Assembly: GCF_030159955.1 (NCBI RefSeq)
Contig: NZ_BSNK01000001.1
Span: forward strand, 682,001 to 746,000
Length of the DNA: 64,000 bases
Source: Algimonas ampicilliniresistens
GTDB taxonomy: Bacteria; Pseudomonadota; Alphaproteobacteria; Caulobacterales; Maricaulaceae
Reading direction: 5' to 3'
Part shown: one piece after another, positions 1 through 64,000 of the stretch
Layout of the letters: the number at the start of each line of letters is the position of its first letter
Numbering within the stretch: the stretch's first letter is position 1
Position numbers and translations under genes: made by a program
Notes under the pieces: generated by a model
The model's input: the letters and a program-made list of their open reading frames with translations, nothing else
Told to the model about the DNA's origin: nothing
The model's database searches: none

Positions 1-6
1 CCCATC

Positions 7-21
7 CCCGATCAGATCGGG
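7..21. promoter_or_regulatory. Perfect 15-bp palindrome upstream of the GTA cluster
   Basis: Two 7-base arms, CCCGATC and GATCGGG, flank a single A about 50 bases before the first GTA gene. It could be the end of a terminator for a gene left of the window, or an operator for the GTA promoter. No T-tract follows on the + strand, which argues mildly against a terminator. The sequence further upstream is not visible, so the role is undecided. Confidence 0.3.
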
Positions 22-71
22 TCATTGGGTAGACACATCCTCGTCTGTCAGGGCCGACGCATAGTTGGTCC

Positions 72-368
72 ATGACCGATTTAACCACGCCCGATCCGCA
101 CCGCGCCGCAGCCCTGATTGCTCAGTTACAAGATAGGCTATTGGCGTTGGGCCAGGATGATGGGTCGCTCCCGACCGCGGAAATCGAAAAAACTGCCAAG
201 GCGATCAACGTCCTAATCGACAGTCTTGAGAAGGCCGACCAATTCCTAGCCGAATGCGGTGAAACGGCTCGGCTTGGGGATCGGTTGACAGGGCCGTCGC
301 GGCAGACATTGCTACGCAAAATCAAGCGCATGGTTGAAAATGGCGTGCTGGACGAACTCGATGAGTAG
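72..368 (+). CDS. Putative GTA small terminase subunit (g1-like)
   Basis: A 98-residue acidic, mostly helical protein with no recognisable enzyme motif. Its place directly before the large terminase and its length match gene g1 of the Rhodobacter capsulatus GTA, whose product is the small terminase that presents DNA to the packaging motor. The ATG at 72 has no strong ribosome binding site. The stop overlaps the start of the next gene by 8 bases, implying translational coupling. The assignment rests on position, size and helical character rather than on a conserved motif. Confidence 0.65.
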   Translation: MTDLTTPDPHRAAALIAQLQDRLLALGQDDGSLPTAEIEKTAKAINVLIDSLEKADQFLAECGETARLGDRLTGPSRQTLLRKIKRMVENGVLDELDE

Positions 369-1620
369 TCACGCAAAGCTCGGTTTAGGTCCAGTCGAAA
401 TTGATAATGTGCTGCGCGGCTGGAAGGCTCAGGCCCGATCTGATCAGATCGCGCCGGATGATCCTAACTGGTCGATCTGGATGGTGCTGGGTGGCCGCGG
501 ATCGGGCAAAACCCGTGCGGGCGCGGAGTGGGTGTTGGAGCAGGTCAGGCGCGGCGCCGTTCGGATCGCGCTCGTAGCGCCGACCTTACACGATGCGCGT
601 GAAGTCATGCTCGGCGGGGATAGTGGGCTGCTCAATGCTGACTTCAGAAATGAACGCCCCCGTTATGAGCCGACCCGGCGACGTGTTTTGTTTCCGAATG
701 GGGCGATTGGCTATCTCTTTTCCGCGTATGACCCCGACAGTCTGCGCGGTCCGCAGTTTGATTGCGCGTGGGGCGATGAATTCTGCGCGTGGGCGGACCC
801 CGATGCAGTGCTGTCAAACCTGCGTCTGGGACTAAGATTGGGGACGAGGCCCAGACTGTGTCTGACCAGCACTCCGCGTCCGATTGCTGCGCTCGACAGA
901 TTGCTAGCTGATCCAGCGACGCGGTTGAGCAAAGCGCGGACCCACGACAATGCGGACAATCTCGCGCCCGGTTTCATTGCGGCGATGGAGGCGACCTATG
1001 GCGGGTCAAGCTTGGGCCGACAGGAATTAGACGGTGAGATTGTACGCGATCATCCCGGCGCGATTTTTCAACGCGCCGATATCGACACAGCGCGGGTGAC
1101 AGACGCTCCACTCCTGGACCGGATTATCATCGCACTTGATCCCCCCGCGACATCTGGCCGTAATGCGGACGCATGCGGCATCATTGTGGTCGGTCGTTGC
1201 GGAGAGGGGCGAAAGGCAGAAGGCTACGTTCTCTATGACGGTAGCTTATCCCGCGCCCGCCCGGAGGTCTGGGCCGCGCGAACCGTCGATCTTTTTCACG
1301 CTTATGACGCGGACTGTATATTGGCAGAAACCAATCAGGGAGGTGAGATGGTTGAGGCCGTCATTCACCAAATTGACCCAGATGTGCCAGTTCAGCGTCG
1401 TCATGCCCGTCGGTCGAAATCCACCCGCGCTATGCCTGTCGGCCTGCTTTACGCGCGTGGGCGGGTACATCATGTCGGGCGGTTTGATGCGCTCGAAGAT
1501 GAGCTCTGCGCTTTTGGCGGGCCGCATCAAAATGGAAGTCCTGATCGGATGGATGCGTTGGTCTGGGCCGTGGCTGACTTGCTTCTGAGGCAATCCCAGC
1601 CGAATTTGCGATTTCTTTAA
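361..1620 (+). CDS. GTA large terminase (DNA packaging ATPase/nuclease)
   Basis: A 419-residue packaging motor that translocates DNA into the prohead and cuts it headful-wise. Walker A is GGRGSGKT at residues 44-51 and the Walker B acidic pair is D139-E140 in AWGDEF. The C-terminal RNase H-like nuclease shows an ALDPP aspartate, an AETNQ glutamate and a DRMDA aspartate. An in-frame ATG at 334 exists, but the ATG at 361, overlapping the upstream stop by 8 bases, fits the cluster's coupling pattern. Size and motifs match RcGTA g2. GTA terminases package essentially random host DNA. Confidence 0.93.
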   Translation: MSSHAKLGLGPVEIDNVLRGWKAQARSDQIAPDDPNWSIWMVLGGRGSGKTRAGAEWVLEQVRRGAVRIALVAPTLHDAREVMLGGDSGLLNADFRNERPRYEPTRRRVLFPNGAIGYLFSAYDPDSLRGPQFDCAWGDEFCAWADPDAVLSNLRLGLRLGTRPRLCLTSTPRPIAALDRLLADPATRLSKARTHDNADNLAPGFIAAMEATYGGSSLGRQELDGEIVRDHPGAIFQRADIDTARVTDAPLLDRIIIALDPPATSGRNADACGIIVVGRCGEGRKAEGYVLYDGSLSRARPEVWAARTVDLFHAYDADCILAETNQGGEMVEAVIHQIDPDVPVQRRHARRSKSTRAMPVGLLYARGRVHHVGRFDALEDELCAFGGPHQNGSPDRMDALVWAVADLLLRQSQPNLRFL

Positions 1621-1666
1621 CGTCGCATTTACTACAATTCTTCATTCATATACCCATGCAATTGGA

Positions 1667-1686
1667 AACCGCCGTGCATGGCGGTT
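1667..1686 (+). promoter_or_regulatory. Hairpin abutting the ribosome binding site of the extra GTA gene
   Basis: Arms AACCGCC (1667-1673) and GGCGGTT (1680-1686) form a perfect 7-bp stem with a 6-base loop. It ends directly before the GAGGAG ribosome binding site of the gene at 1699. There is no T-tract, so it is not an obvious terminator. A role in translation control or RNA protection is an inference. Confidence 0.4.
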
Positions 1687-1698
1687 GAGGAGCCAAGT

Positions 1699-2142
1699 AT
1701 GGCGCAACACGCAAAAACAAAACGTCGTCAGATGGCTGATCTGCAGATTGAGCTGCGAAGCACAGATCGGCAACTTGGTCAGCTCAATTGGGAATTGGCG
1801 CAAGAATTGGTGACACTCGCGGATCAAGCCAATGACCCGGCCCCGCTCATCCAGGCCGTAGAGGCCCTTCGTTCTGCCACGCGCTACTACACATTCGAAG
1901 ACGCACCGCGCGAACATGCGATGATCCAGAAAGCAATTGCGGATACGTTGCTGTCTCTTGGTCAAAAGACTGGGGATCGGGATGCATTGACGACGGCGCG
2001 CGATGCCTATCGCGGGGCGATCACACTGGCATCCCTTCTGTCTGACGAGGAACTCCGCGAGAGCTTGCGGAAGAGCTACAAGACGACCCAGACATTGCTC
2101 GGCGATCTTCCGCAGAACCCGTCCCTGTTTCAGGTCGCTTAA
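1699..2142 (+). CDS. Helical (TPR-like) protein inserted in the GTA cluster
   Basis: A 147-residue soluble protein of amphipathic helices. Residues about 40-120 read like degenerate tetratricopeptide units, with repeated A-x3-Y/L spacing and phrases such as ATRYYTFED and ARDAYRGAI. It has no signal peptide and no catalytic motif. The ATG at 1699 is preferred over 1678 because GAGGAG sits at 1687-1692. It lies between the terminase and portal genes, where the R. capsulatus GTA has none, and the gaps on both sides (78 and 120 bases) break the otherwise overlapping layout. It may be a lineage-specific assembly factor or an unrelated insertion. I do not recognise its family with certainty. Confidence 0.6.
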   Translation: MAQHAKTKRRQMADLQIELRSTDRQLGQLNWELAQELVTLADQANDPAPLIQAVEALRSATRYYTFEDAPREHAMIQKAIADTLLSLGQKTGDRDALTTARDAYRGAITLASLLSDEELRESLRKSYKTTQTLLGDLPQNPSLFQVA

Positions 2143-2262
2143 ATCCTAGTCAATTCAATGTTCTACGTGTAAATCGCGTAGATGGGTCCCCGGCGTTCCG
2201 GGAGGCCCCATAAATCCCCTATCGCTGCTCAAAGGGTTTGGGCATCGAAGGGAACCACCTTC

Positions 2263-3399
2263 ATGAAATTGCCATTTACCGGACGCCATACGGTGTCCGA
2301 CGCTAGCGATGCGCCCGAAACAAAAAGCGGCACATCGGCTCAAACACCATTGGTCGCGGTAGAATTATCCCGCCAAGCTTGTTTCACCAACCCAGACTTT
2401 GGATCGCTTTGCCGCGAAGGCTTTGCCCGCAATCCGATCGTCTATCGCTGCGTCCGGATGATTGCAGAGGGCAGCGCATCTGTTCCCTTGCGCGGCGAGG
2501 GCCTGCCAGCGGAGTCCTCTGAAGCGCTGGAGCGTTTCTACAGCTACTTACAAGTGGCCGGCTGCGCCTATCTCGAGGCTGTCTTGCTGGGGGACGAGGT
2601 GATTGGCCTTCGTGCGGTGCGTCCAGACACTGTGACACCGCTTACGGATGCGGCAGGGCGGCCTGCGGGGTTTGAAGTTCGCTCAGAGAGCGGTCGCCGC
2701 CTATTCCGGCGCGATCCGCTCACGGATCGTTGCGGGGTTATGGCGCTCGCCCTGTTTAATCCAATGGACGAAGCGGCAGGGCAGTCACCCTTGCGTGCTG
2801 CCGCAACTAGCGTCGATTTGCATAATCAAGGCACACGCTGGGCCAAGGCCCTGCTTGATAACTCCGCGCGACCCTCCGGCGCTCTTGTTTACAAGGGTGG
2901 GGCTGGGGAGCGTCTATCTCGTGATCAAATTGACCGGTTGAAGGTTGAACTGGAAGCGGGCTTCACTGGACCTGCTCGGGTGGGTCGTCCGATGGTTCTG
3001 GAAGGCGGACTTGACTGGAAGACGATGGGGCTCAGCCCATCAGACATGGACTTCACACAGGGTCGACGCGAAGCGGCGCGCGACATCGCGCTCGCCTTCG
3101 GTGTGCCGCCGATGCTCCTCGGCATTCCGGGCGACAATACCTATTCCAATTACGCCGAAGCCAACCGCGCTTTTTGGCGTCAAACTGTGATCCCGCTGGT
3201 CGGACGCACGGCCAGAGCCATGTCGGCTTGGCTTTCGACCTTCGGTGAAGAGGTCACTTTATCGCCGGATCTAGACGCCGTGTCGGCCCTTGCGCCTGAA
3301 CGCACGGCACTTTGGGCTCGGCTTAATGCAGCTAGCTTTATTGACGCGGATGAACGCCGCGCGCTCGCCGGATTAGCGCCTCGGGAGACAGTTCAATGA
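2263..3399 (+). CDS. GTA portal protein (HK97 family)
   Basis: A 378-residue dodecameric portal forming the DNA entry vertex and the head-tail junction. The sequence shows family features: PIVYRCVRMIAEG near the N-terminus, NSARPSGALVYKGG mid-protein, and the DIALAFGVPPMLLGIPGDNTYSNYAEA block, which is highly typical of HK97-type portals. The frame is open from 2182, but the first 27 codons look like leader sequence, and ATG 2263 gives a normal portal N-terminus. The stop overlaps the next start by 4 bases. It corresponds to RcGTA g3. Confidence 0.93.
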   Translation: MKLPFTGRHTVSDASDAPETKSGTSAQTPLVAVELSRQACFTNPDFGSLCREGFARNPIVYRCVRMIAEGSASVPLRGEGLPAESSEALERFYSYLQVAGCAYLEAVLLGDEVIGLRAVRPDTVTPLTDAAGRPAGFEVRSESGRRLFRRDPLTDRCGVMALALFNPMDEAAGQSPLRAAATSVDLHNQGTRWAKALLDNSARPSGALVYKGGAGERLSRDQIDRLKVELEAGFTGPARVGRPMVLEGGLDWKTMGLSPSDMDFTQGRREAARDIALAFGVPPMLLGIPGDNTYSNYAEANRAFWRQTVIPLVGRTARAMSAWLSTFGEEVTLSPDLDAVSALAPERTALWARLNAASFIDADERRALAGLAPRETVQ

Positions 3400-3635
3400 G
3401 CGCAACGCTGAAACTCGAACGCACCGTGACGCTCGGATTGATCGCCACGCTTTTTTTACAAACAGCAGGCGCCCTAATCTGGGTTGGCGGTGCTGAAGCC
3501 CGGATCGAAGAGCTAGAGCGCAACCTCGACATTAATTGGAGTATTAATGAGCGGTTGGCCCGGCTGGAGGGTGAAACCGCTATGATGCACCAGATGCTGC
3601 GCCGGATCGAAGTGGCGCTCTACGATGAGGATTAG
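3396..3635 (+). CDS. Small GTA protein with one membrane segment and a coiled coil (g3.5-like)
   Basis: A 79-residue protein. Residues about 12-32 are hydrophobic, and residues about 35-75 form a charged heptad-like helix (ARIEELERNL, ERLARLEGE). A small gene sits at the same place, between portal and prohead protease, in other GTA clusters (g3.5). Its function is not established. It overlaps the portal gene by 4 bases and the protease gene by 11. A role as a membrane-associated assembly or scaffold factor is only a guess. Confidence 0.6.
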   Translation: MSATLKLERTVTLGLIATLFLQTAGALIWVGGAEARIEELERNLDINWSINERLARLEGETAMMHQMLRRIEVALYDED

Positions 3636-4095
3636 TGGCTACGCCTCGCGCTTTGATGAGCGGGATGCGAGCGGAGACAAAGTGCGGCGCGGGGCCTTCT
3701 CCGCATCGTTGCTGTCACGCGTCAAACCGATCCCCATGCTGAGCGACCATCAACGCCGGATTGGTGTTTGGGACCGCGCGGTCGAAGATCAATATGGGCT
3801 CTATGTCGAAGGGCGTGTGTCTGATCCTGCCCTACAGAGACTGATCCGAAAAGGTCGGGTGAGGGGCTTATCGATTGGCTTCCGTACACGACGCGCCAAA
3901 GTCGGTTCTCACCCGAATTTGAGGTCCGGCCTTTCATCGCGAGACTTGCTCGATCTCGACCTCAAGGAAGTCTCCGTCGTTGCCTTCCCGATGCTGCGCT
4001 CTGCACGGATCGACCAAATCTCAGATGACCAGATTTCAGATGATCAAATCACAGACGACCAAACCGAACGCACCAACCACAGGAGACCTGCGTGA
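3625..4095 (+). CDS. GTA prohead maturation protease (HK97 U35 family)
   Basis: A 156-residue serine protease that trims the capsid protein during prohead maturation. Family landmarks are the opening ISGYASRFDERD, the catalytic histidine H42 in LSDHQ, the serine S83 in GLSIGF and the acidic residue in LKEVSVV. It matches RcGTA g4. The C-terminus carries three near-identical five-residue units (QISDD, QISDD, QITDD) encoded by a degenerate 15-base tandem repeat. The gene overlaps g3.5 by 11 bases and the capsid gene by 4. Confidence 0.92.
   Translation: MRISGYASRFDERDASGDKVRRGAFSASLLSRVKPIPMLSDHQRRIGVWDRAVEDQYGLYVEGRVSDPALQRLIRKGRVRGLSIGFRTRRAKVGSHPNLRSGLSSRDLLDLDLKEVSVVAFPMLRSARIDQISDDQISDDQITDDQTERTNHRRPA
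4017..4061 (+). repeat. Degenerate 15-bp tandem repeat, three copies, in the protease gene
   Basis: Three consecutive units of the form CAAATCTCAGATGAC, diverged at a few positions, encode the QI(S/T)DD repeats near the C-terminus of the prohead protease. The array is in frame and lies after the protease core. It suggests recent local duplication in an unconstrained tail. Confidence 0.6.
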
Positions 4096-5255
4096 CTATC
4101 ACGACCCTAGAAACTAAAATGATGAATCCGGATCAGTCCGACGATTTTGCCGCCACCTTTGCGGCCTTTCGCGATGCGAATGACGAACGGCTCGCGGAAA
4201 TCGAAAAGAAAAATATCACCGACCCGCTGCTTGAAGCCAAGGTCGACCGCATCAATAGGCGGTTAGAAACGCTCTCCGTCAGCCTATCCCAACCGGCCCT
4301 GCAGTCAGCGCGTGATGAGACCAAATCGGCGTGGTCCCGCTTCATCCGTTCAGGCGATGAGACAGCCTTGAACGAGGCAAAATCGCTGTCCTCGACGGAC
4401 GGAGACGGCGGTTATGTCGCCCCGGTTGAGACGGAAAGTCGGATTGATGCCGTGCTGACCGAAGCCTCTCCATTCCGGCGCATTGCTACGGTGCGTAAGA
4501 TCGGCAGCGGCCAGTTCCGCAAGCCTGTCAGCACGACGTCAGCCATTGCAGGCTGGGCGGGCGAAACAGATGCGCGGCCTGAGACAACGGCGCCGACACT
4601 GGCCCTGCTCGATTTCCCCGCAGGTGAACTCTATGCGATGCCCGCGGCAACGCAGGCGCTGCTGGATGACAGTGTCGCCGATGTTGATGCATGGCTGGCC
4701 GAAGAGGTTCGCGATGTGTTTGCGGCGCAAGAAACGGCGGCGTTCGTTTCTGGTGACGGGGTCAATAAGCCGCGCGGGATTCTGTCCTATCAAGCCGGAA
4801 CCGACGCTCTGAGCGCGATCACGACGGGCACAGCGAACGGTTTCACGCCGAGTGATCAGTACGACACATTGATGGACCTGATCTATACGCCGAAATCCCA
4901 TTATCGACCGGGCGCGAGTTTCGTCATGAACCGCCGCACTCTGTCTGAGATCCGCAAGATCAAAGACGTCGATGGCAATTATGTCTGGACGCCGGGTGCG
5001 GAAGCCGGGCAGCCGAGCCAGCTTCTTGGTTACGCGGTGACAGAAGCTGAAGATATGCCAGACATGAATACGGGCGGGTTTGCGGTCGCCTTTGGTGATT
5101 TCCGTCGCGGTTATCTGATCGCGGATCGACAAGGCGTCCGCGTGTTACGCGACCCCTATTCCGCCAAGCCCTATGTGCTGTTCTATACAACCAAGCGTGT
5201 CGGAGGCGGGGTCCAAGACAAGGACGCGATCGCGCTGCTTGAGTTCGCAGCCTAG
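4092..5255 (+). CDS. GTA major capsid protein (HK97 fold)
   Basis: A 387-residue shell protein. The first ~100 residues are charged and helical, like the delta/scaffold domain removed by the prohead protease. The HK97 core follows (DGGYVAPVETESRID, EASPFRRIATVRKI, FVMNRRTLSEIRKIKD, GFAVAFGDFRRGYLIADRQG). The start is GTG at 4092, with AGGAG at 4081-4085 six bases upstream and a GTGA overlap with the protease stop. An ATG a few codons inside is weaker. A terminator follows directly. It corresponds to RcGTA g5. Confidence 0.95.
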   Translation: MTITTLETKMMNPDQSDDFAATFAAFRDANDERLAEIEKKNITDPLLEAKVDRINRRLETLSVSLSQPALQSARDETKSAWSRFIRSGDETALNEAKSLSSTDGDGGYVAPVETESRIDAVLTEASPFRRIATVRKIGSGQFRKPVSTTSAIAGWAGETDARPETTAPTLALLDFPAGELYAMPAATQALLDDSVADVDAWLAEEVRDVFAAQETAAFVSGDGVNKPRGILSYQAGTDALSAITTGTANGFTPSDQYDTLMDLIYTPKSHYRPGASFVMNRRTLSEIRKIKDVDGNYVWTPGAEAGQPSQLLGYAVTEAEDMPDMNTGGFAVAFGDFRRGYLIADRQGVRVLRDPYSAKPYVLFYTTKRVGGGVQDKDAIALLEFAA

Positions 5256-5302
5256 CCAGCGGTGACCCTGCGTTTCGACGCAGCCACATCCAATCATTTA
5301 TC

Positions 5303-5335
5303 ACCCATCGGCGGTTTCGCCGGTGGGTTTTTCTT
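5303..5335 (+). terminator. Rho-independent terminator after the GTA capsid gene
   Basis: A 10-bp stem (arms 5303-5312 and 5319-5328, one G-T pair) closes a six-base loop and is followed by a T-rich run to 5335. It sits 47 bases after the capsid stop and about 24 before the next start, inside the structural operon. The likely effect is partial termination, giving much more capsid than connector and tail message. Confidence 0.8.
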
Positions 5336-5359
5336 TGCCGTTTCGGAGGGACCCTAACC

Positions 5360-5860
5360 ATGTTGATTGACTTACAACCCCCGCCTGTCGAGCCAATTAC
5401 GCTCGCTGAGGCCAAAGCCTTTATTCGCGTCGATCACGATGATGAGGACGCGCTGATCACCACACTAATTGCATCTGCACGTGACCAGCTCGAAGCCTAT
5501 CTTAACACCGCCATGATTGCGCGGCCGATGCAGGTGAGCGTGCCAGCCGCCTGCGAAGTTCGGTTGCCGCGCTGGCCCGTGATGAGTGTTGAAACCGTCC
5601 TATCAGACGGCGTTGAGATATCTGAGTATCACGTCGATTTGCGCCGTCGTCCTGCCACCCTGTCGGTCTTTGCGACGGACCATATCGAGATCGCCTTCAC
5701 AGCTGGGTATGGCTTAGGTCCAGAAGATGTGCCCGCGCCCTTGCGTCAGGCCATGCTGCTGCTGGTGTCGTGCGGGTTTGAGCACCGCGATATCGATGCT
5801 GACACCATGCCACTCATGGTTGATGCGCTGACCATGCCCTACCGGGTGGTCGGACTATGA
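5360..5860 (+). CDS. GTA head-tail connector protein (gp6-like)
   Basis: A 166-residue adaptor that docks on the portal. The N-terminal PITLAEAKAFIRVDHDDEDALITTLI helix pair is the signature of the phage gp6-like connector family and matches RcGTA g6. A TTTCGGAGGG ribosome binding site precedes the ATG at 5360. This is the first gene after the internal terminator. Its stop overlaps the next start as ATGA, and the chain of overlaps then continues to the end of the cluster. Confidence 0.88.
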   Translation: MLIDLQPPPVEPITLAEAKAFIRVDHDDEDALITTLIASARDQLEAYLNTAMIARPMQVSVPAACEVRLPRWPVMSVETVLSDGVEISEYHVDLRRRPATLSVFATDHIEIAFTAGYGLGPEDVPAPLRQAMLLLVSCGFEHRDIDADTMPLMVDALTMPYRVVGL

Positions 5861-6174
5861 TAGGGCAACTCAGGCACCGATTGGGCCTTTATGCGCCGAG
5901 CCGGATCGCAGATGATCTTGGCGGCACAATCACCAGCTGGTCGTTCCAACGCGCCATCTGGGGCGCGGTGGAACCAAAATCTCTAAGCGAAACGCGCGAA
6001 AACGGGCGGCTCGCGGTCACCCAGACCTACCGCGTCACGGTGCGCCATATGGATGATTTTCCAGAACGCGCCCGCCTTGTTTGGCGGGGACGAACATTGC
6101 GCATTGTCGCCGCATCCGATCCGGATACGCGCCGCGAACGGTTACATTTGATCTGTGAAGAAGAAGTCCGATGA
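5857..6174 (+). CDS. GTA head closure / head-tail joining protein
   Basis: A 105-residue beta-rich protein of the phage head-tail joining family (SPP1 gp16-like), corresponding to RcGTA g7. Typical features are the opening RHRLGLYAPSRIADDLGG, the central IWGAVEPKS and the C-terminal RLVWRGRTLRIVAASDPD. It closes the connector channel and presents the docking surface to the tail. ATGA overlaps occur on both sides. Confidence 0.87.
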   Translation: MIGQLRHRLGLYAPSRIADDLGGTITSWSFQRAIWGAVEPKSLSETRENGRLAVTQTYRVTVRHMDDFPERARLVWRGRTLRIVAASDPDTRRERLHLICEEEVR

Positions 6175-6584
6175 GCGCGCTTAACTTAGCAGCGGATGCG
6201 CTGATCATGCAGCAAACTCTGCACGCGGCGCTGGCGAACGATCTGGCCGTAACGGCCACGCTGGGTGACCCCATCCGGGCCTTTGACGATACGCCCGATG
6301 ATCCGGTCTATCCCTATCTCACCTATGGCCAGATCCGGTCGGAGGATACGAGCGGGGACGCGGCACCGCAATCGACACACCAGATGACCCTGCATCTGTG
6401 GAGCCGGTATGCTGGTCGCGCTGAAGTGTTCGATCTCTTGCGTATGGTTTCAGATACGATCCGGGACAGCGTGCCGCACACAGTCTTGCCGCTTTACACG
6501 GATGTGTTTCGCGCTCCCGATGGGAGGACCTTCCACGGACTGCTGCGCCTGTCCGTCACACTGACATTGGAGACAACGGCATGA
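6171..6584 (+). CDS. GTA tail terminator (DUF3168)
   Basis: A 137-residue DUF3168 protein matching RcGTA g8. It caps the tail tube and joins it to the head. Recognised by DDPVYPYLTYGQ, THQMTLHLWSR and the C-terminal GLLRLSVTLTLE strand. It overlaps both neighbours by 4 bases. The position between head closure and major tail genes supports the call. Confidence 0.87.
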   Translation: MSALNLAADALIMQQTLHAALANDLAVTATLGDPIRAFDDTPDDPVYPYLTYGQIRSEDTSGDAAPQSTHQMTLHLWSRYAGRAEVFDLLRMVSDTIRDSVPHTVLPLYTDVFRAPDGRTFHGLLRLSVTLTLETTA

Positions 6585-6997
6585 CTGCTACTCATACACC
6601 TCAGCGCGGTCGCGATATGTTGCTGAAGATCGAAGATGGCGGGGCTTATTCGACGGTCGCTGGGCTTCGTACCAAGTCGATCCGGATGAATAGTCAGACG
6701 GTCGATGTGACCGATCAAGCATCGAATGGGTGGACAGAGCTGCTGCCAGAAGCGGGCATAAGGTCGGTCAGCGTGACCGGGTCCGGTGTGTTCCGAGACG
6801 CGGACTCTGACGCCCGCGTGCGGTCCGCTTTCTTCGCGCAAGAGGCCGTCAATGCGCAGATGATTGTGCCGGAATTTGGTACGATTACGGCGTCCATGTT
6901 GGTCACTGGATTGACCTATGGTGGCACCTTCAAGGGTGAGGCGAGCTTCGAGCTGACCTTGGTCAGCGCCGGCGAGCCGAGCTTCATACCCGCATGA
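6581..6997 (+). CDS. GTA major tail tube protein
   Basis: A 138-residue tail tube subunit of the TP901-1-like family (RcGTA g9), forming stacked rings around the tape measure. The family reads RGRDMLLKIEDGGAYSTVAGLRTKS at the start, VDVTDQASNGW, and GEASFELTLVSAGEPSFIPA at the end. ATGA overlaps on both sides. Confidence 0.9.
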   Translation: MTATHTPQRGRDMLLKIEDGGAYSTVAGLRTKSIRMNSQTVDVTDQASNGWTELLPEAGIRSVSVTGSGVFRDADSDARVRSAFFAQEAVNAQMIVPEFGTITASMLVTGLTYGGTFKGEASFELTLVSAGEPSFIPA

Positions 6998-7278
6998 TCC
7001 ACGCTTCGGAGTTTCGATCCGGTGATGTGACGACTGAGATCGGGACATTACGTTTAACCATCTGTGGATTGGCGGAGATGGCGCAGACTTTGGACGCGCC
7101 AGATCCCGTCGCTCTCGCCACCCGCATCCGGGTTTTGAACCCGGACATGGCGCGCCACCTACTTACCGCCTTGCTGCGTCCCTCCGGCGCAAACGGTGTG
7201 GTGGCGCGCCTCTCAGACACGCAGATTGTCGAGCTTATGCCAGCGGCCTCCCGCTGTATCGGGCAGGCGCTGTCATGA
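6994..7278 (+). CDS. GTA tail assembly chaperone (g10-like)
   Basis: A 94-residue protein of the GTA g10 family, thought to act as a tail assembly chaperone that coats the tape measure before tube assembly. It contains short sheets followed by helices (FRSGDVTTEIGTLRLTICGLAEM). In many phages this role is split over two products joined by a frameshift. Here it is followed by a separate small gene, with an ATGA overlap at 7275-7278. Confidence 0.8.
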   Translation: MIHASEFRSGDVTTEIGTLRLTICGLAEMAQTLDAPDPVALATRIRVLNPDMARHLLTALLRPSGANGVVARLSDTQIVELMPAASRCIGQALS

Positions 7279-7448
7279 GCTGGCCTTTCCAAGCTTGGCA
7301 CCGACTGGCTGTGCGTCACCTCCATCTCGACCCGTCCGAATTCTGGGCCATGCCGCTGCGGGATTGGTTGGTGCTGATTTCGCCAGACACACCCGCGCTC
7401 GACCGGACGGCCCTGACTCAATTGATGAAAGACTATCCCGATGACTGA
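7275..7448 (+). CDS. Short GTA tail chaperone partner (g10.1-like), 57 residues
   Basis: A 57-residue gene, easy to miss because of its size. It starts MSWPFQAWHRLAVRHLHLDP and has SEFWAMPLRDWLVL in the middle, a pattern typical of the tiny phage tail chaperones found after g10 in GTA clusters (aromatic motif plus FW). It starts in an ATGA overlap with g10 and its stop overlaps the tape-measure start by 8 bases. The tight overlaps and the family motif make it a real gene. Confidence 0.82.
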   Translation: MSWPFQAWHRLAVRHLHLDPSEFWAMPLRDWLVLISPDTPALDRTALTQLMKDYPDD

Positions 7449-7836
7449 TTTAGATGAAGCTGCAGACGCCATTGCGGCGTTCGACGCGGCGCCCGCTGTG
7501 CAAAGCGCAGGCGAGATCGCCGATGCGTTTGAAGCCGCCGGTGCCCGCATCTCCCGTTCACTTGAAAACGCGGCCAGGAACGGAGAGCTGTCCTTCAATG
7601 GGATGGCGGAAACTGTGCTGAGCGATTTAGCCAGGCTCGCTGTCGGTGAACTGATCGAAGCCCCGCTCAACGCTTTAGTCGATAGTCTGACAAACGGTCT
7701 CGGCAAAGCCAGCAGCAATACCACCGTCAATCTCAATGTCAGCGGCTCGAGTGATCCGGTCGGTTTCCGTCGCTCCGAAGGGCAGATTGCGGCGACGCTC
7801 GCGCGGGCGGTCTCGCTCGGTCAGCAGAGGATTTAA
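7441..7836 (+). CDS. Very short GTA tape measure protein
   Basis: A 131-residue helical protein in the g11 position. The C-terminal part (NLNVSGSSDPVGFRRSEGQIAATLARAV) is the conserved end of GTA and lambda-type tape measures. The central LSDLARLAVGELIEAPLNALVDSL is an amphipathic/hydrophobic helix. The R. capsulatus counterpart is about 219 residues as I recall, so this one is markedly shorter. Since tape length sets tube length, a stubby tail is implied, or part of the ruler role lies elsewhere. Seven bases of overlap precede it and a 2-base gap follows. Confidence 0.78.
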   Translation: MTDLDEAADAIAAFDAAPAVQSAGEIADAFEAAGARISRSLENAARNGELSFNGMAETVLSDLARLAVGELIEAPLNALVDSLTNGLGKASSNTTVNLNVSGSSDPVGFRRSEGQIAATLARAVSLGQQRI

Positions 7837-7838
7837 AT

Positions 7839-8441
7839 ATGGCTTTTCACGATGTTAGTTTTCCGCTGACTTTGGCCTTTGGTGCCAGTGGTGGGCCGAC
7901 CCGCGCGGTGGATATTGTCGAATTGGCGAGCGGTCGAGAGACGCGCAATACGGCCCAAAGCCGCGCACGCCGCCGTTATAATGCTATGACGGGCGTGAAG
8001 TCTGTTGAGGACGCTCGCATGCTGTCCGACTTTTTTGAAGCGCGGTCCGGCGCGTTGCACAGTTTTCGGTTTCGTGACCCCGTCGATCATAGCTCCGGCA
8101 GTGACCAGCCGAACCTCAGCGATCAGATCATCGGCACTGGCGACGGAACGACAACGACGTTCCAGTTGGCCAAACGATATAGTGATGTCATTCGCCCGAT
8201 CACATTGCCCATTCCGGATAGCCTTCTCGTTGCCGTCAACGGCGTCTCTGTTCCGTTCTCATTGGCAGAGGGTGGGATAGTCGAAATCGATGCACCGCAG
8301 TTCGGCGCGAGTGTGACGGCTGGGTTTTTGTTTGATGTGCCTGTGCGCTTTGATACCGACTCGCTCACTCTCTCGCTCGACACGCATAGTGCGGTCTCCG
8401 TGACCGATATTCCTCTGATCGAGGTGTTCGATCATGCGTAA
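7839..8441 (+). CDS. GTA distal tail protein (DUF2460)
   Basis: A 200-residue DUF2460 protein matching RcGTA g12, which forms the ring at the lower end of the tail tube. The family opening FHDVSFPLTLAFGASGGP, the ALHSFRFRDPVDH segment and the GTTTTFQLAKRY block are clear. AGAGGA lies upstream of the ATG at 7839. It overlaps the hub gene by 8 bases. Confidence 0.9.
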   Translation: MAFHDVSFPLTLAFGASGGPTRAVDIVELASGRETRNTAQSRARRRYNAMTGVKSVEDARMLSDFFEARSGALHSFRFRDPVDHSSGSDQPNLSDQIIGTGDGTTTTFQLAKRYSDVIRPITLPIPDSLLVAVNGVSVPFSLAEGGIVEIDAPQFGASVTAGFLFDVPVRFDTDSLTLSLDTHSAVSVTDIPLIEVFDHA

Positions 8442-9069
8442 CCTATCACCGGAGTTGGAAGCGCATCTAGCCAGCGGCACGACGACCCTATGTCTATTAT
8501 TCATTCTAACGCTTGCCGATACACGACGCTTTGCTTTCACGGATCATGATTGTGCGTTGGATTTTGAGGGTCTGACGGCGCGTCCAATGCAAGCGGCTGA
8601 GACGGAACAACGCGCCGGGTTCGACGCTGATTCCGGCGCGCTCAAGACTGTTTTCGATGTAGATTTGTCACGAGATGATCTCCTGTCTGGAGCGCTGGAT
8701 GGGGCGATGCTTGCTGAGCACTGCGTCAACTGGGCAGACCCCTCACAATCCATGCTTATTACGACTGGGCGCATCGGTGCGGTCACGGTGAGTGGTGACG
8801 GGTTTGAGGCTGACTGGCTGGGTCAGTCCACGCTTCTAGATCGCTCCACTGGACGGGTCTTCTCACGACGTTGCGATGCGGAATATGGAGACGCACGTTG
8901 CGGGCTGACGGCTCAATTGGGCCAAAGCTGCGCGGGAACACTGGACGCCTGCAAGGGGCTTGGAAATACGCTCAACTATAGAGGTTTTCCATATTTGCTC
9001 GGCGATGATGTCCTGCAAAAGGGCGTTCACCTTACGCCGACCCGCGACGGTGGCTCCCGCTATGCGTGA
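8434..9069 (+). CDS. GTA tail hub protein (DUF2163) with a four-cysteine C-terminal motif
   Basis: A 211-residue baseplate hub protein corresponding to RcGTA g13. The N-terminal DUF2163 part includes FTDHDCALDFEGLTARP. The C-terminal part has four cysteines at residues 147, 156, 166 and 173 (RRCDAEYGDARCG, SCAGTLDACKG). In lambda gpL and the RcGTA hub, such cysteines hold an iron-sulfur cluster, so the same is likely here. Overlaps of 8 bases with both neighbours. Confidence 0.87.
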   Translation: MRNLSPELEAHLASGTTTLCLLFILTLADTRRFAFTDHDCALDFEGLTARPMQAAETEQRAGFDADSGALKTVFDVDLSRDDLLSGALDGAMLAEHCVNWADPSQSMLITTGRIGAVTVSGDGFEADWLGQSTLLDRSTGRVFSRRCDAEYGDARCGLTAQLGQSCAGTLDACKGLGNTLNYRGFPYLLGDDVLQKGVHLTPTRDGGSRYA

Positions 9070-9496
9070 GAACGTGTTGGCCGTCGCGCGCGACTGGCTC
9101 GATACACCCTATCAGCATCAAGCCTCCGTTCAGGGTGCGGGCTGTGATTGTCTTGGTTTGATCCGGGGCATTTGGCGCAAGCTCTATGGCGCAGAGCCTG
9201 AAAAGCCACCCAATTACACGCCGGATTGGGCCGAAGCGCAGGGCGAGGAAACTCTGCTTCACGCAGCCCGCCGCTGGCTACTGCTGACCGCCGATCCGCA
9301 GCCCGGCGATGTTCTGCTGTTTCGGATGAATGCGGGCAGCCCGTGCAAACATGTTGGCATCCTCGCACCCGAGGACAGGCTGATCCACGCCTATTGGGGT
9401 CGGGCTGTGGTGGAGAGCTGGCTTCATCCCTTCTGGGCGCGGCGGATCGCCTTCGCCTTTTCCTTTCCACCGCTTCCGACTGAGGATCCGTCATGA
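9062..9496 (+). CDS. GTA NlpC/P60 cell-wall peptidase
   Basis: A 144-residue tail-associated peptidase (RcGTA g14) expected to cut peptidoglycan peptides during DNA entry. The catalytic set is C30 in GCDCLGL, H97 in CKHVGIL and H109 in LIHAYWG. The frame is open from 8960, but ATG 9062, overlapping the hub stop by 8 bases, gives the standard start RENVLAVARDWLDTPY. It ends in an ATGA overlap with the tail-tip gene. Confidence 0.92.
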   Translation: MRENVLAVARDWLDTPYQHQASVQGAGCDCLGLIRGIWRKLYGAEPEKPPNYTPDWAEAQGEETLLHAARRWLLLTADPQPGDVLLFRMNAGSPCKHVGILAPEDRLIHAYWGRAVVESWLHPFWARRIAFAFSFPPLPTEDPS

Positions 9497-12400
9497 CGAC
9501 TCTGGCCATTCAAGGCATTGGTGCCTTCGCGCGCGGCGGTGTCAAAGCTCTCACCAGCCTCGCTCTATCCACTGCGACCAGCGTGATTACGCGCGCACTC
9601 GATGATCGGGTCTTTGAAGGGCCGCGATTGGACAGCTTCCATTTGCAAACCTCACGCGACGGCGCCCCAATGCCGCGCGTCTTTGGACGGATTCGGTTGG
9701 CCGGACAGGTTATCTGGGCCAGTCAGGTCCGCGAACAATTCAGCGAGGCACAGGTCGGCGGAAAAGGCGGTGGGCCAACAAGGCGGGACTATAGTTATTC
9801 CATCAGCTTCGCCGTTGGCCTGTGCGAAGGTGAAATTCTTGGGGTAGACCGCATTTGGGTCAATGGCGAAGTCCTGCAACGGGTTGGACTGACCGTGCGC
9901 GTGCATACAGGCTCAGACTTACAGGTGCCGGACCCGGTGATCGCTGCCACCGAACCCGGCGACGTGCCAGCTTTTCGCGGCACAGCTTATATCCTGTTCG
10001 AAGATTTCCCGCTGGATGATTATGGGTCAAGGCTGCCGATCATCAATGCGGAAGTTGTTCGCGGCATAAGGCGCGGCGACCGGATGGAAGATTTAATTCA
10101 ATCCGTGAATTTGATGCCAGGGACCGGGGAGTTCGCCCTGTCGCCAACCATCGTCGAGGACACGCCATCAGTTGGTGTGACCACCCCGGCAAACATGAAC
10201 AGTTTCTCAGGCCAAGCAGACTTGCTGACATCGCTCGATCAGCTGCAAGCCGAACTTCCAAACTGCAAACATATCAACATCATCTGCTCTTGGTTCGGGA
10301 CCTCCATCAATGCGGGGACCTGCTTGGTCCAGCCCGGTGTGGAGCGTACCAGCCGAAGGCTGCAAGACGTCGAATGGCGTGTGGCCGGGGAGGACCGCAG
10401 CTCCGCCTATATCGTTAGCGCTGACGCAGAAGGGCGTCCCAACTATGGCGGCACGCCGAGCGATGAGAGCCTAATCGCTTGCATCAGGGAATTGAAGCAG
10501 CGTGGATTTGCGGTGACGCTCTATCCGTTTCTGCTAATGGACACGCCCGGCTTCCCGTGGCGTGGATGGATCGCGCCGACCTCTGCCGCTGATGTTGACG
10601 CGTTTTTTGGGACTGACGAGGATTTCCGATTTCGTCATCATATCCTGCATCATGCGCGTCTTTCCGTAGATGCAGGTGGGGTCGATGCCATCGTGATTGG
10701 GTCGGAGTTGAAAGCGTTGATGGCGTTTCGAGAAGAGACTGATTTCCCAGCCGTTGAGGCGATGCGTCAGCTCTCAAGTGACACACGTGCTATCGTCGGC
10801 ACGGGGACAAAGATCACGTACGCGGCGGACTGGTCGGACTATTTCGGGCTGCAGGATGGCGGCGATGTGGACTATCATCTCGATCCGCTCTGGGCGGATG
10901 AAAATATCGATGCTGTTGGCATCGACGCCTACTTCCCGCTCGCTGATTGGCGCGACGGGGTGCCGATAGACGCGACCGATGGACATAATGGTCATGATCT
11001 CGACTATCTCCTCTCCAACGTGGAAGGGGGCGAGGGGTACGATTGGTACTATGCCAGTCCAGCCGACCGAGATATCCAGCTACGAACGCCGATTGATGAT
11101 CCGGTCTATCGTTTCAAAGATATGCGTAACTGGTGGCGCACGCCGCACATCAACCGCAAGAACGGGCTGCTTACGACGCAGAGCCCGTGGCAGCCAAAAT
11201 CCAAACCGATCTGGTTGCTAGAAATTGGATGCCCCGCCATTGATAAGGGTGCGAACCAGCCCAATGTTTTTTATGATGAAAAATCATCTGAATCGGCGCT
11301 GCCATATTATTCCGATGGAACGCGCGATGATCTGATCCAAAGGCGCTATATTGAAGCGCTTTTGGGCCATTATCAGGCGACCAATCAGCCGGGTTTTCTC
11401 GATTTGTCTCGGGCCTCCGTCTGGACATGGGATGCGCGGCCCTATCCGGACTTTCCGGCGCGGACTGATGTGTGGTCGGATGGTGACAATTGGATGCGGG
11501 GGCATTGGTTGAACGGACGCACCGGTCTGTTGCCTGTCGCCGATGTCATCGAAGAGTTGGCCCGCGATAGCGGGCTGACCGCGATTGACGTGTCGGGTGT
11601 ATCCGGCGTGCTTCCGGGCTACCGATTGGACCGCCCCATGAGTGCTCGTGCTGCGCTGGCTCCGTTGCTGCAACTCTTCGATATCGACATGCATGAAAAG
11701 GGCGGGGATGTTGTCTTTACCCTTGGTGGTCCACAGGCTCTGTCATTAAATGAGGCTGATCTTGTCCGGGGGCCGGCGCGTCGCGTGCGCTCAGATCCAG
11801 AAGGTCGGATCAAGGATGTCCGGCTGACCTATATTGATGCGGCCCGTGATTATCAGCTTGGCGCCGCATCGGCCCGGCAACTGGATGCTGAATCGGTCGC
11901 CATAGCTGATCTCGCCGTCCCGGCTGCGCTGGATGAAGGCTTCGCGCGGTTTGTCGCCCGGCGGGAACTGGACGCTGCCCACGCGGGGCAGGAAGGTTTG
12001 CGCCTGTCTTTGCCGCTGAATACCGGCTTACGGCTCGAACTGGGTGACCGCTTCAGCTATGACAACACCAGCTGGGTCACGCAGTCATTGGAGATTGGAT
12101 CACAGGTCGATGTGACCGCGCTCAGGGATAGGGGCGGTGCTAGAGCATGGGTGGCGGGGTCGACACCTGGCACTCCCTTTGCACCTGATTATGCGGGTGC
12201 CGCGCAATTACTGGCTTTCGATTTGCCGGGCAGGGACGGTATTAGTGTGGGTGCGCTGATTGACCCGTATGAACCGGTTACAGTGCAAGTGGATGGCTCT
12301 GAAGCGACGCTCAATGCGCCTTTAAGGATCGGTGCCACGTTGACGGATTTTCCATCCGGTTCCGTTCTTCTTTACGACCAGAGGTCAACAGTCGACGTGT

Positions 12401-13011
12401 TGTTCGGAAATCTGACACTGAGTGGTACGACGGACGAGGGGTTGCTTGCAGGGGCCAACCGCTTCGCCGTGGAAACCGCAACGGGGTGGGAGGTATTTGC
12501 AGCGCGGGATACCGAATTGATCGCCCCGCAGACCTATCGCTTATCTCATTTCTTGCGCGGCCTTGAGGGTAGCGAGCCTTTCATGGCTGAGGTTGTTTTG
12601 TCTGGCGCGAGAGTTCTGTGGCTTGGAACGGGATTGATCAGCCTGCCAATATCCTCTGATCATCGGGGCAGTGTGGTAAGCGTAACGGGTCAGACCATTC
12701 GACGGGAGGCCCGAGACGGTGAAGTCATTTGGAATGACTTAGCGGGGCTTCCATTATCCCCTGTGCATTTGCGTTGGGACGGAACGAGCTTGGCCTGGAT
12801 CGGGCGCGATCGAAGTTTTTCGGAATGGACGGAAGACGAGTCTAGCCTGCAATACCGCCTGCGTATTACGCGGTCGGGTGAGGTGCAGACCGTCGATACG
12901 GCTTTGACCGAACTGGCTTTGCAGCCATTTGATCAGGTCGAGATCGTTCAACTTACGCCCGATGGTCGCGAGAGTCTTTTGTCAGCAGCGTTGAATGTAG
13001 CGGGCGCATGA
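9493..13011 (+). CDS. GTA tail-tip megatron with TIM-barrel domain (host recognition)
   Basis: A 1172-residue tail tip corresponding to RcGTA g15, which contacts the recipient surface. Order: an N-terminal hub-like part (GLCEGEILGVDRIWVNGE); a GTA TIM-barrel-like domain at about residues 240-640, with strand-end glutamates near residues 400 (IVIGSELKAL) and 576 (WLLEIGCPA); a phage tip J-like segment (LPGYRLDRPMSARAALAPLL); and a beta-rich Rcc01698-like C-terminus (HFLRGLEGSEPFMAEV). The glutamate pair resembles that of retaining glycoside hydrolases, but activity is unproven. It is the last gene of the structural cluster. Confidence 0.93.
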   Translation: MTTLAIQGIGAFARGGVKALTSLALSTATSVITRALDDRVFEGPRLDSFHLQTSRDGAPMPRVFGRIRLAGQVIWASQVREQFSEAQVGGKGGGPTRRDYSYSISFAVGLCEGEILGVDRIWVNGEVLQRVGLTVRVHTGSDLQVPDPVIAATEPGDVPAFRGTAYILFEDFPLDDYGSRLPIINAEVVRGIRRGDRMEDLIQSVNLMPGTGEFALSPTIVEDTPSVGVTTPANMNSFSGQADLLTSLDQLQAELPNCKHINIICSWFGTSINAGTCLVQPGVERTSRRLQDVEWRVAGEDRSSAYIVSADAEGRPNYGGTPSDESLIACIRELKQRGFAVTLYPFLLMDTPGFPWRGWIAPTSAADVDAFFGTDEDFRFRHHILHHARLSVDAGGVDAIVIGSELKALMAFREETDFPAVEAMRQLSSDTRAIVGTGTKITYAADWSDYFGLQDGGDVDYHLDPLWADENIDAVGIDAYFPLADWRDGVPIDATDGHNGHDLDYLLSNVEGGEGYDWYYASPADRDIQLRTPIDDPVYRFKDMRNWWRTPHINRKNGLLTTQSPWQPKSKPIWLLEIGCPAIDKGANQPNVFYDEKSSESALPYYSDGTRDDLIQRRYIEALLGHYQATNQPGFLDLSRASVWTWDARPYPDFPARTDVWSDGDNWMRGHWLNGRTGLLPVADVIEELARDSGLTAIDVSGVSGVLPGYRLDRPMSARAALAPLLQLFDIDMHEKGGDVVFTLGGPQALSLNEADLVRGPARRVRSDPEGRIKDVRLTYIDAARDYQLGAASARQLDAESVAIADLAVPAALDEGFARFVARRELDAAHAGQEGLRLSLPLNTGLRLELGDRFSYDNTSWVTQSLEIGSQVDVTALRDRGGARAWVAGSTPGTPFAPDYAGAAQLLAFDLPGRDGISVGALIDPYEPVTVQVDGSEATLNAPLRIGATLTDFPSGSVLLYDQRSTVDVLFGNLTLSGTTDEGLLAGANRFAVETATGWEVFAARDTELIAPQTYRLSHFLRGLEGSEPFMAEVVLSGARVLWLGTGLISLPISSDHRGSVVSVTGQTIRREARDGEVIWNDLAGLPLSPVHLRWDGTSLAWIGRDRSFSEWTEDESSLQYRLRITRSGEVQTVDTALTELALQPFDQVEIVQLTPDGRESLLSAALNVAGA

Positions 13012-13025
13012 CTAAATAGTCGGTG

Positions 13026-13994
13026 ATGGCGAAGAAAAATCCATATGATTTGCTGGGTGTCCCGAAGACCGCAACGGATAAAGAAATCCGTTCGGCCTAT
13101 CGAAAGCTGGCCAAGAAACTTCATCCGGATGTGAATCCGGACGATAAAACGTCAGGCGAACGCTTCAAGGAAGTGACGGCGGCCTATAATCTTCTCTCTA
13201 ACGAAGACCTCCGTAAGCAATATGATAGCGGCGCGATCGATGAGCAGGGTCAGCAACGCAATCCGTTCGCAGGTGGATTTGGCCAGAGAGGCGGGAGTGG
13301 GCCGGGCTACGAGACTGGCTTTGGTGGTTTTGAGGGCTTTGGCGGTCGCGGCGGCGGTCAAATGGGTCAGGACGATATGACCGACCTGTTCGGGTCGCTG
13401 TTTGGTATGAATACGGGTAGTTTTGCGGGCGGTATGCGCGGCGGAACGAACCGCCCGCCCGTTCGCCGGAAAGGCGCAGACATTCAGTACACGGTGGACC
13501 TATCCCTGCCTGAAGCGCTGAAAGGCGGAATGCGCCAATTACCGAGCGGGACGAAAGTCCGCATTCCGGCCGGCATCAAAAATGGCCAGACCTTGCGTGT
13601 TCGGGGCAAGGGCGAATCAGGCAGTGGCGGCGGTCCGGCAGGCGATGCCTTGGTGAAAGTCAGCGTCCAATCTCATCCTAATCTTTCGCGAAGTGGTGAT
13701 GACCTTCAGCTCCGCCTTCCCATAAGTCTCACAGAGGCGCTGAGAGGCGGCTCTGTTCGCATTGAGATGCCGAGCGGTGCGGTGAGTCTTAAGATTGCGC
13801 CGGGATCGAATACTGGCAAGAAGATGCGGCTAAAGGGCAAGGGCGCACCCGGTAAAGGCAAGAATCGCGGCAATTTGATTGTGGAATTAGTCGTTACTCT
13901 GACGGACGCTGAACTGGCTCAGTCGGACGATCTTACCAAATCTTTGCCCGAAACAAACGGCGCTGCACTTCGTGACGGCCTGATTGGTAGTTAA
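13026..13994 (+). CDS. Class B J-domain co-chaperone (CbpA/DnaJ-like)
   Basis: A 322-residue Hsp40 that stimulates DnaK ATPase and delivers clients. The J domain covers residues 1-70 with HPD at 33-35. A Gly/Phe-rich linker (about 80-140) and two C-terminal substrate-binding beta domains follow (DLSLPEALKGG, LPISLTEALRGG). The zinc-finger CxxCxGxG repeats are absent, so this is not canonical DnaJ. GTG 13023 is an alternative start one codon earlier. It follows the GTA tail-tip gene by about 14 bases without a terminator and may be co-transcribed. Confidence 0.9.
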   Translation: MAKKNPYDLLGVPKTATDKEIRSAYRKLAKKLHPDVNPDDKTSGERFKEVTAAYNLLSNEDLRKQYDSGAIDEQGQQRNPFAGGFGQRGGSGPGYETGFGGFEGFGGRGGGQMGQDDMTDLFGSLFGMNTGSFAGGMRGGTNRPPVRRKGADIQYTVDLSLPEALKGGMRQLPSGTKVRIPAGIKNGQTLRVRGKGESGSGGGPAGDALVKVSVQSHPNLSRSGDDLQLRLPISLTEALRGGSVRIEMPSGAVSLKIAPGSNTGKKMRLKGKGAPGKGKNRGNLIVELVVTLTDAELAQSDDLTKSLPETNGAALRDGLIGS

Positions 13995-14042
13995 ACACCA
14001 TATTCAGTCTTCGTTCAGAGGGTCATGCATAGAGGGACGGCA

Positions 14043-14348
14043 ATGAAACGTATGACGCTCATAATTTCAGCCTTGATGCTTAGCCTGATCGGCACGCCGT
14101 CTTTGGCGTCGGCTCCGCAATGGATTCAAACTGATCGCGTGTCTGAGGCATCGACCGTGTCGCCTTATGACTATGCGCAGCGTCAAATTAGCGCCCGCGA
14201 GGCGAGAGCCATCGCCTTGGCGCGCGTCCCAGGCGGCGAAGTCGTCGATATTCGCCGGACCGCTGATGCTTATCGCGTTCGTATCATTGCCCGCGATGGC
14301 CGCGTTGTTGATATCGTGGTTGACGCCAATACCGGGCGCGTTCGATAG
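14043..14348 (+). CDS. Secreted PepSY-domain protein
   Basis: A 101-residue protein with a signal peptide (residues 1 to about 21, ending SLASA) and one PepSY domain (ISAREARAIALARVPGGEVVDIRR, then VVDIVVDANTGRVR). PepSY domains are often periplasmic inhibitors or sensors. AGAGGGA before ATG 14043 selects this start over 14025. It lies 44 bases before a PhoP-like regulator, and such small periplasmic proteins often modulate the adjacent kinase, as FeuN does for FeuQ in rhizobia. That link is an inference here. Confidence 0.8.
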   Translation: MKRMTLIISALMLSLIGTPSLASAPQWIQTDRVSEASTVSPYDYAQRQISAREARAIALARVPGGEVVDIRRTADAYRVRIIARDGRVVDIVVDANTGRVR

Positions 14349-14392
14349 CAACCCAACATCCCAACCTTTACAGGTAACGTGCGGAGACCCCC

Positions 14393-15070
14393 ATGCGCAT
14401 TCTCGTCGTCGAAGATGATCCCGATCTATCCCGCCAGCTTAAGCAGGTTCTGAAAGAGCAGGGCTATGCCGTTGATGTGGCGACAGATGGTGTCGAAGGG
14501 CATTTCCTCGGCGACACAGAGCCCTATGACGCCGTAGTCCTTGATCTTGGCCTGCCGCAGATTGATGGCGTCTCGGTGCTACAGAAATGGCGCGCGGATG
14601 AGCGTAAAATGCCGGTTTTGATTCTAACAGCGCGTGATCAGTGGTCTGAAAAGGTCGCCGGGTTTGATGCGGGCGCGGATGATTATCTGACCAAGCCTTT
14701 CCATACGGAAGAATTGCTGGCCCGATTGCGCGCATTGTTACGCCGGGCTGCTGGGCACACGACAGACACGATAGAACTCGGCGACCTGGTCGTTGATAAC
14801 CGTGCGGCCCGTGCGTTCGTGAACGGGATGGGAATCAAGCTGACAAGCCACGAGTTCCGGCTTTTATCTTATATGGCAGCCCATAAAGGTCGGGTAATTT
14901 CGCGTACGGAAATGGTTGAGCATATTTACGACCAAGACTTTGATCGCGACAGTAATACGATCGAAGTCTTCATCGGCCGGCTGCGTAAGAAGATTGGTAC
15001 AGACCGTATCGAAACGGTGCGCGGCCTCGGCTACCGCCTTGTTGACCCGGATGCGCCCGATCAAGCCTAA
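14393..15070 (+). CDS. OmpR/PhoP-family response regulator
   Basis: A 225-residue regulator. The receiver domain (residues 1-115) has the acidic pocket E7-D8-D9, phospho-acceptor D51 and the K in LTKPFH. The winged-helix DNA-binding domain (about 125-218) ends in the typical NTIEVFIGRLRKKIG and TVRGLGYRL. Overall it resembles PhoP/FeuP. It sits between a PepSY gene and its presumed kinase at 15101, which forms one transcription unit with it. Confidence 0.93.
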   Translation: MRILVVEDDPDLSRQLKQVLKEQGYAVDVATDGVEGHFLGDTEPYDAVVLDLGLPQIDGVSVLQKWRADERKMPVLILTARDQWSEKVAGFDAGADDYLTKPFHTEELLARLRALLRRAAGHTTDTIELGDLVVDNRAARAFVNGMGIKLTSHEFRLLSYMAAHKGRVISRTEMVEHIYDQDFDRDSNTIEVFIGRLRKKIGTDRIETVRGLGYRLVDPDAPDQA

Positions 15071-15100
15071 GCAAAATATTCGGGCAGGCGGCTAGCACGG

Positions 15101-16483
15101 ATGCCGGATACGCCCAATCCGTCACTGGTTTCACGACTGGTCCGCGCGGCGTTGCTATGGACGGCGCCCGCCTTGATCACGGGCCTGCTTCTGCTGACGT
15201 GGTTCTATCGCGACACTGTTTATACGTCCTTCGATGATCCGCTTGAATCCGCCGTTACGGCACTGATTGCGTCTGTTGAAGTTACGGAGACGGGTCAATT
15301 AACCCTGAGCCGTGAGCCTCTTGATCCGCGTTATCAGCAGGCCTTATCGGGTCGATATTGGATGATCGGCCAAGTCCAAGAGGACGGATCGATGCTGCCT
15401 TTGGTGGCTTCTCGCTCACTCTATGGCGAGTCACTGCCGATCACAGCACGAGATCGCCAGCGTTTGAGCGCAGCAACGGGCGAAGTGGTCAATATGTCCA
15501 CTTCAGGGCCTAATGAGGTCGAACCCCTGCGCATTATCGCGCGCGAAGTTCGTCTGCCGGACATGTTAGAACCTGTTATCGCTATGGCGGCAGCAGACCG
15601 TCGGTCCGCGACACGGTCCATTCAACAATTTGCTGTCATTGCTCTGCTGGTGATGGGTTTGCTGACGGCGGGGCTGTTGGCAGCGATCTACGCTCAGGTG
15701 CGTCTCGGTTTGCGACCCCTTTTTGCCTTGGCAGAACGCGTGGCGGATGTCCGCGAAGGTCGATCAACCCGATTAGAAGGGCGTTATCCGGCTGAGATTG
15801 CAGATGTAGCGAATGAACTGAACTCGCTGATTGCGCACAATCGAAATGTCGTCGAACGCGCCCAAACCCATGTCGGGAATCTTGCTCACGGACTAAAAAC
15901 ACCCATAGCGGTTTTGCAAAATGAAGCCGGGCTCGGCAGCAAAGTCGATGCGAATGTCGTCAATCGCCAGACCGAGGCCATGTCGGCGCAGGTTGACCAC
16001 CATCTGCGCCGCGCTCGCGCGGCGGCTCGGGGGCAGGCGATTGGTCTGTCCTGCGATGTCGATGACGTGATTAGCGCGCTCGCCCGAACTCTACCGCGGA
16101 TTCATCGCGATAAAGACGTGATTATTGATGTGGACGGCGAAGCCGGACTGAGGTTTCGCGGCGATAAACGCGATCTGGAAGACATGGTCGGCAATTTGAT
16201 GGATAATTCGGCTAAGTGGACCCGGTCAGATGTGGAAGTTCTTCGTATTTCTGACGATACCAATCTGAAGATCACTATCGAGGATAATGGACCCGGTATT
16301 CCCGATGCAGAAGTCGAAACGGCGTTAAAACGCGGGGCACGGCTTGATGAAGCGACGCCGGGGTCCGGCCTTGGCCTGTCTATTGTTCATGATCTGGCCG
16401 AAGCCTATGGTGGCTCGCTGGAACTGTCTCGCTCTGCCCTTGGTGGATTGAAGGCGGTTTTGTCTCTGCCGCGCGCTTTTTAG
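15101..16483 (+). CDS. PhoQ-like sensor histidine kinase
   Basis: A 460-residue membrane kinase. TM1 spans about residues 17-37 and TM2 about 175-198, with a periplasmic sensor between them. A HAMP segment follows, then the phospho-histidine H263 in LAHGLKTPIAVL and an ATPase domain with the N box NLMDNSAKW, G1 EDNGPGIPD and G2 GSGLGLSIVHD. The LAHGLKTP form is typical of PhoQ-type kinases. It starts 30 bases after the regulator. The signal is not known; divalent cations or envelope stress are possible. Confidence 0.92.
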   Translation: MPDTPNPSLVSRLVRAALLWTAPALITGLLLLTWFYRDTVYTSFDDPLESAVTALIASVEVTETGQLTLSREPLDPRYQQALSGRYWMIGQVQEDGSMLPLVASRSLYGESLPITARDRQRLSAATGEVVNMSTSGPNEVEPLRIIAREVRLPDMLEPVIAMAAADRRSATRSIQQFAVIALLVMGLLTAGLLAAIYAQVRLGLRPLFALAERVADVREGRSTRLEGRYPAEIADVANELNSLIAHNRNVVERAQTHVGNLAHGLKTPIAVLQNEAGLGSKVDANVVNRQTEAMSAQVDHHLRRARAAARGQAIGLSCDVDDVISALARTLPRIHRDKDVIIDVDGEAGLRFRGDKRDLEDMVGNLMDNSAKWTRSDVEVLRISDDTNLKITIEDNGPGIPDAEVETALKRGARLDEATPGSGLGLSIVHDLAEAYGGSLELSRSALGGLKAVLSLPRAF

Positions 16484-16491
16484 GAATCTCG

Positions 16492-17112
16492 ATGACCAAC
16501 ACGCCTATAGCTTTGGAGGATCGGGACCGTGACGGAGATCGCTTGTTTTCGCCCAGCGCAGGACGCAACAAGGCCATCATTGCGGATTCGTTGAGCGCGC
16601 ATTTACCGCCATCCGCACGGGTTCTTGAGCTTGGATCCGGAACCGGAGAGCACGGTGCCGCGCTCGGTGATCTTCGGCCTGATGTGATCTGGCAATATAG
16701 CGATCCAGATCCGGGTTCTCGCCTCAGTCAAGCGGCATGGGCGCAAGATGGCTGGCCTGAACCGCTGGATATTGACCTGACGGCACCGAATTGGACTGCT
16801 GATTTGGGGGCTTTTGATACAGTTTTTTCAGCGAATATGATCCATATTGCACCGATTGAGGCCGCAAAAGGTTTGGCATCTGGCGCGGCAGCTCTGACAG
16901 ACACGGTTGTTCTCTATGGACCGTTCCTGTTCGGGCCGGAGAGCGCAGCTTCCAATCTAGACTTTGATGCGTCACTCAAACGCAGAAATCCGCATTGGGG
17001 TGTGCGCGAGTTGGATCTTGTTAAACATATCTTTGAAGATGCAGGCTTTAATAGCCTCCAAAGTTTCGGCATGCCACGCAACAACCATATTGTGAGGCTG
17101 TCAAAGCACTAG
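16492..17112 (+). CDS. DUF938 SAM-dependent methyltransferase-like protein
   Basis: A 206-residue protein of the DUF938 family with a class I methyltransferase fold. The SAM-binding glycine motif is VLELGSGTGEHG, the post-II acidic region is YSDPDPG, and the family signature FSANMIHIAP and YGPFLFG follow. The substrate is unknown. It begins 8 bases after the kinase stop and 15 bases before the HtrA start, so it is probably co-transcribed with both. Confidence 0.85.
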   Translation: MTNTPIALEDRDRDGDRLFSPSAGRNKAIIADSLSAHLPPSARVLELGSGTGEHGAALGDLRPDVIWQYSDPDPGSRLSQAAWAQDGWPEPLDIDLTAPNWTADLGAFDTVFSANMIHIAPIEAAKGLASGAAALTDTVVLYGPFLFGPESAASNLDFDASLKRRNPHWGVRELDLVKHIFEDAGFNSLQSFGMPRNNHIVRLSKH

Positions 17113-17127
17113 TCTTTGGAGCCTGCC

Positions 17128-18600
17128 ATGCGTGCTGCCATACTTGCCGCCAGCCTTTGCCTGATCGCTTCTACAGCGACGGCGCAAACGGTCCCAACCA
17201 TTGAAGTTAAACGGTCTGGCCAGCCTGAGACCAACACGCCTCTGCGTGACGGAGGGCAGATTTTGACGTCTCGCGCCCGCGAAGCGGCGAATAACCTGTT
17301 TAACACACCGATTGCTGCGCTGCCGTCAATTGCAGATTTAGTCGAGCGGGTGAGCCAATCGACAGTGAATATCATCGTAACGACTGCGAGTGGTGAAATG
17401 GTTTCAGAGGGGCAGGGGTCAGGGTTTGTCATCAGCCCTGAGCGCGAAGTTGTGACCAATTATCACGTTATCGAAGGGGGGCAGACGATTGAAATTGAAT
17501 TCAATGACGGTCGGCGTTTCCCTGCTGAGATCATTGGGACGGATGAAGAAACCGATCTCGCTCTATTGACCTTCGCATCGACCGAGCCTGTTCCACATGT
17601 GTTATTCCATCAAGGCGACGACACAAGGATTGGCGATTGGGTCGTTGCGATTGGGAATCCGTTCGGGATTGGTCAATCGACATCACTCGGCGTGATTTCA
17701 GCTATTGGGCGTAAGCGGGTCGATAGCGGATCTTATGTCGATTACATTCAGACGGATGCAACGATTAACCGGGGTAATTCGGGTGGTCCTCTATTCAATC
17801 TCAATGGTGATGTGATTGGCGTCAACTCAGCCATTTATTCACCAACCGGGGCCTCGGTCGGAATTGCGTTCGTCATTCCGCACCAGACCGCTGAAACGGT
17901 TGTGACCGCTATTCGTAATAATGGACGCGTGCGTCGCGGTTATTTGGGCGCCGGTCTAAGGGATGCTGTTTACGAAATGGATGGTCGTCCGGGAATTCTG
18001 AAGTCCGGTGCGATGGTCAATAGCCTACTGCCGGGAAGCCCCGCAGAGGTTTACGGGCTGGAAATTGATGACATTATCCTGCGTATCAACGACACGCCCG
18101 TGCGTAATTCCGTTGAAGCGACGCGGGCCATTGGCAGACTGGATCCCGGTGATGTGGCCACCTTCATTTATGAACGGTTGGAGGAACCTTACTCTATCCA
18201 AGTGTCTATCGGTGAACGGCCCGAAAAGTCAGAAGTAGACCGCGCTGCCGCCATTAGCCGTGGCTTGCCACCGCCACCGCCGAAGGCTGACCCCCATGCC
18301 CGCATCAATATTGATACAGGTGTGCATGTGCTTGATATCTCTGCCGAATTCCGCACAGCCATTGGCATGCGGTCTGATCAGGTCGGGGTATATGTTGAAA
18401 GCGTCGAACCGGGATCGTCTGCCGAATCGGCTGGGTTTAAGATCGGGCAGGTCCTGCTCGAAGCTGATGGAATCCCAATCGCTGAGGTCGCTAAGTGGAA
18501 GTCGATGATATTGAACGCCAAACTGGATAAACAGCGTAATATCAAAATCCGGCTTCGCCTAAAGGCCGGCGGAGAAACAACGCTGTCCCTACCGCTTTAA
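17128..18600 (+). CDS. HtrA/Deg periplasmic serine protease
   Basis: A 490-residue Deg protease that degrades misfolded envelope proteins. The signal peptide ends near residue 20 (TATAQ). The catalytic triad is H113 (NYHVIEG), D143 (TDLALL) and S218 (RGNSGGPL). Two PDZ domains follow at about 280-365 and 395-485, separated by a PPPPP linker. TTG 17116 is possible, but GGAG at 17117-17120 points to ATG 17128. It lies between two two-component systems, which is consistent with envelope-stress control, an inference. Confidence 0.93.
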   Translation: MRAAILAASLCLIASTATAQTVPTIEVKRSGQPETNTPLRDGGQILTSRAREAANNLFNTPIAALPSIADLVERVSQSTVNIIVTTASGEMVSEGQGSGFVISPEREVVTNYHVIEGGQTIEIEFNDGRRFPAEIIGTDEETDLALLTFASTEPVPHVLFHQGDDTRIGDWVVAIGNPFGIGQSTSLGVISAIGRKRVDSGSYVDYIQTDATINRGNSGGPLFNLNGDVIGVNSAIYSPTGASVGIAFVIPHQTAETVVTAIRNNGRVRRGYLGAGLRDAVYEMDGRPGILKSGAMVNSLLPGSPAEVYGLEIDDIILRINDTPVRNSVEATRAIGRLDPGDVATFIYERLEEPYSIQVSIGERPEKSEVDRAAAISRGLPPPPPKADPHARINIDTGVHVLDISAEFRTAIGMRSDQVGVYVESVEPGSSAESAGFKIGQVLLEADGIPIAEVAKWKSMILNAKLDKQRNIKIRLRLKAGGETTLSLPL

Positions 18601-18610
18601 GTCTGGCCTT

Positions 18611-18627
18611 TGCCAAAGAGCTTGGCA
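18611..18627 (+). other. Short hairpin after the HtrA gene
   Basis: Arms TGCCAA and TTGGCA enclose a five-base loop, 11 bases after the HtrA stop. No T-run follows, so it is at best a weak terminator or a 3'-end protecting hairpin. The rest of the 114-base gap carries two copies of CTGTAAC, at 18634 and 18677, ahead of the next regulator gene. Confidence 0.35.
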
Positions 18628-18714
18628 CGCGCACTGTAACCTTACCGAATGGTCGTTATCTTTCCTGATCGTCTGCCTGTAACTATATGGACAGAGCATT
18701 ACGGAGAGACGTTG

Positions 18715-19386
18715 ATGAAAATTCTAGTTGTCGAAGATGACGAAGTAGCCGCTGAGTATGTCAAAAAGGGTTTGTCCGAAGCCGGACATGTCGTTGACCT
18801 TGCCGCAGATGGCGATACCGCGCTAGAGATGGCCGGGGCCGCTGACTATGACGCGGTGATCCTTGACCGCATGTTGCCTAAACGCGACGGGCTCGAAGTT
18901 CTCTCCAATATGCGCGAGAACGGGAATGCGACTCCGGTCCTGATCCTGTCTGCCTTGGGCGAAACGGACCATAAGGTCGAAGGGCTTCGGGCGGGTGGCG
19001 ACGATTATCTCGCCAAACCCTATTCTTTCACTGAGTTACTGGCCCGAGTCGAGGCGATCGGTCGACGGTCAGACCCAACCGCCGCCGTCACCAAGTTGAA
19101 AGTCGGCGATCTTGAAATGGACCTCTTGGCGCGGACGGTGCGTCGGGCAGGGCAGAAAGTTCTGCTTCAGCCTCGCGAGTTTCGTTTGCTGGAATGTTTG
19201 ATGCGCAATGCAGGGCGGGTTGTAACCCGGACGATGTTACTCGAAAAAGTCTGGGACTATCATTTTGACCCCCAGACCAATGTTATCGACGTTCATATTT
19301 CGCGTTTGCGTGGCAAGATCGACAAAGAGTTCGAAACACCCCTGCTGCACACGGTTCGCGGCGCGGGTTACCGCCTGCAGCCCTGA
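18715..19386 (+). CDS. OmpR-family response regulator (second system)
   Basis: A 223-residue regulator with acidic pocket E7-D8-D9, phospho-acceptor D51 (ILDRMLPKRDG), the LAKPYSF lysine and a C-terminal winged helix ending in VIDVHISRLRGKID and TVRGAGYRL. It resembles CopR/QseB-type regulators. ATG 18715 with ACGGAGAG upstream is chosen over the longer frame from 18649. The stop touches the kinase gene, so the two are translationally linked. Confidence 0.93.
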   Translation: MKILVVEDDEVAAEYVKKGLSEAGHVVDLAADGDTALEMAGAADYDAVILDRMLPKRDGLEVLSNMRENGNATPVLILSALGETDHKVEGLRAGGDDYLAKPYSFTELLARVEAIGRRSDPTAAVTKLKVGDLEMDLLARTVRRAGQKVLLQPREFRLLECLMRNAGRVVTRTMLLEKVWDYHFDPQTNVIDVHISRLRGKIDKEFETPLLHTVRGAGYRLQP

Positions 19387-21093
19387 TTGAACGCGACCGC
19401 AAAACACAAAGACGCTCAGCCTCTCGGTGATCTCGCCGAGACGCTTTCACGTCTTCTGAAGAATACGGTGTTCCGACTCTCGCTAGTCGGAGCAGTGCTA
19501 TTCGGGGGTTCGCTGCTGGTCGCTCAACTGATCGTTTATGATACGATCGTGTCGTCTGAATTGAGACGCATTGAAGAAGGCTTGAAGAATGAGCTTTCTG
19601 AACTGGAAGTTATCTTCCAAAGCGGCGGCGATGCCGAGTTACTGGCTGCACAGCAATCCGGCATTCTTCCGCAAAACGCGTCCGATATCAATTTGGAGCA
19701 AGTTGCCCTCGCGCGGGCCATATTTGATGCTGGTGCTCGGGAGCGGACGTCCCGTTATGTGACATTGCGCGATGTTTCGCCCGACATCTATTCGATGTTT
19801 GTCTTCAAAGGCGCGGCTGTCGGTAAGCTTGTTACTGAGGACATCCAGACCCTTGGTATGGCGTCTAAAGATCTTCCTCAGTTTGATCGTTCCTCATCCC
19901 TCATCTGGGAAAAGGCCATTGCGACGGTTGAAAACCCTGAAACAGGAGATGTGGAAGAGCGGCGTATCAGTGCGGTGGGTCTCGTTATTGGAAAAGAAGG
20001 CCAGATAGACGAACCTCCGGACGGTGTATTGTTCGTCGGTCGTGACGTTGAAAATATCATGCGCACGGGTGAGCGCATGAGGTCGGCCATGACGACGTCG
20101 TCACTTATCGCCTTATTTCTTGGTATTCTCTCGTCAATTTTTGTCGCGCGTCGGTTCGCTCGCCGCGTCGATAGCCTTAATCAACTCGCCAATGATGTGC
20201 AGGCGGGTCATCTGGATCGTCGAGCGCCGCGAAACTATTCCGAAGATGAAATGGATCGTCTGGCCGAGCATCTGAACGGGATGCTCGATCACATCGACAG
20301 GCTGATGAAAGCCATGCGTTATGCCGGAGACTCGGTCGCACATGATCTCCGGACGCCTTTGACACGGTTGCGGACGCGGCTGGAAACGGCCGCCGTCGAG
20401 GCCGGTGATAAACCAGAAGCCGACGTGCTTTACGCAGCGGCGTCAGATGCGGATCAATTACTAAAGACATTTGACTCTGTCTTGCGGATTGCCCGGCTTG
20501 AAGCGGGTGAGCGGCGCGAGTTGCTTAAACCTCTCGACCCCAAACCGATACTTGACGATCTGGCCGAGCTTTACGAGCCAGCTTGCGACGATGTTGGGAT
20601 TACCTTCACCCACCATATTGATAAAGGTTTGATGATCATGGCGGATCGAGGATTACTCTCCCAAGCCGTATCAAATCTTGTCGAGAATGCGATCAAATAC
20701 ACGCCGGTCGACATGGACGGCGAAGCCGGCAGCGGCCGCATCCACTTATCAGCGAAGAAGAGCCCGCGGGGTCGGGTTCGGATCGCAGTTGCGGATGATG
20801 GCCCCGGCATTCCGAAATTTGATCGGGAGCGCGTCAAAGAGCGTTTCGTTCGACTGGATAAGAGCCGCACAAAGCCGGGCTCTGGTCTTGGATTAGCGCT
20901 TGTTGATGCAGTCGCTGAATTACACCAAGCGGAGCTCATCATGGATGACGGGCTGGGAGCAGACGCCGTGATCGCTGGGCAGGATGATCATGAAGGGCGC
21001 CCGGGGCTGAAAGTCGAACTGGTCTTTCCGCGCGTTAAGGCCAGAAAAGCCGATCCTGAAGCCACTACAGCTCAGACCGATAAACTTACCTAA
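19387..21093 (+). CDS. Sensor histidine kinase partnering the second regulator
   Basis: A 568-residue membrane kinase. TM1 is at about residues 30-55, a periplasmic sensor of about 180 residues follows, then TM2 near 240-258, HAMP, phospho-histidine H319 (VAHDLRTPLTRLR) and an ATPase domain (NLVENAIKYTP, ADDGPGIPK, GSGLGLALV). The proposed start is TTG 19387, directly after the regulator's TGA, with no clear ribosome binding site. The stop overlaps the minus-strand kinase stop by 4 bases, leaving no room for a terminator. Confidence 0.88.
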   Translation: MNATAKHKDAQPLGDLAETLSRLLKNTVFRLSLVGAVLFGGSLLVAQLIVYDTIVSSELRRIEEGLKNELSELEVIFQSGGDAELLAAQQSGILPQNASDINLEQVALARAIFDAGARERTSRYVTLRDVSPDIYSMFVFKGAAVGKLVTEDIQTLGMASKDLPQFDRSSSLIWEKAIATVENPETGDVEERRISAVGLVIGKEGQIDEPPDGVLFVGRDVENIMRTGERMRSAMTTSSLIALFLGILSSIFVARRFARRVDSLNQLANDVQAGHLDRRAPRNYSEDEMDRLAEHLNGMLDHIDRLMKAMRYAGDSVAHDLRTPLTRLRTRLETAAVEAGDKPEADVLYAAASDADQLLKTFDSVLRIARLEAGERRELLKPLDPKPILDDLAELYEPACDDVGITFTHHIDKGLMIMADRGLLSQAVSNLVENAIKYTPVDMDGEAGSGRIHLSAKKSPRGRVRIAVADDGPGIPKFDRERVKERFVRLDKSRTKPGSGLGLALVDAVAELHQAELIMDDGLGADAVIAGQDDHEGRPGLKVELVFPRVKARKADPEATTAQTDKLT

Positions 21094-24000
21094 GCGACCG
21101 ACGCCGCCTCCGTAGGTTCGCGGTCGCCTTGACCAAGAACATTGGCGATGTCTTGGGCGAGGCGGGTGATCTCATCGCCAACCTCAGTCGTTTCAACCTC
21201 GACAGCTTTCGCGACAGGGGTGTTCGGTAAGGTGAAGGTTACTGTTGTGCCTTCGCCGAGTGTTGAAGCAATGCTCAAATTGCCACCATGTAATTCCACC
21301 AACGATTTGGAGAGCGCCAGACCGAGGCCCGTCCCTTCATGTTTGCGCGAGTGTTGGCTGTCGATTTGTTCAAATGGCTGCGCCAATCGGGCGATGTCTT
21401 TTTCGGAAATACCAATCCCTGTATCGATGACATGGACAATGATGCCACTCGATTTGGGTTCCACCTTCAACGTTACGGTTCCGCCTTCAGGCGTGAACTT
21501 GATGGCATTGGTCGCAAGGTTGAGCAGAACCTGTTTAACTGCACGTGGATCAGCTTGAATGTCTTGCGCGTCAATCTCGTCATTGACGAGCTTTAAGCGA
21601 TTTTCGTCAGCGCGACCCCGAACCATACGAAGAACTTGGGTAATTATGTCCGCGATTGAGAGCGATTCAACATTAAGCGTCATCTTCCCTGCCTCAATCT
21701 TCGACATATCGAGAATATCGTTGATCAGAGATAGGAGATGTTGCCCAGAGAACAGGATGTCAGAGATATATTCGCGGTAACGCGGGTCGCCGAGCGGACC
21801 GAACATCTCTTTCTTCATAATGTCGGAAAAGCCGTTGATCGCATTCAGCGGTGTGCGCAGCTCGTGGCTCATATTCGCCAAGAATTCGGACTTGGATTGA
21901 TTAGCTTCCTCGGCGCGGATTTTTTCCTGCTCATAGTTCTCCGCGAGTTCGACAATCCGGGTTTGTGACTCCCGTAAAATATTGATGGTCGATTGCAGGC
22001 GGTCGCGATTGGCTTCCAATTCGGTTTCGCGCGCGCGGATCCCCGTTACATCAGTGCCGATTGATACACGCCCGCCGTCGACAGTCTGTGTCTCTAAATA
22101 ACGCAGCCAGCGTCCATCTTTCAGCTGGATTTCCCGTCCCGTTCCGTCTTCGAGATCAGAAATGCTTTCGATCACCTGATCGGAATAATGCTCGATAACG
22201 GAATATTCCATGCCTGGCTGGAGATTGCCGGCTTCAAACCCAAAAAAGTCTTCAAATTTTCGGTTCCATAGCACCAATCGCCCCAGCTGATCCCAGATGA
22301 CGAAACTATCGTTCATAGACCGAAGCGCATCATAGAGGCGCGCTTCCGCTGCCTTGAGCCGGGTCTGCGTGCCGCGGGCTTCCGTCACGTCGATGGACAT
22401 GCCGATGATGACCTTGGCCTGATCATAGCCACGCGTCGACGGCACCCCCCGACAGGCCACGATCAGAGGCAATTGCGCCAAGGATAATTCCATGTCGAAG
22501 GCACCCGTGACATGGGCGCGTCTGATGGTGTTGTAGAGTTTGTCGCGATCGTTCCCTTCAAATATCGCTAGGAATTGTGGCAAAGAGATCGTCTTATCTT
22601 CGTCGCCCAGACCCATCATTCTGGCGAGTGATTTGCTGAGATAAGCCGTATTGCGTGTCAGATCGATTTCCCAGATGCCGCCGCCTGATCCTTCGACCGC
22701 GGCCTGGTAACGCTGGCGCGCAACTTCATCTTCACTATTTCTAACCTTGAGCGCCCGCATCTGCCGGACAAGTTGATAGGCTAGCACCCAGCCTAACCAG
22801 ACTAAGCCGGCAAACAACAAGCCGAACATAATAATATTCTGGGTCAGGAAGCTCGGCATGGAGCGATCGCGACGGTCGATCAAGAACATGGATCCGCCGG
22901 ATTTTGGCACAGGGGCCGCGCCTAGCCAGACGGGCGTTCCGCCCGCTTCTGTTCGGATCAACTCCGTTTTATTAAGCTGTGCCAGCGTATTCATCCGCGC
23001 TGGCGTGAGTTCAAAATGGGAATAAGCTCCGATCTTGCCAATATTAGACGGCGCGTCGATCAGACGGCCATTCGATAGAACCAATGCATTGTCGGGTCCG
23101 CCAGTGCCCGCCAGAGCGCCAGACTGTAGCGCTGCGAGTAGGTAAATATCCTGCACGCGCTGAACAATCACAGGAGTGGTTTCGCCAGTCTCAGGTTGGA
23201 TCAAGGAGGCGATGCGAATATGTCCATCGCCAATCCCGCTCAGATCAATCTGTGACAAAGCAAGGCCAGCATTATCTGTCTCGGCAAGAACCTCACCTTG
23301 GCCGTTGAGGACGGCGATACCCACAACCTTATCGGACCGCCGAGCCAAGGGGGCAATAATCGAGGGGTCTCTGGAAACAGATAGAGACAGGCTCATCAAA
23401 GCCGTTTGCGCGTCAATAGCCTCTGAAACGCTCCGGGCCCGAATTTCGAGATCAGAGGTAAAGGCGCTCATAGTGGTTTGTGTGTGCCGACTATAATCGC
23501 CGACCGTCTTGGTTGTGAACAAGATCGCGAACAGTGCGACGAATGCTAGCGACGCAAGAATGATACGACGTACGCCCTGTACGCCGCTGATGCGGTTGGA
23601 GATACGGTTCATAAGTGCGGTTTCGGACTGATCCCTAGGAGTTTGCACAGGCTGCTGAGCGGGAACAGGCAGTTGAACGGGTGGCGGTGCCATAACAGCG
23701 CCAGCATGTGGAGCGGGCGGTGGGGTTGGTCCCATCCCAACACGTGATCTTAGCGGAGTGATTGCGTCGGGATGTTGAGGCGCATGAGCGGCCGCTCTAA
23801 GCGGGGTCTCCGTGGTCGGACCCGGCGGTTCGGTGCCAGGCTGGGCTAAAGGCATAGGTGGCAGGTTAGGCTGTGGCACCTGTGAGTGTCCGCCAGAAGG
23901 CGCGTACGCCCGGGGCGTGTACGGCTGTGCTTGAGCGGGGGGTTGAAGTTGGCTCGGATTTCTAGGCTGATATTCTACCGGACCAGAATTGGCGGGTGCG

Positions 24001-24131
24001 TCGCTGGAAGCACCGGGCATAGGATAAGGCTGCGATGGCGCAGGTCGTTGGTCTTGCACCGGGTGTGGGGGTGCGGACGCATTGGGATGTGAGCGGTTCG
24101 CCACCATGTCAGAATGCAGTCGGCCTCCCAT
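21090..24131 (-). CDS. PleC/DivJ/PdhS-type PAS sensor histidine kinase with proline-rich N-terminus
   Basis: A 1013-residue kinase. Residues 1 to about 180 are Pro/Gln-rich and likely disordered. TM1 follows near 195-215, then an extracytoplasmic sensor, TM2 near 435-455 and two or three PAS regions. The dimerisation domain has H756 in NMSHELRTPLNAINGF and FGPLGDPRYREYISDI, and the ATPase part has NLATNAIKFTP. That block is the signature of the alphaproteobacterial PleC/DivJ/PdhS group, whose target is DivK and, in some members, PleD. No receiver domain is fused. Which orthologue this is cannot be settled by eye; the membrane layout favours PleC. Confidence 0.85.
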   Translation of the reverse strand: MGGRLHSDMVANRSHPNASAPPHPVQDQRPAPSQPYPMPGASSDAPANSGPVEYQPRNPSQLQPPAQAQPYTPRAYAPSGGHSQVPQPNLPPMPLAQPGTEPPGPTTETPLRAAAHAPQHPDAITPLRSRVGMGPTPPPAPHAGAVMAPPPVQLPVPAQQPVQTPRDQSETALMNRISNRISGVQGVRRIILASLAFVALFAILFTTKTVGDYSRHTQTTMSAFTSDLEIRARSVSEAIDAQTALMSLSLSVSRDPSIIAPLARRSDKVVGIAVLNGQGEVLAETDNAGLALSQIDLSGIGDGHIRIASLIQPETGETTPVIVQRVQDIYLLAALQSGALAGTGGPDNALVLSNGRLIDAPSNIGKIGAYSHFELTPARMNTLAQLNKTELIRTEAGGTPVWLGAAPVPKSGGSMFLIDRRDRSMPSFLTQNIIMFGLLFAGLVWLGWVLAYQLVRQMRALKVRNSEDEVARQRYQAAVEGSGGGIWEIDLTRNTAYLSKSLARMMGLGDEDKTISLPQFLAIFEGNDRDKLYNTIRRAHVTGAFDMELSLAQLPLIVACRGVPSTRGYDQAKVIIGMSIDVTEARGTQTRLKAAEARLYDALRSMNDSFVIWDQLGRLVLWNRKFEDFFGFEAGNLQPGMEYSVIEHYSDQVIESISDLEDGTGREIQLKDGRWLRYLETQTVDGGRVSIGTDVTGIRARETELEANRDRLQSTINILRESQTRIVELAENYEQEKIRAEEANQSKSEFLANMSHELRTPLNAINGFSDIMKKEMFGPLGDPRYREYISDILFSGQHLLSLINDILDMSKIEAGKMTLNVESLSIADIITQVLRMVRGRADENRLKLVNDEIDAQDIQADPRAVKQVLLNLATNAIKFTPEGGTVTLKVEPKSSGIIVHVIDTGIGISEKDIARLAQPFEQIDSQHSRKHEGTGLGLALSKSLVELHGGNLSIASTLGEGTTVTFTLPNTPVAKAVEVETTEVGDEITRLAQDIANVLGQGDREPTEAASVA

Positions 24132-24231
24132 TCCGAATCACCCTTGAATGGGTAACGGGCAGCTACCGGACTGTCGAACCAAATTAGGGTTAACAGTCCG
24201 GTAATAAAAGGAAATTTCGTCTGTATATCGG

Positions 24232-24966
24232 CTATTTGATGCGGGTTTCGACTTCCGGCTTACCGAGAGCATAACCCTGCGCGGCATCGATCCCAAGACG
24301 ACGCACGAAATCGAGTAATTCGACGGTCTCGATTCCTTCGGCGATGAAGCGCACATCAAGCGGTTCGCGAAGGGTCAACAAAGCCTGCAAAATGGCTCGG
24401 TCTCTCACATTATTGAAGGCCGCCGCAACAAATCCACCATCGATCTTCAACCAATTTGCCGGGAGGGCGCGCAGGTAGCGGATTGAAGCCGCGCCAGCGC
24501 CAACATCGTCAAGGCAGACCGGATGTCCCCGCGATTTAAGTTCAGTGAGCAGGCTTTCCGCTAGCTCGATATTATCCATGTCCCAGCTTTCGGTCAGCTC
24601 AATGACAAGTCGGGTGGGCGAGGCGTGAAGCGCTGTTAGGCAGGCTAAGACAGACGGTTTGAAGGTTTCTTTATCGACCGACGCCCCGGATAGGTTGATC
24701 GCTATGCCAGGACCGTCAGGGTCCGCGTTGAGGACTAGAATGGCTTGAGCCAACATTGATAAATCAAGGTCCCGAATGACTCCTGAAATTTCGGCCGGGC
24801 GGATTACGCCTTCCGTTCCTTGACCCGCGAAACGGACTAACCATTCATAATGATGGATATGACCGTCCGTCAGATCGACGATCGGCTGGCGCATCACTTT
24901 GTAGCGCTGTTCCGACACATGTTCGCGAAAGCCAGCGGCCGTAAGGACGTTACTCAGATTCGTCAT
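24232..24966 (-). CDS. EAL-domain protein (cyclic-di-GMP phosphodiesterase-like)
   Basis: A 244-residue single-domain protein. The signature motif is degenerate (EWLVR instead of EALLR), and DDFG has become DDVG. However, the metal and catalytic residues seem present: the E of EWL, N in INLSG, E in ELTES, the DD pair, K in LKIDG, E in AEGIET and Q in AQGYALG. It may hydrolyse or only bind c-di-GMP. It lies 100 bases upstream of the PleC-like kinase on the same strand, suggesting a shared cell-cycle or motility role. Confidence 0.87.
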   Translation of the reverse strand: MTNLSNVLTAAGFREHVSEQRYKVMRQPIVDLTDGHIHHYEWLVRFAGQGTEGVIRPAEISGVIRDLDLSMLAQAILVLNADPDGPGIAINLSGASVDKETFKPSVLACLTALHASPTRLVIELTESWDMDNIELAESLLTELKSRGHPVCLDDVGAGAASIRYLRALPANWLKIDGGFVAAAFNNVRDRAILQALLTLREPLDVRFIAEGIETVELLDFVRRLGIDAAQGYALGKPEVETRIK

Positions 24967-25072
24967 GGGCCCGGAAGCCTTTGGTTGTTTATAAAATACG
25001 GCATAGATTTAGGGAGGGTAAGTAGCACGCTGGCCCTAATAAATCGTGTCGATTGGGTCGTTTTGAATTAAT

Positions 25073-25090
25073 CAATCTACGACTAGATTG
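25073..25090. promoter_or_regulatory. Inverted repeat between the EAL and AraC genes
   Basis: Perfect 7-base arms CAATCTA and TAGATTG separated by CGAC lie in the 204-base divergent intergenic region, about 80 bases before the AraC-type gene and 107 before the EAL gene. It is a candidate operator. No T-run follows it, and it is too far from any gene end to be a normal terminator. Confidence 0.45.
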
Positions 25091-25170
25091 TTATGGCGGC
25101 TGAGCTCTGCCATGTGCGCGGAAATCACGAAATGCTCCGGCCTGAGTGAGCGCGATGAGCAGGAGACAAG

Positions 25171-26316
25171 ATGTTTGATCAGGCGTTGGCCATAATCTCC
25201 ATTCTCATCTGCTTCATGTGCGTCGTGCTGGCGGCATTTCTTATAGCCGTTCCGACCGAGAGAAAGCTGCCCAATTGGCTGTTCGCCATCTTTCTCATTC
25301 TGACGGCGATGGATGTCAGCGCTTGGATAGTGATGGGGAGCGACCTGGCGGGATCGTGGCCCGATGCCGCTCGGTCCTCACTCGGAGCGTTGCAAATGCC
25401 AGTGTTTGTTGGGTTCTTTGTGACCAGTCTTTATTCCAATGTAAGACTGAAGTGGCGCGATTGTGTGCACATGGTGCCGTTTCTCGTGATGCTGTTGCTG
25501 ACCTTACCGGGCGAGCAATTGCCATGGGCAATAGATGAAACGGTAGTCTCGCCTGATAGCCGAACACTTTACATGACGCAGACTGAGTTAGTCTTCGGGC
25601 TGATCGTCTCACACGTTCAGTATTATACATATATCGCCGCAGTGATCGTTATCCTCCTTCGCTTCAGATCCCGATTTCAACAGATGTTTGCGGATAGTCG
25701 ATCAGAGGTTTTCAGATGGCTGTCGCAGCTTCTGATCGTATCGATTTATGCACATACGTTGACGCTTGTGCGCAGTTTCGTCTCATTTGGAACCATGACC
25801 AGCTTGTTTCAGGGGTTGCAGCTTTCAGGCGCCCTGATCGTTCTGTCTGTTGTGACTTGGGTGACGCTGAAGGCTCTGCTTCATCCTGAAATCTTCCGAG
25901 GCATTGACGGTACTTCGTCCATTCCGCTGAAGCGTGAAGCGAAACCAACCTCCGACACACGGTCAATAAGTGCCGAAAAGAAACGGTTGGTGACACATAT
26001 GGATGGGACTCGCCCTTATCTCGATCCTGAATTGAATCTCAAAACCCTAGCGGATCAAATGGCGTTTACACCACGGGAGCTGTCGGAACTGATCAATCTC
26101 GAATTCGGTGTGCATTTCTTTGATTTCGTCAACGGCTACCGGGTCGACACAGCCAAAGTGATGTTGACTGACCAGCCAGAACGTACGGTCTTGGATGTGC
26201 TTTATGCCGTTGGGTTCAATTCAAAATCGTCATTCAATACGGCCTTCAAAAAGCGCACTCATATGACGCCTAGCGCATTTCGGAAGTCGAGAGATCTGGC
26301 TCGATCGATGGCGTAA
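25171..26316 (+). CDS. Membrane-anchored AraC-family regulator
   Basis: A 381-residue protein. The first ~240 residues carry about seven hydrophobic segments. A short linker leads to a C-terminal AraC DNA-binding domain (about 280-378) with two helix-turn-helix units: LKTLADQMAFTPRELSELIN, and TVLDVLYAVGFNSKSSFNTAFKK followed by MTPSAFRKS. AGGAGACAAG precedes the ATG. A regulator tethered to the membrane suggests direct sensing of an envelope or lipid signal. The serine hydrolase gene 127 bases downstream is a plausible target. Confidence 0.88.
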   Translation: MFDQALAIISILICFMCVVLAAFLIAVPTERKLPNWLFAIFLILTAMDVSAWIVMGSDLAGSWPDAARSSLGALQMPVFVGFFVTSLYSNVRLKWRDCVHMVPFLVMLLLTLPGEQLPWAIDETVVSPDSRTLYMTQTELVFGLIVSHVQYYTYIAAVIVILLRFRSRFQQMFADSRSEVFRWLSQLLIVSIYAHTLTLVRSFVSFGTMTSLFQGLQLSGALIVLSVVTWVTLKALLHPEIFRGIDGTSSIPLKREAKPTSDTRSISAEKKRLVTHMDGTRPYLDPELNLKTLADQMAFTPRELSELINLEFGVHFFDFVNGYRVDTAKVMLTDQPERTVLDVLYAVGFNSKSSFNTAFKKRTHMTPSAFRKSRDLARSMA

Positions 26317-26443
26317 TGAGGTTGAAGTCCGTGGACGATGGAATGAACTAACGCGTCAAAAAGGTTCGATTTCGCGTAGTCGGTCGCGTTTCAGGCCAGA
26401 ATAAGCTCCTTGGCATGGTCAGTTCCATTTCAAGGATGTCCCC

Positions 26444-28147
26444 ATGCGTACCAGACGACTCATACCACCCATCTTTGCCCTCATGGCCGTGTTGCACCTT
26501 TCGAGTTGTGCGCAAACCGAACCCAATCCACAGGCACCGACGCTGTCTGTTTCAGAACAAGCGACGGCGTTGTTAGAAGACTGGGACTTAGACGATGCGC
26601 CCGGCGTAGCGGTCGCTATCAGTTTGAACGGCGAAACCGTTTTCGCGTCGGGGAACGGTATCGCAGATTTGGATTACGGCATTCCGATCACGCCCGATAC
26701 TGTGTTTAAGGTGGCGTCAGTCTCCAAACAATTCACCGCTTTCTCCATCTTCCTTTTGCAGTCGGACGGTCTGTTGGATGTGAATGAGGATATACGCACC
26801 TATCTGCCCGGCCTGCCAGAGTTTGAGCAGCCAGTGACGATCGCTCATCTTTTAGACCATATGGGCGGACTGCGAGAAGGCGGCGTCCTGGCCCCGCTCT
26901 CAGGCTGGTTGGAAGACGATGTCGAAACCAATCGTCAATTTCGTCGTCTGGTTGCGCGTCAGCGCGGCGTGAATTTTGCGTCGGGAACTGCTGTAGAATA
27001 TAGCAATTCGGGATATCTTCTGCTGGCGCAAATCGTCGAAACCGTGTCGGGGCAATCATTTCAGGATTTTACTCGGGAGAGGCTTTTCAAACCGCTCCAA
27101 ATGACTCGAACCCAGTTTTATTCTGATCGTACGGTATTGCTTTCCAATCATGCGAAATCCTACGCACCAAAGGGTGATGGGTATGCCAATATCCACCATA
27201 ATTCAGAGCTTGTTGGATCGACTGGCCTGACGACGACGGCTCACGATCTGCTGAAATGGGCTGCCAACTTTGAAACGCGCAAGATCGGTTCTGATGAACT
27301 CTTCCAAAACATGGCCATTCGGAAAAAGGCGACGGATGGTCGCTCGGCCACATTCGGTCGCGGACACGAACGCCGCCAATATAACGGCCTGGAAACGTGG
27401 TCGCATGGTGGGCGGATTGCGGGTTACCGATCCTTCTTACTCCGCGTGCCTAGTGAAACCTTTGCGATCTCAATCCTGAGCAATCGATCCGATTTCGATA
27501 CGGCGAAAATTGCCTTCGGAATGGTCGACATCTTTTTGTCAGATAGCGACTCATTCCAACTTGAAGCTCCGGCAGAGTGGGCAGCTTTGAGCGTGAGCGA
27601 CGCGCAAAGCTATGAGGGAGACTATGAGTTGTATCCTGGCACTCTGTTTCAGATCGGAGCTGACGGATCAGACCTAACGCTGACAATGATGGGTTCGGAC
27701 GACACGAATGTTCTGCCGCAGGTCGGGCAAAGACGCTTCGCGCTCGATTCAGATGGTGATCTGTTTGTGGAGTTTGAGGTGGATGCTGCAGGACGACCCA
27801 CTGCGCTTCTTTACGTCATTGGCCTCCACGGATCGTTGCGAGCCCCGCGGATTGAACTCGAGTCTTATGAGCCATCACCCGTTAGCGCGTCCGATTATGC
27901 GGGTCGATACTATAGTGAGGAACTCGCAACTAGCTATGAGGTTAACGTCGAAGACGGTGTGATGACGGCCACGCATATCCGCCTACCTGTCGCTACGCTG
28001 AGCGACTATCAGCCGGATATGTTTAGGGCGCCAGGCACTGCGTTGGGTCGCGTCAAATTTGTCAGAGATGCATCTGACGTCGTCATAGGCGCACAGATTT
28101 CAGCACCTTTAGTGAGCGACATATGGTTTGAGCGTATTGTCCGATAA
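26444..28147 (+). CDS. Lipoprotein serine hydrolase of the beta-lactamase/DD-peptidase fold
   Basis: A 567-residue class C beta-lactamase-like protein. The lipobox LSSC puts the lipidated cysteine at residue 22. The active site shows S92-x-x-K95 (SVSK), a YSN tyrosine motif and an HGG triad. The C-terminal ~200 residues form an extra beta domain, as in esterase or D-aminopeptidase relatives. The substrate is unknown; peptidoglycan peptides or esters are likelier than antibiotics. CAAGGA precedes the ATG. The stop lies in a run of three CCGATAA(C/G) repeats. Confidence 0.85.
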   Translation: MRTRRLIPPIFALMAVLHLSSCAQTEPNPQAPTLSVSEQATALLEDWDLDDAPGVAVAISLNGETVFASGNGIADLDYGIPITPDTVFKVASVSKQFTAFSIFLLQSDGLLDVNEDIRTYLPGLPEFEQPVTIAHLLDHMGGLREGGVLAPLSGWLEDDVETNRQFRRLVARQRGVNFASGTAVEYSNSGYLLLAQIVETVSGQSFQDFTRERLFKPLQMTRTQFYSDRTVLLSNHAKSYAPKGDGYANIHHNSELVGSTGLTTTAHDLLKWAANFETRKIGSDELFQNMAIRKKATDGRSATFGRGHERRQYNGLETWSHGGRIAGYRSFLLRVPSETFAISILSNRSDFDTAKIAFGMVDIFLSDSDSFQLEAPAEWAALSVSDAQSYEGDYELYPGTLFQIGADGSDLTLTMMGSDDTNVLPQVGQRRFALDSDGDLFVEFEVDAAGRPTALLYVIGLHGSLRAPRIELESYEPSPVSASDYAGRYYSEELATSYEVNVEDGVMTATHIRLPVATLSDYQPDMFRAPGTALGRVKFVRDASDVVIGAQISAPLVSDIWFERIVR

Positions 28148-28164
28148 CCCGATAACCCGATAAG
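28141..28164. repeat. Three tandem 8-bp units containing the stop codon
   Basis: CCGATAAC occurs twice, followed by CCGATAAG, covering the end of the serine hydrolase gene. Each unit contains TAA. The array may reflect slippage at the 3' end. Expansion by whole units would not change the protein because the first TAA is already in frame. Confidence 0.6.
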
Positions 28165-28183
28165 CTTGGTCAGGCGCGGGACT

Positions 28184-30796
28184 TTAACCCCGCGTCCGTT
28201 CCGCAATTTCCAGAACATTTTTACTGGGCTTGGCCGCGATGATACGGTCCAGCTCAGCCTGAACCAACGCTTGGCGTCTCGGATCTAGTTTTCGCCAGAT
28301 TTCGAATGCGCCGAGCAGGCGCGCGGCAACAGATGGGTTGCGGCTATCCATGTCGAGGACTTGATCGGCGAAGAAGCGGTATCCAGACCCATCCAGCTTA
28401 TGGAACAATTTGGTGTTGCCCATAGAGAAGCCGCCGACGAGGGCGCGCACTCTGTTGGGGTTATTGCGCTCATAGGATGGGGTTTCGGCCAAGCGCGTGA
28501 TGGCGTGGATTCCGTCAGCGTGATCGCGCATTGACTGAACCGAGAACCATTTGTCGAGTACGAGCGGCTGATCTTTCCATTTCGCAAAGAAAGCCTCCAT
28601 TGAGCTTTCGACACGTTGTCCGCCAAGACGTGACAGTGTGATCAGGGCGGCGAGCTCGTCCGTCATATTGGTCGCATTATCGAGCTGATTGGACGCCAGC
28701 GATGCGGCCAACGGATCGAACCGTGCAGAGAGCAGGGCGAGACAGCGGCTCTTAAGGGCTCGCCGTCCGGCCGCCTCGGCGTCGGGCGAAAAGACGCCAG
28801 TCTTGTCCCGCATGGCTTTGTAAGTGACCAGAAGGTCGTCGCGCAGCGCGTCAGCAACCGCGCGGGACAGCCATTGACCCGCTTCATGAACGGCGATGGG
28901 GTCAATTGGGGCGGCTTCCATCAGCACTTCCATGCTGGACGGGGATGTCAGGACCAGTGCTTTAAAGGCATTATCGAATTGTGGGTCATTCAGGGTTGTG
29001 CCTAGGGCCTTGCAATAATCGCGTAGGGCCGGGTTGGTTTTCGGCATTTTGCCGGCTTCCAGCGCTTTGGCAAAATCAACGAGTAAACGTCGGGCCAGCG
29101 TTTGTCCGGCTTCCCAGCGATTAAACGCATCTGGATCATTGCCCATAAGCCGGACGAGGTCTGCCGTCGTCGCGTCTGAGTTTAAAATCACAGGCGCAGA
29201 AAATCCCTGCAGCACAGAGATGGAATGTGGTTCATCAAATCTTGGATAGGACACATCCGTCGATTTGGTGGTCATGACCGTCAGTTGCGGCTCCATTAAG
29301 GGACCATTCTCGCCAATGGCTTGCCACCGGATCGGGATCAGAACGGCGGCCTTTTTGGGTTGCCCCGGTGTTGGGGGTGTCACTTGTTTAAACGACACGA
29401 CCTGACTGATGACGGGCTTTGTCGGCGTCCGGCGGCGTCGCACCGTCAGGCGCGGTGTCCCGGCCTGTTCATACCAGCGCATAAATTGTCCCATGTCCTC
29501 GCCGGACGCCGTTTCAAAACAGGCGAGAAATTGTTCGATCGTTGCCGCCGTACCATCGAGCCTGTCGAAATAAATATCGGACCCTTTTCGGAACATGTCT
29601 TCGCCGAGCCAGGCTTTAAGCATCCGGATCAGCTCCGCGCCCTTTTCGTAAATCGTGGCAGTGTAGAAATTGTCGATCTTCAGATATTCGGTTGGCCGCA
29701 CAGGATGGGCGAGGGGGCCATTATCTTCGGCAAACTGACGGGCGCGAAGGGCGCGAACATCCTTGATGCGTTGGACAGCTGCGCCGCGCTGATCAGCAGA
29801 GAACTCTTGATCGCGAAAGACTGTGAAGCCTTCCTTGAGACAGAGTTGAAACCAGTCGCGGCAGGTGATGCGATTGCCCGTCCAGTTGTGGAAATATTCA
29901 TGCGCAACGACGCTTTCGATCCGTTCGAAATTCATGTCGGTCGCTGTTTCAGCGTCGGCGAGCAAGAGCGAGGAGTTGAAGATATTCAAACCCTTATTTT
30001 CCATCGCACCGAAATTGAAATCACGGACCGCGACGATCATGAACCGGTCGAGATCATATTCTCGGCCAAAGGCGCGTTCGTCCCACGCCATAGCCCGGAT
30101 CAACGAGTCCATGGCATAGGCCGCCTTGGGCGCATCGCCCGGATCGACAAAGATTTCGAGCGGAATGGACCGCCCGCTCATGGTGGTGAAACTGTCTTCA
30201 AGCAGATCAAACTCACCCGCGACTAGGGCGAAGAGGTAGCAAGGTTTGAGGAACGGATCGTGCCAGACGGCGTAATGGCGACCGCCATCAATATCGCCTT
30301 CTTCGATCTTATTGCCGTTGGCGAGTAGGGTCGGGTAGGCGGTTTTGTCGGCGTCGATCAAAACCGTGAAGACGCTCATGACGTCGGGACGGTCCGGAAA
30401 ATAGGTGATCCGGCGAAAGCCTTCTGCCTCGCACTGAGTGCAGAAACGGCCACCTGATACATATAGACCCATCAGCGTCGTATTGGCGCTGGGGTTGCAT
30501 TTGGATTCAATGTTCAGAGTGAAGACGTCCGGTGTCTCTTCGAGGATTAGTTTATCCTGTGTCAGACGATATTCAGACCGTTTGAGCTGACGCCCATCAA
30601 TCTCGACTGAGACAAGATCGATCGCTTCACCATCAAGCACCAGAGGTCCTGGCCCAGTTCGCTTCATCTTGAGCAATGAGCGTACACGGGTCGCTTTCGG
30701 ATCAAGCCGGAAGTCGAAGCGGGTTTCCGAAATCTCAAAATTATAAGGCGTGTAATCCGCAAGGCGGGTCGGCGTGGGGGCAGCGTCAGTTCTCAT
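28184..30796 (-). CDS. pepN: Aminopeptidase N (M1 zinc metallopeptidase)
   Basis: An 870-residue cytoplasmic aminopeptidase removing N-terminal residues from peptides. It shows GAMEN (FGAMENKGLN), the zinc motif HEYFH at residues 299-303 and the third ligand E322 in LKEGFTV. A tyrosine in the DGTAATIEQF-to-WYEQAGTP region and the long helical C-terminus match the E. coli PepN type. It is full length for the family. Its end converges with the serine hydrolase gene at 28147. Beyond the stop there is only a weak GC hairpin. Confidence 0.96.
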   Translation of the reverse strand: MRTDAAPTPTRLADYTPYNFEISETRFDFRLDPKATRVRSLLKMKRTGPGPLVLDGEAIDLVSVEIDGRQLKRSEYRLTQDKLILEETPDVFTLNIESKCNPSANTTLMGLYVSGGRFCTQCEAEGFRRITYFPDRPDVMSVFTVLIDADKTAYPTLLANGNKIEEGDIDGGRHYAVWHDPFLKPCYLFALVAGEFDLLEDSFTTMSGRSIPLEIFVDPGDAPKAAYAMDSLIRAMAWDERAFGREYDLDRFMIVAVRDFNFGAMENKGLNIFNSSLLLADAETATDMNFERIESVVAHEYFHNWTGNRITCRDWFQLCLKEGFTVFRDQEFSADQRGAAVQRIKDVRALRARQFAEDNGPLAHPVRPTEYLKIDNFYTATIYEKGAELIRMLKAWLGEDMFRKGSDIYFDRLDGTAATIEQFLACFETASGEDMGQFMRWYEQAGTPRLTVRRRRTPTKPVISQVVSFKQVTPPTPGQPKKAAVLIPIRWQAIGENGPLMEPQLTVMTTKSTDVSYPRFDEPHSISVLQGFSAPVILNSDATTADLVRLMGNDPDAFNRWEAGQTLARRLLVDFAKALEAGKMPKTNPALRDYCKALGTTLNDPQFDNAFKALVLTSPSSMEVLMEAAPIDPIAVHEAGQWLSRAVADALRDDLLVTYKAMRDKTGVFSPDAEAAGRRALKSRCLALLSARFDPLAASLASNQLDNATNMTDELAALITLSRLGGQRVESSMEAFFAKWKDQPLVLDKWFSVQSMRDHADGIHAITRLAETPSYERNNPNRVRALVGGFSMGNTKLFHKLDGSGYRFFADQVLDMDSRNPSVAARLLGAFEIWRKLDPRRQALVQAELDRIIAAKPSKNVLEIAERTRG

Positions 30797-30907
30797 TCAT
30801 GCGCTATGCGGGCTTGTGTGCAGGCTGGCAATGTCTAGGGCCAGTGAAGCGCGGCCCATAATTTAAGTTGGTTTAATAACTGATTGTAATTGAATAAAAA
30901 ATGGAAC

Positions 30908-30982
30908 GATTAGGCTTGCTGTTCATTGATTAGGCAAGACGAGCGCATTTTTCTGCTCATCGCGATGACAATAGCGCATTTT
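30908..30982. promoter_or_regulatory. Two pairs of direct repeats upstream of the PfpI-family gene
   Basis: GATTAGGC occurs at 30908 and 30928 (20 bases apart), and AGCGCATTTT at 30942 and 30973 (31 bases apart, about three helical turns). They fall in the 228-base divergent gap between pepN and the PfpI-like gene. Such phased direct repeats suggest binding of a response regulator or another dimeric activator. No match to a named box is claimed. Confidence 0.4.
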
Positions 30983-31024
30983 CGAAAGGATGTGCGCCGC
31001 GGTTACGAACGAACTAGGAGTACC

Positions 31025-31600
31025 ATGACTAATTTGAACCAAAAGAAACTTCTCATCATTGCAGCCGACGGCTTTCAGCAAGAAGAGTTTTTTGAGCCGC
31101 TCGAATATATGCGGGACCAAGGTGCGACGGTACAAGTCGCCTCGATGAAGACGGAACCGATTAAAGCCGATAGCGAAGAGCAGCGCGAGTACACGCCAGA
31201 ACTAACCTTCAGTGACGTAAATGTTGCCGACTATGACGGTCTGATCATTCCGGGCGGTCTGAAGAATCCCGATATGCTGCGAACGCAAGATAAGGCCGTC
31301 CAGCTTGTCCGTGACTTTGCCGAACAGGGCAAAACCATCGGTGCAATCTGCCACGGTCCTTGGTTGCTGGTTGAAGCCGATATTGTTGAAGGTCGCGAAT
31401 TGACCTCATACCCGTCCATTAAAACGGACATCCGAAACGCAGGTGGCCAATGGACAGACGGCGAAACAGTGACCGACAATGGTATTGTGACCAGCCGTAA
31501 GCCCGCAGACATTCCGGCGTTTAACCGGAAGCTTGCCGAAGAATTGAATGAGGGTCGTCACGACCGGACATTCCAGCGCGATTTCAAACGCGCCGCATAA
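31025..31600 (+). CDS. PfpI/YhbO-type DJ-1 superfamily protein
   Basis: A 191-residue protein of the PfpI family (class I glutamine amidotransferase fold). The nucleophile elbow cysteine is in GAICHGPW and the acidic residue is early (DGFQQEEFFEP). Relatives are described as stress-protective deglycases or proteases; the exact activity is disputed. AGGAG just before ATG 31025 selects this start over 30926. A terminator follows at 31672. Confidence 0.9.
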   Translation: MTNLNQKKLLIIAADGFQQEEFFEPLEYMRDQGATVQVASMKTEPIKADSEEQREYTPELTFSDVNVADYDGLIIPGGLKNPDMLRTQDKAVQLVRDFAEQGKTIGAICHGPWLLVEADIVEGRELTSYPSIKTDIRNAGGQWTDGETVTDNGIVTSRKPADIPAFNRKLAEELNEGRHDRTFQRDFKRAA

Positions 31601-31671
31601 TTCGATCTCCGAGGGTCGAAAGATTGATAGGTCCACCCGCTTAACTGCGGTTTGAAACCATCAGTCGTAAG

Positions 31672-31706
31672 AGCCGCTCCCATCCTCGTGATGGGGCGGC
31701 TTTTTT
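31672..31706 (+). terminator. Rho-independent terminator after the PfpI-family gene
   Basis: A GC-rich 12-bp stem with one bulged T (5' arm from 31672, 3' arm ending 31701) closes on a CTCG-type loop and is followed by six T residues. It lies 72 bases after the stop. Confidence 0.85.
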
Positions 31707-31762
31707 CTTGCCTCAACTGGACGTGATTGGAATGTGTGAGGTTACACGATTAGGACCCTCTA

Positions 31763-32611
31763 ATGACACAAGACCTCTCTGACTACACACCGCCTAAAAT
31801 CTGGACTTGGGACAAAGGTTCCGGCGGGCGTTTTGCCAATATTAACCGCCCGATCAGTGGCGCGACCCATGACAAAGATCGCCCCGTTGGTGACCATCCA
31901 TTTCAGCTCTACTCGCTCGGTACGCCTAACGGCGTGAAAGTCACCATTATGCTCGAAGAGCTTTTGGCGGCCGGTCATTCCGGCGCGGAATATGATGCGT
32001 GGTTGATCAACATCGGTGAGGGGGATCAATTCTCCTCCGGCTTCGTCGAGGCCAATCCCAACTCTAAGATTCCAGCGCTGATGGATCACTCCGAAGACCC
32101 ACATGTCCGCATCTTCGAGTCCGGTGCAATTCTGACCTATCTAGCTGAGAAGTTCGATATGTTCTTGCCAACAGACCGGGCGGCCCGCGCCGAATGCCTG
32201 TCTTGGCTATTCTGGCAAATGGGCAGCGCGCCTTATCTTGGCGGTGGTTTTGGCCATTTCTATGCCTACGCGCCGGTCAAAATTGAATACGCTATCGATC
32301 GATTTGCGATGGAGACGAAGCGCCAGATGGATGTGCTCGACAAACGGTTGGCCGAACATGAGTTCATGGCAGGTGATGCGCTGACAATTGCCGACTTCGC
32401 CATCTACCCTTGGTATGGTGGAATGGCCCGTGGGATTCTCTATGAGGCCGCGGAATTCTTGCAAGTCCATGAATATGAGAATGTCATTCGGTGGGCGAAA
32501 CAACTTGCCGAACGTCCGGCCTTCCAACGCGGGCAGCTTGTGAACCGGACATGGGACGATAAGGGCCTAGCAGAGCGTCACAGCGCGTCTGACTTTGACG
32601 GCAAGATTTGA
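31763..32611 (+). CDS. yghU: YghU-like glutathione-dependent disulfide-bond oxidoreductase
   Basis: A 282-residue GST-superfamily protein. The long N-terminal extension (YTPPKIWTWD, GGRFANINRPISG) and the core PFQLYSLGTPNGVKVTIMLEE and NPNSKIPALMDH match the YghU/YfcG group, which reduces organic disulfides and hydroperoxides using glutathione. The C-terminal helical domain includes DALTIADFAIYPWYGG. AGGA precedes the ATG. A strong bidirectional terminator follows. Confidence 0.92.
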   Translation: MTQDLSDYTPPKIWTWDKGSGGRFANINRPISGATHDKDRPVGDHPFQLYSLGTPNGVKVTIMLEELLAAGHSGAEYDAWLINIGEGDQFSSGFVEANPNSKIPALMDHSEDPHVRIFESGAILTYLAEKFDMFLPTDRAARAECLSWLFWQMGSAPYLGGGFGHFYAYAPVKIEYAIDRFAMETKRQMDVLDKRLAEHEFMAGDALTIADFAIYPWYGGMARGILYEAAEFLQVHEYENVIRWAKQLAERPAFQRGQLVNRTWDDKGLAERHSASDFDGKI

Positions 32612-32633
32612 ACGACTTGAAAGTCTAGGTACA

Positions 32634-32660
32634 AAAAACCCGGCCTTGAGCCGGGTTTTT
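32634..32660. terminator. Bidirectional rho-independent terminator
   Basis: Perfect 11-bp arms (A5-CCCGGC and GCCGGG-T5) enclose a five-base loop. It serves the YghU-like gene on the + strand and the SpoIIAA-like gene on the minus strand, which converge here. Confidence 0.92.
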
Positions 32661-32681
32661 CTTTGGACTTTTGTTGCTGCT

Positions 32682-33068
32682 TTATGCGGCTTCGAGCCAT
32701 TCTTCGGCTTCGGCGAGTTCGACAATGCCGAAACTGTCGAGTTCCATTTGCGGCAAGGCTGTGCCTTCGATCTTGGCGCTCGAGCGCAAGAACGGGCTGT
32801 CTGTCACGACGGCACAACGACCGCAGGACTCCCAGCCTCGCATCAGATTGGCCAGAGACAGGAATGTTTTCCGAACCGATCCAAGATCAGGGAAATGCAT
32901 TTTCGGGATTTCGAGATAGAGTTGATATTCGTCTTGGGCGTCGCCCAGCGTGTCGAACCACTGTGTCGCGGCTTCCACTTCGATGTCACTAACGGGTCCG
33001 GTGACAATCATTCGGACGATCGAGTCTTCAAATTTTGCGTTCAAATTAGCGGTGTTCAGATTATTCAT
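32682..33068 (-). CDS. SpoIIAA/STAS-like protein
   Basis: A 128-residue soluble protein with the SpoIIAA-like (PF11964-type) STAS fold. Alternating strands and helices are visible: SIVRMIVTGPVSDIEVEAATQWF, EYQLYLEIPKM and RCAVVTDSPFLRS. Members of this group often relate to lipid or anti-sigma-like binding, but this one has no partner kinase nearby. It ends at the bidirectional terminator. The function is open. Confidence 0.75.
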   Translation of the reverse strand: MNNLNTANLNAKFEDSIVRMIVTGPVSDIEVEAATQWFDTLGDAQDEYQLYLEIPKMHFPDLGSVRKTFLSLANLMRGWESCGRCAVVTDSPFLRSSAKIEGTALPQMELDSFGIVELAEAEEWLEAA

Positions 33069-33410
33069 AAAAGGCTGTTTTCTCCAGTTGCTACATTAAA
33101 CCAACGGGGGCGCGGCGCACGTTGTTCCGAAAAAGTTCCTGCAATTCTCAGAAATTTCCGATCTCGTGCCTATTGTCCTCATCAGGCGTTGAAAAGACGC
33201 CGTTAAGATTTGCGCAAGCTTGTTTCATCATACAACTGCAACGGGTAATCCCTTAAGGCGGTCGTCCGACACAGAAATGGGGAGTGTTCGTCAGGGACGG
33301 GACTGGCGGTTTTATCGAAATTTATTCTGATCATGCGCGACAATCGCAACTATCAGAATTCACCGAACCCCCACGACGGACCCCCGGCACTGCGCCGGGG
33401 GTCCAGCTTT
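33069..33410. other. 342-base region without a gene
   Basis: It separates the SpoIIAA-like gene (leftward) from the end of the metal-associated outer-membrane gene. I see no coding sequence with a plausible start. It holds a weak hairpin (GGCGT/ACGCC, 33185-33201) and a strong GC-rich one at 33378-33404, described separately. The stretch next to 33068 should contain the promoter of the SpoIIAA-like gene, but no clear -35/-10 pair stands out. Confidence 0.6.
33378..33404. terminator. Perfect GC-rich hairpin at the end of the outer-membrane gene
   Basis: 11-bp arms GGACCCCCGGC and GCCGGGGGTCC enclose ACTGC, seven bases from the stop codon of the minus-strand gene. A T-run follows on the + strand only (33408-33412). 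It is either a terminator without a U-tract for the minus-strand gene or a dispersed palindromic repeat, since hairpins of this type recur in alphaproteobacterial genomes. Confidence 0.6.
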
Positions 33411-34499
33411 TTAAAAGGCTTTCTGCCAACCGATTGTCAGGACGCTATCTGTTTCCAACTGTGGCCCCTTAAGATCACGGTGCAGCGGCACGCCATATTC
33501 AATGGCAAGACGATGACCTTTCAGCGCGCCTGTCTGACCCGCCAAATTGACGCCGAAGAGGAGCTCGATGCTATCGCCGCCTGAATTGTCAGGGTCGGCG
33601 GTCTGCACAGGGGCCATGATAGCCCCGTCAATCCCGTCAATTTTGCCTTGCGTTACAGCCTTCACGCGGGTCGAGAATGAGATCCAATAATCCGGCTCGT
33701 AGGATAGCCACGCTGTCCCTTCCAATCGGCTACCAAACTTATAGCCCTCCTCATTCTCACCTAATGGCAAACGGGCTGACGTTTGCGCGCCGTAGCCAAT
33801 CTTGCCGTGTCGGTCGAAGGCGGTCAGCGCGGGTTTGAAATCCCAAGTCCCAGTGCCGAGCTGCATCGGATAGGGCAGTCGCGGGGTTGGCGTGCCGCCC
33901 ATCGGTGTCAGGATTTGGTCTGTTTCCTCGTTTGATCCGGTTGGGATCGACAGGCCGAGATTGAGATTGATCTGGCGCTCTTTACGGGTGCTATCATCCA
34001 GACCGATGATCGCTGCGATGGTGCTGTCGCCAAAGCCCTTAGACTGGGTCGTGAAGTTGCCGCGCACATTGCTGCCCATAGCGCCCATATAGGTGACATG
34101 ATCCATGTCGAGCGACCGGTAGCCCGTCATCGCCATCAGCGTCACGCGGTCGGTTAGCCCATACATTCCGCCGACCATATGCATGTCCATTGTCATCTGC
34201 AGCGGCACAACACGAAGTGTCGGAGGCTGCATCGGATTGCCGAAGAAGCGGTTGGAGACGGTTGTGGCGATCTGGTCAGGGCTTAGCGGCGTGGTACCGT
34301 CCCGATTGCCCTCCATATCCATTGTCATGAAGCGATAGGACAGCATCCATTCGCCCTTTTTGTGGCGATGGTCAGCCATGACTCCAATCGGGGCATGTTC
34401 TGAGGCATGAGGTCCATCGCTGCCGTCTTGGTGAGCGTGGACAGGGGTAGAGATTGCAGCGGCCATGAAGGCAGCGCCGCACATAAGTACGTATTTCAT
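33411..34499 (-). CDS. Outer-membrane beta-barrel protein with Met/His-rich segments
   Basis: A 362-residue protein with a signal peptide (ending PVHA) and a beta-strand-rich body ending in aromatic F (WQKAF), typical of outer-membrane barrels (meta-pathway phenol/transporter-like family). The mature N-terminus is His-rich (HQDGSDGPHASEHAP, HRHKK), and the first half is Met-rich (FMTMDMEGN, MTMDMHMVGGM). Such composition is typical of copper-handling proteins. The DUF2946 gene lies 56 bases upstream on the same strand, so a metal-linked unit is likely. The substrate is unproven. Confidence 0.7.
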   Translation of the reverse strand: MKYVLMCGAAFMAAAISTPVHAHQDGSDGPHASEHAPIGVMADHRHKKGEWMLSYRFMTMDMEGNRDGTTPLSPDQIATTVSNRFFGNPMQPPTLRVVPLQMTMDMHMVGGMYGLTDRVTLMAMTGYRSLDMDHVTYMGAMGSNVRGNFTTQSKGFGDSTIAAIIGLDDSTRKERQINLNLGLSIPTGSNEETDQILTPMGGTPTPRLPYPMQLGTGTWDFKPALTAFDRHGKIGYGAQTSARLPLGENEEGYKFGSRLEGTAWLSYEPDYWISFSTRVKAVTQGKIDGIDGAIMAPVQTADPDNSGGDSIELLFGVNLAGQTGALKGHRLAIEYGVPLHRDLKGPQLETDSVLTIGWQKAF

Positions 34500-34555
34500 T
34501 GTAATCTTTCATTTGAACAAGATGAGCCGTCATGGCTCAGAGAAGCGTCAGTCGT

Positions 34556-34948
34556 TCAAACGAAAGGGGGGGGTGCGCGGGTGCCGCATGGCGGACCGCG
34601 AGGAGAGATCGGGCCGAGCGCTTCAGACGCAGGGTGACGATGTGTGAGGCGGCCAAACTGGACGGGAGCCGACACAGTCACGCTGGCCGAAACTACGGTG
34701 ACATTTGGTGACACGCATCGTTCGCAATCGGGCGGCGCGTCGGATTCTTCTTCCTCTCCGACGATAGAGAGAAGTTCGCTCAGCGCAGCTTTGGCTTCAG
34801 CGGAAGCAGCCCGGCCGGATGGATTACAGATCAGGTCTGATAGATCTGTACCGTTTGCGGCGGCATTGGCTTGCGCGTAGGGCAAGGCCAGTTGCAGCAA
34901 GACAGCAAATGCCGTCAGCAAGCGCAGGATATGTGGGCGAACCATCAT
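34556..34948 (-). CDS. DUF2946-like secreted protein with CxxC
   Basis: A 130-residue protein with a signal peptide (about residues 1-28), a CERC motif near residue 75 and a C-terminus rich in RGPP/APPP. This matches DUF2946 proteins, which often sit beside copper-responsive outer-membrane genes. An eight-base G run (34566-34573) near the end of the gene encodes the PPP stretch and could slip. It is upstream of, and probably co-transcribed with, the Met/His-rich barrel. Confidence 0.65.
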   Translation of the reverse strand: MMVRPHILRLLTAFAVLLQLALPYAQANAAANGTDLSDLICNPSGRAASAEAKAALSELLSIVGEEEESDAPPDCERCVSPNVTVVSASVTVSAPVQFGRLTHRHPASEALGPISPRGPPCGTRAPPPFV

Positions 34949-35013
34949 GATCGGCCGCCCATTAGCCGGGTCGACTGGAAAGCAAAACCGTCAAACGGCA
35001 TGCTTCTGCATTT

Positions 35014-35871
35014 TTACGGCATGGCCTCACCACGATAGGCTTCGATCAGGTCGTAGAGATCGCGCGCTGGCAGCATGATCTGTCCAGCCTTGGCTGCATC
35101 TTCGATCCGGTGGGTGCGTTGCGTCCCGACCAATGGGACGACGTTGGCGCCGAAGCTTCGTGCAAAGGCGAGCGCGATTTGTGTCGCCGTATATCCTGTC
35201 TTGCGTCCGATTGTGGCGACAGCTGTCTGCACAGGGCCGGTCTCAGTGAACAAGCGACCGCCACCTAAGGGCGACCATGCCAACACGGTGGCGCCAACTT
35301 CCTCTGCAAAATCGAGTGTGCCGTCGGTGATCGGGGATTGCTCCAAAACGGATAGTTCCGGTTGGATCGTGGCAAGCGGTGTGTCGAGGTGGGCGGACAA
35401 AGCGCGCATCTGCGACGGGGTGAAATTGCTGACGCCAATCGCGCCGACCTTGCCGCTTTCCAGCATTACCTGAAGGGTTTCCGCGAGCGCCGGCATCGAC
35501 GTCGTCAGATCCGGGCGATGGATCTGATAGAGCTCGACATGATCGACCTGTAGACGGGTGAGGGAGGCGTCGAGCGCACCCATCAAATAGTCGCGTGAGC
35601 TATCATAGGGTCTCGGCGGGATAATGCCGCCTTTGGTCGTCAGGGTCATGCGCCCACGCAGCTCTGGCGACGCCGCGAGTACTTCCCCGAGTACGGCCTC
35701 AGCGCCACCAAAGCCGCGTGGTTCACCAAACCCATAAATATCGGCTGTATCGATCAGGGTCATGCCGTGATCCAGTGCCGTGCGGATCAGCTCGTCGGCT
35801 TCTTGCACGGTATTGCTGGCGAACCGCCAGCAACCATAGCCAATTGATCCCAATTCAAGCTGCTTGCTCAT
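35014..35871 (-). CDS. Aldo/keto reductase
   Basis: A 285-residue TIM-barrel NADPH oxidoreductase. The catalytic set is D (LIDTADIYGFGE), Y in the same segment, K (TLTTKGG) and H (YQIHRPD). The C-terminal VVPLVGTQRTHRIEDA is the cofactor phosphate-binding end. The substrate is probably a small aldehyde or ketone and cannot be told from sequence. Its ATG overlaps the stop of the GST gene upstream (ATGA), so they form one unit. Confidence 0.92.
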   Translation of the reverse strand: MSKQLELGSIGYGCWRFASNTVQEADELIRTALDHGMTLIDTADIYGFGEPRGFGGAEAVLGEVLAASPELRGRMTLTTKGGIIPPRPYDSSRDYLMGALDASLTRLQVDHVELYQIHRPDLTTSMPALAETLQVMLESGKVGAIGVSNFTPSQMRALSAHLDTPLATIQPELSVLEQSPITDGTLDFAEEVGATVLAWSPLGGGRLFTETGPVQTAVATIGRKTGYTATQIALAFARSFGANVVPLVGTQRTHRIEDAAKAGQIMLPARDLYDLIEAYRGEAMP

Positions 35872-36527
35872 CGTTCAAAGTCCTTTGCATCCGCAAACGC
35901 ACGCGCGAAGGCGGGGCGGGCTTTCAATCGGTGCATATAGTCGCGCAGTGGTCCGGTCTTCGCGAGCCCGTAAGCCCGCATCCAGTTTACATTTTGTGCG
36001 GCGATACAGTCGGCCGCCGTAAAGGTGTCGCCACAAATCCAGTCATGCGCGCTGACCCGAGCTTCCATTTGCGGGATCATTTCACGCTCAAGCTTGTCGC
36101 GATTGAACGCGGCAATAGGCTGACTGCGAACAGGCTCTGGGAACAGAGTTTCGTTCAAGCGAACCTGCCAGAGAGACATGTCGACATGGGCGGCCTGAAA
36201 TAGGATTTGCTGCGTATATTCGGCACGAGCGCGGAAATCCTCGACGACCGGCGCAAGCCCGGCACTTGGAAACGCATCAGCCAACCATAGGATCATCGCG
36301 CCGGATTCGATCAAAGTCTGCTGGCTTTCGTCGTCATAAGCAATGTCTAGGACGGGAACGGCATGGTTCGGATTACGGGCCATATGGGCTTCGCTCATCC
36401 CTTCACCGCGCAACATGTTGACGTTCACCAGCTCATAATCAAAGCCCAATTCTTCCAATAAGAACCGCACCCGCGCTGACCGGGAGAGGGGATAATGATA
36501 GAGAGTGAGATGCTTAATCTTGGCCAT
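35868..36527 (-). CDS. Glutathione S-transferase family protein
   Basis: A 219-residue GST. The thioredoxin-like domain begins LTLYHYPLSRSARVRFLLEELG and includes the cis-Pro region HAVPVLDI and ESGAMILWLAD. The helical C-terminal domain carries FTAADCIAAQNV. ATG 36527 with GAGGTGG upstream is preferred over a GTG two codons earlier. It is co-transcribed with the aldo/keto reductase, suggesting a detoxification pair for reactive carbonyls. Confidence 0.9.
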   Translation of the reverse strand: MAKIKHLTLYHYPLSRSARVRFLLEELGFDYELVNVNMLRGEGMSEAHMARNPNHAVPVLDIAYDDESQQTLIESGAMILWLADAFPSAGLAPVVEDFRARAEYTQQILFQAAHVDMSLWQVRLNETLFPEPVRSQPIAAFNRDKLEREMIPQMEARVSAHDWICGDTFTAADCIAAQNVNWMRAYGLAKTGPLRDYMHRLKARPAFARAFADAKDFER

Positions 36528-36555
36528 GCCCACCTCATAGTCTAGCAGGCGGTGG

Positions 36556-36891
36556 ATGGAACACCTCTTTTCCTACGGAACCCTGCAACTGCCATCCGTG
36601 CAGCGCGAAACCTTCGGGCAAAAAGTCGTGGGCGAACCCGATGCGCTGGTCGGTTTTGCTAAAACAATGGTGGAGATCACCGATGCTGATGTTCTGGCGT
36701 TGAGCGGCGAACGGTTTCACCCGATTGTAACACGGACGGGTCATGAGCGGGATCGTGTCGCGGGCACTGTCTTCGCTTTAACCTCTGAACAGCTGGCCCG
36801 CGCCGATGCTTATGAAGTTGATGACTATGAACGGGTGGCTGTCACTTTGGCGAGCGGATTAGAGGCTTGGCTCTACGTCGCGCGCGGCTGA
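36556..36891 (+). CDS. AIG2-like gamma-glutamylcyclotransferase-fold protein
   Basis: A 111-residue protein with the YGTL substrate loop near the N-terminus (LFSYGTLQLPSVQ) and the acidic residue pair in ADAYEVDDYERV that carries the catalytic glutamate in this family. The reaction may be cyclisation of gamma-glutamyl amines, releasing 5-oxoproline. It is divergent from the GST gene by about 30 bases, and its end lies beside the TRIC gene stop. Confidence 0.87.
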   Translation: MEHLFSYGTLQLPSVQRETFGQKVVGEPDALVGFAKTMVEITDADVLALSGERFHPIVTRTGHERDRVAGTVFALTSEQLARADAYEVDDYERVAVTLASGLEAWLYVARG

Positions 36892-36892
36892 C

Positions 36893-37513
36893 CTATTTCG
36901 CGCGGGGTAGAGACCAGCCGAAATGAATGGCGCAGGCGCGCAGCGTAAAAGCGAGACTGAAACCGATCAGGGTTGAATACTCAAAAGACAATCCAGCGCG
37001 GCTCGACATGGCGAAGCCAAATCCACCCAACAGAGCGGCAGTGGCGTAAATATCCTGTTTGAGCAGCAACGGCTCACGATCTGCGACGACGTCACGCAGC
37101 AGTCCGCCCGCCGAGGCGGTGACCCCGCCCATGATCACCGCAATCGTCACGGAATGACCCAGCTCCAGTGCTTTGGCGGCTCCTGCACAGGCGAAGAGCG
37201 ACAGGCCGACTGCGTCGGCCCAACGTAGAGGTTTAAAGTCCTCAACCCGGGCTGCGAATACAAAGGCAAGCGCGGCCCCGATCAACACCATGCTCAACGA
37301 CCAGCCATCGGTTAGCCAGAAGACAGGCGCGTCCAATATCAGATCGCGCAGTGTGCCCCCGCCCAGCGCCGGGAGGAATGACAGAACCAGAACGCCGAGT
37401 AGGTCCATCTTTGCGCGCACGGCGACAATTCCGCCCGAAATGGCGAAAACAAGCACGCCGATCCGGTCGAGAAGGGCGAGGGCAAAATCAAGGCTCAGCG
37501 GATCAAGGCTCAT
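36893..37513 (-). CDS. TRIC/UPF0126 family membrane cation channel
   Basis: A 206-residue protein with about seven membrane helices built from two repeats. The family glycine/aspartate motifs are GGGTLRDLIL and GGLLRDVVADREPLLLKQDIYA. Bacterial TRIC homologues form trimeric K+/Na+ channels. ATG 37513 with AGGTCGGAG upstream is chosen; an in-frame ATG at 37537 adds eight polar residues and lacks a site. Confidence 0.88.
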   Translation of the reverse strand: MSLDPLSLDFALALLDRIGVLVFAISGGIVAVRAKMDLLGVLVLSFLPALGGGTLRDLILDAPVFWLTDGWSLSMVLIGAALAFVFAARVEDFKPLRWADAVGLSLFACAGAAKALELGHSVTIAVIMGGVTASAGGLLRDVVADREPLLLKQDIYATAALLGGFGFAMSSRAGLSFEYSTLIGFSLAFTLRACAIHFGWSLPRAK

Positions 37514-37646
37514 CTCTCCGACCTGCCGTTTCGGCATCTGTAGATCAAGCGGTTGAATGCGTCTGAGCTATCGCGAATTTCCTGTAGACTGCTCCGTTGC
37601 ATCCCATGCGTGTGTCGGTTAGCCGATATTGAGAGGTGGAAATCAG

Positions 37647-39722
37647 ATGCGCGTGGTAGAAATTTTCTTGGCCGCCACAGTTGGCGTGATGCTGATAATG
37701 GGCGCGGCTACGGCCGCGTTGGCTCAGGATGTGTCTGATTATGTGAAAATCACGCCGCGCCCGGATTGGATTGTGCCAGTTGATGCGCCGATTTTCGATG
37801 CGGATATTGACGCTGGGCGCGAAACTGTTTTTCCGCTCATAGATTACCAGAACCGACACACAGCGACGACAGATGAGTATTCATATCGCTACGTCGTTGA
37901 TCTTCTAACGCCTGCAGCTGTTGATGACGAAGGCACACTGAGTATCGATTTTGATCCATCCTATCGGTCGATGCAATTACATCATGTTCGCATCATAAGA
38001 GATGGCGAAACTATCGATGCAGCTGACCTGAACGAGGCGATGGTCTTCCGGACGGAAACAGACCGCGATCAGATGATTTTCAATGGCACGCTGACCTTCT
38101 TGCTACCGATTTTGGATTTACGGGTCGGGGACCGTTTGGACGTTGCTTATACGCGGAGCGGCCGAAGAGAGGCGATCGGTACAGGATTTCTCCTACGCCG
38201 CACATTTGCAACAACCAGTGAGATCAAACGCCGCTTCCTGCGTGTGTCAATTGCGCGCGGCTTGGACATCTACACTCAGACTCACAATGACCCGCCAGAA
38301 CCGGAGCGTATGAACGAAGACGAATGGACAGTTTTCCAGTGGGATGCGCCGGACCCAGAAGCGCCTGCTTATGACTCTGATAGTCCGAGCTGGTCTTTTG
38401 TCCGTCCGTCCTACGAAATCTCCAATTTTGAGAGCTGGGCGCAGGTCGGAAATCTCTTCCACAAATATTATATCCGGACGGATGATGACCGCGATGCAGT
38501 GCGCGAAATTGCCGCTGAAATTGCGGCAGAACATGTTGACGCCAAGGCGCGAGCTCGGGCTGCGTTGGATTGGGTGCAGAGCCATATTCGCTATGTAGGA
38601 CTGGAATTAGGCGAGGGCGGTTTTGTCCCGCGGCCGCCTGACAGGGTGCTTCGTCGTCGGTTTGGGGATTGCAAAGACGTCACTATGCTATTGCTGACTC
38701 TGCTTGATGAGCTAGGCGTCTTAGCGGACCCGATGCTTGTTGACCTCAATGAACGAGGTGGTGAGTTCATGGGGCTAGCGAATCCCTATGCTTTTGATCA
38801 CATTATGGTTTTGGCCGAGATCGACGGCGCGCTCTACCCACTCGATGCAACCCGCGACCCGCAAATCGGTACGCTCGATACGATGGAAAAGGGCGACATA
38901 GACTTTGGTCTAAGACTTCGTGATGGGGCGTCCGTTGTGACGAAACTACCCCAGTCCGACTATGAAGCTAGAGAGCTCATCACAGAACGGTTCGATCTAG
39001 TCGCTGAGCCGGGCGTCATACTATACTCGATCAATTTCCGAGAATATGGCGAAGATGCTGACAACACATTAGCTTGGATAGCCCGCGATGGTGAAGACGA
39101 TGTAATTAACAGTTTTGTCGAATATCTATCCGACATCTACCCAACCTTGGAGCCGGATGGTGATCTCAGTTGGAGCTCGGATGATGAAGAAGGATGGTCG
39201 GAATTGCGTATGTCGTTTCGGTTGTCCGGATATACGGCGGATGATCGCCGGTCATTGAACACGCGTGCCTATCAAATATTGGCGGCTATGCCAGATTTTG
39301 AAGGCGGTGAACGCACTTCGCCTTTCAGCATAAAGCACCCGCGTAACATTCGGCATATTATCGAATATATCGCCGACGACCGCTATTCCTTCAACGATGA
39401 AGATAAAACCGTCGAGACGGACGCCTTTCGTTATGTTTATAAGACTACAGTTGCGGATAATGTGCTTCGAGAGGTGTTTCACTGGACAACGAAGCAAGGC
39501 CATATTGATGCCAAGGACTTCGCCAAAGACATGGCCTCCATTAGTGAAATTCGGGATTGGAATTATACGACGATAAATCTTCCCTTCGATGAGGGGGGTG
39601 ACGTCGCGATGAGTAGGTCGACCCAAGTGTTAGCGTGGTTGTTCCTAATCGCTTTTCCGCTCACGGTACTATCGTTGATTTGGCGTTCCAAAAAACGATC
39701 ACAAATCGCGTCATCTAATTGA
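37647..39722 (+). CDS. DUF3857/transglutaminase-like secreted protein with C-terminal anchor
   Basis: A 691-residue protein. It has a signal peptide (to about residue 27, AALAQ), a DUF3857 beta domain (about 50-260), and a transglutaminase-like cysteine protease core with C (FGDCKDVTMLL), H (AFDHIMVL) and D (YPLDATRD). A beta-rich region and one C-terminal membrane helix (about 660-680) with a basic tail follow. AGAGGTGG favours ATG 37647 over TTG 37629. Members act in the periplasm or cell envelope, but targets are unknown. Confidence 0.87.
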   Translation: MRVVEIFLAATVGVMLIMGAATAALAQDVSDYVKITPRPDWIVPVDAPIFDADIDAGRETVFPLIDYQNRHTATTDEYSYRYVVDLLTPAAVDDEGTLSIDFDPSYRSMQLHHVRIIRDGETIDAADLNEAMVFRTETDRDQMIFNGTLTFLLPILDLRVGDRLDVAYTRSGRREAIGTGFLLRRTFATTSEIKRRFLRVSIARGLDIYTQTHNDPPEPERMNEDEWTVFQWDAPDPEAPAYDSDSPSWSFVRPSYEISNFESWAQVGNLFHKYYIRTDDDRDAVREIAAEIAAEHVDAKARARAALDWVQSHIRYVGLELGEGGFVPRPPDRVLRRRFGDCKDVTMLLLTLLDELGVLADPMLVDLNERGGEFMGLANPYAFDHIMVLAEIDGALYPLDATRDPQIGTLDTMEKGDIDFGLRLRDGASVVTKLPQSDYEARELITERFDLVAEPGVILYSINFREYGEDADNTLAWIARDGEDDVINSFVEYLSDIYPTLEPDGDLSWSSDDEEGWSELRMSFRLSGYTADDRRSLNTRAYQILAAMPDFEGGERTSPFSIKHPRNIRHIIEYIADDRYSFNDEDKTVETDAFRYVYKTTVADNVLREVFHWTTKQGHIDAKDFAKDMASISEIRDWNYTTINLPFDEGGDVAMSRSTQVLAWLFLIAFPLTVLSLIWRSKKRSQIASSN

Positions 39723-39782
39723 TCTGCCGAGTGTCGAGTCCTAAGCTTTCCAGCTAGACCTGACCGAAACGGATCTCACGAC

Positions 39783-40952
39783 ATGGATGATATTCAAGGC
39801 TTCGATGCCACTAATGCGGATGTGCGCGAGGATGTGAAGGATCGGTACAGCGCGGGCGCTCAGGCCGTCGAAGCCGCACTTTGCTGTCCGATCGACTATG
39901 ATCCGCAATATCTAAAAATTATCCCGCAAGACGTGCTCGACCGCGACTATGGCTGCGGTGATCCGTCCCGTTACGTTCGCGAAGGCGACACTGTGCTCGA
40001 CCTCGGCGCTGGCGGCGGAAAAATCTGTTTCATCGCCTCACAAATCGTCGGCCCGGAAGGCCGCGTCATCGGTGTCGACATGACGGACGAGATGCTGGAC
40101 CTCGCGCGCGAAAATGCGCCTGTCATTGCGGACCGAGTCGGCTACGCTAATGTCGAATTCCGGCGTGGTCATATCGAAGATTTAAAGCTCGATCTCGACC
40201 GCCTGAACGAATGGCTGGCCGCCAATCCAGTGACTGACGCGAACGGACTGGAAGCGATGGAAGCGGAACAGCTTCGACTGCGGACTGAGCTGCCGATGAT
40301 CCCCGACAATAGCGTTGATGTTATCGTCTCGAACTGTGTCCTGAACCTGGTGTCAGACGCCAAAAAGCATCAGCTCTTCTCAGAGATGTTCCGCGTGCTG
40401 AAAGTTGGCGGACGGATCGCTGTGTCTGATATCGTCTCAGATGAAGATAGCCCCGACGCGATGAAGCAGGATGCGCGGCTCTGGTCCGGCTGTATCTCAG
40501 GTGCGCTGCGCGAAGATCATTTCGCCGAAGCGCTAGAAGCGGCAGGTTTCCACGGCATTATGCTCGACAAATGGGAGGCGAACCCTTGGCAGATTGTCGA
40601 AGGGATTGAATTCCGCTCAGCGACCTATCTCGCCTATAAAGGTAAGCAGGGCGACTGTCTGGAGAAGAACCAAGCGGTTATTTATAAGGGTCCATGGCGC
40701 CATGTTCAGGATGATGACGGGCATGTGTTCCGTCGCGGCGAACGCTCAGCCGTGTGTGAGAAGACCTTCAATCTGATGCAGCGTGAGCCTTATGCCGATC
40801 AATTCTACTATATCGAGCCGAGCCTTCCTGTTGCAGAGCGGATCGAATGGCCCGCAGATGATTGCGGCGTCCGCCGCCGCGATCCGCAAGAGACAAAGAA
40901 GGGCGCACCGAAATTGACGACGGATGTCTCTCAAGGGTCGTCTTGCTGCTAG
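39783..40952 (+). CDS. arsM: Arsenite S-adenosylmethionine methyltransferase
   Basis: A 389-residue ArsM-type enzyme that methylates As(III). SAM binding is VLDLGAGGGK. The three cysteines needed in characterised ArsM proteins align well: C58 (DYGCGDPS), C185 (SNCVLNL) and C237 (WSGCISGAL), with an extra C34-C35 pair (LCCP). An insertion of about 30 residues precedes C185, and the tail ends in SSCC. No arsR or arsenite pump gene is visible nearby. A clean terminator follows. Confidence 0.85.
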   Translation: MDDIQGFDATNADVREDVKDRYSAGAQAVEAALCCPIDYDPQYLKIIPQDVLDRDYGCGDPSRYVREGDTVLDLGAGGGKICFIASQIVGPEGRVIGVDMTDEMLDLARENAPVIADRVGYANVEFRRGHIEDLKLDLDRLNEWLAANPVTDANGLEAMEAEQLRLRTELPMIPDNSVDVIVSNCVLNLVSDAKKHQLFSEMFRVLKVGGRIAVSDIVSDEDSPDAMKQDARLWSGCISGALREDHFAEALEAAGFHGIMLDKWEANPWQIVEGIEFRSATYLAYKGKQGDCLEKNQAVIYKGPWRHVQDDDGHVFRRGERSAVCEKTFNLMQREPYADQFYYIEPSLPVAERIEWPADDCGVRRRDPQETKKGAPKLTTDVSQGSSCC

Positions 40953-40989
40953 GTGAAAGGCCGCGCACTGCGCGGTCACTCGTTCGCTG

Positions 40990-41017
40990 ACAATCGATCC
41001 ACTGGATCGATTGTTTT
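40990..41017 (+). terminator. Rho-independent terminator after arsM
   Basis: A perfect 11-bp stem (arms 40990-41000 and 41004-41014) with a three-base loop runs into TTTT. A second, GC-rich hairpin (CCGCGC/GCGCGG) lies between it and the arsM stop. Confidence 0.85.
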
Positions 41018-41020
41018 GCC

Positions 41021-43816
41021 TCACCCAAACGCATCATAGTGATGGGTGACGGCGACCGTGATTTGGCGGACCAAATCGCGCGCGCGCGATAGCGGTTTGA
41101 TGACCTCGTCGGCAATGTGCTGGAACCCGCCGCTTTCGGGCAGGTCGGTTTCTTCGGTCAGCTCTCTCGTCCAATCCAGTGCGGGTTTCGTCGCGGGATA
41201 ACGGGCTTCCAGATCCTCGATAATACCGTCAATTTGGAAGGTCTGTAGGCGCTGTAGAACCGATAGGCGCGACGTTTCCGAGTCGGACACAACCGGTAAT
41301 TCCGTCGCTATAATCATCATTTTCATAACAATGGCGAGCCGGAGTGCGTGCAGGATCGTCAAAATATCGTTGCTCTCATCACGTGGAAACTGCCTTTGGG
41401 TTTCCAAGATGTCGAAGCGCAATCGGTTCGACAGATCCATGATTTGCGACCGCCAGCGACTGGTCATCAGTGTGTCAGCGACGACAGCGGAACGCTCGGC
41501 CAACATGGGTTCCTGACCGGACAAAGCGCGCGAAACCCAGAACCCCGGATCGAACAGGCGACCATAGCCGGTCAGGATAGAGAGGTTCGTCCGGCCCATC
41601 GTAGTGTCGACCAGCGCAAAAATGGACTTGGCTCGCGCGGAACGCTGTAACAGAGATTCGAACTTTTCAGGGTCAATGCCAGCAGCCCGACCGACGCCAT
41701 AAAACAGGTTCGCAGGGCAACCAAACTGCTGCAAAATCGCATTATGCGGAATGGCGCGCAACTGGCGCGGGTCGAACATGTCGGCTCCGCTGCCGGACTT
41801 AGCGCGTTTGACTGCCCGTGACCCTGTTGGGATTAGCAGGTTCTGTCCAAACCCACCCAAAATCGCGACATAGTCAGGATCGTCATAGAGCTTTTCCTGC
41901 GCGTTCTGGATCGTCCGGTAGAGATCCCAAGAAAAGTCACGCTCCGTATAAAACGGATCGGCTTCGGCTTCGGATCGGTCGGCAAAGCGGGCTTCGAACA
42001 GGCTAAGCACTGTGGCCTCGGCCAGGTCCGGTGTCTGGAACCAGAGGAACCCATCGCCGCCCTGAAAGCTGGTCTCGTGACGCAGCGCAATGTCGCGCTT
42101 TTCAAACTGACGAATGGCATAAGGGCTCATCGCATAGTCGACACGTTGGGCCACTGTGCCGGGATGACCACCCCGACCCAGGCCTTCGCCATGCGTATTG
42201 AAGACGAGCGCCGTCACGTCTTCGAGACCCGCCTTGTCGAGTTCGCGGGCGAGCTGGCTCTGGACTCGTTCGATCGCAAGGGTCGCTGGGAGTTGCCCCA
42301 TGAACCGGCCTGCATCGGAAAAACCCGTCTGCACGGCGAACACGCCGCGCGTCTGAATATACTCGCGATAGGCAGAGTTTTCGAGCATCTTACCAATGAT
42401 CCGCCCACCATTATTAAGCGCGTCCGACGTCTCAAACAGCGGTGAAATGTCGAGATGTTCTTCCAGCCCATAAAGCCGCGCGAGATAGAGAGCGCCGAGT
42501 GGGACGAGACTATCTTCGGTCTCCGCAATCAGTAGCCGGATCGGTGTTGAGGCGTCGATATATTTGTGGATCTGCGCCGACAGGATCATCTTTTCATGCG
42601 CGGTTGACCGTTCCAGTGCGAGCGAGGCGAAGTTGACTGGTCGGGCTTTTGTTTTCCGCGTCATCTCCGTCGCGCGGCGGATCAAGGTGCGATTATCGCT
42701 CGTGTCATCTTTGAGGCCGAAAGCGGCGCGCATGGCGGCATTGATATGCCGCGCATTGACGCGGAAATGGATCCGCGCCGTACCCAGACCGAAGGCAGCC
42801 ATCCGGGCTTTCAATGTCAGGATATCGAGTGCAGTCGCATCGTCGGCGTCTGTAATTGCCGCATCGATGACGCTAACCAGATCATCGGTCGACATCAGGC
42901 GTCGATCTGATTGCCGGGTCAAATTATTTGCGGCGGCGACGAGGTTTTCGGTCTCGTTCAGATCGGTCTCAAACAGGGTCAAGTCACGGCGTGCGGATTT
43001 AAGCCCGTCCTGCAACCGTTCAGCCAAGGCAGAGAGTTTTGCGCCTTTGGCCGTGAGCGTTTCAGCGTCTGTCAAATATCGGGCGATCATGTCGCGTTTT
43101 TCCGACAGGCGCAGGCGGAGCGCGTCGCCCCAGCTAATATCGGTACGACCATCAATGTCATATCCAACCCAGCTATAGGCGTCGGCCAAATGCGGCGTGA
43201 GGGTGGTCCACTGTTCCGGGAACAGGTCGCGGGCGACTTGCAGGACGATGCGGTTCGCGCTGTCGAGTGCGGCCTGGATACGGATCAACGCAGCTTGCGT
43301 GTCTTCATGCTCCTCAATCAGAGTCGGCGCGCGCTTGGGCAAATAGGGGAAGGTCTTGAGTGTTTTGACAGAGGCAGCGGGCAATGTTTTGGCAGTGGCG
43401 ATATCGCCTAGAACGTTGCGGATGTCGCGCGAGAGCGAGAAAGTTGGGTGCGCCGTAAGGACAATTCCGAAGGCAGGTGCTTCTGCCCAAGCCTTGAACG
43501 CGTCCCAGCCTAATTTGGATTGAGTCTTGGCAATTTCGGCAACAGAGTCGCGCAACTCGTCAGCGCGATCCAAGCCAGCCCGCGTCCGTAGACGTCGGGC
43601 CCGCGCAATGGCGGCTTCATCAGAGAGCTGCTTAACCAGCGCTTCGATGCCCTTAAAGGCAATGGAGCGATCTTCGACTTCGCGAGAAATGTCATAGGCC
43701 AGGCGCTTGACCGGATTGGATTGCGGATCGGAGCGAATGCCGTCCGCATGGGTGTCGAGCGCGGCGGAGAGGCGCTGCCGTAACTCGTCTGAACTTTCGC
43801 GCTTATAGACTGTCAT
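41021..43816 (-). CDS. Divergent phosphoenolpyruvate carboxylase-like protein
   Basis: A 931-residue protein of PEPC length. Recognisable family blocks are VLTAHPT, VGYDIDG, PLFETSDAL, QTGFSDAGR, HGEGLGRGGHPG, GSRAVKR and LRAIP. Several positions differ from canonical PEPC: TAHPTE has F for E, SDSGK has R for K, and the FHGRGG arginine appears to be E. It may have reduced or altered activity, or be an early-branching active form. It lies one base after gap on the same strand, linking it to lower glycolysis and oxaloacetate supply. Confidence 0.75.
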   Translation of the reverse strand: MTVYKRESSDELRQRLSAALDTHADGIRSDPQSNPVKRLAYDISREVEDRSIAFKGIEALVKQLSDEAAIARARRLRTRAGLDRADELRDSVAEIAKTQSKLGWDAFKAWAEAPAFGIVLTAHPTFSLSRDIRNVLGDIATAKTLPAASVKTLKTFPYLPKRAPTLIEEHEDTQAALIRIQAALDSANRIVLQVARDLFPEQWTTLTPHLADAYSWVGYDIDGRTDISWGDALRLRLSEKRDMIARYLTDAETLTAKGAKLSALAERLQDGLKSARRDLTLFETDLNETENLVAAANNLTRQSDRRLMSTDDLVSVIDAAITDADDATALDILTLKARMAAFGLGTARIHFRVNARHINAAMRAAFGLKDDTSDNRTLIRRATEMTRKTKARPVNFASLALERSTAHEKMILSAQIHKYIDASTPIRLLIAETEDSLVPLGALYLARLYGLEEHLDISPLFETSDALNNGGRIIGKMLENSAYREYIQTRGVFAVQTGFSDAGRFMGQLPATLAIERVQSQLARELDKAGLEDVTALVFNTHGEGLGRGGHPGTVAQRVDYAMSPYAIRQFEKRDIALRHETSFQGGDGFLWFQTPDLAEATVLSLFEARFADRSEAEADPFYTERDFSWDLYRTIQNAQEKLYDDPDYVAILGGFGQNLLIPTGSRAVKRAKSGSGADMFDPRQLRAIPHNAILQQFGCPANLFYGVGRAAGIDPEKFESLLQRSARAKSIFALVDTTMGRTNLSILTGYGRLFDPGFWVSRALSGQEPMLAERSAVVADTLMTSRWRSQIMDLSNRLRFDILETQRQFPRDESNDILTILHALRLAIVMKMMIIATELPVVSDSETSRLSVLQRLQTFQIDGIIEDLEARYPATKPALDWTRELTEETDLPESGGFQHIADEVIKPLSRARDLVRQITVAVTHHYDAFG

Positions 43817-43817
43817 C

Positions 43818-44825
43818 CTATAGGAACTTCGCCATCACTGCGGCTGTGTCGAGCATCCGGTTCGAGAAGCCCCATTCATTGTCATACCAAGAGAGGACCC
43901 GGACGAAATTGCTCGACGGCACCATCGTCTCAGTGCTCAGCACGGTCGAGGAATGTGGATCATGGTTGAAGTCGACAGACACGGTCAAATCGTCGGTGAT
44001 TTGTAAGACACCGGGCATAGTTTTGGCCGCCGTGCGGAACGCGTCATTGACAGCATCGACGCTAGCAGCCTTCGCCGTATTGACGACAAGGTCGACGGCA
44101 GAGACGTTAGGTGTCGGGACGCGGATCGCTTTACCGTCCAGTTTGCCGTCTAGTTCTGGCATGACGAGGCCGATCGCTTTCGCCGCGCCTGTGCTGGTTG
44201 GAATCATCGACAGAGCCGCGGCGCGGCCGCGGTTGAAATCTTTGCGGTGAACGCCGTCCAATGTCGGCTGGTCGCCCGTGTAGCTGTGGACCGTCGTCAT
44301 GAAACCAGACTCGATCCCGAAAGTTTCGTGTAGCACTTTGGCCAGCGGCGCGAGCGCGTTGGTCGTGCAGGAGCCATTAGAGACCACAAGGTCGTCAGCG
44401 GTGATCGTGCCGTCATTGACGCCGAATACGATGGTCTTGTCGGCATTCTTACCGGGCGCGGAAATCAGAACCCGTTTGGCGCCTGCGTCCAGATGTTTCG
44501 CGGCGGCATCTCGGGCGGTGAAAATGCCTGTACACTCCATAACGATGTCGACGTCATTATCGGCCCAGTTCTGATCGGCGAGATCGCGAATGGCGGTCAC
44601 TTGGATAGGGCCTGAGCCGATGTCGAGACTGTCATCGGTCACGGATACCGTGCCAGGAAAACGGCCGTGAACGCTGTCGTATTTGAGCAAATGCGCGAGG
44701 TTTTCAGTCGAGGACAAATCGTTGATGGCGACGACTTCCAGATCGTGAGATCCAGATTCGTGCAAAGCCCGAAGGACGTTGCGTCCAATCCGACCGAATC
44801 CATTGATAGCGATGCGCGTAGTCAT
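43818..44825 (-). CDS. gap: Type I glyceraldehyde-3-phosphate dehydrogenase
   Basis: A 335-residue enzyme interconverting glyceraldehyde-3-phosphate and 1,3-bisphosphoglycerate. The Rossmann start is INGFGRIGR, with an acidic residue in AINDLSS that favours NAD. The catalytic cysteine is C153 (SNGSCTTN), and the histidine is in TTVHSYTGDQ. GAGG lies upstream of the ATG. The promoter region holds a LacI-type palindrome. It is the first gene of a gap/PEPC-like unit. Confidence 0.96.
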   Translation of the reverse strand: MTTRIAINGFGRIGRNVLRALHESGSHDLEVVAINDLSSTENLAHLLKYDSVHGRFPGTVSVTDDSLDIGSGPIQVTAIRDLADQNWADNDVDIVMECTGIFTARDAAAKHLDAGAKRVLISAPGKNADKTIVFGVNDGTITADDLVVSNGSCTTNALAPLAKVLHETFGIESGFMTTVHSYTGDQPTLDGVHRKDFNRGRAAALSMIPTSTGAAKAIGLVMPELDGKLDGKAIRVPTPNVSAVDLVVNTAKAASVDAVNDAFRTAAKTMPGVLQITDDLTVSVDFNHDPHSSTVLSTETMVPSSNFVRVLSWYDNEWGFSNRMLDTAAVMAKFL

Positions 44826-44844
44826 GTTAGCAAACCTCTTTCCT

Positions 44845-44858
44845 TGACAGCGCTGTCA
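44845..44858. promoter_or_regulatory. LacI-family-type operator upstream of gap
   Basis: TGACAGCGCTGTCA is a perfect 14-base palindrome that fits the general LacI-family operator pattern TGNNANCGNTNNCA. It lies 20-33 bases before the gap start codon. In other alphaproteobacteria, LacI-type regulators such as CceR control central carbon genes, so repression of gap is plausible. Confidence 0.55.
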
Positions 44859-45027
44859 TAGCGCAAACGCTCGCCTTCCGAAAGATGCGATAACGGTTCA
44901 CGATAATATTCGTCTGAGGCAAGCGAGACAATGGATCAATGAGCCCCTACGGTTGTATGATTCTGTTTTTCAGCGAATAATCGGCTTACTGCACAATTTT
45001 GCCACACAGCTCTCTGAAGGAGCCTCC

Positions 45028-45927
45028 ATGCGCTACTCACCTTTTTGGATCGTTCCACTGAGCCTTTTGCTCCTTTCCGCCTGTACCGATACGACCTCCC
45101 GAAACTCGGATCGCTTAGACTATGGTGTTGAATCTGCGCCCGAACCCATCATTGTCACTGGGTCTCGATTGAAACGCTCAGATGTTGCTGCTGATAGCGC
45201 AGATGGGGCTCAATCTGCCGCTAACTACCTAGCCTATCGTTATGGCTATAGTTTCGAACTCCCCTCAGCATCTGTCAAAGCGACGGCACAGTCTCATGCC
45301 CAGCGTTGCATCGAGGCCGGGGCGAAGCTTTGTCAGGTGCTGAATACGTCGACGCGAGATTATGATGCGGATAATGTGTCGGCGAGCCTGACCCTGCGCG
45401 CCGAGCCGGAATGGCTAGACCAATATGCCGCTTCGCTGATTGAAAGCGTCAACAAAGCCGACGGTAAAATGACGGCTTCTAGCGTCAGCGCCCAAGACCT
45501 CACGCGTCAAATCTTGGATGTGGATGCGCGCCTGTCGGCCCAGACAACCCTGCGCGACCGCCTGACCGGATTGCTGGAAACCCGTGATGCGGAGCTAGCA
45601 GATCTGTTGGCACTGGAACGTGAGTTGGCGCGTGTGCAGGCCGAAATCGAAAGCGCGACTTCAAATCTGGCGGCCCTGCGCCAGCGCGTCACCATGTCGG
45701 TCGTCGATATTGATTACTCCTCTAAAAGTCGCGCTGTCTCCAGCTCTGCCGTTGCCCCAATCGCGCAGGCCTTAAAGGACTTCTTGCGGACCCTGTCTCA
45801 AGGTCTGGCGGGTGTCATCGGGTTCATCGCCGTGACCTTGCCTTGGTTGATCTTCGTGCTGCTGCCAGTCTTTTTCGGCATTCGTTGGCTGTGGCGTCGT
45901 CGTCCGTCCAAATCGCGCAAGTCGTAA
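45028..45927 (+). CDS. DUF4349 lipoprotein
   Basis: A 299-residue protein with a lipobox (LLSAC, lipidated C19), a globular middle, a coiled-coil stretch (about 160-235, RDAELADLLALERELARVQ) and a C-terminal membrane segment (about 265-290) followed by a basic tail. The family is DUF4349, with no known activity. AAGGAG selects ATG 45028 over the upstream frame. It is divergent from gap by about 200 bases. Confidence 0.8.
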   Translation: MRYSPFWIVPLSLLLLSACTDTTSRNSDRLDYGVESAPEPIIVTGSRLKRSDVAADSADGAQSAANYLAYRYGYSFELPSASVKATAQSHAQRCIEAGAKLCQVLNTSTRDYDADNVSASLTLRAEPEWLDQYAASLIESVNKADGKMTASSVSAQDLTRQILDVDARLSAQTTLRDRLTGLLETRDAELADLLALERELARVQAEIESATSNLAALRQRVTMSVVDIDYSSKSRAVSSSAVAPIAQALKDFLRTLSQGLAGVIGFIAVTLPWLIFVLLPVFFGIRWLWRRRPSKSRKS

Positions 45928-46013
45928 CAGATTCGGTTTGCCCCAACTCTTGGCGGAGTTAGGCCGTATCTAACTTGGCCGTCTTTCGTCGGCAGATGAG
46001 ACAAGGCTGAACC

Positions 46014-46985
46014 ATGAAAATTGCGATCATCGGCGCTGGCATGGCCGGGCTGACAGCGGCGCGCCGCCTGTCTGACAAGCATGAGGTCGAGCTGTTTGAT
46101 AAGAGCCGGGGTGTCGGCGGGCGTATGAGCACGCGTTATGCTGGGGACTATGAGTTCGACCACGGCGCGCAATATTTCACGATCACCGATCCGGAATTTC
46201 AATTCCTCATCGACGCCATCGCCGATAATGGCTGTGCGACGCGCTGGGACAGTCGAGGTCTGTATTTGCGAGACGGCGAGCTGACCAAGGACACAGGTCG
46301 CCCTCGTTGGGTTGGATCGCCGCGCATGAACGTGATCGCCAAAGCGCTCGCTCAAGGGCTTCAGATCAATTTGGGGCGTCGTGTATCCAGTATTTCTGGG
46401 TCTGCGGGAAATCTTAGCCTAGCTTTTGAAGAGGGAGGCAGCGAAGGTCCGTTCGACCGAGTAATCTGCACCGCTCCCGCGCCACAAGCGGCCGCGATGT
46501 TACCACCTAACTCACTCCTACAATCTGTCTTGGCCGACGTGCATATGCATGCCTGTTTCGCGCTGATGGTCGGGTGGGCAGAGCCATTTGATCCGGGCTG
46601 GGACAGTCTGCGTGTCACGGATCTGCCGATTAGCTGGTTGGCTCTGAATGCGAGCAAGCCAGGTCGGAATCCGGCTGTCCCAACTCTGGTTGTCCACGCC
46701 GCTCCGGCTTGGTCCGACAACCATGCTGACGCCGATCGGGATTGGGTTCAGTCTATCATGTTGGGCGCTGCATCAGTCTTGTGTGATCGGAAATTGGATC
46801 AGGCTCCGCATATCGCGCTGCATCGCTGGCTTTATGCCTATTCAAATGCAGGTGTGGGTCAGGACTGTCTGATCGATCCTGATCGCGGCGTAGTATTGGC
46901 CGGGGATTGGTGCGTTGGCGGTCGGGTCGAGGGGGCCTTTGTTAGCGGTCGCGCCGCCGCTAACCACATCCTTGCTTCCGACTGA
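46014..46985 (+). CDS. Renalase-like FAD-dependent oxidoreductase
   Basis: A 323-residue flavoprotein. The N-terminal dinucleotide motif is IIGAGMAGLTAARRL, followed by the GG doublet segment SRGVGGRMSTR. The C-terminal FAD contact is LAGDWCVGGRVEGAFVSGRAAA. It resembles the bacterial renalase/amine oxidase group, which oxidises isomeric dihydronicotinamides. AAGG precedes the ATG. It converges on the ABC/M1 gene, with 66 bases between them and no clear terminator. Confidence 0.88.
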   Translation: MKIAIIGAGMAGLTAARRLSDKHEVELFDKSRGVGGRMSTRYAGDYEFDHGAQYFTITDPEFQFLIDAIADNGCATRWDSRGLYLRDGELTKDTGRPRWVGSPRMNVIAKALAQGLQINLGRRVSSISGSAGNLSLAFEEGGSEGPFDRVICTAPAPQAAAMLPPNSLLQSVLADVHMHACFALMVGWAEPFDPGWDSLRVTDLPISWLALNASKPGRNPAVPTLVVHAAPAWSDNHADADRDWVQSIMLGAASVLCDRKLDQAPHIALHRWLYAYSNAGVGQDCLIDPDRGVVLAGDWCVGGRVEGAFVSGRAAANHILASD

Positions 46986-47051
46986 AGACGTCTGAGTAAA
47001 ATTGCGAGCGCCCCGTGGGGCACCCGCTTGAGGATAGGGGTGAACGGGCGA

Positions 47052-50000
47052 CTAGCTGTCGCTCGCATCCTCCACATCTTTAGTATTATCGTTGATGTTG
47101 CGCTCAATCAGGCGGCGATGCGGGTCTAGCACGATATGGGTCGGACGTTCGTCGACCGTAAAGGTGAGTGTCGCTTCGGCTTGATCAACCTGAACGGTCT
47201 CAAGAGCCATTGGGTTGGCGCCGAGGTCGGCCTTCGGATCTTCCGTGTAGAAGCCGATCTGGACGAACTCGCTGAGGCTTACGCCGTCGATTTCGGATAT
47301 AGAGGTTTCCTTGCCGTCCTCTTCACTGGCGTATTTCTTGTCCAGCTTGAGCGGCACCGAAACTTCGAACCGATCATCGACAGACGTTACAGTAATCTCT
47401 GCCTCGTCTTGGAAGCCAAGCTCCCAGAAGGTGATCTTGTTCCAATAGTCATCAATGAGGTTATGATATTTCGGATCTACCTCTTCTTTGAGAATGGCCA
47501 AAAGCTCCAGCGTGGTCGGATAGGGCGCGCCTTTGTCGGCCCCATGTTCGATCAGGAACCGTTTCACAGCGCGCTGAACCGGCTCATTGCCGATAATGCC
47601 GCGCATGCCCCAGAACACCCAACTGGTCTTCTGATAGTTCAGATAACCCTGACCTTCGGCTTCCGCGAGTACAGGCTCTTCGTCGCGCTCGAAGGTTCTC
47701 GTGGTCAGATACTGAATGACCGAGCGCTCTTCGTGCATTCGGCGCGCCTTGGCGAAGTCATAGTGCCGTTCATAAGCCAGCATTGTCGCATTCTCGGTCA
47801 GACCTTCAGAAAGCAGGTTTGATCCTTTGGCGAAGGCGCCGATGACTTGGTGGGCAAACCATTGATGCCCGATTTCGTGCATTGTCACATAAGTGGCAAA
47901 ATCGATGCGCTTGGGATCTTCGGCATCGCCGGGATCCTGTACGAAGCCGATTGTTTCTGAAAACGGTACGGTGCCCGCGAACGCTTGTGCGAAGCTAGCG
48001 AATGGAAATTCCATGATCCGCAGCTGCGCATATTGGTACGGGCTGAACGTCTCATGATAGACGGTCATAGACGTTTTCATCGCATCGAACATGAGATCGA
48101 TATTGAAGTCATGCTCCGGGTGGAAATAGATTTCCAGATCGATGTCCGTTCCGTTGGGATTAACCCATACATCCTTGCGAACCTCATACTCCGCCGTGAG
48201 GAAAGAGAAGAAGTTCAAGATTGGATTGATCGATTTGTAGGTCCGGCAGCGACGGCCATCCTCGATTGTTTCGCCGCGGAACTTACCGGGCGCGACCGGG
48301 ATTTGGCTCTCGATCGTGCAGACTTCGGCATCGAAATCGACATAATCGGCAAAGCCCGAGAACGACGTCAACAAATGGCGTCGACGCGCCGCTGGATCAT
48401 CGCGTTCCGGCCATTCGACCCGTTCACCCAGATCATATTTCCGGCGCAGGTCAGGGTCGCTGATAAAGCCAGCTTCAAGATTGCCGAAGGTTAGTAGCGC
48501 CTGAGTGTTGTTCACAAACGTGCCGTTGCGGGCGATCGTTGACCCTTGTGTAATAGTCGGCCCTGTGAACTGAGTGGTGAAGCGCACAGTCCGGCTTTCG
48601 CCCGGCTGTAAGGGCGGATCGAATTCTACTTCCTGAACATTATGATCGTCGCGCAGTTCATCGGCGCGAGCCTCGCCGGACACGATTGCCGCGCCATCAA
48701 TCTCAAGCTTAGTGATATTATCCACGCCGACCGACGAAAACACGGTTGTTCGGACAATGGGTTCGTCATGTGGATTGTCGATCTCATACTCGCCAACAAA
48801 AGTTGCTGTTTGTGAGGAAGGGAAGAAGTCTGCCTTAACGCTCACTTGGGTGATGCGAGGCGGGGGTTGTTTCCACATATCGCCAACCAGGCGCTCAAAC
48901 TCAGCCTGTGTAGCTTCACGCTGATCGGAGTTCTGATAACCTTGGTCTTGATAGCTCTGCAGTCCAGCATAACCGAAGCCCACAAAGAGCAATATGCCTA
49001 GCGCTGCGGTGGCAAGAGAGGGAATCGACAGACGTTTCTTAATGGATTTTAGACGCTCGACCAAGCCGACCTGCATGCCGCGACGCCAGACCCAGATTGA
49101 CAGGACGCCTAAGATCAGGATCATTCCCATCCAATAGGCAAACTCCCAGCCAAACCCTTTCGGGTTAGAGAAACCAGCCATTTCGGAATAGGCGCCTGCG
49201 CCAGCACTGCCAAAATTCATCAGCGGGTGGTAGAAGGGCAACTGGCCGATAAAGAAGATCAACCCGACCAAAACCGCGGCGCTGACCAACATGCCAATAA
49301 TCCGTCCCGGCATGAAGTTCTGGATGAACATCACAAGCATGCCTTGGAAGAAGAAGCCGACATAGAAACTGATGATACCAATGGCCAAGAAGGTCGTTGG
49401 CACCACAGGCACACGATCCCACCCAACGATGAGTTGAGCCGTCATGCCCGCTAATAACAGGCCTAGAATGAGCGTGAGTAGAAGGAGGGCGAGCGCGCCC
49501 CATTTTGCGAAGAGCAGGGACACGTTGCGAACGGGTGTTGCGTCCAAAATGCCGTGCATGTTCGACGTACGGTCCCGCCACATAATGTCGGACCCGAAGA
49601 AGACCATGATGATCAGCATTGGGAACAACAGTGAGCCTAACGCAATTTGAGTCATGAATCGGCTGGTTGGTAGCGTCGTGCTCGCGCCCATAAAGATCGC
49701 GACCAAGAGTGTTATGCCGAATAAGGCAATCGCGATGCCGACCAAAATAATGAAGGCTGTGCTGCGTACGGTTGAGAGATACTCAAACTTTAGACGCGTC
49801 CAGAAGGCGCTCAGCGTGAAGCCGGTCCCCAAGTCTGGCGTAGCTGGTGTGACGCGTTTTGGCACGTCGATCGGGCTATCGTCAGCCCGGCGTTTCACCC
49901 GCCGATTGAGAATGCCTCGGGTCGACATTAAGAAGGCGGTTCCAAATAAAACGAGTCCGACAATGCCGTAAACCAAACGGTTCAAGCCGACCCAGCCCGT

Positions 50001-50711
50001 GATTGGGGCCATATTTTCATTCTGCTCAGCGGCCGGCCAGAATTGTGTTTCCACGGCCAGTGACGTTGCCCCAAACGGGTCAACAAGCGCGGCGATCCAT
50101 TCGTCTGGTCGTTCGCCGGCGATGACGCCGCCAATCAGATAAATCACCAACAGGCCGACGGCGCTGACATAGACGATGGCGCGGTTGCGCGTGATGACAG
50201 CGATCGCCGTGTAAATCCCAGATACTAGAAGCGCGTTGATAACGACAAAAAGCAAAAACGGCTGAATATAGTGTAGAGCATTGAAACTTTTGAATGTTTC
50301 GGCGTCCCCCCACGGCATGAATGGACCAACGGCTGTGCCGATAACTAGGCCTGACAGGCTGAGAACCGTGACCGCCCAGACGCCGAGCATGCGCGATAGC
50401 AACATGTCGCTTGTTTTGACGGGCGTCGCGTGGACGACCTCAACCGCGCCATGCGTATCGTCCCGCATAACGCCTGTGACAACGAAGACGGCGGCGAAGA
50501 AAATTGAAAACAGGCTGAAGGCCGACACGGTAATGGCAATGGGAATCGCCCCGTTGACTTTGACCCGCTCACCACCAGCAACGCCGATGGCAAAATCCTC
50601 ATGTGATGAGAACAAGATGCCGACGGCCAGCATAACGATGAGGGCAATCCAGAACCCAATCTGGCGTGTGTGTATTTTAAATTCAAAGGCGAATAGCTTA
50701 GGCAGCATCAC
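47052..50711 (-). CDS. ABC transporter permease fused to an M1 aminopeptidase
   Basis: A 1219-residue fusion. The first ~580 residues hold about 12 membrane helices in ABC-2-like permease form. Beyond the last helix, from about residue 600, is an M1-type metallopeptidase with HEIGH at 945-949 and a downstream glutamate in LSEGLTENA. The expected topology puts the peptidase outside the cytoplasm. The start overlaps the end of the ATPase gene by 14 bases. The combination is known in Proteobacteria, but its substrate is not. It could export and trim peptides or act in envelope maintenance. Confidence 0.9.
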   Translation of the reverse strand: MMLPKLFAFEFKIHTRQIGFWIALIVMLAVGILFSSHEDFAIGVAGGERVKVNGAIPIAITVSAFSLFSIFFAAVFVVTGVMRDDTHGAVEVVHATPVKTSDMLLSRMLGVWAVTVLSLSGLVIGTAVGPFMPWGDAETFKSFNALHYIQPFLLFVVINALLVSGIYTAIAVITRNRAIVYVSAVGLLVIYLIGGVIAGERPDEWIAALVDPFGATSLAVETQFWPAAEQNENMAPITGWVGLNRLVYGIVGLVLFGTAFLMSTRGILNRRVKRRADDSPIDVPKRVTPATPDLGTGFTLSAFWTRLKFEYLSTVRSTAFIILVGIAIALFGITLLVAIFMGASTTLPTSRFMTQIALGSLLFPMLIIMVFFGSDIMWRDRTSNMHGILDATPVRNVSLLFAKWGALALLLLTLILGLLLAGMTAQLIVGWDRVPVVPTTFLAIGIISFYVGFFFQGMLVMFIQNFMPGRIIGMLVSAAVLVGLIFFIGQLPFYHPLMNFGSAGAGAYSEMAGFSNPKGFGWEFAYWMGMILILGVLSIWVWRRGMQVGLVERLKSIKKRLSIPSLATAALGILLFVGFGYAGLQSYQDQGYQNSDQREATQAEFERLVGDMWKQPPPRITQVSVKADFFPSSQTATFVGEYEIDNPHDEPIVRTTVFSSVGVDNITKLEIDGAAIVSGEARADELRDDHNVQEVEFDPPLQPGESRTVRFTTQFTGPTITQGSTIARNGTFVNNTQALLTFGNLEAGFISDPDLRRKYDLGERVEWPERDDPAARRRHLLTSFSGFADYVDFDAEVCTIESQIPVAPGKFRGETIEDGRRCRTYKSINPILNFFSFLTAEYEVRKDVWVNPNGTDIDLEIYFHPEHDFNIDLMFDAMKTSMTVYHETFSPYQYAQLRIMEFPFASFAQAFAGTVPFSETIGFVQDPGDAEDPKRIDFATYVTMHEIGHQWFAHQVIGAFAKGSNLLSEGLTENATMLAYERHYDFAKARRMHEERSVIQYLTTRTFERDEEPVLAEAEGQGYLNYQKTSWVFWGMRGIIGNEPVQRAVKRFLIEHGADKGAPYPTTLELLAILKEEVDPKYHNLIDDYWNKITFWELGFQDEAEITVTSVDDRFEVSVPLKLDKKYASEEDGKETSISEIDGVSLSEFVQIGFYTEDPKADLGANPMALETVQVDQAEATLTFTVDERPTHIVLDPHRRLIERNINDNTKDVEDASDS

Positions 50712-51591
50712 GGATCTCCGCGTTCATCAAGCCGTTCAAATGCGCGAAATAGGCGTCTTCGAGCAGTGTCTCGCGCTTGGTCCAGCCTTTGCCGGGTGAC
50801 GTGTCGGAGAGGACCGACACGACCGTTTGACCGCGGAGACGACGGGTCGAGAGCACAGGCATGGTCGCTTTCATATTATCGACGTCCTCGTCACTATCGA
50901 CGCGTTGGGTCCAGACTTTACCGTCGATTTCGGAGACCAAATCTTCCGGTGCGCCGCGAATAATCAGGCGGCCATTGCCCATCACGCCCATATCGTTGCA
51001 GAGGTCACGCACATCTTCGATAATATGGGTCGACAGGATGATAATTTTTTCGTCGCCAGCCCGCGACAGAATGTCGAGGAAGCGTTGACGTTCAAGCGGG
51101 TCCAATCCGGCTGTCGGTTCATCAACAATGATGAGCTGCGGATCGCCGAGCAGGGCTTGAGCAACACCGAAACGTTGGCGCATACCGCCGGAATAGGTCG
51201 ACACGGAGGCCGTACGGTGGGTCCAGAGATTGACCATTTGCAGCAGTGATTCGACTTGATCCTTGCGGGCGGTTTTATCGGTGATGCCCTTTAGGATCGC
51301 GATATGGTCAAGCAGTTGCAGCGCGCTCATGCGCGGATAAACGCCAAAATCTTGTGGGAGATATCCGAGCACGGACCGGACTGTGTCCGGGCGCTCTGTA
51401 ATGTCGACGCCGTTGAAATGAACCGTGCCACTGGTCGGTTCTTGCAAAGTGGCTAGGGTGCGCATCAGGGTCGATTTGCCAGCCCCATTCGGACCAAGAA
51501 GACCGAACAGACCGGGCTTCAACGTCAACGATACATCGTCGAGTGCTTTCAGGTCACCGAACGTCTTAGTCAGATTTTTGATTTCAAGCAT
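50698..51591 (-). CDS. ABC transporter ATP-binding protein
   Basis: A 297-residue ATPase. Walker A is GPNGAGKST (residues 33-41), the signature is YSGGMRQRFGVAQ, Walker B is LIIVDEPTAGLDP, and the switch histidine is in ILSTHII. The ~70-residue C-terminal extension is typical of ABC-2 exporters. It is coupled to the permease/M1 fusion by a 14-base overlap and is its obvious partner. Confidence 0.95.
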   Translation of the reverse strand: MLEIKNLTKTFGDLKALDDVSLTLKPGLFGLLGPNGAGKSTLMRTLATLQEPTSGTVHFNGVDITERPDTVRSVLGYLPQDFGVYPRMSALQLLDHIAILKGITDKTARKDQVESLLQMVNLWTHRTASVSTYSGGMRQRFGVAQALLGDPQLIIVDEPTAGLDPLERQRFLDILSRAGDEKIIILSTHIIEDVRDLCNDMGVMGNGRLIIRGAPEDLVSEIDGKVWTQRVDSDEDVDNMKATMPVLSTRRLRGQTVVSVLSDTSPGKGWTKRETLLEDAYFAHLNGLMNAEIRDAA

Positions 51592-51755
51592 TTATGCCTC
51601 CCATTTAGGGGGCAGAAAGCACAGCTCTTATCGAAAAACAACAAAAACCGTCAGCGATGATGTCGCGGGTAAACAGAGTCAGGCTAGGAATTCCCGTCAG
51701 ATCTATCCGTTCAGTTTTGAGAATGGGCGGACAGAAATTGGCGGGGCAAGAGGGC

Positions 51756-53462
51756 TTAGAATCGAACCTTGAACCCGACATTCACGGCATGCGCATTGGT
51801 TTGATCATTTGAGACTTGCTGCGGCGCAACGAAGGGGATGAAGCCTTTATTATAGACATATTCCGCGCCGATATCGAGGAAGTCGCTGATCGGATATTCC
51901 ACGCTGGCGGAATGTTGCTGGTTCTTCTCGAAGCTGGTGGGCTGACCCATCATGCCGACATTGCCAGTATCGTCACTAATATTGCCCCAAGATCCTGACG
52001 CAGCGATGGCCATGCGGCGACCGTTGACCATCGGTTTGATGCGGACTTGCGCAACCAAAGTCGACAGATTCTCATCGAAATTGATATTGTCGATGGACGT
52101 CGTTGAGCCGAGTGGATCGTTGAGGAATTGCGGGAAGGGGATGCCATCCGGCGTCTGCGGAATGGCAGCAGCCCAAGGCTCTAAAGTCGTCGTATATTCA
52201 ACCATCGCGTCGAGGAATGGACTGTTATATTCTGCAAACCCGTTCACGGCGCTATTGCGGTAGTTGATCAAGTTGGCGGGCGGCGTGCCAGTGGCGCGTC
52301 CCTGAAATGTATGGGCGGTGAAATTGTCGCGATAGATGGTATCGTGCAGATACCCGCCGCCCAATGTAAACGCGCTTTGACGCCCGAGTAAGAATTCCTT
52401 TTCGGCACTGAACGCATAGTTGCCGATATTATTGTCTTCATCAGCAAAGGCGACGCGTAGCTGACGTCCGCCGGACAGAGCCGACGCTGTCAGTTTGAAA
52501 CCGTTCTTGTAAAAGCCAAGTTCGGCAACGGGCTGATCAGAAAAGGCCCAGAAGAAGTGATGGCCTTCATTCTGAGTAAAGGCATTGTAGCTGTCGAAGT
52601 TACCGAAATCGATCGTCTTGCGACCAAAGGCAGCATAGAAGGGCGAGCGCTCCAGATTACCAAAGACAACGAAGGCTTTACGCAGCTGGAACTCGTCCTG
52701 ATCGCGCGCAAACTCCGTCTCAGAATATTCGGGCTGCATATAAAGTGTAGTCCAGTCACCAAATGTGCTGGTGAACGAAAGGGCGGCATTATTGATCGCG
52801 AAAACCCCGGCTTCGTCGTCGGTTCTGTTTGAGAAATTAGGGAAGCGCGACAATAAAGGAAATTGGCCGTCCACGTCGGTGCGTTGATACATGAAGGCGC
52901 CCTGCAAATGTCCGCCGAGATAGAGCGAATTAGGCTGCAACACGCCCGTGGCGCGATTGGCGAGCAGGGTCAGTGTTTTGCCTGTCGTGTTTTCTTGGAA
53001 ATCCAACATCTCGCGGCTGTTCGCGACAGAGGTCCGGACGCTGACGCCGCCAACATTAAAATCTCGGTCGCGATAGAAAGCGGTTGCGGCCTCGGGCGAG
53101 TAAGAGACGGTGCGTGGATCGCTATACCCGCGCAGGCCGAAGTTTGACGAGGCATATTGGTTGGAGGCATATTGTACGGGCTGCGGGGCAGGTGCAGCGT
53201 ACGTCGCGTATTGCTGGCTCGTATAGGCGGCGGGGTATGCGTCTTCCGCGATGACATAAGTGCCAGGTGCCGCGTAACGCAGCTGTTCTTGCAGGCGTTG
53301 TTCCTGCCAGCTTTGTGGGCCTAAATACTGGCCTTGGCTCGCTCCAGACGATTGGAACATGCCGCGCAAACTCGGGCCATAGCCTTGATTGGCGAGCACA
53401 GGCGCGCCGACGGCACCAATGGCCGCGCAAGCGAGTAGAGCTGTCTTGAATCTAGTCATCAT
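51756..53462 (-). CDS. Outer-membrane porin-like protein
   Basis: A 568-residue protein. It has a signal peptide (to VLANQ) and a Gln/Tyr/Ala-rich segment (about 30-120, QQYATYAAPAPQPVQYAS). A long beta-rich barrel with alternating aromatic residues follows, ending in F (HAVNVGFKVRF). It resembles the LbtU-like/DUF3573 porins, but the match is by look only. It starts 31 bases after the NtrC-type regulator gene on the same strand and is probably expressed with it. Confidence 0.65.
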   Translation of the reverse strand: MMTRFKTALLACAAIGAVGAPVLANQGYGPSLRGMFQSSGASQGQYLGPQSWQEQRLQEQLRYAAPGTYVIAEDAYPAAYTSQQYATYAAPAPQPVQYASNQYASSNFGLRGYSDPRTVSYSPEAATAFYRDRDFNVGGVSVRTSVANSREMLDFQENTTGKTLTLLANRATGVLQPNSLYLGGHLQGAFMYQRTDVDGQFPLLSRFPNFSNRTDDEAGVFAINNAALSFTSTFGDWTTLYMQPEYSETEFARDQDEFQLRKAFVVFGNLERSPFYAAFGRKTIDFGNFDSYNAFTQNEGHHFFWAFSDQPVAELGFYKNGFKLTASALSGGRQLRVAFADEDNNIGNYAFSAEKEFLLGRQSAFTLGGGYLHDTIYRDNFTAHTFQGRATGTPPANLINYRNSAVNGFAEYNSPFLDAMVEYTTTLEPWAAAIPQTPDGIPFPQFLNDPLGSTTSIDNINFDENLSTLVAQVRIKPMVNGRRMAIAASGSWGNISDDTGNVGMMGQPTSFEKNQQHSASVEYPISDFLDIGAEYVYNKGFIPFVAPQQVSNDQTNAHAVNVGFKVRF

Positions 53463-53492
53463 TTTCCCCCACGAAAACTTAGTTGAAAAAGC

Positions 53493-54953
53493 TTAAGCAG
53501 ATCTGACTTGTTCAACATCGAGCGCATGCTCACGAACTTTGCGGTACAGCGTTGATCGGCCGATCCCGAGACGGCGCGCAACTTCGGACATGTGACCGTG
53601 ATAGGTCTCGATCGCGAAGGCGATGAGGTCACGTTCAATGTCTTCCAAGGTGCGGAGATGACCTTCACGGTCTAGGACTGAGACGGCCCCTTCTTCATCG
53701 CTCTCATTGGCCGGGACTAGACGGTCAAGCGGGCTCGCATCCGTGGCTTCGACGGCTTGCGCCATAGCGGGCGTTAGACCTGAAATTTGCGGGAAGTCAG
53801 ACGGACGTAGTTGATTGCCGTCTGAAAGGATCATCGCGCGGAAAATCGCATTTTCGAGTTGGCGAACATTGCCCTCCCACGGCTGCTGGCCAAGCATTGT
53901 CAGCGTCTCCGATGTGAGGCCGGACACGTTCATCTTTTCCTGCGCATTGAAGCGCGCGACGAAATGCTCAACGAGCGCTGGAATATCTTCCGTTCGCTCC
54001 CGCAATGGCGGCACAGCAATTGGGAAAACATTCAAACGATAGAATAAATCCTCACGGAATGTGCCTTCAGCGACGCATTCGGCCAAATCGCGATTGGTCG
54101 CAGAGACAATTCGGACATCCACGGAAACTGGGCGTTTTGACCCGATGGGATCGACTTCACCTTCTTGCAGAACGCGCAGTAGTTTGACTTGCATGTCGAG
54201 CGGCAATTCACCGATCTCGTCTAAGAAGAGGGTGCCGGTATGGGCTTCTTGGAATTTGCCGAGATGACGGCCATTGGCACCAGTGAACGAGCCTTTTTCG
54301 TGGCCGAACAGAATGCTCTCGACCAGAGTTTCAGGGATTGCGCCACAGTTGACCGATATAAAGGGCTTATCGGCGCGCTCTGACGCCCCTTGAATAGCGC
54401 GGGCGATAACTTCTTTACCCACGCCGCTCTCACCACTGATGAGGATAGGGATGGAGGCTTTAGCCCCGCGCTCGCCCATTGCCACAACAGGCCGCATAGC
54501 GGCAGATTTGCCAATGAGGTCATCGAAAGTGAGGCCACCTTCAGACTGTTTTTTCAGCCGCGTCACTTCTCGGGACAAAGTTTTCATTTCTAGCGCGTTG
54601 CGAATGGACACAACAATGCGTTCCGGGGCCGCAGGCTTCACGACAAAGTCACGCGCGCCGCCCTTCATGGCAGAGACAACCGCTTCGATGGACCCTTTGG
54701 CGGTTAGAACGATGACGGGAAGTTCGGGGCGTGTCTTTGCCAACTCGGTCAGAACATCCATACCATCACGGCCGGGCATGATCAGATCGAGCAACATGAC
54801 GTCAACGCTCGTCGCGTCAGGACCCGTCGCCATACGCACGGCTGTGTCGCCGTCTCCCGCCTGTAGAACGGAGAAACCGCTCTTTTCCACGACCGCCTGC
54901 AAGAGGCGACGCTGGGTCGGATCGTCATCGACAATGAGTACGGTCTTGGACAT
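53493..54953 (-). CDS. NtrC-family sigma-54-dependent response regulator
   Basis: A 486-residue activator. The receiver domain has phospho-acceptor D56 (LLDLIMPGRDG). The AAA+ domain has Walker A GESGVGKE, the sigma-54 contact loop KGSFTGAN (GSFTGA in place of the usual GAFTGA), Walker B TLFLDEIG and an arginine finger region. The C-terminal Fis-type helix-turn-helix is EVARRLGIGRSTLYRKV. GTG 54962 is a possible start three codons earlier. No kinase gene is adjacent. The porin gene downstream is a likely operon partner. Confidence 0.92.
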   Translation of the reverse strand: MSKTVLIVDDDPTQRRLLQAVVEKSGFSVLQAGDGDTAVRMATGPDATSVDVMLLDLIMPGRDGMDVLTELAKTRPELPVIVLTAKGSIEAVVSAMKGGARDFVVKPAAPERIVVSIRNALEMKTLSREVTRLKKQSEGGLTFDDLIGKSAAMRPVVAMGERGAKASIPILISGESGVGKEVIARAIQGASERADKPFISVNCGAIPETLVESILFGHEKGSFTGANGRHLGKFQEAHTGTLFLDEIGELPLDMQVKLLRVLQEGEVDPIGSKRPVSVDVRIVSATNRDLAECVAEGTFREDLFYRLNVFPIAVPPLRERTEDIPALVEHFVARFNAQEKMNVSGLTSETLTMLGQQPWEGNVRQLENAIFRAMILSDGNQLRPSDFPQISGLTPAMAQAVEATDASPLDRLVPANESDEEGAVSVLDREGHLRTLEDIERDLIAFAIETYHGHMSEVARRLGIGRSTLYRKVREHALDVEQVRSA

Positions 54954-55185
54954 GGGCTCCACTTTTCACCTGTTGGGCGCGCTCTGACGGCACGTCTCGA
55001 TTTCGACCATCTGTGCCAAAAAGGGATGAAGGCGAGGCCAAGAAATAAGGTAAAGGAATTATGAAAGACCGCTGCTGTGTTGCGGCAGTGGTTGAACAGG
55101 GGCGGCGCCTTTGATAGGCGGCATTAGAATCTAAACATTGGAGCCTGCTCCGATGACCCCGCTTTTATCAGAAGGACCGGCGATC

Positions 55186-55479
55186 ATGGCGGACACAAAT
55201 TACACACGCGGCGAAATGAACATCGAAGGCCATTCCGATACATACGGTGGCTTCATGAAGTTTTCCAAATATGGCGGCGCAGCGATCATCGTGACGCTGT
55301 TGTTCCCAATCCTGACATTCGGCGCGATGCTGGCATGGCCAACCGCGCTGTTGATCTCTGTCGTGATCGGGATCGTGATCGGCGTGGCGCTCAAATTTAA
55401 AGCACAGTGGTATGCTGTATTGATCGGTTCGTCAGTGTTCTTGGGTGTCGTCATCGCGCTTCTGCTGATGCTGTTTTAA
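55186..55479 (+). CDS. Cytochrome aa3 oxidase subunit IV-like membrane protein
   Basis: A 97-residue protein. The start (NYTRGEMNIEGHSDTYGGFMKFSKYGG) matches the bacterial aa3-type oxidase subunit IV family. That family is usually about 45-70 residues with one helix; here about three membrane helices follow. The frame is open from 55138, but ATG 55186 gives the family start. AAGGA lies upstream. No other oxidase subunit is nearby. The transhydrogenase genes start 150 bases downstream. Confidence 0.75.
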   Translation: MADTNYTRGEMNIEGHSDTYGGFMKFSKYGGAAIIVTLLFPILTFGAMLAWPTALLISVVIGIVIGVALKFKAQWYAVLIGSSVFLGVVIALLLMLF

Positions 55480-55494
55480 GACACGTAAGCTCCT

Positions 55495-55509
55495 GCCTCT
55501 CTGAGAGGC
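55495..55509. other. Palindrome after the subunit IV-like gene
   Basis: GCCTCTC and GAGAGGC flank a central T, 15 bases after the stop. No T-run follows directly. It may act with the hairpin at 55530 to end the upstream message. Confidence 0.35.
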
Positions 55510-55529
55510 GCACGCACAAGCTTTTCGTG

Positions 55530-55556
55530 TTCGCGCATTTGCGCGAAAGATTTTTC
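55530..55556 (+). terminator. Candidate terminator before pntAA
   Basis: TTCGCG and CGCGAA arms (55530-55535 and 55542-55547) close on CATTTG and are followed by AGATTTTT. The stem is short, so termination may be partial. It could also be a binding site of 18-base symmetry upstream of the transhydrogenase operon. Confidence 0.5.
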
Positions 55557-55630
55557 CAACCCGTCGCTTTCAATTGCGACTTGGGGAGAAATTTGCTTTA
55601 TCGGGTCGATGAGTCGCTGAGGGGATCTGC

Positions 55631-56761
55631 GTGAAAATTGCTGTCTTGAAGGAAGTTGCTGGCGCTGAAGCGCGCGTAGCGGCAACGCCAGACACGGTGA
55701 AAGCCTATGTTGCGGCGGGCCATGACGTGGTGGTGGTTAAAGGGGCGGGGGATAAAGCGACCTTCGCGGACGCGCTGTATAAAGAAGCAGGCGCGACGAC
55801 TGCGACCACGAATGCGACCGCCGTCAAAACCGCCGATATTGTTCTGTCGGTCACGGGCGGGGACACCAAACTCCTAACAGCCATGAAAAAAGGCGCGGCC
55901 ATTACGGGTCTGCTGAACCCTACAGACAATCCTAAATATGTTGCGGCAGCCGCCAAGGCGGGCGTCACGGCCTTTGCGCTGGAATATATCCCGCGTATCA
56001 GCCGCGCGCAGTCAATGGATGTCTTGTCGTCGCAGTCGAACCTGTCCGGTTACCGCGCTGTGGTTGAAGGCGCCGGTATTTATGGCCGGGCTTTGCCAAT
56101 GATGATGACGGCGGCAGGCACGATCGCGCCGGCGAAAATCTTCATTATGGGCGTTGGTGTGGCAGGTCTGCAGGCGATTGCGACCGCGCGCCGCCTCGGC
56201 GCTGTCACGACGGCGACCGATGTGCGCCCCGCCACGAAAGAACAGGTCGCCTCGTTAGGCGCGAAATTCATCGCGGTTGAAAATGAAGAATTTAAAGCGG
56301 CAGAAACCGCGGGTGGTTACGCCAAACAGATGAGTGCCGAATATCAGGCGCTGCAAGCAGAGCTGACGGCTAGCCATATTGCTAAGCAGGATATTGTCGT
56401 CACTACGGCCCTGATCCCCGGGCGTGACGCGCCGATCCTCGTAACTAAAAAGATGATCGACACCATGCGGCCCGGCTCGGTCCTCGTTGACTTAGCGGTC
56501 GAACGTGGCGGCAATGTTGAAGGGGCTAAGCCCGGCGAAATCGTCACGACGAAAAATGGCGTTCAGATCGTTGGCCACCTCAATTGGCCATCCCGTATGG
56601 CGTCGGATGCGTCGAACATGTTCGCGCGCAACCTCAAAGCGTTCTTGCCTCTGGTCACAGCAGAAGACGGCAGCTTCGCCCCGGACTGGGTCGATGAAGT
56701 CATCCAAGGGGCCGCTCTGACGCGCGACGGGGCCATCGTGAACGCACGGCTGAAGGGGTAG
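55631..56761 (+). CDS. pntAA: NAD(P) transhydrogenase subunit alpha part 1 (NAD-binding domain)
   Basis: A 376-residue soluble domain I of the proton-translocating transhydrogenase. It binds NAD(H) and passes hydride to NADP at domain III. The N-terminal AVLKEVAGAEARVAATPDTV and the Rossmann block IMGVGVAGLQAIATARRLGAV are diagnostic, as is the TDVRPATKEQVASLGAKF region. It uses GTG at 55631 after GAGGGG. Unlike E. coli, the alpha chain is split into two genes, as is usual in Alphaproteobacteria. It is the first gene of a three-gene operon. Confidence 0.96.
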   Translation: MKIAVLKEVAGAEARVAATPDTVKAYVAAGHDVVVVKGAGDKATFADALYKEAGATTATTNATAVKTADIVLSVTGGDTKLLTAMKKGAAITGLLNPTDNPKYVAAAAKAGVTAFALEYIPRISRAQSMDVLSSQSNLSGYRAVVEGAGIYGRALPMMMTAAGTIAPAKIFIMGVGVAGLQAIATARRLGAVTTATDVRPATKEQVASLGAKFIAVENEEFKAAETAGGYAKQMSAEYQALQAELTASHIAKQDIVVTTALIPGRDAPILVTKKMIDTMRPGSVLVDLAVERGGNVEGAKPGEIVTTKNGVQIVGHLNWPSRMASDASNMFARNLKAFLPLVTAEDGSFAPDWVDEVIQGAALTRDGAIVNARLKG

Positions 56762-56765
56762 GGAT

Positions 56766-57095
56766 ATGACTGCAATGCTCATCATGGCAGGTGGGGCGGC
56801 GGTTAGCCCGCTCGTCTTCCAACTCGCAATTTTTGTGCTGGCGATTTTCGTCGGCTATTATGTTGTTTGGTCGGTGACCCCGGCTCTGCACACGCCGCTC
56901 ATGGCTGTGACGAACGCCATCTCTTCCGTCATCATTGTCGGCGCGCTGATCGCAGTTGCGGCTGGGACGCAAGGCGGCTCGCAAATCTCGACTTGGACCG
57001 GCGTTGTCGCGGTTGCGCTCTGCGCGGTGAACATCTTCGGTGGCTTCCTCGTCACCCAACGTATGCTCGCCATGTATAAAAAGAAGGAGCGCTAA
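56766..57095 (+). CDS. pntAB: NAD(P) transhydrogenase subunit alpha part 2 (membrane)
   Basis: A 109-residue membrane segment with three or four helices (domain II, alpha part), including VGYYVVWSVTPALHTPLMAVTNAISS, the conserved domain II motif. It ends immediately before the pntB start (TAA then GTG), so translation is coupled. Together with PntB it forms the proton channel. Confidence 0.95.
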   Translation: MTAMLIMAGGAAVSPLVFQLAIFVLAIFVGYYVVWSVTPALHTPLMAVTNAISSVIIVGALIAVAAGTQGGSQISTWTGVVAVALCAVNIFGGFLVTQRMLAMYKKKER

Positions 57096-58508
57096 GTGTT
57101 TCAGCTCTCCGCTAATACAGCCGCCGTTCTCTATACGGTCTCCGCTGTTCTCTTCATTCTCGCCCTGCGCGGTCTCAGCTCTCCAGAGACTTCACGGCGT
57201 GGCAACACTTACGGCATGGTCGGTATCGCCATCGCCATCGTCACGACCGTTTTAGTTGCGGGTCTTGGCGGCAAGGGTCTGTTGCTTGCAGGCGGTGGTC
57301 TCGCGGTAGGCGGCACCATAGGCGCGGTCATCGCACGTAAGATTCCGATGACGGATATGCCACAACTGGTTGCGGCCTTTCACAGTCTCGTCGGTTTGGC
57401 GGCGGTTCTCGTCGCTCTGGCCGCGTTCTTCTCGCCCGGCAGTTTTGGTATTCTCGATGCAGACGGCGCGATCAAAGCCGGTAGCTTGGTCGAGCTCTCG
57501 CTCGGTGCAGGCATCGGGGCGATTACCTTCACGGGATCACTGATCGCGTTTGCGAAGCTCAACGGCAATATGTCCGGCTCGCCGATTATGCTGCCCGCGC
57601 GGCATCTGATCAACATCGCCTTAGGCGTGGGTTTCTTCTTCCTCGTGGGGATGTTGATGAGTACGGGCGGCTCTGAGCCGTGGATGATGTGGGCGCTGAT
57701 CGGCATCACGCTGATCCTCGGCTTTACGCTGATCATTCCCATAGGCGGCGCAGACATGCCCGTCGTTGTGTCGATGCTGAACAGCTATTCCGGTTGGGCC
57801 GCTGCCGCGCTCGGTTTCACGCTTGGCAATCTGGCGCTGATCATCACCGGTGCGCTGGTCGGCTCCTCCGGCGCGATCCTGTCTTACATCATGTGTAAGG
57901 CCATGAACCGTAGCTTCATCTCGGTCATTCTCGGTGGTTTTGGTGGCGACGCAGGCAGCGCCGCAGCAGGCGACCAGCCGGAACGTCCGGTTAAGCGCGG
58001 CTCTGCCGAAGACGCCGCGTTCATTATGAAGAACGCGTCCAAAGTTATCATCGTGCCGGGCTACGGTCTCGCCGTCGCGCAGGCGCAACACGCTATTCGC
58101 GAAATGGTCGATAAGCTCAAGGAAGAGGGCGTTGATGTATCCTACGCCATCCACCCTGTCGCAGGCCGGATGCCAGGCCACATGAATGTCCTGCTGGCCG
58201 AAGCGAACGTGCCCTATGATGAAGTGTTTGAGCTCGAAGACATCAATAGCGAATTCGCCAATACGGATGTCGCCTTTGTCATCGGAGCGAACGATGTCAC
58301 TAACCCGGCTGCCAAAACGGATCCGACCTCGCCCATCGCCGGGATGCCAATCCTTGACGTCGATAAGGCCGCAACGGTGCTATTCGTTAAACGGTCTCTT
58401 TCACCGGGCTATGCCGGGATCGACAATGATCTGTTCTATCGGGATAATACGATGATGCTCCTCGCCGACGCGAAGAAGATGGTCGAGGAGATTATCAAGG
58501 CGCTATAG
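57096..58508 (+). CDS. pntB: NAD(P) transhydrogenase subunit beta
   Basis: A 470-residue protein. The N-terminal half has eight or nine membrane helices (domain II). The C-terminal NADP-binding domain III includes KVIIVPGYGLAVAQAQH, YAIHPVAGRMPGHMNVLLAEA, VIGANDVTNPAA and KRSLSPGYAGIDN. The start is GTG at 57096, directly after the pntAB stop. The complex uses the proton gradient to make NADPH. A hairpin follows. Confidence 0.96.
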   Translation: MFQLSANTAAVLYTVSAVLFILALRGLSSPETSRRGNTYGMVGIAIAIVTTVLVAGLGGKGLLLAGGGLAVGGTIGAVIARKIPMTDMPQLVAAFHSLVGLAAVLVALAAFFSPGSFGILDADGAIKAGSLVELSLGAGIGAITFTGSLIAFAKLNGNMSGSPIMLPARHLINIALGVGFFFLVGMLMSTGGSEPWMMWALIGITLILGFTLIIPIGGADMPVVVSMLNSYSGWAAAALGFTLGNLALIITGALVGSSGAILSYIMCKAMNRSFISVILGGFGGDAGSAAAGDQPERPVKRGSAEDAAFIMKNASKVIIVPGYGLAVAQAQHAIREMVDKLKEEGVDVSYAIHPVAGRMPGHMNVLLAEANVPYDEVFELEDINSEFANTDVAFVIGANDVTNPAAKTDPTSPIAGMPILDVDKAATVLFVKRSLSPGYAGIDNDLFYRDNTMMLLADAKKMVEEIIKAL

Positions 58509-58523
58509 CTTTGCTCGCTAGAG

Positions 58524-58545
58524 CATGCGCCCCGAAGGGCCCATG
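58524..58545 (+). terminator. Hairpin after pntB
   Basis: Nine-base arms with one mismatch enclose a CGAA tetraloop, 16 bases after the pntB stop. An AT-rich stretch follows rather than a clean T-run. It probably marks the 3' end of the pnt message. Confidence 0.5.
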
Positions 58546-58640
58546 TCAGTATTCATATTTAAATGAGCTTGCTTGCCAATCAGGTGGGGTTGACGGAAGC
58601 CAGAGGCCCTGCCGCTGTAACAAACTCTATTGAGCTAACC

Positions 58641-59276
58641 TTAACCCCCAGCCACTTTCATCCCCTGACGTTCCAATGCCAGCAAAACGCCGTCATCTTT
58701 TTCCATCTCTCGCTGGTGCACCGCGAGGTTCGGATAATCCTCTAGCTGTAGCGGCGTGCGTTCGATCCAGCGCATGACGATGTAGAGATAGGCGTCGGCA
58801 TAGCTTCTGGCTTCGAGCAGCCACGGACCGTCCGTCTCTTCGATCTGGGCATCAAGCCGTTTAAAATACGCGTCTAGCCGGGCGTAAGTCTTATGCCGGA
58901 CGACTTTTTCGGTCTGCGGTGTGTCGGCGAAAGTGCTGGGCGCAAAATGGCCTTTGAAGGCGGCGTGAACTTCGGACGACAGATAGCTGAGCGCTTCGGC
59001 TTCTTTTCGACCGAGCGGGGCTTTGCGAGAGAAATGGTCCATGTCGCCACCACCGAATGCTGCGCCAATATAGGCAAGGATCGCCGTTGCCTCGGTCAGC
59101 ACATCACCGTCATCAAACACCAAGGCCGGAACCTGACCTTTAGGATTGATTGCCAGGTAGCTCTCTTGTTTATGTTCGCCACGTTCCAAAAGAACAACAT
59201 CAATCGGGGCCTTCGACCAAGCGATGGCGATATTCGGGGCGAGGGCGCAGGTGCCGGCGAGCGTATAAAGTTTCAT
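58641..59276 (-). CDS. Glutathione S-transferase
   Basis: A 211-residue beta/theta-like GST. The N-terminal thioredoxin fold reads LYTLAGTCALAPNIAIAWS, with NPKGQVPALVFDDGDVLTEATAIL as the glutathione-binding part. The helical domain includes RSYADAYLYIVMRWIER. The active residue is probably in the TCAL segment. It is divergent from the EamA transporter gene, with 105 bases between them containing a small inverted repeat. Confidence 0.9.
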   Translation of the reverse strand: MKLYTLAGTCALAPNIAIAWSKAPIDVVLLERGEHKQESYLAINPKGQVPALVFDDGDVLTEATAILAYIGAAFGGGDMDHFSRKAPLGRKEAEALSYLSSEVHAAFKGHFAPSTFADTPQTEKVVRHKTYARLDAYFKRLDAQIEETDGPWLLEARSYADAYLYIVMRWIERTPLQLEDYPNLAVHQREMEKDDGVLLALERQGMKVAGG

Positions 59277-59320
59277 GGCGAGTCTTTCGTCGAGTGATCT
59301 GATGCAGCCCTATCACAGCT

Positions 59321-59335
59321 TGATCGTTCCGATCA
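59321..59335. promoter_or_regulatory. Inverted repeat between the GST and EamA genes
   Basis: TGATCG and CGATCA flank TTC in the middle of the 105-base divergent region. It is a candidate operator for either gene. Confidence 0.35.
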
Positions 59336-59347
59336 CCAAAAGCTGAC

Positions 59348-59376
59348 CTGACGTGACAGCAAACCACGCCTATAGG
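59348..59376 (+). promoter_or_regulatory. Possible promoter of a leaderless EamA transcript
   Basis: CTGACG (59348-59353), a 17-base gap and TATAGG (59371-59376) resemble -35/-10 boxes and lie so close to the ATG at 59382 that transcription would begin at or near the start codon. No ribosome binding site is visible. The -10 box lies in the palindrome GCCTATAGGC (59368-59377). Confidence 0.35.
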
Positions 59377-59381
59377 CGCGC

Positions 59382-60248
59382 ATGGTCTCCATCCGACAGA
59401 CAATTATCCTCACCACCTTCGCCCTGATCGCTTTCGCCGGGAATTCCGTATTGGCGCGTTTGGCGCTGGTGGACGGCGCGATTGGGGTGGGGTCTTACAC
59501 GACCATTCGTCTTCTATCGGGTGCGGTTGTTCTGGCCCTGATCGTTGGGGTCCGATCGTCCAAAACTTCAGGAAGTTGGAACGGGGCGTTGGCCCTATTG
59601 GGTTACGCAGCTTTATTCTCATTGGCCTATCTTGAGCTTTCGACCGGCATGGGTGCGTTGATCCTGTTCGCGAGTGTTCAAATTACGATGATTGGTTGGG
59701 CCTTCCTACGCGGGGAACGGCTGGGTTTGATACAAAGCTTAGGTGTTCTGGCCGCCGTGGCGGGACTGGTTTGGCTGCTATTGCCGGGATTGGCGCGGCC
59801 AGATCCGCTGGCTGCAGCTCTGATGATCGGGTCGGGCGCCTGTTGGGGCGTCTATTCTCTGATGGGACGCGGCGGCGGGGCGCCCACGGCCGTCACAGCG
59901 GGAAATTTCGTTCGGGCGAGCATTCTTGCGCTCCCGCTCTTTGGTGCATGGCTTATCTTAGGCTCAGAAACGTCGCCCAGCGGGGAGGGTGTTGTGCTGG
60001 CTGTCGCGTCGGGCGCGCTGACATCCGGCCTCGGCTATGTGATCTGGTATCGCGCCCTGAAGGGACTTTCAGCGGCGCGAGCAGGGATCGTTCAATTGCT
60101 GGTGCCACCGCTCGCGGCTCTGGGCGGCATCATTCTATTGAGTGAGCCGCTGACAGGACGCTTTATAATAGCGAGCGCGATGATCCTTGCGGGTATCGCG
60201 CTCGCCGTTTCGAAACAGCGTAGGGCTGGTTACGCGAATTCGAAATAG
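59382..60248 (+). CDS. EamA/DMT-family transporter
   Basis: A 288-residue inner-membrane transporter with ten predicted helices in two EamA repeats. Repeat 1 opens with ALIAFAGNSVLARLAL and repeat 2 with SGACWGVYSLMGRGGG. The family exports amino acids or other small metabolites, and the substrate cannot be told. Its last 19 bases overlap the end of the pirin gene on the other strand, so the two messages are antisense at their ends. Confidence 0.9.
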   Translation: MVSIRQTIILTTFALIAFAGNSVLARLALVDGAIGVGSYTTIRLLSGAVVLALIVGVRSSKTSGSWNGALALLGYAALFSLAYLELSTGMGALILFASVQITMIGWAFLRGERLGLIQSLGVLAAVAGLVWLLLPGLARPDPLAAALMIGSGACWGVYSLMGRGGGAPTAVTAGNFVRASILALPLFGAWLILGSETSPSGEGVVLAVASGALTSGLGYVIWYRALKGLSAARAGIVQLLVPPLAALGGIILLSEPLTGRFIIASAMILAGIALAVSKQRRAGYANSK

Positions 60249-61015
60249 AGCAGTTCGGCACCGTCGCCGCGGCTCATCTCCAACCGTCCGCCTTCGCGAA
60301 TGGCCAAACCGTCACCGCGCCGCATTTCCTCACCATTAATGGTGATAGAGCCAGTGGCGAGTTGCACCCAACCGCGTGTGCCGTCCCCCATCTCGTGAGA
60401 AATGGCCTGATCACCGTTCAGCGTCGCCGCATAAATATCGGCATCTGAACGGATCGTCATCGAACCGTCCCGACCGTTGGGCGACAAGAACAGAGCCAGT
60501 TTTCCGTCCTTGTCCTCGGGCCGGATATCCAGCGTGTCATAGCGCGGGGTCGCGCCGGATACGTTCGGGATCAGCCAGACTTGCAGCAACCGCATCGGGT
60601 CGGTTTCGCTTGGGTTGAATTCGCTATGGGTTACGCCGGAACCAGCGCTCATATATTGAACGCCGCCAGCCCCCACGGTCGACCCATTGCCCATACTATC
60701 GCGGTGTTGCAGCGCCCCCTCCAGAATATAAGAGAAAATCTCCGCATCCTTATGGGGGTGCATGGGAAAGCCGCCGCCGCCCGCGATAATGTCATCATTG
60801 ATGACGCGCAGGCTCTCAAACCCCATATGCTCTGGGTCGAAATAGTTAGCGAAAGAAAAGCTAAAGGCCGAGCGCAGCCAGCCGTGATTGGCTTTGCCGC
60901 GCGCTTCCTCTGGGCGCAGCACCAGTCCGGACGCCAGTTTTGACGGTGTTGTTTTTGCGATCGTGGGCGTCGCCGTTGCGGCCACAGCCGTGGCGAGTGT
61001 TGTTCGTCTGGTCAT
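60230..61015 (-). CDS. Pirin-family protein with a Tat-like N-terminus
   Basis: A 261-residue double-cupin protein. The metal set matches pirin: H86 and H88 (MHPHKDAE), H130 and E132 (THSEF). YhhW-like pirins act as quercetin dioxygenases or redox sensors. Unusually, about 35 residues precede the core and begin TRRTTLATAVAATATPTIA, which resembles a twin-arginine signal. If real, this pirin is periplasmic. AAAGGA selects ATG 61015. The azoR gene lies upstream on the same strand, 36 bases away, suggesting one operon. Confidence 0.88.
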   Translation of the reverse strand: MTRRTTLATAVAATATPTIAKTTPSKLASGLVLRPEEARGKANHGWLRSAFSFSFANYFDPEHMGFESLRVINDDIIAGGGGFPMHPHKDAEIFSYILEGALQHRDSMGNGSTVGAGGVQYMSAGSGVTHSEFNPSETDPMRLLQVWLIPNVSGATPRYDTLDIRPEDKDGKLALFLSPNGRDGSMTIRSDADIYAATLNGDQAISHEMGDGTRGWVQLATGSITINGEEMRRGDGLAIREGGRLEMSRGDGAELLYFEFA

Positions 61016-61051
61016 GGTGAAGTCCTTTCTCATTCGTTGTTTGACTTCGTT

Positions 61052-61648
61052 TCAGGCTGCGAGAGCGCGGACCTGATCTTTGGTTTGTTCGATTTTGTCG
61101 GGGCCGCTGGCCATTAACTGGTCGGCGGCAATGATCTCCACATCGGTAATGCCAATGAAGCCGAGTACGTGGCGGAGGTAGGGCGTGGCGAAGTCGATAT
61201 CGCTACCGACTTTAGTCCCGCCGGACGCGACCAAAATAACGGCGCGTTTTCCGTCGAGTAGTCCAACCGGTCCTTTATCCGTGTAGCGGAAGGTCAACCC
61301 CGCCCGCGCGACCTGATCCACCCAGAGCTTGAGCGCGGCCGGGATACCGAAATTATAGATCGGCGTGCTGATCACCAAAAGCTCATTGCGCTTTAGCTCG
61401 TCGACCAAGCGGTCTGACGTAGCCAAGACGGCGCGGTTGTCAGTCGTGCGATCCCCGTCCGGCGTGAAATTGGCTGTAATCCAATCTTGGGTCACGAGCG
61501 GCAGGCCATCGCTTGTGTCGCGGGTCTCCACGCGCACAGCACGACGTTCTGCGATCCGGTCAATATAGAGATCGGCGAGTTCGCGGCTGATCGAGCCGTC
61601 CTTGCGGGCAGAGGCGTCGATACGAAGAATGTTGAGTGGCTGGGTCAT
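61052..61648 (-). CDS. azoR: FMN-dependent NADH-azoreductase/quinone reductase
   Basis: A 198-residue flavodoxin-like oxidoreductase. It starts LRIDASARKDGSISRELAD (phosphate loop of FMN binding) and contains STPIYNFGIPAALKLWVDQVARAGLTF, the AzoR signature, and ASGGTKVGSDIDF. It reduces quinones and azo compounds by two electrons. AGGAAA precedes the ATG. It is divergent from a LysR gene, a common arrangement for regulator and target, and it precedes the pirin gene. Confidence 0.94.
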   Translation of the reverse strand: MTQPLNILRIDASARKDGSISRELADLYIDRIAERRAVRVETRDTSDGLPLVTQDWITANFTPDGDRTTDNRAVLATSDRLVDELKRNELLVISTPIYNFGIPAALKLWVDQVARAGLTFRYTDKGPVGLLDGKRAVILVASGGTKVGSDIDFATPYLRHVLGFIGITDVEIIAADQLMASGPDKIEQTKDQVRALAA

Positions 61649-61682
61649 GCGTGTTTCCTAAGTAGTCGTCTAATTACGTGAT

Positions 61683-61706
61683 GCTTATCTATGTGTTGTG
61701 GATAGC
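61683..61706. promoter_or_regulatory. LysR-type T-N11-A box in the azoR/LysR gap
   Basis: TATC (61686-61689), eleven bases, then GATA (61701-61704), flanked by GC on both sides, forms an inverted repeat of the T-N11-A type bound by LysR regulators. It lies about 40 bases before azoR and 50 before the LysR gene. Confidence 0.5.
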
Positions 61707-61723
61707 ATTCATAAGCCGTGTTG

Positions 61724-61754
61724 ATCGCAAGTCATTGTTGCGATAACTGCAACA
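61724..61754. promoter_or_regulatory. Overlapping inverted repeats before the LysR gene
   Basis: ATCGCAA-N7-TTGCGAT (61724-61744) is a perfect inverted repeat. Its right arm also pairs with a third half-site, as TGTTGC-N7-GCAACA (61736-61754). The result is three alternating GCAA/TTGC half-sites with 7-base spacers ending just before the LysR ATG, which is likely an autoregulation site. Confidence 0.5.
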
Positions 61755-61755
61755 A

Positions 61756-62667
61756 ATGGATCGTTTTACTGAAGCCGAAATGTTCGTCAAAACCATTGAG
61801 GCGGGCAGCATCACGGCGGCGGCTGAGGCGCTCTCCGTTGATAAGTCTGGCGTCTCCCGCCGCCTCAAATCCTTGGAGCAGCGTCTGGGGATCAAACTGC
61901 TCAATCGGTCGACACGAATGTTGTCGCTCACAGATGCGGGACGCAGCTATTATGAGCGGGCGCAGGGTTTACTCAGGGCTTGGCGCGAAATGGAAGACGA
62001 TGCCAGCGGCGCTGATTGTGCGCTCGCAGGGCCTATTCGGATCGCCGCCCCTCTTTCATTCGGCCTGTCACAGCTCGGCCCAGCCTTGATCGACTTCCAA
62101 CATGATCATCCGGATATTGCGCTCGATGTGGACTTCTCTGATCGCAAGGTGGACCTGATCGCGGAAGGGATTGACTTAGCGGTACGGATTGGTCGGTTAG
62201 ATGATAGTGCGCTGGTGGCGCGTAAACTGGCGGATGTGCGCATGCTCTGCGCTGCGTCCCCTGACTGGTTAGAACACCATGGTCCGGTGCAATCTATTGA
62301 CGATCTGAACGGCGCGCCGGAACTGAGTTACCGGCTACGCACCGCCCGAAGCTGGCCCTACCGCGCTCCAGACGGTCAGCGCGGCACCCTATCCACAACC
62401 TCTGTGATGCAAGCCAGCAATGGCGATTTTCTGACAGACGCGGCTATTGCTGGACTGGGGATCGTGATCCAGCCAGATTTTATCCTTTGCGACGCCGTGC
62501 GGGCTGGGCAGCTTCTGCCGATGCTGCCAGACTATATTTTCGACGCCCCGAGCGTGTATGCCGTCTGGTCGCCAACCCGGCATATGCCTCGCCGAGTTCG
62601 GATGCTGGTCGACACATTGGCGGACCGTTTTGGCGGCATCGCGCCGTGGTCCTTGGCTGCCAGATAA
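61756..62667 (+). CDS. LysR-family transcriptional regulator
   Basis: A 303-residue regulator. The N-terminal winged helix is typical of LysR (MFVKTIEAGSITAAAEALSVDKSGVSRRLKSLEQRLGIKLLNRSTR). The effector domain has GPIRIAAPLSFG and LDVDFSDRKVDLIAEGIDLAVRIG, which place it in the CrgA/DsdC-like subgroup. It is divergent from azoR-pirin and probably controls them. The effector is perhaps a quinone or electrophile. The start lies directly after overlapping inverted repeats. Confidence 0.94.
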   Translation: MDRFTEAEMFVKTIEAGSITAAAEALSVDKSGVSRRLKSLEQRLGIKLLNRSTRMLSLTDAGRSYYERAQGLLRAWREMEDDASGADCALAGPIRIAAPLSFGLSQLGPALIDFQHDHPDIALDVDFSDRKVDLIAEGIDLAVRIGRLDDSALVARKLADVRMLCAASPDWLEHHGPVQSIDDLNGAPELSYRLRTARSWPYRAPDGQRGTLSTTSVMQASNGDFLTDAAIAGLGIVIQPDFILCDAVRAGQLLPMLPDYIFDAPSVYAVWSPTRHMPRRVRMLVDTLADRFGGIAPWSLAAR

Positions 62668-62737
62668 CGCCTCATTCTGAGTAGTGTGACAAGTTTGCTA
62701 CAGTGAATGCGCAATTATAGGCGCGACGTTACTGACA

Positions 62738-62749
62738 TGACCTAGGTCA
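62738..62749. promoter_or_regulatory. Palindrome upstream of the TonB receptor
   Basis: TGACCTAGGTCA is a perfect 12-base palindrome, 65 bases before the receptor start. It is a possible operator, but I cannot assign it to a regulator family. Confidence 0.4.
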
Positions 62750-62814
62750 AATTGGCAGGGTTCGACGCCAGACATAGCAGATTGACTATCTGACTGTGAA
62801 AAGGGGACCTTCCA

Positions 62815-64000
62815 GTGAAAAAGACGAATATCCGTTCGGGCCTAACAGGCTCCGCCTCCGCCGTAGCCCTTGCGCTACTCATCGTTTCACCGGCTGCTGC
62901 GCAATTGGTCGATGATGAAATCGTCGTAACCGCGCGCCGTGTGCAGGAAACACTGATCGAAGCACCTGTCGCAGTGACGGCGTTGTCGGAAGATCAAATC
63001 GAGAACTTAGGCATTCAGAGCATTGACGATGTGGCGCGCCACACGGCTGGCTTCTCCTTTTCCAATGCTTTCGGTCGCACGACGGAACGTCCCGTCATTC
63101 GCGGGGCCGCCAACATTCTGGCTGGGGTTCAGTTCGGTGTGGAGGCGGGCGCAGCCTACTTTATCGATGGTGTCTATTATTCGGGTGATCTGCAAGCGGT
63201 CGATATCCGCAATGTTGAGCGCGTCGAAGTCGTCAAGGGGCCGCAGTCTGCGCTTTATGGCCGGAACACCTATTCCGGTGCCATCAACTTTATCTCTAAA
63301 CGTGCGAGTAAGAGCGGCTGGGAAGGCTCGGTCGAAGCCACAGCGGCTGAGGATGACGAGTATCAGTTCTATGGCCGGGTTTCAGGGCCACTCGTTGAAG
63401 ACGTGATGGGTTTATCTCTCTCAGGCCGTTATTACGAATATGGTGGGGATAGCGAATGGACCAATGCAGCGGCCGCAGGCGCGCAAATGGGGTCCGAGGA
63501 ATCGATCAATTTGAACGCTACTCTGGACGTCAATTTTAATGATAGCACCACAGCGATCTTCCGTGCCGGTTATGCAAACGACACGGACGGCCCGCGCCCG
63601 TTCCGTCTGATCGGGGCCGAGCAAAATAACTGCTTCCCGGGCTACCGTTCCGGAGCCTATTATGATCCGCAAGGTGGACTGCCTGCCTTCCTATTACCCT
63701 TTGCGCCGTTCTCGGATATTTATCCGAACACGGTCACCACAGACAATAATTTCCAATATTTCTGCGGTAGCCTTGATCAATTTGAAGATCTGGACCCCAC
63801 ACAATCTCTCGACGGCACACCGTTTTTGGGTGTTGAACGTGACCTCTTCTTAGGGACCGCCTTGTTTGAAACTGAGTTCGATAACGGCATGGGACTTTCG
63901 GTCTCGGCTGGATATCGCAACCAAGAACTTCTGACGGGCTCTGATTCAGATCATCAGGACGGTTCGATCTTCTTCATTGGGATCAGCCCGTTTTTCTCCA
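62815..64000 (+). CDS. TonB-dependent outer-membrane receptor (5' part, runs off the window)
   Basis: The first 395 residues are visible, and the frame is open to the window end. It has a signal peptide (to about residue 29, SPAAAQ), a TonB-box-like DEIVVTARR, a plug domain (APVAVTALSEDQIENLGIQSIDDVARHTAGF, GVYYSGD, VEVVKGPQSALYGRNTYSGAINFISK) and the start of the barrel. GTG at 62815 follows AAGGGG. Such receptors import siderophores, polysaccharides or vitamins; the ligand is unknown. The LysR gene upstream is separated by 147 bases. Confidence 0.92.
   Translation, partial: MKKTNIRSGLTGSASAVALALLIVSPAAAQLVDDEIVVTARRVQETLIEAPVAVTALSEDQIENLGIQSIDDVARHTAGFSFSNAFGRTTERPVIRGAANILAGVQFGVEAGAAYFIDGVYYSGDLQAVDIRNVERVEVVKGPQSALYGRNTYSGAINFISKRASKSGWEGSVEATAAEDDEYQFYGRVSGPLVEDVMGLSLSGRYYEYGGDSEWTNAAAAGAQMGSEESINLNATLDVNFNDSTTAIFRAGYANDTDGPRPFRLIGAEQNNCFPGYRSGAYYDPQGGLPAFLLPFAPFSDIYPNTVTTDNNFQYFCGSLDQFEDLDPTQSLDGTPFLGVERDLFLGTALFETEFDNGMGLSVSAGYRNQELLTGSDSDHQDGSIFFIGISPFFS

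Follow-up and report, generated by a model that had tools for sequence, protein, structure and literature searches.

Described systems

Two gene transfer agents (GTAs) and one siphophage provide points of comparison for the locus described here. RcGTA, the agent of Rhodobacter capsulatus, has as its activator gafA, a single gene described as usually flanked by lipA and gua1 (PMC6363796). In Caulobacter crescentus, the activator of the agent CcGTA is split into GafY, which is DnaA-like, and GafZ; their genes (CCNA_01111-01112) are reported to lie apart from the cluster (CCNA_02880-02861; PMC9632790), and the terminator known for this GTA is placed after the first gene (PMC11150451). The siphophage, R4C, is presented as a phage infecting Roseobacter (PMC10276861). 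Of the Caulobacterales OTUs, 78% are reported to carry RcGTA-like clusters (PMC6821227). The suggestion of an earlier note on this DNA, that the particle is little described in the lineage, therefore fails for the Caulobacterales as a whole, but it stands for the family considered here: searches of the literature for 'gene transfer agent' together with either genus name, Robiginitomaculum or Litorimonas, found nothing.

Gene content and order of the cluster

The window, i.e. the whole stretch of 64,000 nucleotides of Algimonas ampicilliniresistens DNA, carries at positions 72-13011 a complete RcGTA-type head-tail set, g1 to g15, in RcGTA order and on the + strand. There is no internal stop or frameshift, and gene lengths are close to those of relatives. 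The claim that all structural genes from the small terminase to the megatron are present, ordered and intact was thus borne out, with family matches for most genes; g1, g3.5, g10 and g10.1 were assigned mainly by position and, like g11, have weak or absent family matches and were placed with the help of relatives.

The putative small terminase gene g1 (72..368, 98 amino acids) matched no family and was assigned from its position and from tblastn matches (40-60% identity) in the closest relatives, at L005/L129, L110, L111 and L128 only. It is followed by the large terminase gene g2 (361..1620; Pfam Terminase_6N/6C, PHROGs terminase large subunit), which may start in frame at TTG 334 or ATG 361; the latter gives an overlap of 8 bases with g1. 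Then come orfX (1678..2142), encoding an additional helical protein of 154 amino acids outside the RcGTA set, the portal gene g3 (2182..3399; Pfam HK97 portal; RcGTA portal, E 3.1e-85), g3.5 (3396..3635; position and relatives), the prohead protease gene g4 (3625..4095; Pfam Peptidase_S78) and the major capsid gene g5 (4092..5255; Pfam HK97 capsid; RcGTA Rcc01687, E 2.7e-79). Family matches identified the head-tail connector g6 (5360..5860), the head closure protein g7 (5857..6174), the gp17-like tail completion protein g8 (6171..6584) and the major tail tube protein g9 (6581..6997). In L011/L133, which are one place, a tRNA-Val sits inside g8. The GTA gp10-like gene g10 (6994..7278) was recognised by position and a weak Pfam match below the cut-off (Phage_TAC_11, E 0.0074), and g10.1 (7253..7444), a small ORF whose start is uncertain (7196-7278), by position and 41-51% tblastn matches in L005, L011 and L110. 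The short tape measure gene g11 (7441..7836) matches Pfam Tape_meas_lam_C and, below the cut-off, the C-terminal part of RcGTA_tape. The cluster ends with the distal tail gene g12 (7839..8441; TIGR02217, the Rcc01695 family), the baseplate hub gene g13 (8434..9069, 211 amino acids; Pfam, TIGR02218), the NlpC/P60 peptidase gene g14 (9047..9496; TIGR02219) and the megatron gene g15 (9493..13011), for a multidomain host-interaction/tail protein matched by GTA_TIM, by PDB chains and by NCBIfam GTA_megatron (1139 bits, the cut-off being 800).

The genes had been described as mostly overlapping, and 10 of the 17 junctions do overlap, by 4-11 bases. The same description was silent on the gaps of 57 and 39 bases that flank orfX, and on a gap of 104 bases 3' of the capsid gene, which holds a terminator-like hairpin.

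The best PDB matches of capsid, portal and megatron are RcGTA chains, while those of g14 are E. coli-type Spr/MepS enzymes, with no RcGTA chain among them. The megatron also matches 8gtc_M (E 2.7e-167), 8gtc being a structure of siphophage R4C. A further likeness to RcGTA is a DUF2793 gene, tail-fibre-like, lying outside the cluster (G000:C2, about 1.06 Mb): rcc00171 of R. capsulatus has this domain. Its match to the R4C chain 8gtc_S is weak (E 2.1e-4). The window shows no phage replication genes next to its structural genes. It differs from RcGTA by a split activator next to the cluster, by orfX, by the post-capsid hairpin and by its short tape measure. The holin and endolysin families PF11351 and PF05838 found no match in the genome, nor in the control genomes; RcGTA-type holin and endolysin are described as absent from Caulobacter (PMC9632790).

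The activator genes and the chromosomal flanks

The earlier note had proposed looking for gafA elsewhere in the genome. The activator was found directly upstream of g1, as two genes named gafY and gafZ from the domain descriptions given in PMC9632790 and PMC11150451. gafZ (DUF6456; + strand, L002:13268-14032) corresponds to window positions -732 to 32, so that its last 32 bases are at 1..32, and gafY (Bac_DnaA_C; L002:12942-13271, window -1058 to -729) lies directly 5' of it. DUF6456 occurs once in the genome, in gafZ. The pair is upstream of the cluster in all 13 genomes with a readable locus, in a genus set of 19. Among 14 control genomes, Caulobacter vibrioides was the sole one in which both DUF6456 and GTA_TIM were matched. 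The split activator is thus a likeness to CcGTA, but its linkage to the cluster departs from the published activators, which are located elsewhere.

The 14 kb of left flank contain gafY, gafZ, a tRNA-like gene, an ORF without family, an IS1595 transposase, PAS_5, MucR, genes of an Mrp-type antiporter and UDG. To the right, host genes for DnaJ, a PepSY protein, a response regulator and a histidine kinase (13023..16483, + strand) begin 11 bases after g15; they are neighbours rather than GTA parts and are kept in relatives in which the GTA is broken. The same surroundings recur in relatives, with gafYZ and MucR on the left and dnaJ and the response regulator on the right. The earlier note had named integrase or repressor genes just left of the window as a refutation of the GTA reading; neither of these, nor any gene for replication, was recognised in the 14 kb on the left or in the four genes to the right of g15. 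The tRNA-like gene was considered as an attachment-site remnant and rejected, no tRNA being called upstream of gafY in 18 scanned loci (15 distinct places).

A recurrent hairpin after the capsid gene

Terminator scans detected, between g5 and g6, a hairpin followed by a T tract that resembles an intrinsic terminator (5303..5337, + strand). Among the 20 loci of the group, 14 have such a hairpin 3' of the capsid gene, compared with 2 among 275 other gene ends. The corresponding p value (1.5e-14) is too small, as kin loci were counted as independent, and the counts weigh more. In a looser scan of the whole cluster, terminator-like sites were not in excess, with 9 in the real sequence and 11.2 in shuffled ones. 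The recurrent position after the capsid gene, like the adjoining gafYZ, sets the locus apart from CcGTA, whose cluster was compared by its published description.

One possible, still tentative, model assumes that the GTA is a self-contained switch in this bacterial group: the activator pair would head the operon, the capsid terminator would separate the head genes from the tail genes, and the latter would be reached only with GafZ or by partial read-through. If so, the activator pair could switch on its own expression along with that of the structural genes, while the terminator would fix the ratio of capsid to tail proteins and keep particles from being made by leaky transcription.

orfX, a probable host gene within the operon

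Many relatives also have orfX between g2 and g3 of their clusters, and its stand-alone matches are confined to one GTDB family, f1 (15 of 201 genomes of the order). This could mean that it is a GTA component, or a GTA-specific regulator, gained by this lineage. We find this rather doubtful. Indeed, the gene is kept in three genomes without any GTA gene within 20 kb (G019, G032 and G052) and adjoins dnaJ alone in a fourth (G027), none of the four having GTA_TIM or DUF6456 anywhere in the genome; its omega is unchanged in GTA-broken relatives (0.119 and 0.116); and it is missing from many GTA_TIM-bearing genera of f1. Because it persists where the GTA is missing, orfX probably belongs to the host and has come to sit inside the GTA operon. 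It has no family match in Pfam, PHROGs or NCBIfam, and Foldseek against the PDB gave no match at E <= 0.001; most of the 50 matches listed are to designed helical repeats or to proteins of TPR-like fold.

Selection on the cluster and its loss in relatives

The omega values were taken from IQ-TREE codon-run checkpoint files for 15 genes, and branches were tested with a custom codon-likelihood script on a tree fixed by hand, synonymous sites being near saturation. Fits that reached the branch-length limit were discarded (gafY on G056, and three genes, g15, gafY and gafZ, for the window). On the branch of the window copy itself, omega is 0.053 for g2, 0.091 for g3 and g5-g9, and 0.086 for g11-g14, far from the dN/dS near 1 that the earlier note had named as a sign of relaxed selection; g3.5 and g4 together are uncertain (0.32 versus 0.136, 2dlnL 3.3, not significant) and g15 was not estimable.

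The state of the closest relatives nevertheless suggests that this GTA might be on its way out, in a subclade largely without selection, with an intact copy that is merely undeleted and particles that may be gone. In three of the five closest relatives (G060, G056 and G025), most of the cluster is missing owing to three different deletions, and GTA genes are kept in the window copy, G062 and G065. Litorimonas cladophorae is a cultured relative whose cluster is intact. In addition, the family search gave 43 full-span matches to GTA_TIM, of which that of the window scores lowest, and the raised, non-significant omega of g3.5 and g4 points the same way. We consider this explanation unlikely, given the low omega of most genes on the window's branch and a reading without stop or frameshift. 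By comparison, omega of g2 is raised in the broken G025 (0.30 versus 0.1075, 2dlnL 7.85); for g2 of G056 the difference is not significant (0.19 versus 0.108, 2dlnL 2.75). Low omega is nonetheless compatible with a recent loss of function, because g3 and g5-g9 of the broken G056 still look constrained (0.089).

Phylogenetic position

In the capsid tree the window groups with Hellea/Algimonas/Litorimonas loci, in a clade whose 13 rows come from related hosts and which excludes all five phage rows; the order of the window, L110 and (L004, L005) is unresolved. A clade of 18 rows (95/94) joins the window to Maricaulis, Rhizobiales and two mislabelled records, again without phages, and the Tranquillimonas and Sphingomonas GTA capsids branch off on the far side of the phages, at a fork with weak support (69/91). 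Among capsids of true phages, identity to that of the window does not exceed 47% (the best being L182); two 'phage' capsid records that match better are GTA-bearing chromosome pieces. The genes are of phage origin, and g1 has an IS1595 transposase and a tRNA-like gene 1.4-3.6 kb to its left, but a prophage, or a phage remnant of recent arrival, is virtually ruled out by the shared chromosomal neighbours, by a capsid clade that follows the hosts and by the lack of recognised integrase, repressor and replication genes in the 14 kb on the left and the four genes on the right.

Gene order, PDB matches, capsid phylogeny and the adjacent activator support the earlier view of a domesticated RcGTA-type phage. 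With the ordered g1-g15, capsids grouping along hosts, GafY/GafZ and purifying selection on most genes, the cluster corresponds to an RcGTA-like type I GTA and is an ordinary newcomer to those already known. It is not filed under Rhodogtaviriformidae, because members of that family are described as restricted to Rhodobacterales (PMC9662315) and the host group is Robiginitomaculaceae-like.

Proposed functioning and significance

Taken as sequence evidence, these data make it likely that an alphaproteobacterial type I (RcGTA-like) GTA has been inherited vertically at this locus and is most likely still particle-competent. If it works as in Caulobacter, the GafY encoded directly upstream would help RNA polymerase to start, and GafZ would carry the polymerase through terminators, probably including the post-capsid one. 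Head and tail proteins would then be produced, and the terminase would pack host DNA into small heads. The particles would exit via a lysis step and may attach to recipients through the DUF2793 tail fibre encoded elsewhere.

This adds a probably functional GTA to a family for which no GTA literature was found under Robiginitomaculum or Litorimonas. The recurrent terminator offers a specific and inexpensive test case, outside Caulobacter, for the model of anti-termination by GafZ. Finally, since some of its members have an intact cluster and others have lost theirs independently at the same locus, the genus forms a good natural comparison in which the question of why GTAs are kept becomes testable.

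Cluster content and selection

The window spans bases 682001-746000 of contig C1 in a source genome that measures 3.26 Mb and is 99.65% complete. The earlier note had proposed a complete gene transfer agent (GTA) cluster of the RcGTA type, and this is borne out, since positions 72-13011 (+ strand) carry the full head-tail cluster, g1 to g15. The product comparison with RcGTA holds for the capsid (g5, E 2.7e-79), the portal (g3, E 3.1e-85) and the megatron (g15, E 2.3e-197), whose best PDB matches are RcGTA chains, whereas g14 finds only cellular NlpC/P60 enzymes there but fits TIGR02219. The megatron scores 1139 bits with NCBIfam GTA_megatron (cut-off 800), and its GTA_TIM domain score is the lowest among the 43 full-span matches in its GTDB family. 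Only the C-terminal end of g11 matches RcGTA_tape, far under the cut-off, and g1, g3.5, g10 and g10.1 are assigned mainly by position and from relatives. The G+C content of the cluster is 58.3%, that of the rest of the window 55.3% and that of the left side 54.4%.

Relaxed selection, which would bring dN/dS near 1, is not what most of the cluster genes display. One-ratio omega values lie between 0.059 and 0.153 across the 15 genes fitted. On the window branch, where estimates cover g2, g3-g9 and g11-g14 (g15 was not estimable), omega is 0.091 for g3 and g5-g9, 0.086 for g11-g14 and 0.053 for the terminase gene g2, most genes thus falling between 0.053 and 0.091; the value of 0.32 for g3.5 and g4 is not significant (2dlnL 3.3).

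Capsid phylogeny and host group

Among named loci, the nearest capsids come from a Hellea MAG (78%) and an uncultured MAG of Algimonas (77%), with Litorimonas and Robiginitomaculum next (63%). NCBI places these four genera in Robiginitomaculaceae, order Maricaulales; the GTDB family grouping used here, f1, is wider. In a capsid tree of 27 rows, five of them phage, the window falls inside a 13-row clade with the loci of these genera (support 100/99), Maricaulis coming next. With Methylobacterium, Phyllobacteriaceae and two phage-labelled records included, the clade grows to 18 rows (95/94), and all five phage rows fall outside it. A weak fork (69/91) places the Tranquillimonas and Sphingomonas GTA rows on the far side of the phages, and therefore the tree does not show GTAs as a single group.

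Two GenBank records with GTA clusters carry a phage label. MW091529.1 (L146), an 18-kb entry under the name 'Bacteriophage sp. 103231', consists of a GTA cluster with genes for a response regulator (68% to that of the window) and a histidine kinase (33%) after it, both labelled as antibiotic efflux proteins; its capsid clusters with Rhizobiales GTAs. The annotation of MW462191.1 (L177, positions 30330-63460 of a 103-kb 'Bacteriophage sp.' record) shows a GTA cluster whose neighbours are genes for a penicillin-binding protein, for fimbriae and for cytochrome c biogenesis, so that this record is apparently a piece of bacterial chromosome.

Loss of the cluster in relatives

By terminase, the nearest relatives are the genomes G060 (75%), G056 and G025 (both 70%) and G065 (68%); by capsid, they are G062 (80%), G065 (78%) and G056 (77%). 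G065 keeps the cluster genes, as does G062 as far as its contig reaches. G056, read on a single contig, has lost g11-g14 together with the N-terminal 850 residues of g15, and G025 lacks everything from capsid residue 125 through g15 residue 866, with g4 broken across reading frames. No capsid match is found anywhere in G060, whose g15 has an internal stop; one of its contigs ends in g3 and another begins at g15, and the 42-base inverted repeat common to these ends suggests an insertion element at the break. In the terminase gene, omega rises to 0.30 in G025 (2dlnL 7.85) and less, to 0.19, in G056 (2dlnL 2.75, not significant), where g3 and g5-g9 look constrained (0.089). G012, of another genus, shows no g3-g14 between orfX and g15. 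Within f1, GTA_TIM is present in 47 of 60 genomes.

The activator pair

An activator gene (gafA), which the earlier note would have sought elsewhere in the genome, is found directly left of g1 as gafY-gafZ. A gene for a 109-aa DnaA-C-type HTH protein overlaps, by 4 bases, one for a 254-aa DUF6456 protein, and the pair ends 39 bases short of g1. Judged by their domains, they fit GafY and GafZ, described as GafA in split form (PMC9632790; PMC11150451), and we infer that DUF6456 is the domain of GafZ. In 14 control genomes its profile matched Caulobacter vibrioides alone, and the window's genome has a single copy.

Of the 19 genomes of the genus, 13 could be read across the locus (this one and loci L110-L114 and L128-L134), and all 13 have the pair no more than about 460 bases from g2. 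G066 has a gafZ fragment at a contig start, about 3.5 kb ahead of g2, the G062 contig stops inside orfX, and G061, G067, G069 and G072 do not enter the count. The pair likewise adjoins the cluster in G012. Both DUF6456 and GTA_TIM occur in 45 of 60 f1 genomes, on different contigs in 23 and on one contig in 22; in the latter the distance is 7-13.5 kb for five (G012 and four genomes of the window's genus), 17-47 kb for ten and between 151 kb and 2.03 Mb for seven. The activators of Caulobacter (PMC9632790) and R. capsulatus (PMC6363796), in contrast, are reported to lie away from their GTA clusters.

About 360 bases ahead of gafY sits a 90-nt tRNA-like gene (L002:12493-12582, window -1507 to -1418, + strand; Rfam tRNA, 54 bits). 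Its body resembles tRNA-Ser, with a long variable arm and 71-77% identity to phage tRNA-Ser genes, and its anticodon is CCA (Trp), preceded by U. It may be a gene in decay, or else a tRNA able to misread UGG.

An extra gene, orfX

Between g2 and g3 lies orfX (1678-2142, + strand; 154 aa), absent from the RcGTA set. Matches occur in 30 of 60 f1 genomes, 25 strong (E < 1e-18) and five weak, to larger proteins. Fifteen of the strong matches are less than 12 kb from GTA_TIM, two adjoin a cluster without it (G025, G056), and one lies beside g3-g6 on a short contig, GTA_TIM not being found (G042). In G027, orfX occupies the dnaJ site with no GTA gene there, and in G019, G032 and G052 there is no GTA gene in 20 kb; contig breaks hide the context in G011, G028 and G031. 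The order-wide search of 201 genomes gave 29 matches, 15 stand-alone (all f1) and 14 repeats in larger frames. The AlphaFold model has five helices (mean pLDDT 87.9), with which Foldseek found nothing beyond generic helical repeats. Since orfX outlives the GTA, and since its omega does not change in GTA-broken lineages, it is better read as a host gene that has come to sit within the operon.

G019, G032 and G052 (L116-L118) keep orfX in genomes without GTA_TIM or DUF6456. Its neighbours in the first two are purA (by eye) and two similar long genes with no assigned function.

A recurrent terminator-like site

Within the 104 bases that separate the capsid gene from g6 sits an 11-bp hairpin followed by a T tract. 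A loose terminator scan gives no overall excess over the whole cluster (9 sites versus 11.2 in shuffles), and this hairpin is its strongest site there. By the strict definition, a site lies at most 135 bases past the capsid gene in 12 of 20 loci of the window's group; the corresponding counts are 2 for 275 other gene ends and 0 for 400 mononucleotide shuffles. Two loci with a later site (L110 at +108; L013 at +1270, ahead of g6) bring the count to 14 of 20. Among the six misses, L008 and L131 have no post-capsid site even on a wider scan, L009 and L124 have none over the whole cluster, and L120 and L130 are negative by the strict scan to 135 bases. The site is absent from all 11 other loci, two of which (L015, L143) belong to other f1 genera. 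Stem sequences vary from locus to locus. Among the matches listed by a literature search, no title or abstract opening mentions a post-capsid GTA terminator; the terminator described in Caulobacter follows the first gene instead (PMC11150451).

Flanking genes, release and expression

A response regulator gene follows the GTA cluster in the window (among the flanking genes at 13023-16483) and in L015, L017, L146 and L177, with a kinase gene wherever this was read. The arrangement is seen in several alphaproteobacterial groups; dnaJ intervenes in the window's group, and is 11 bases from g15 in the window.

The only DUF2793 (tail-fibre-like) gene of the genome is in a polysaccharide locus on its second contig (L136:7193-8380, - strand; G000:C2, about 1.0602-1.0614 Mb). 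Its neighbours read from sequence as sugar-nucleotide, glycosyltransferase-like and ABC-exporter genes, a setting that would fit a fibre kept beside the genes for its receptor. RcGTA-type lysis genes are missing in Caulobacter; release there is reported to go through LypABC (PMC13236601).

If the pair works as its Caulobacter counterpart does, GafY would turn on the promoter, and polymerase would get past terminators with the help of GafZ. A terminator-like site is present ahead of gafY. Because no site satisfies the strict definition in the gafZ-g1 interval or in the stretch that runs from g15 to the histidine kinase gene, a single transcript could run from gafY into the host genes right of g15.
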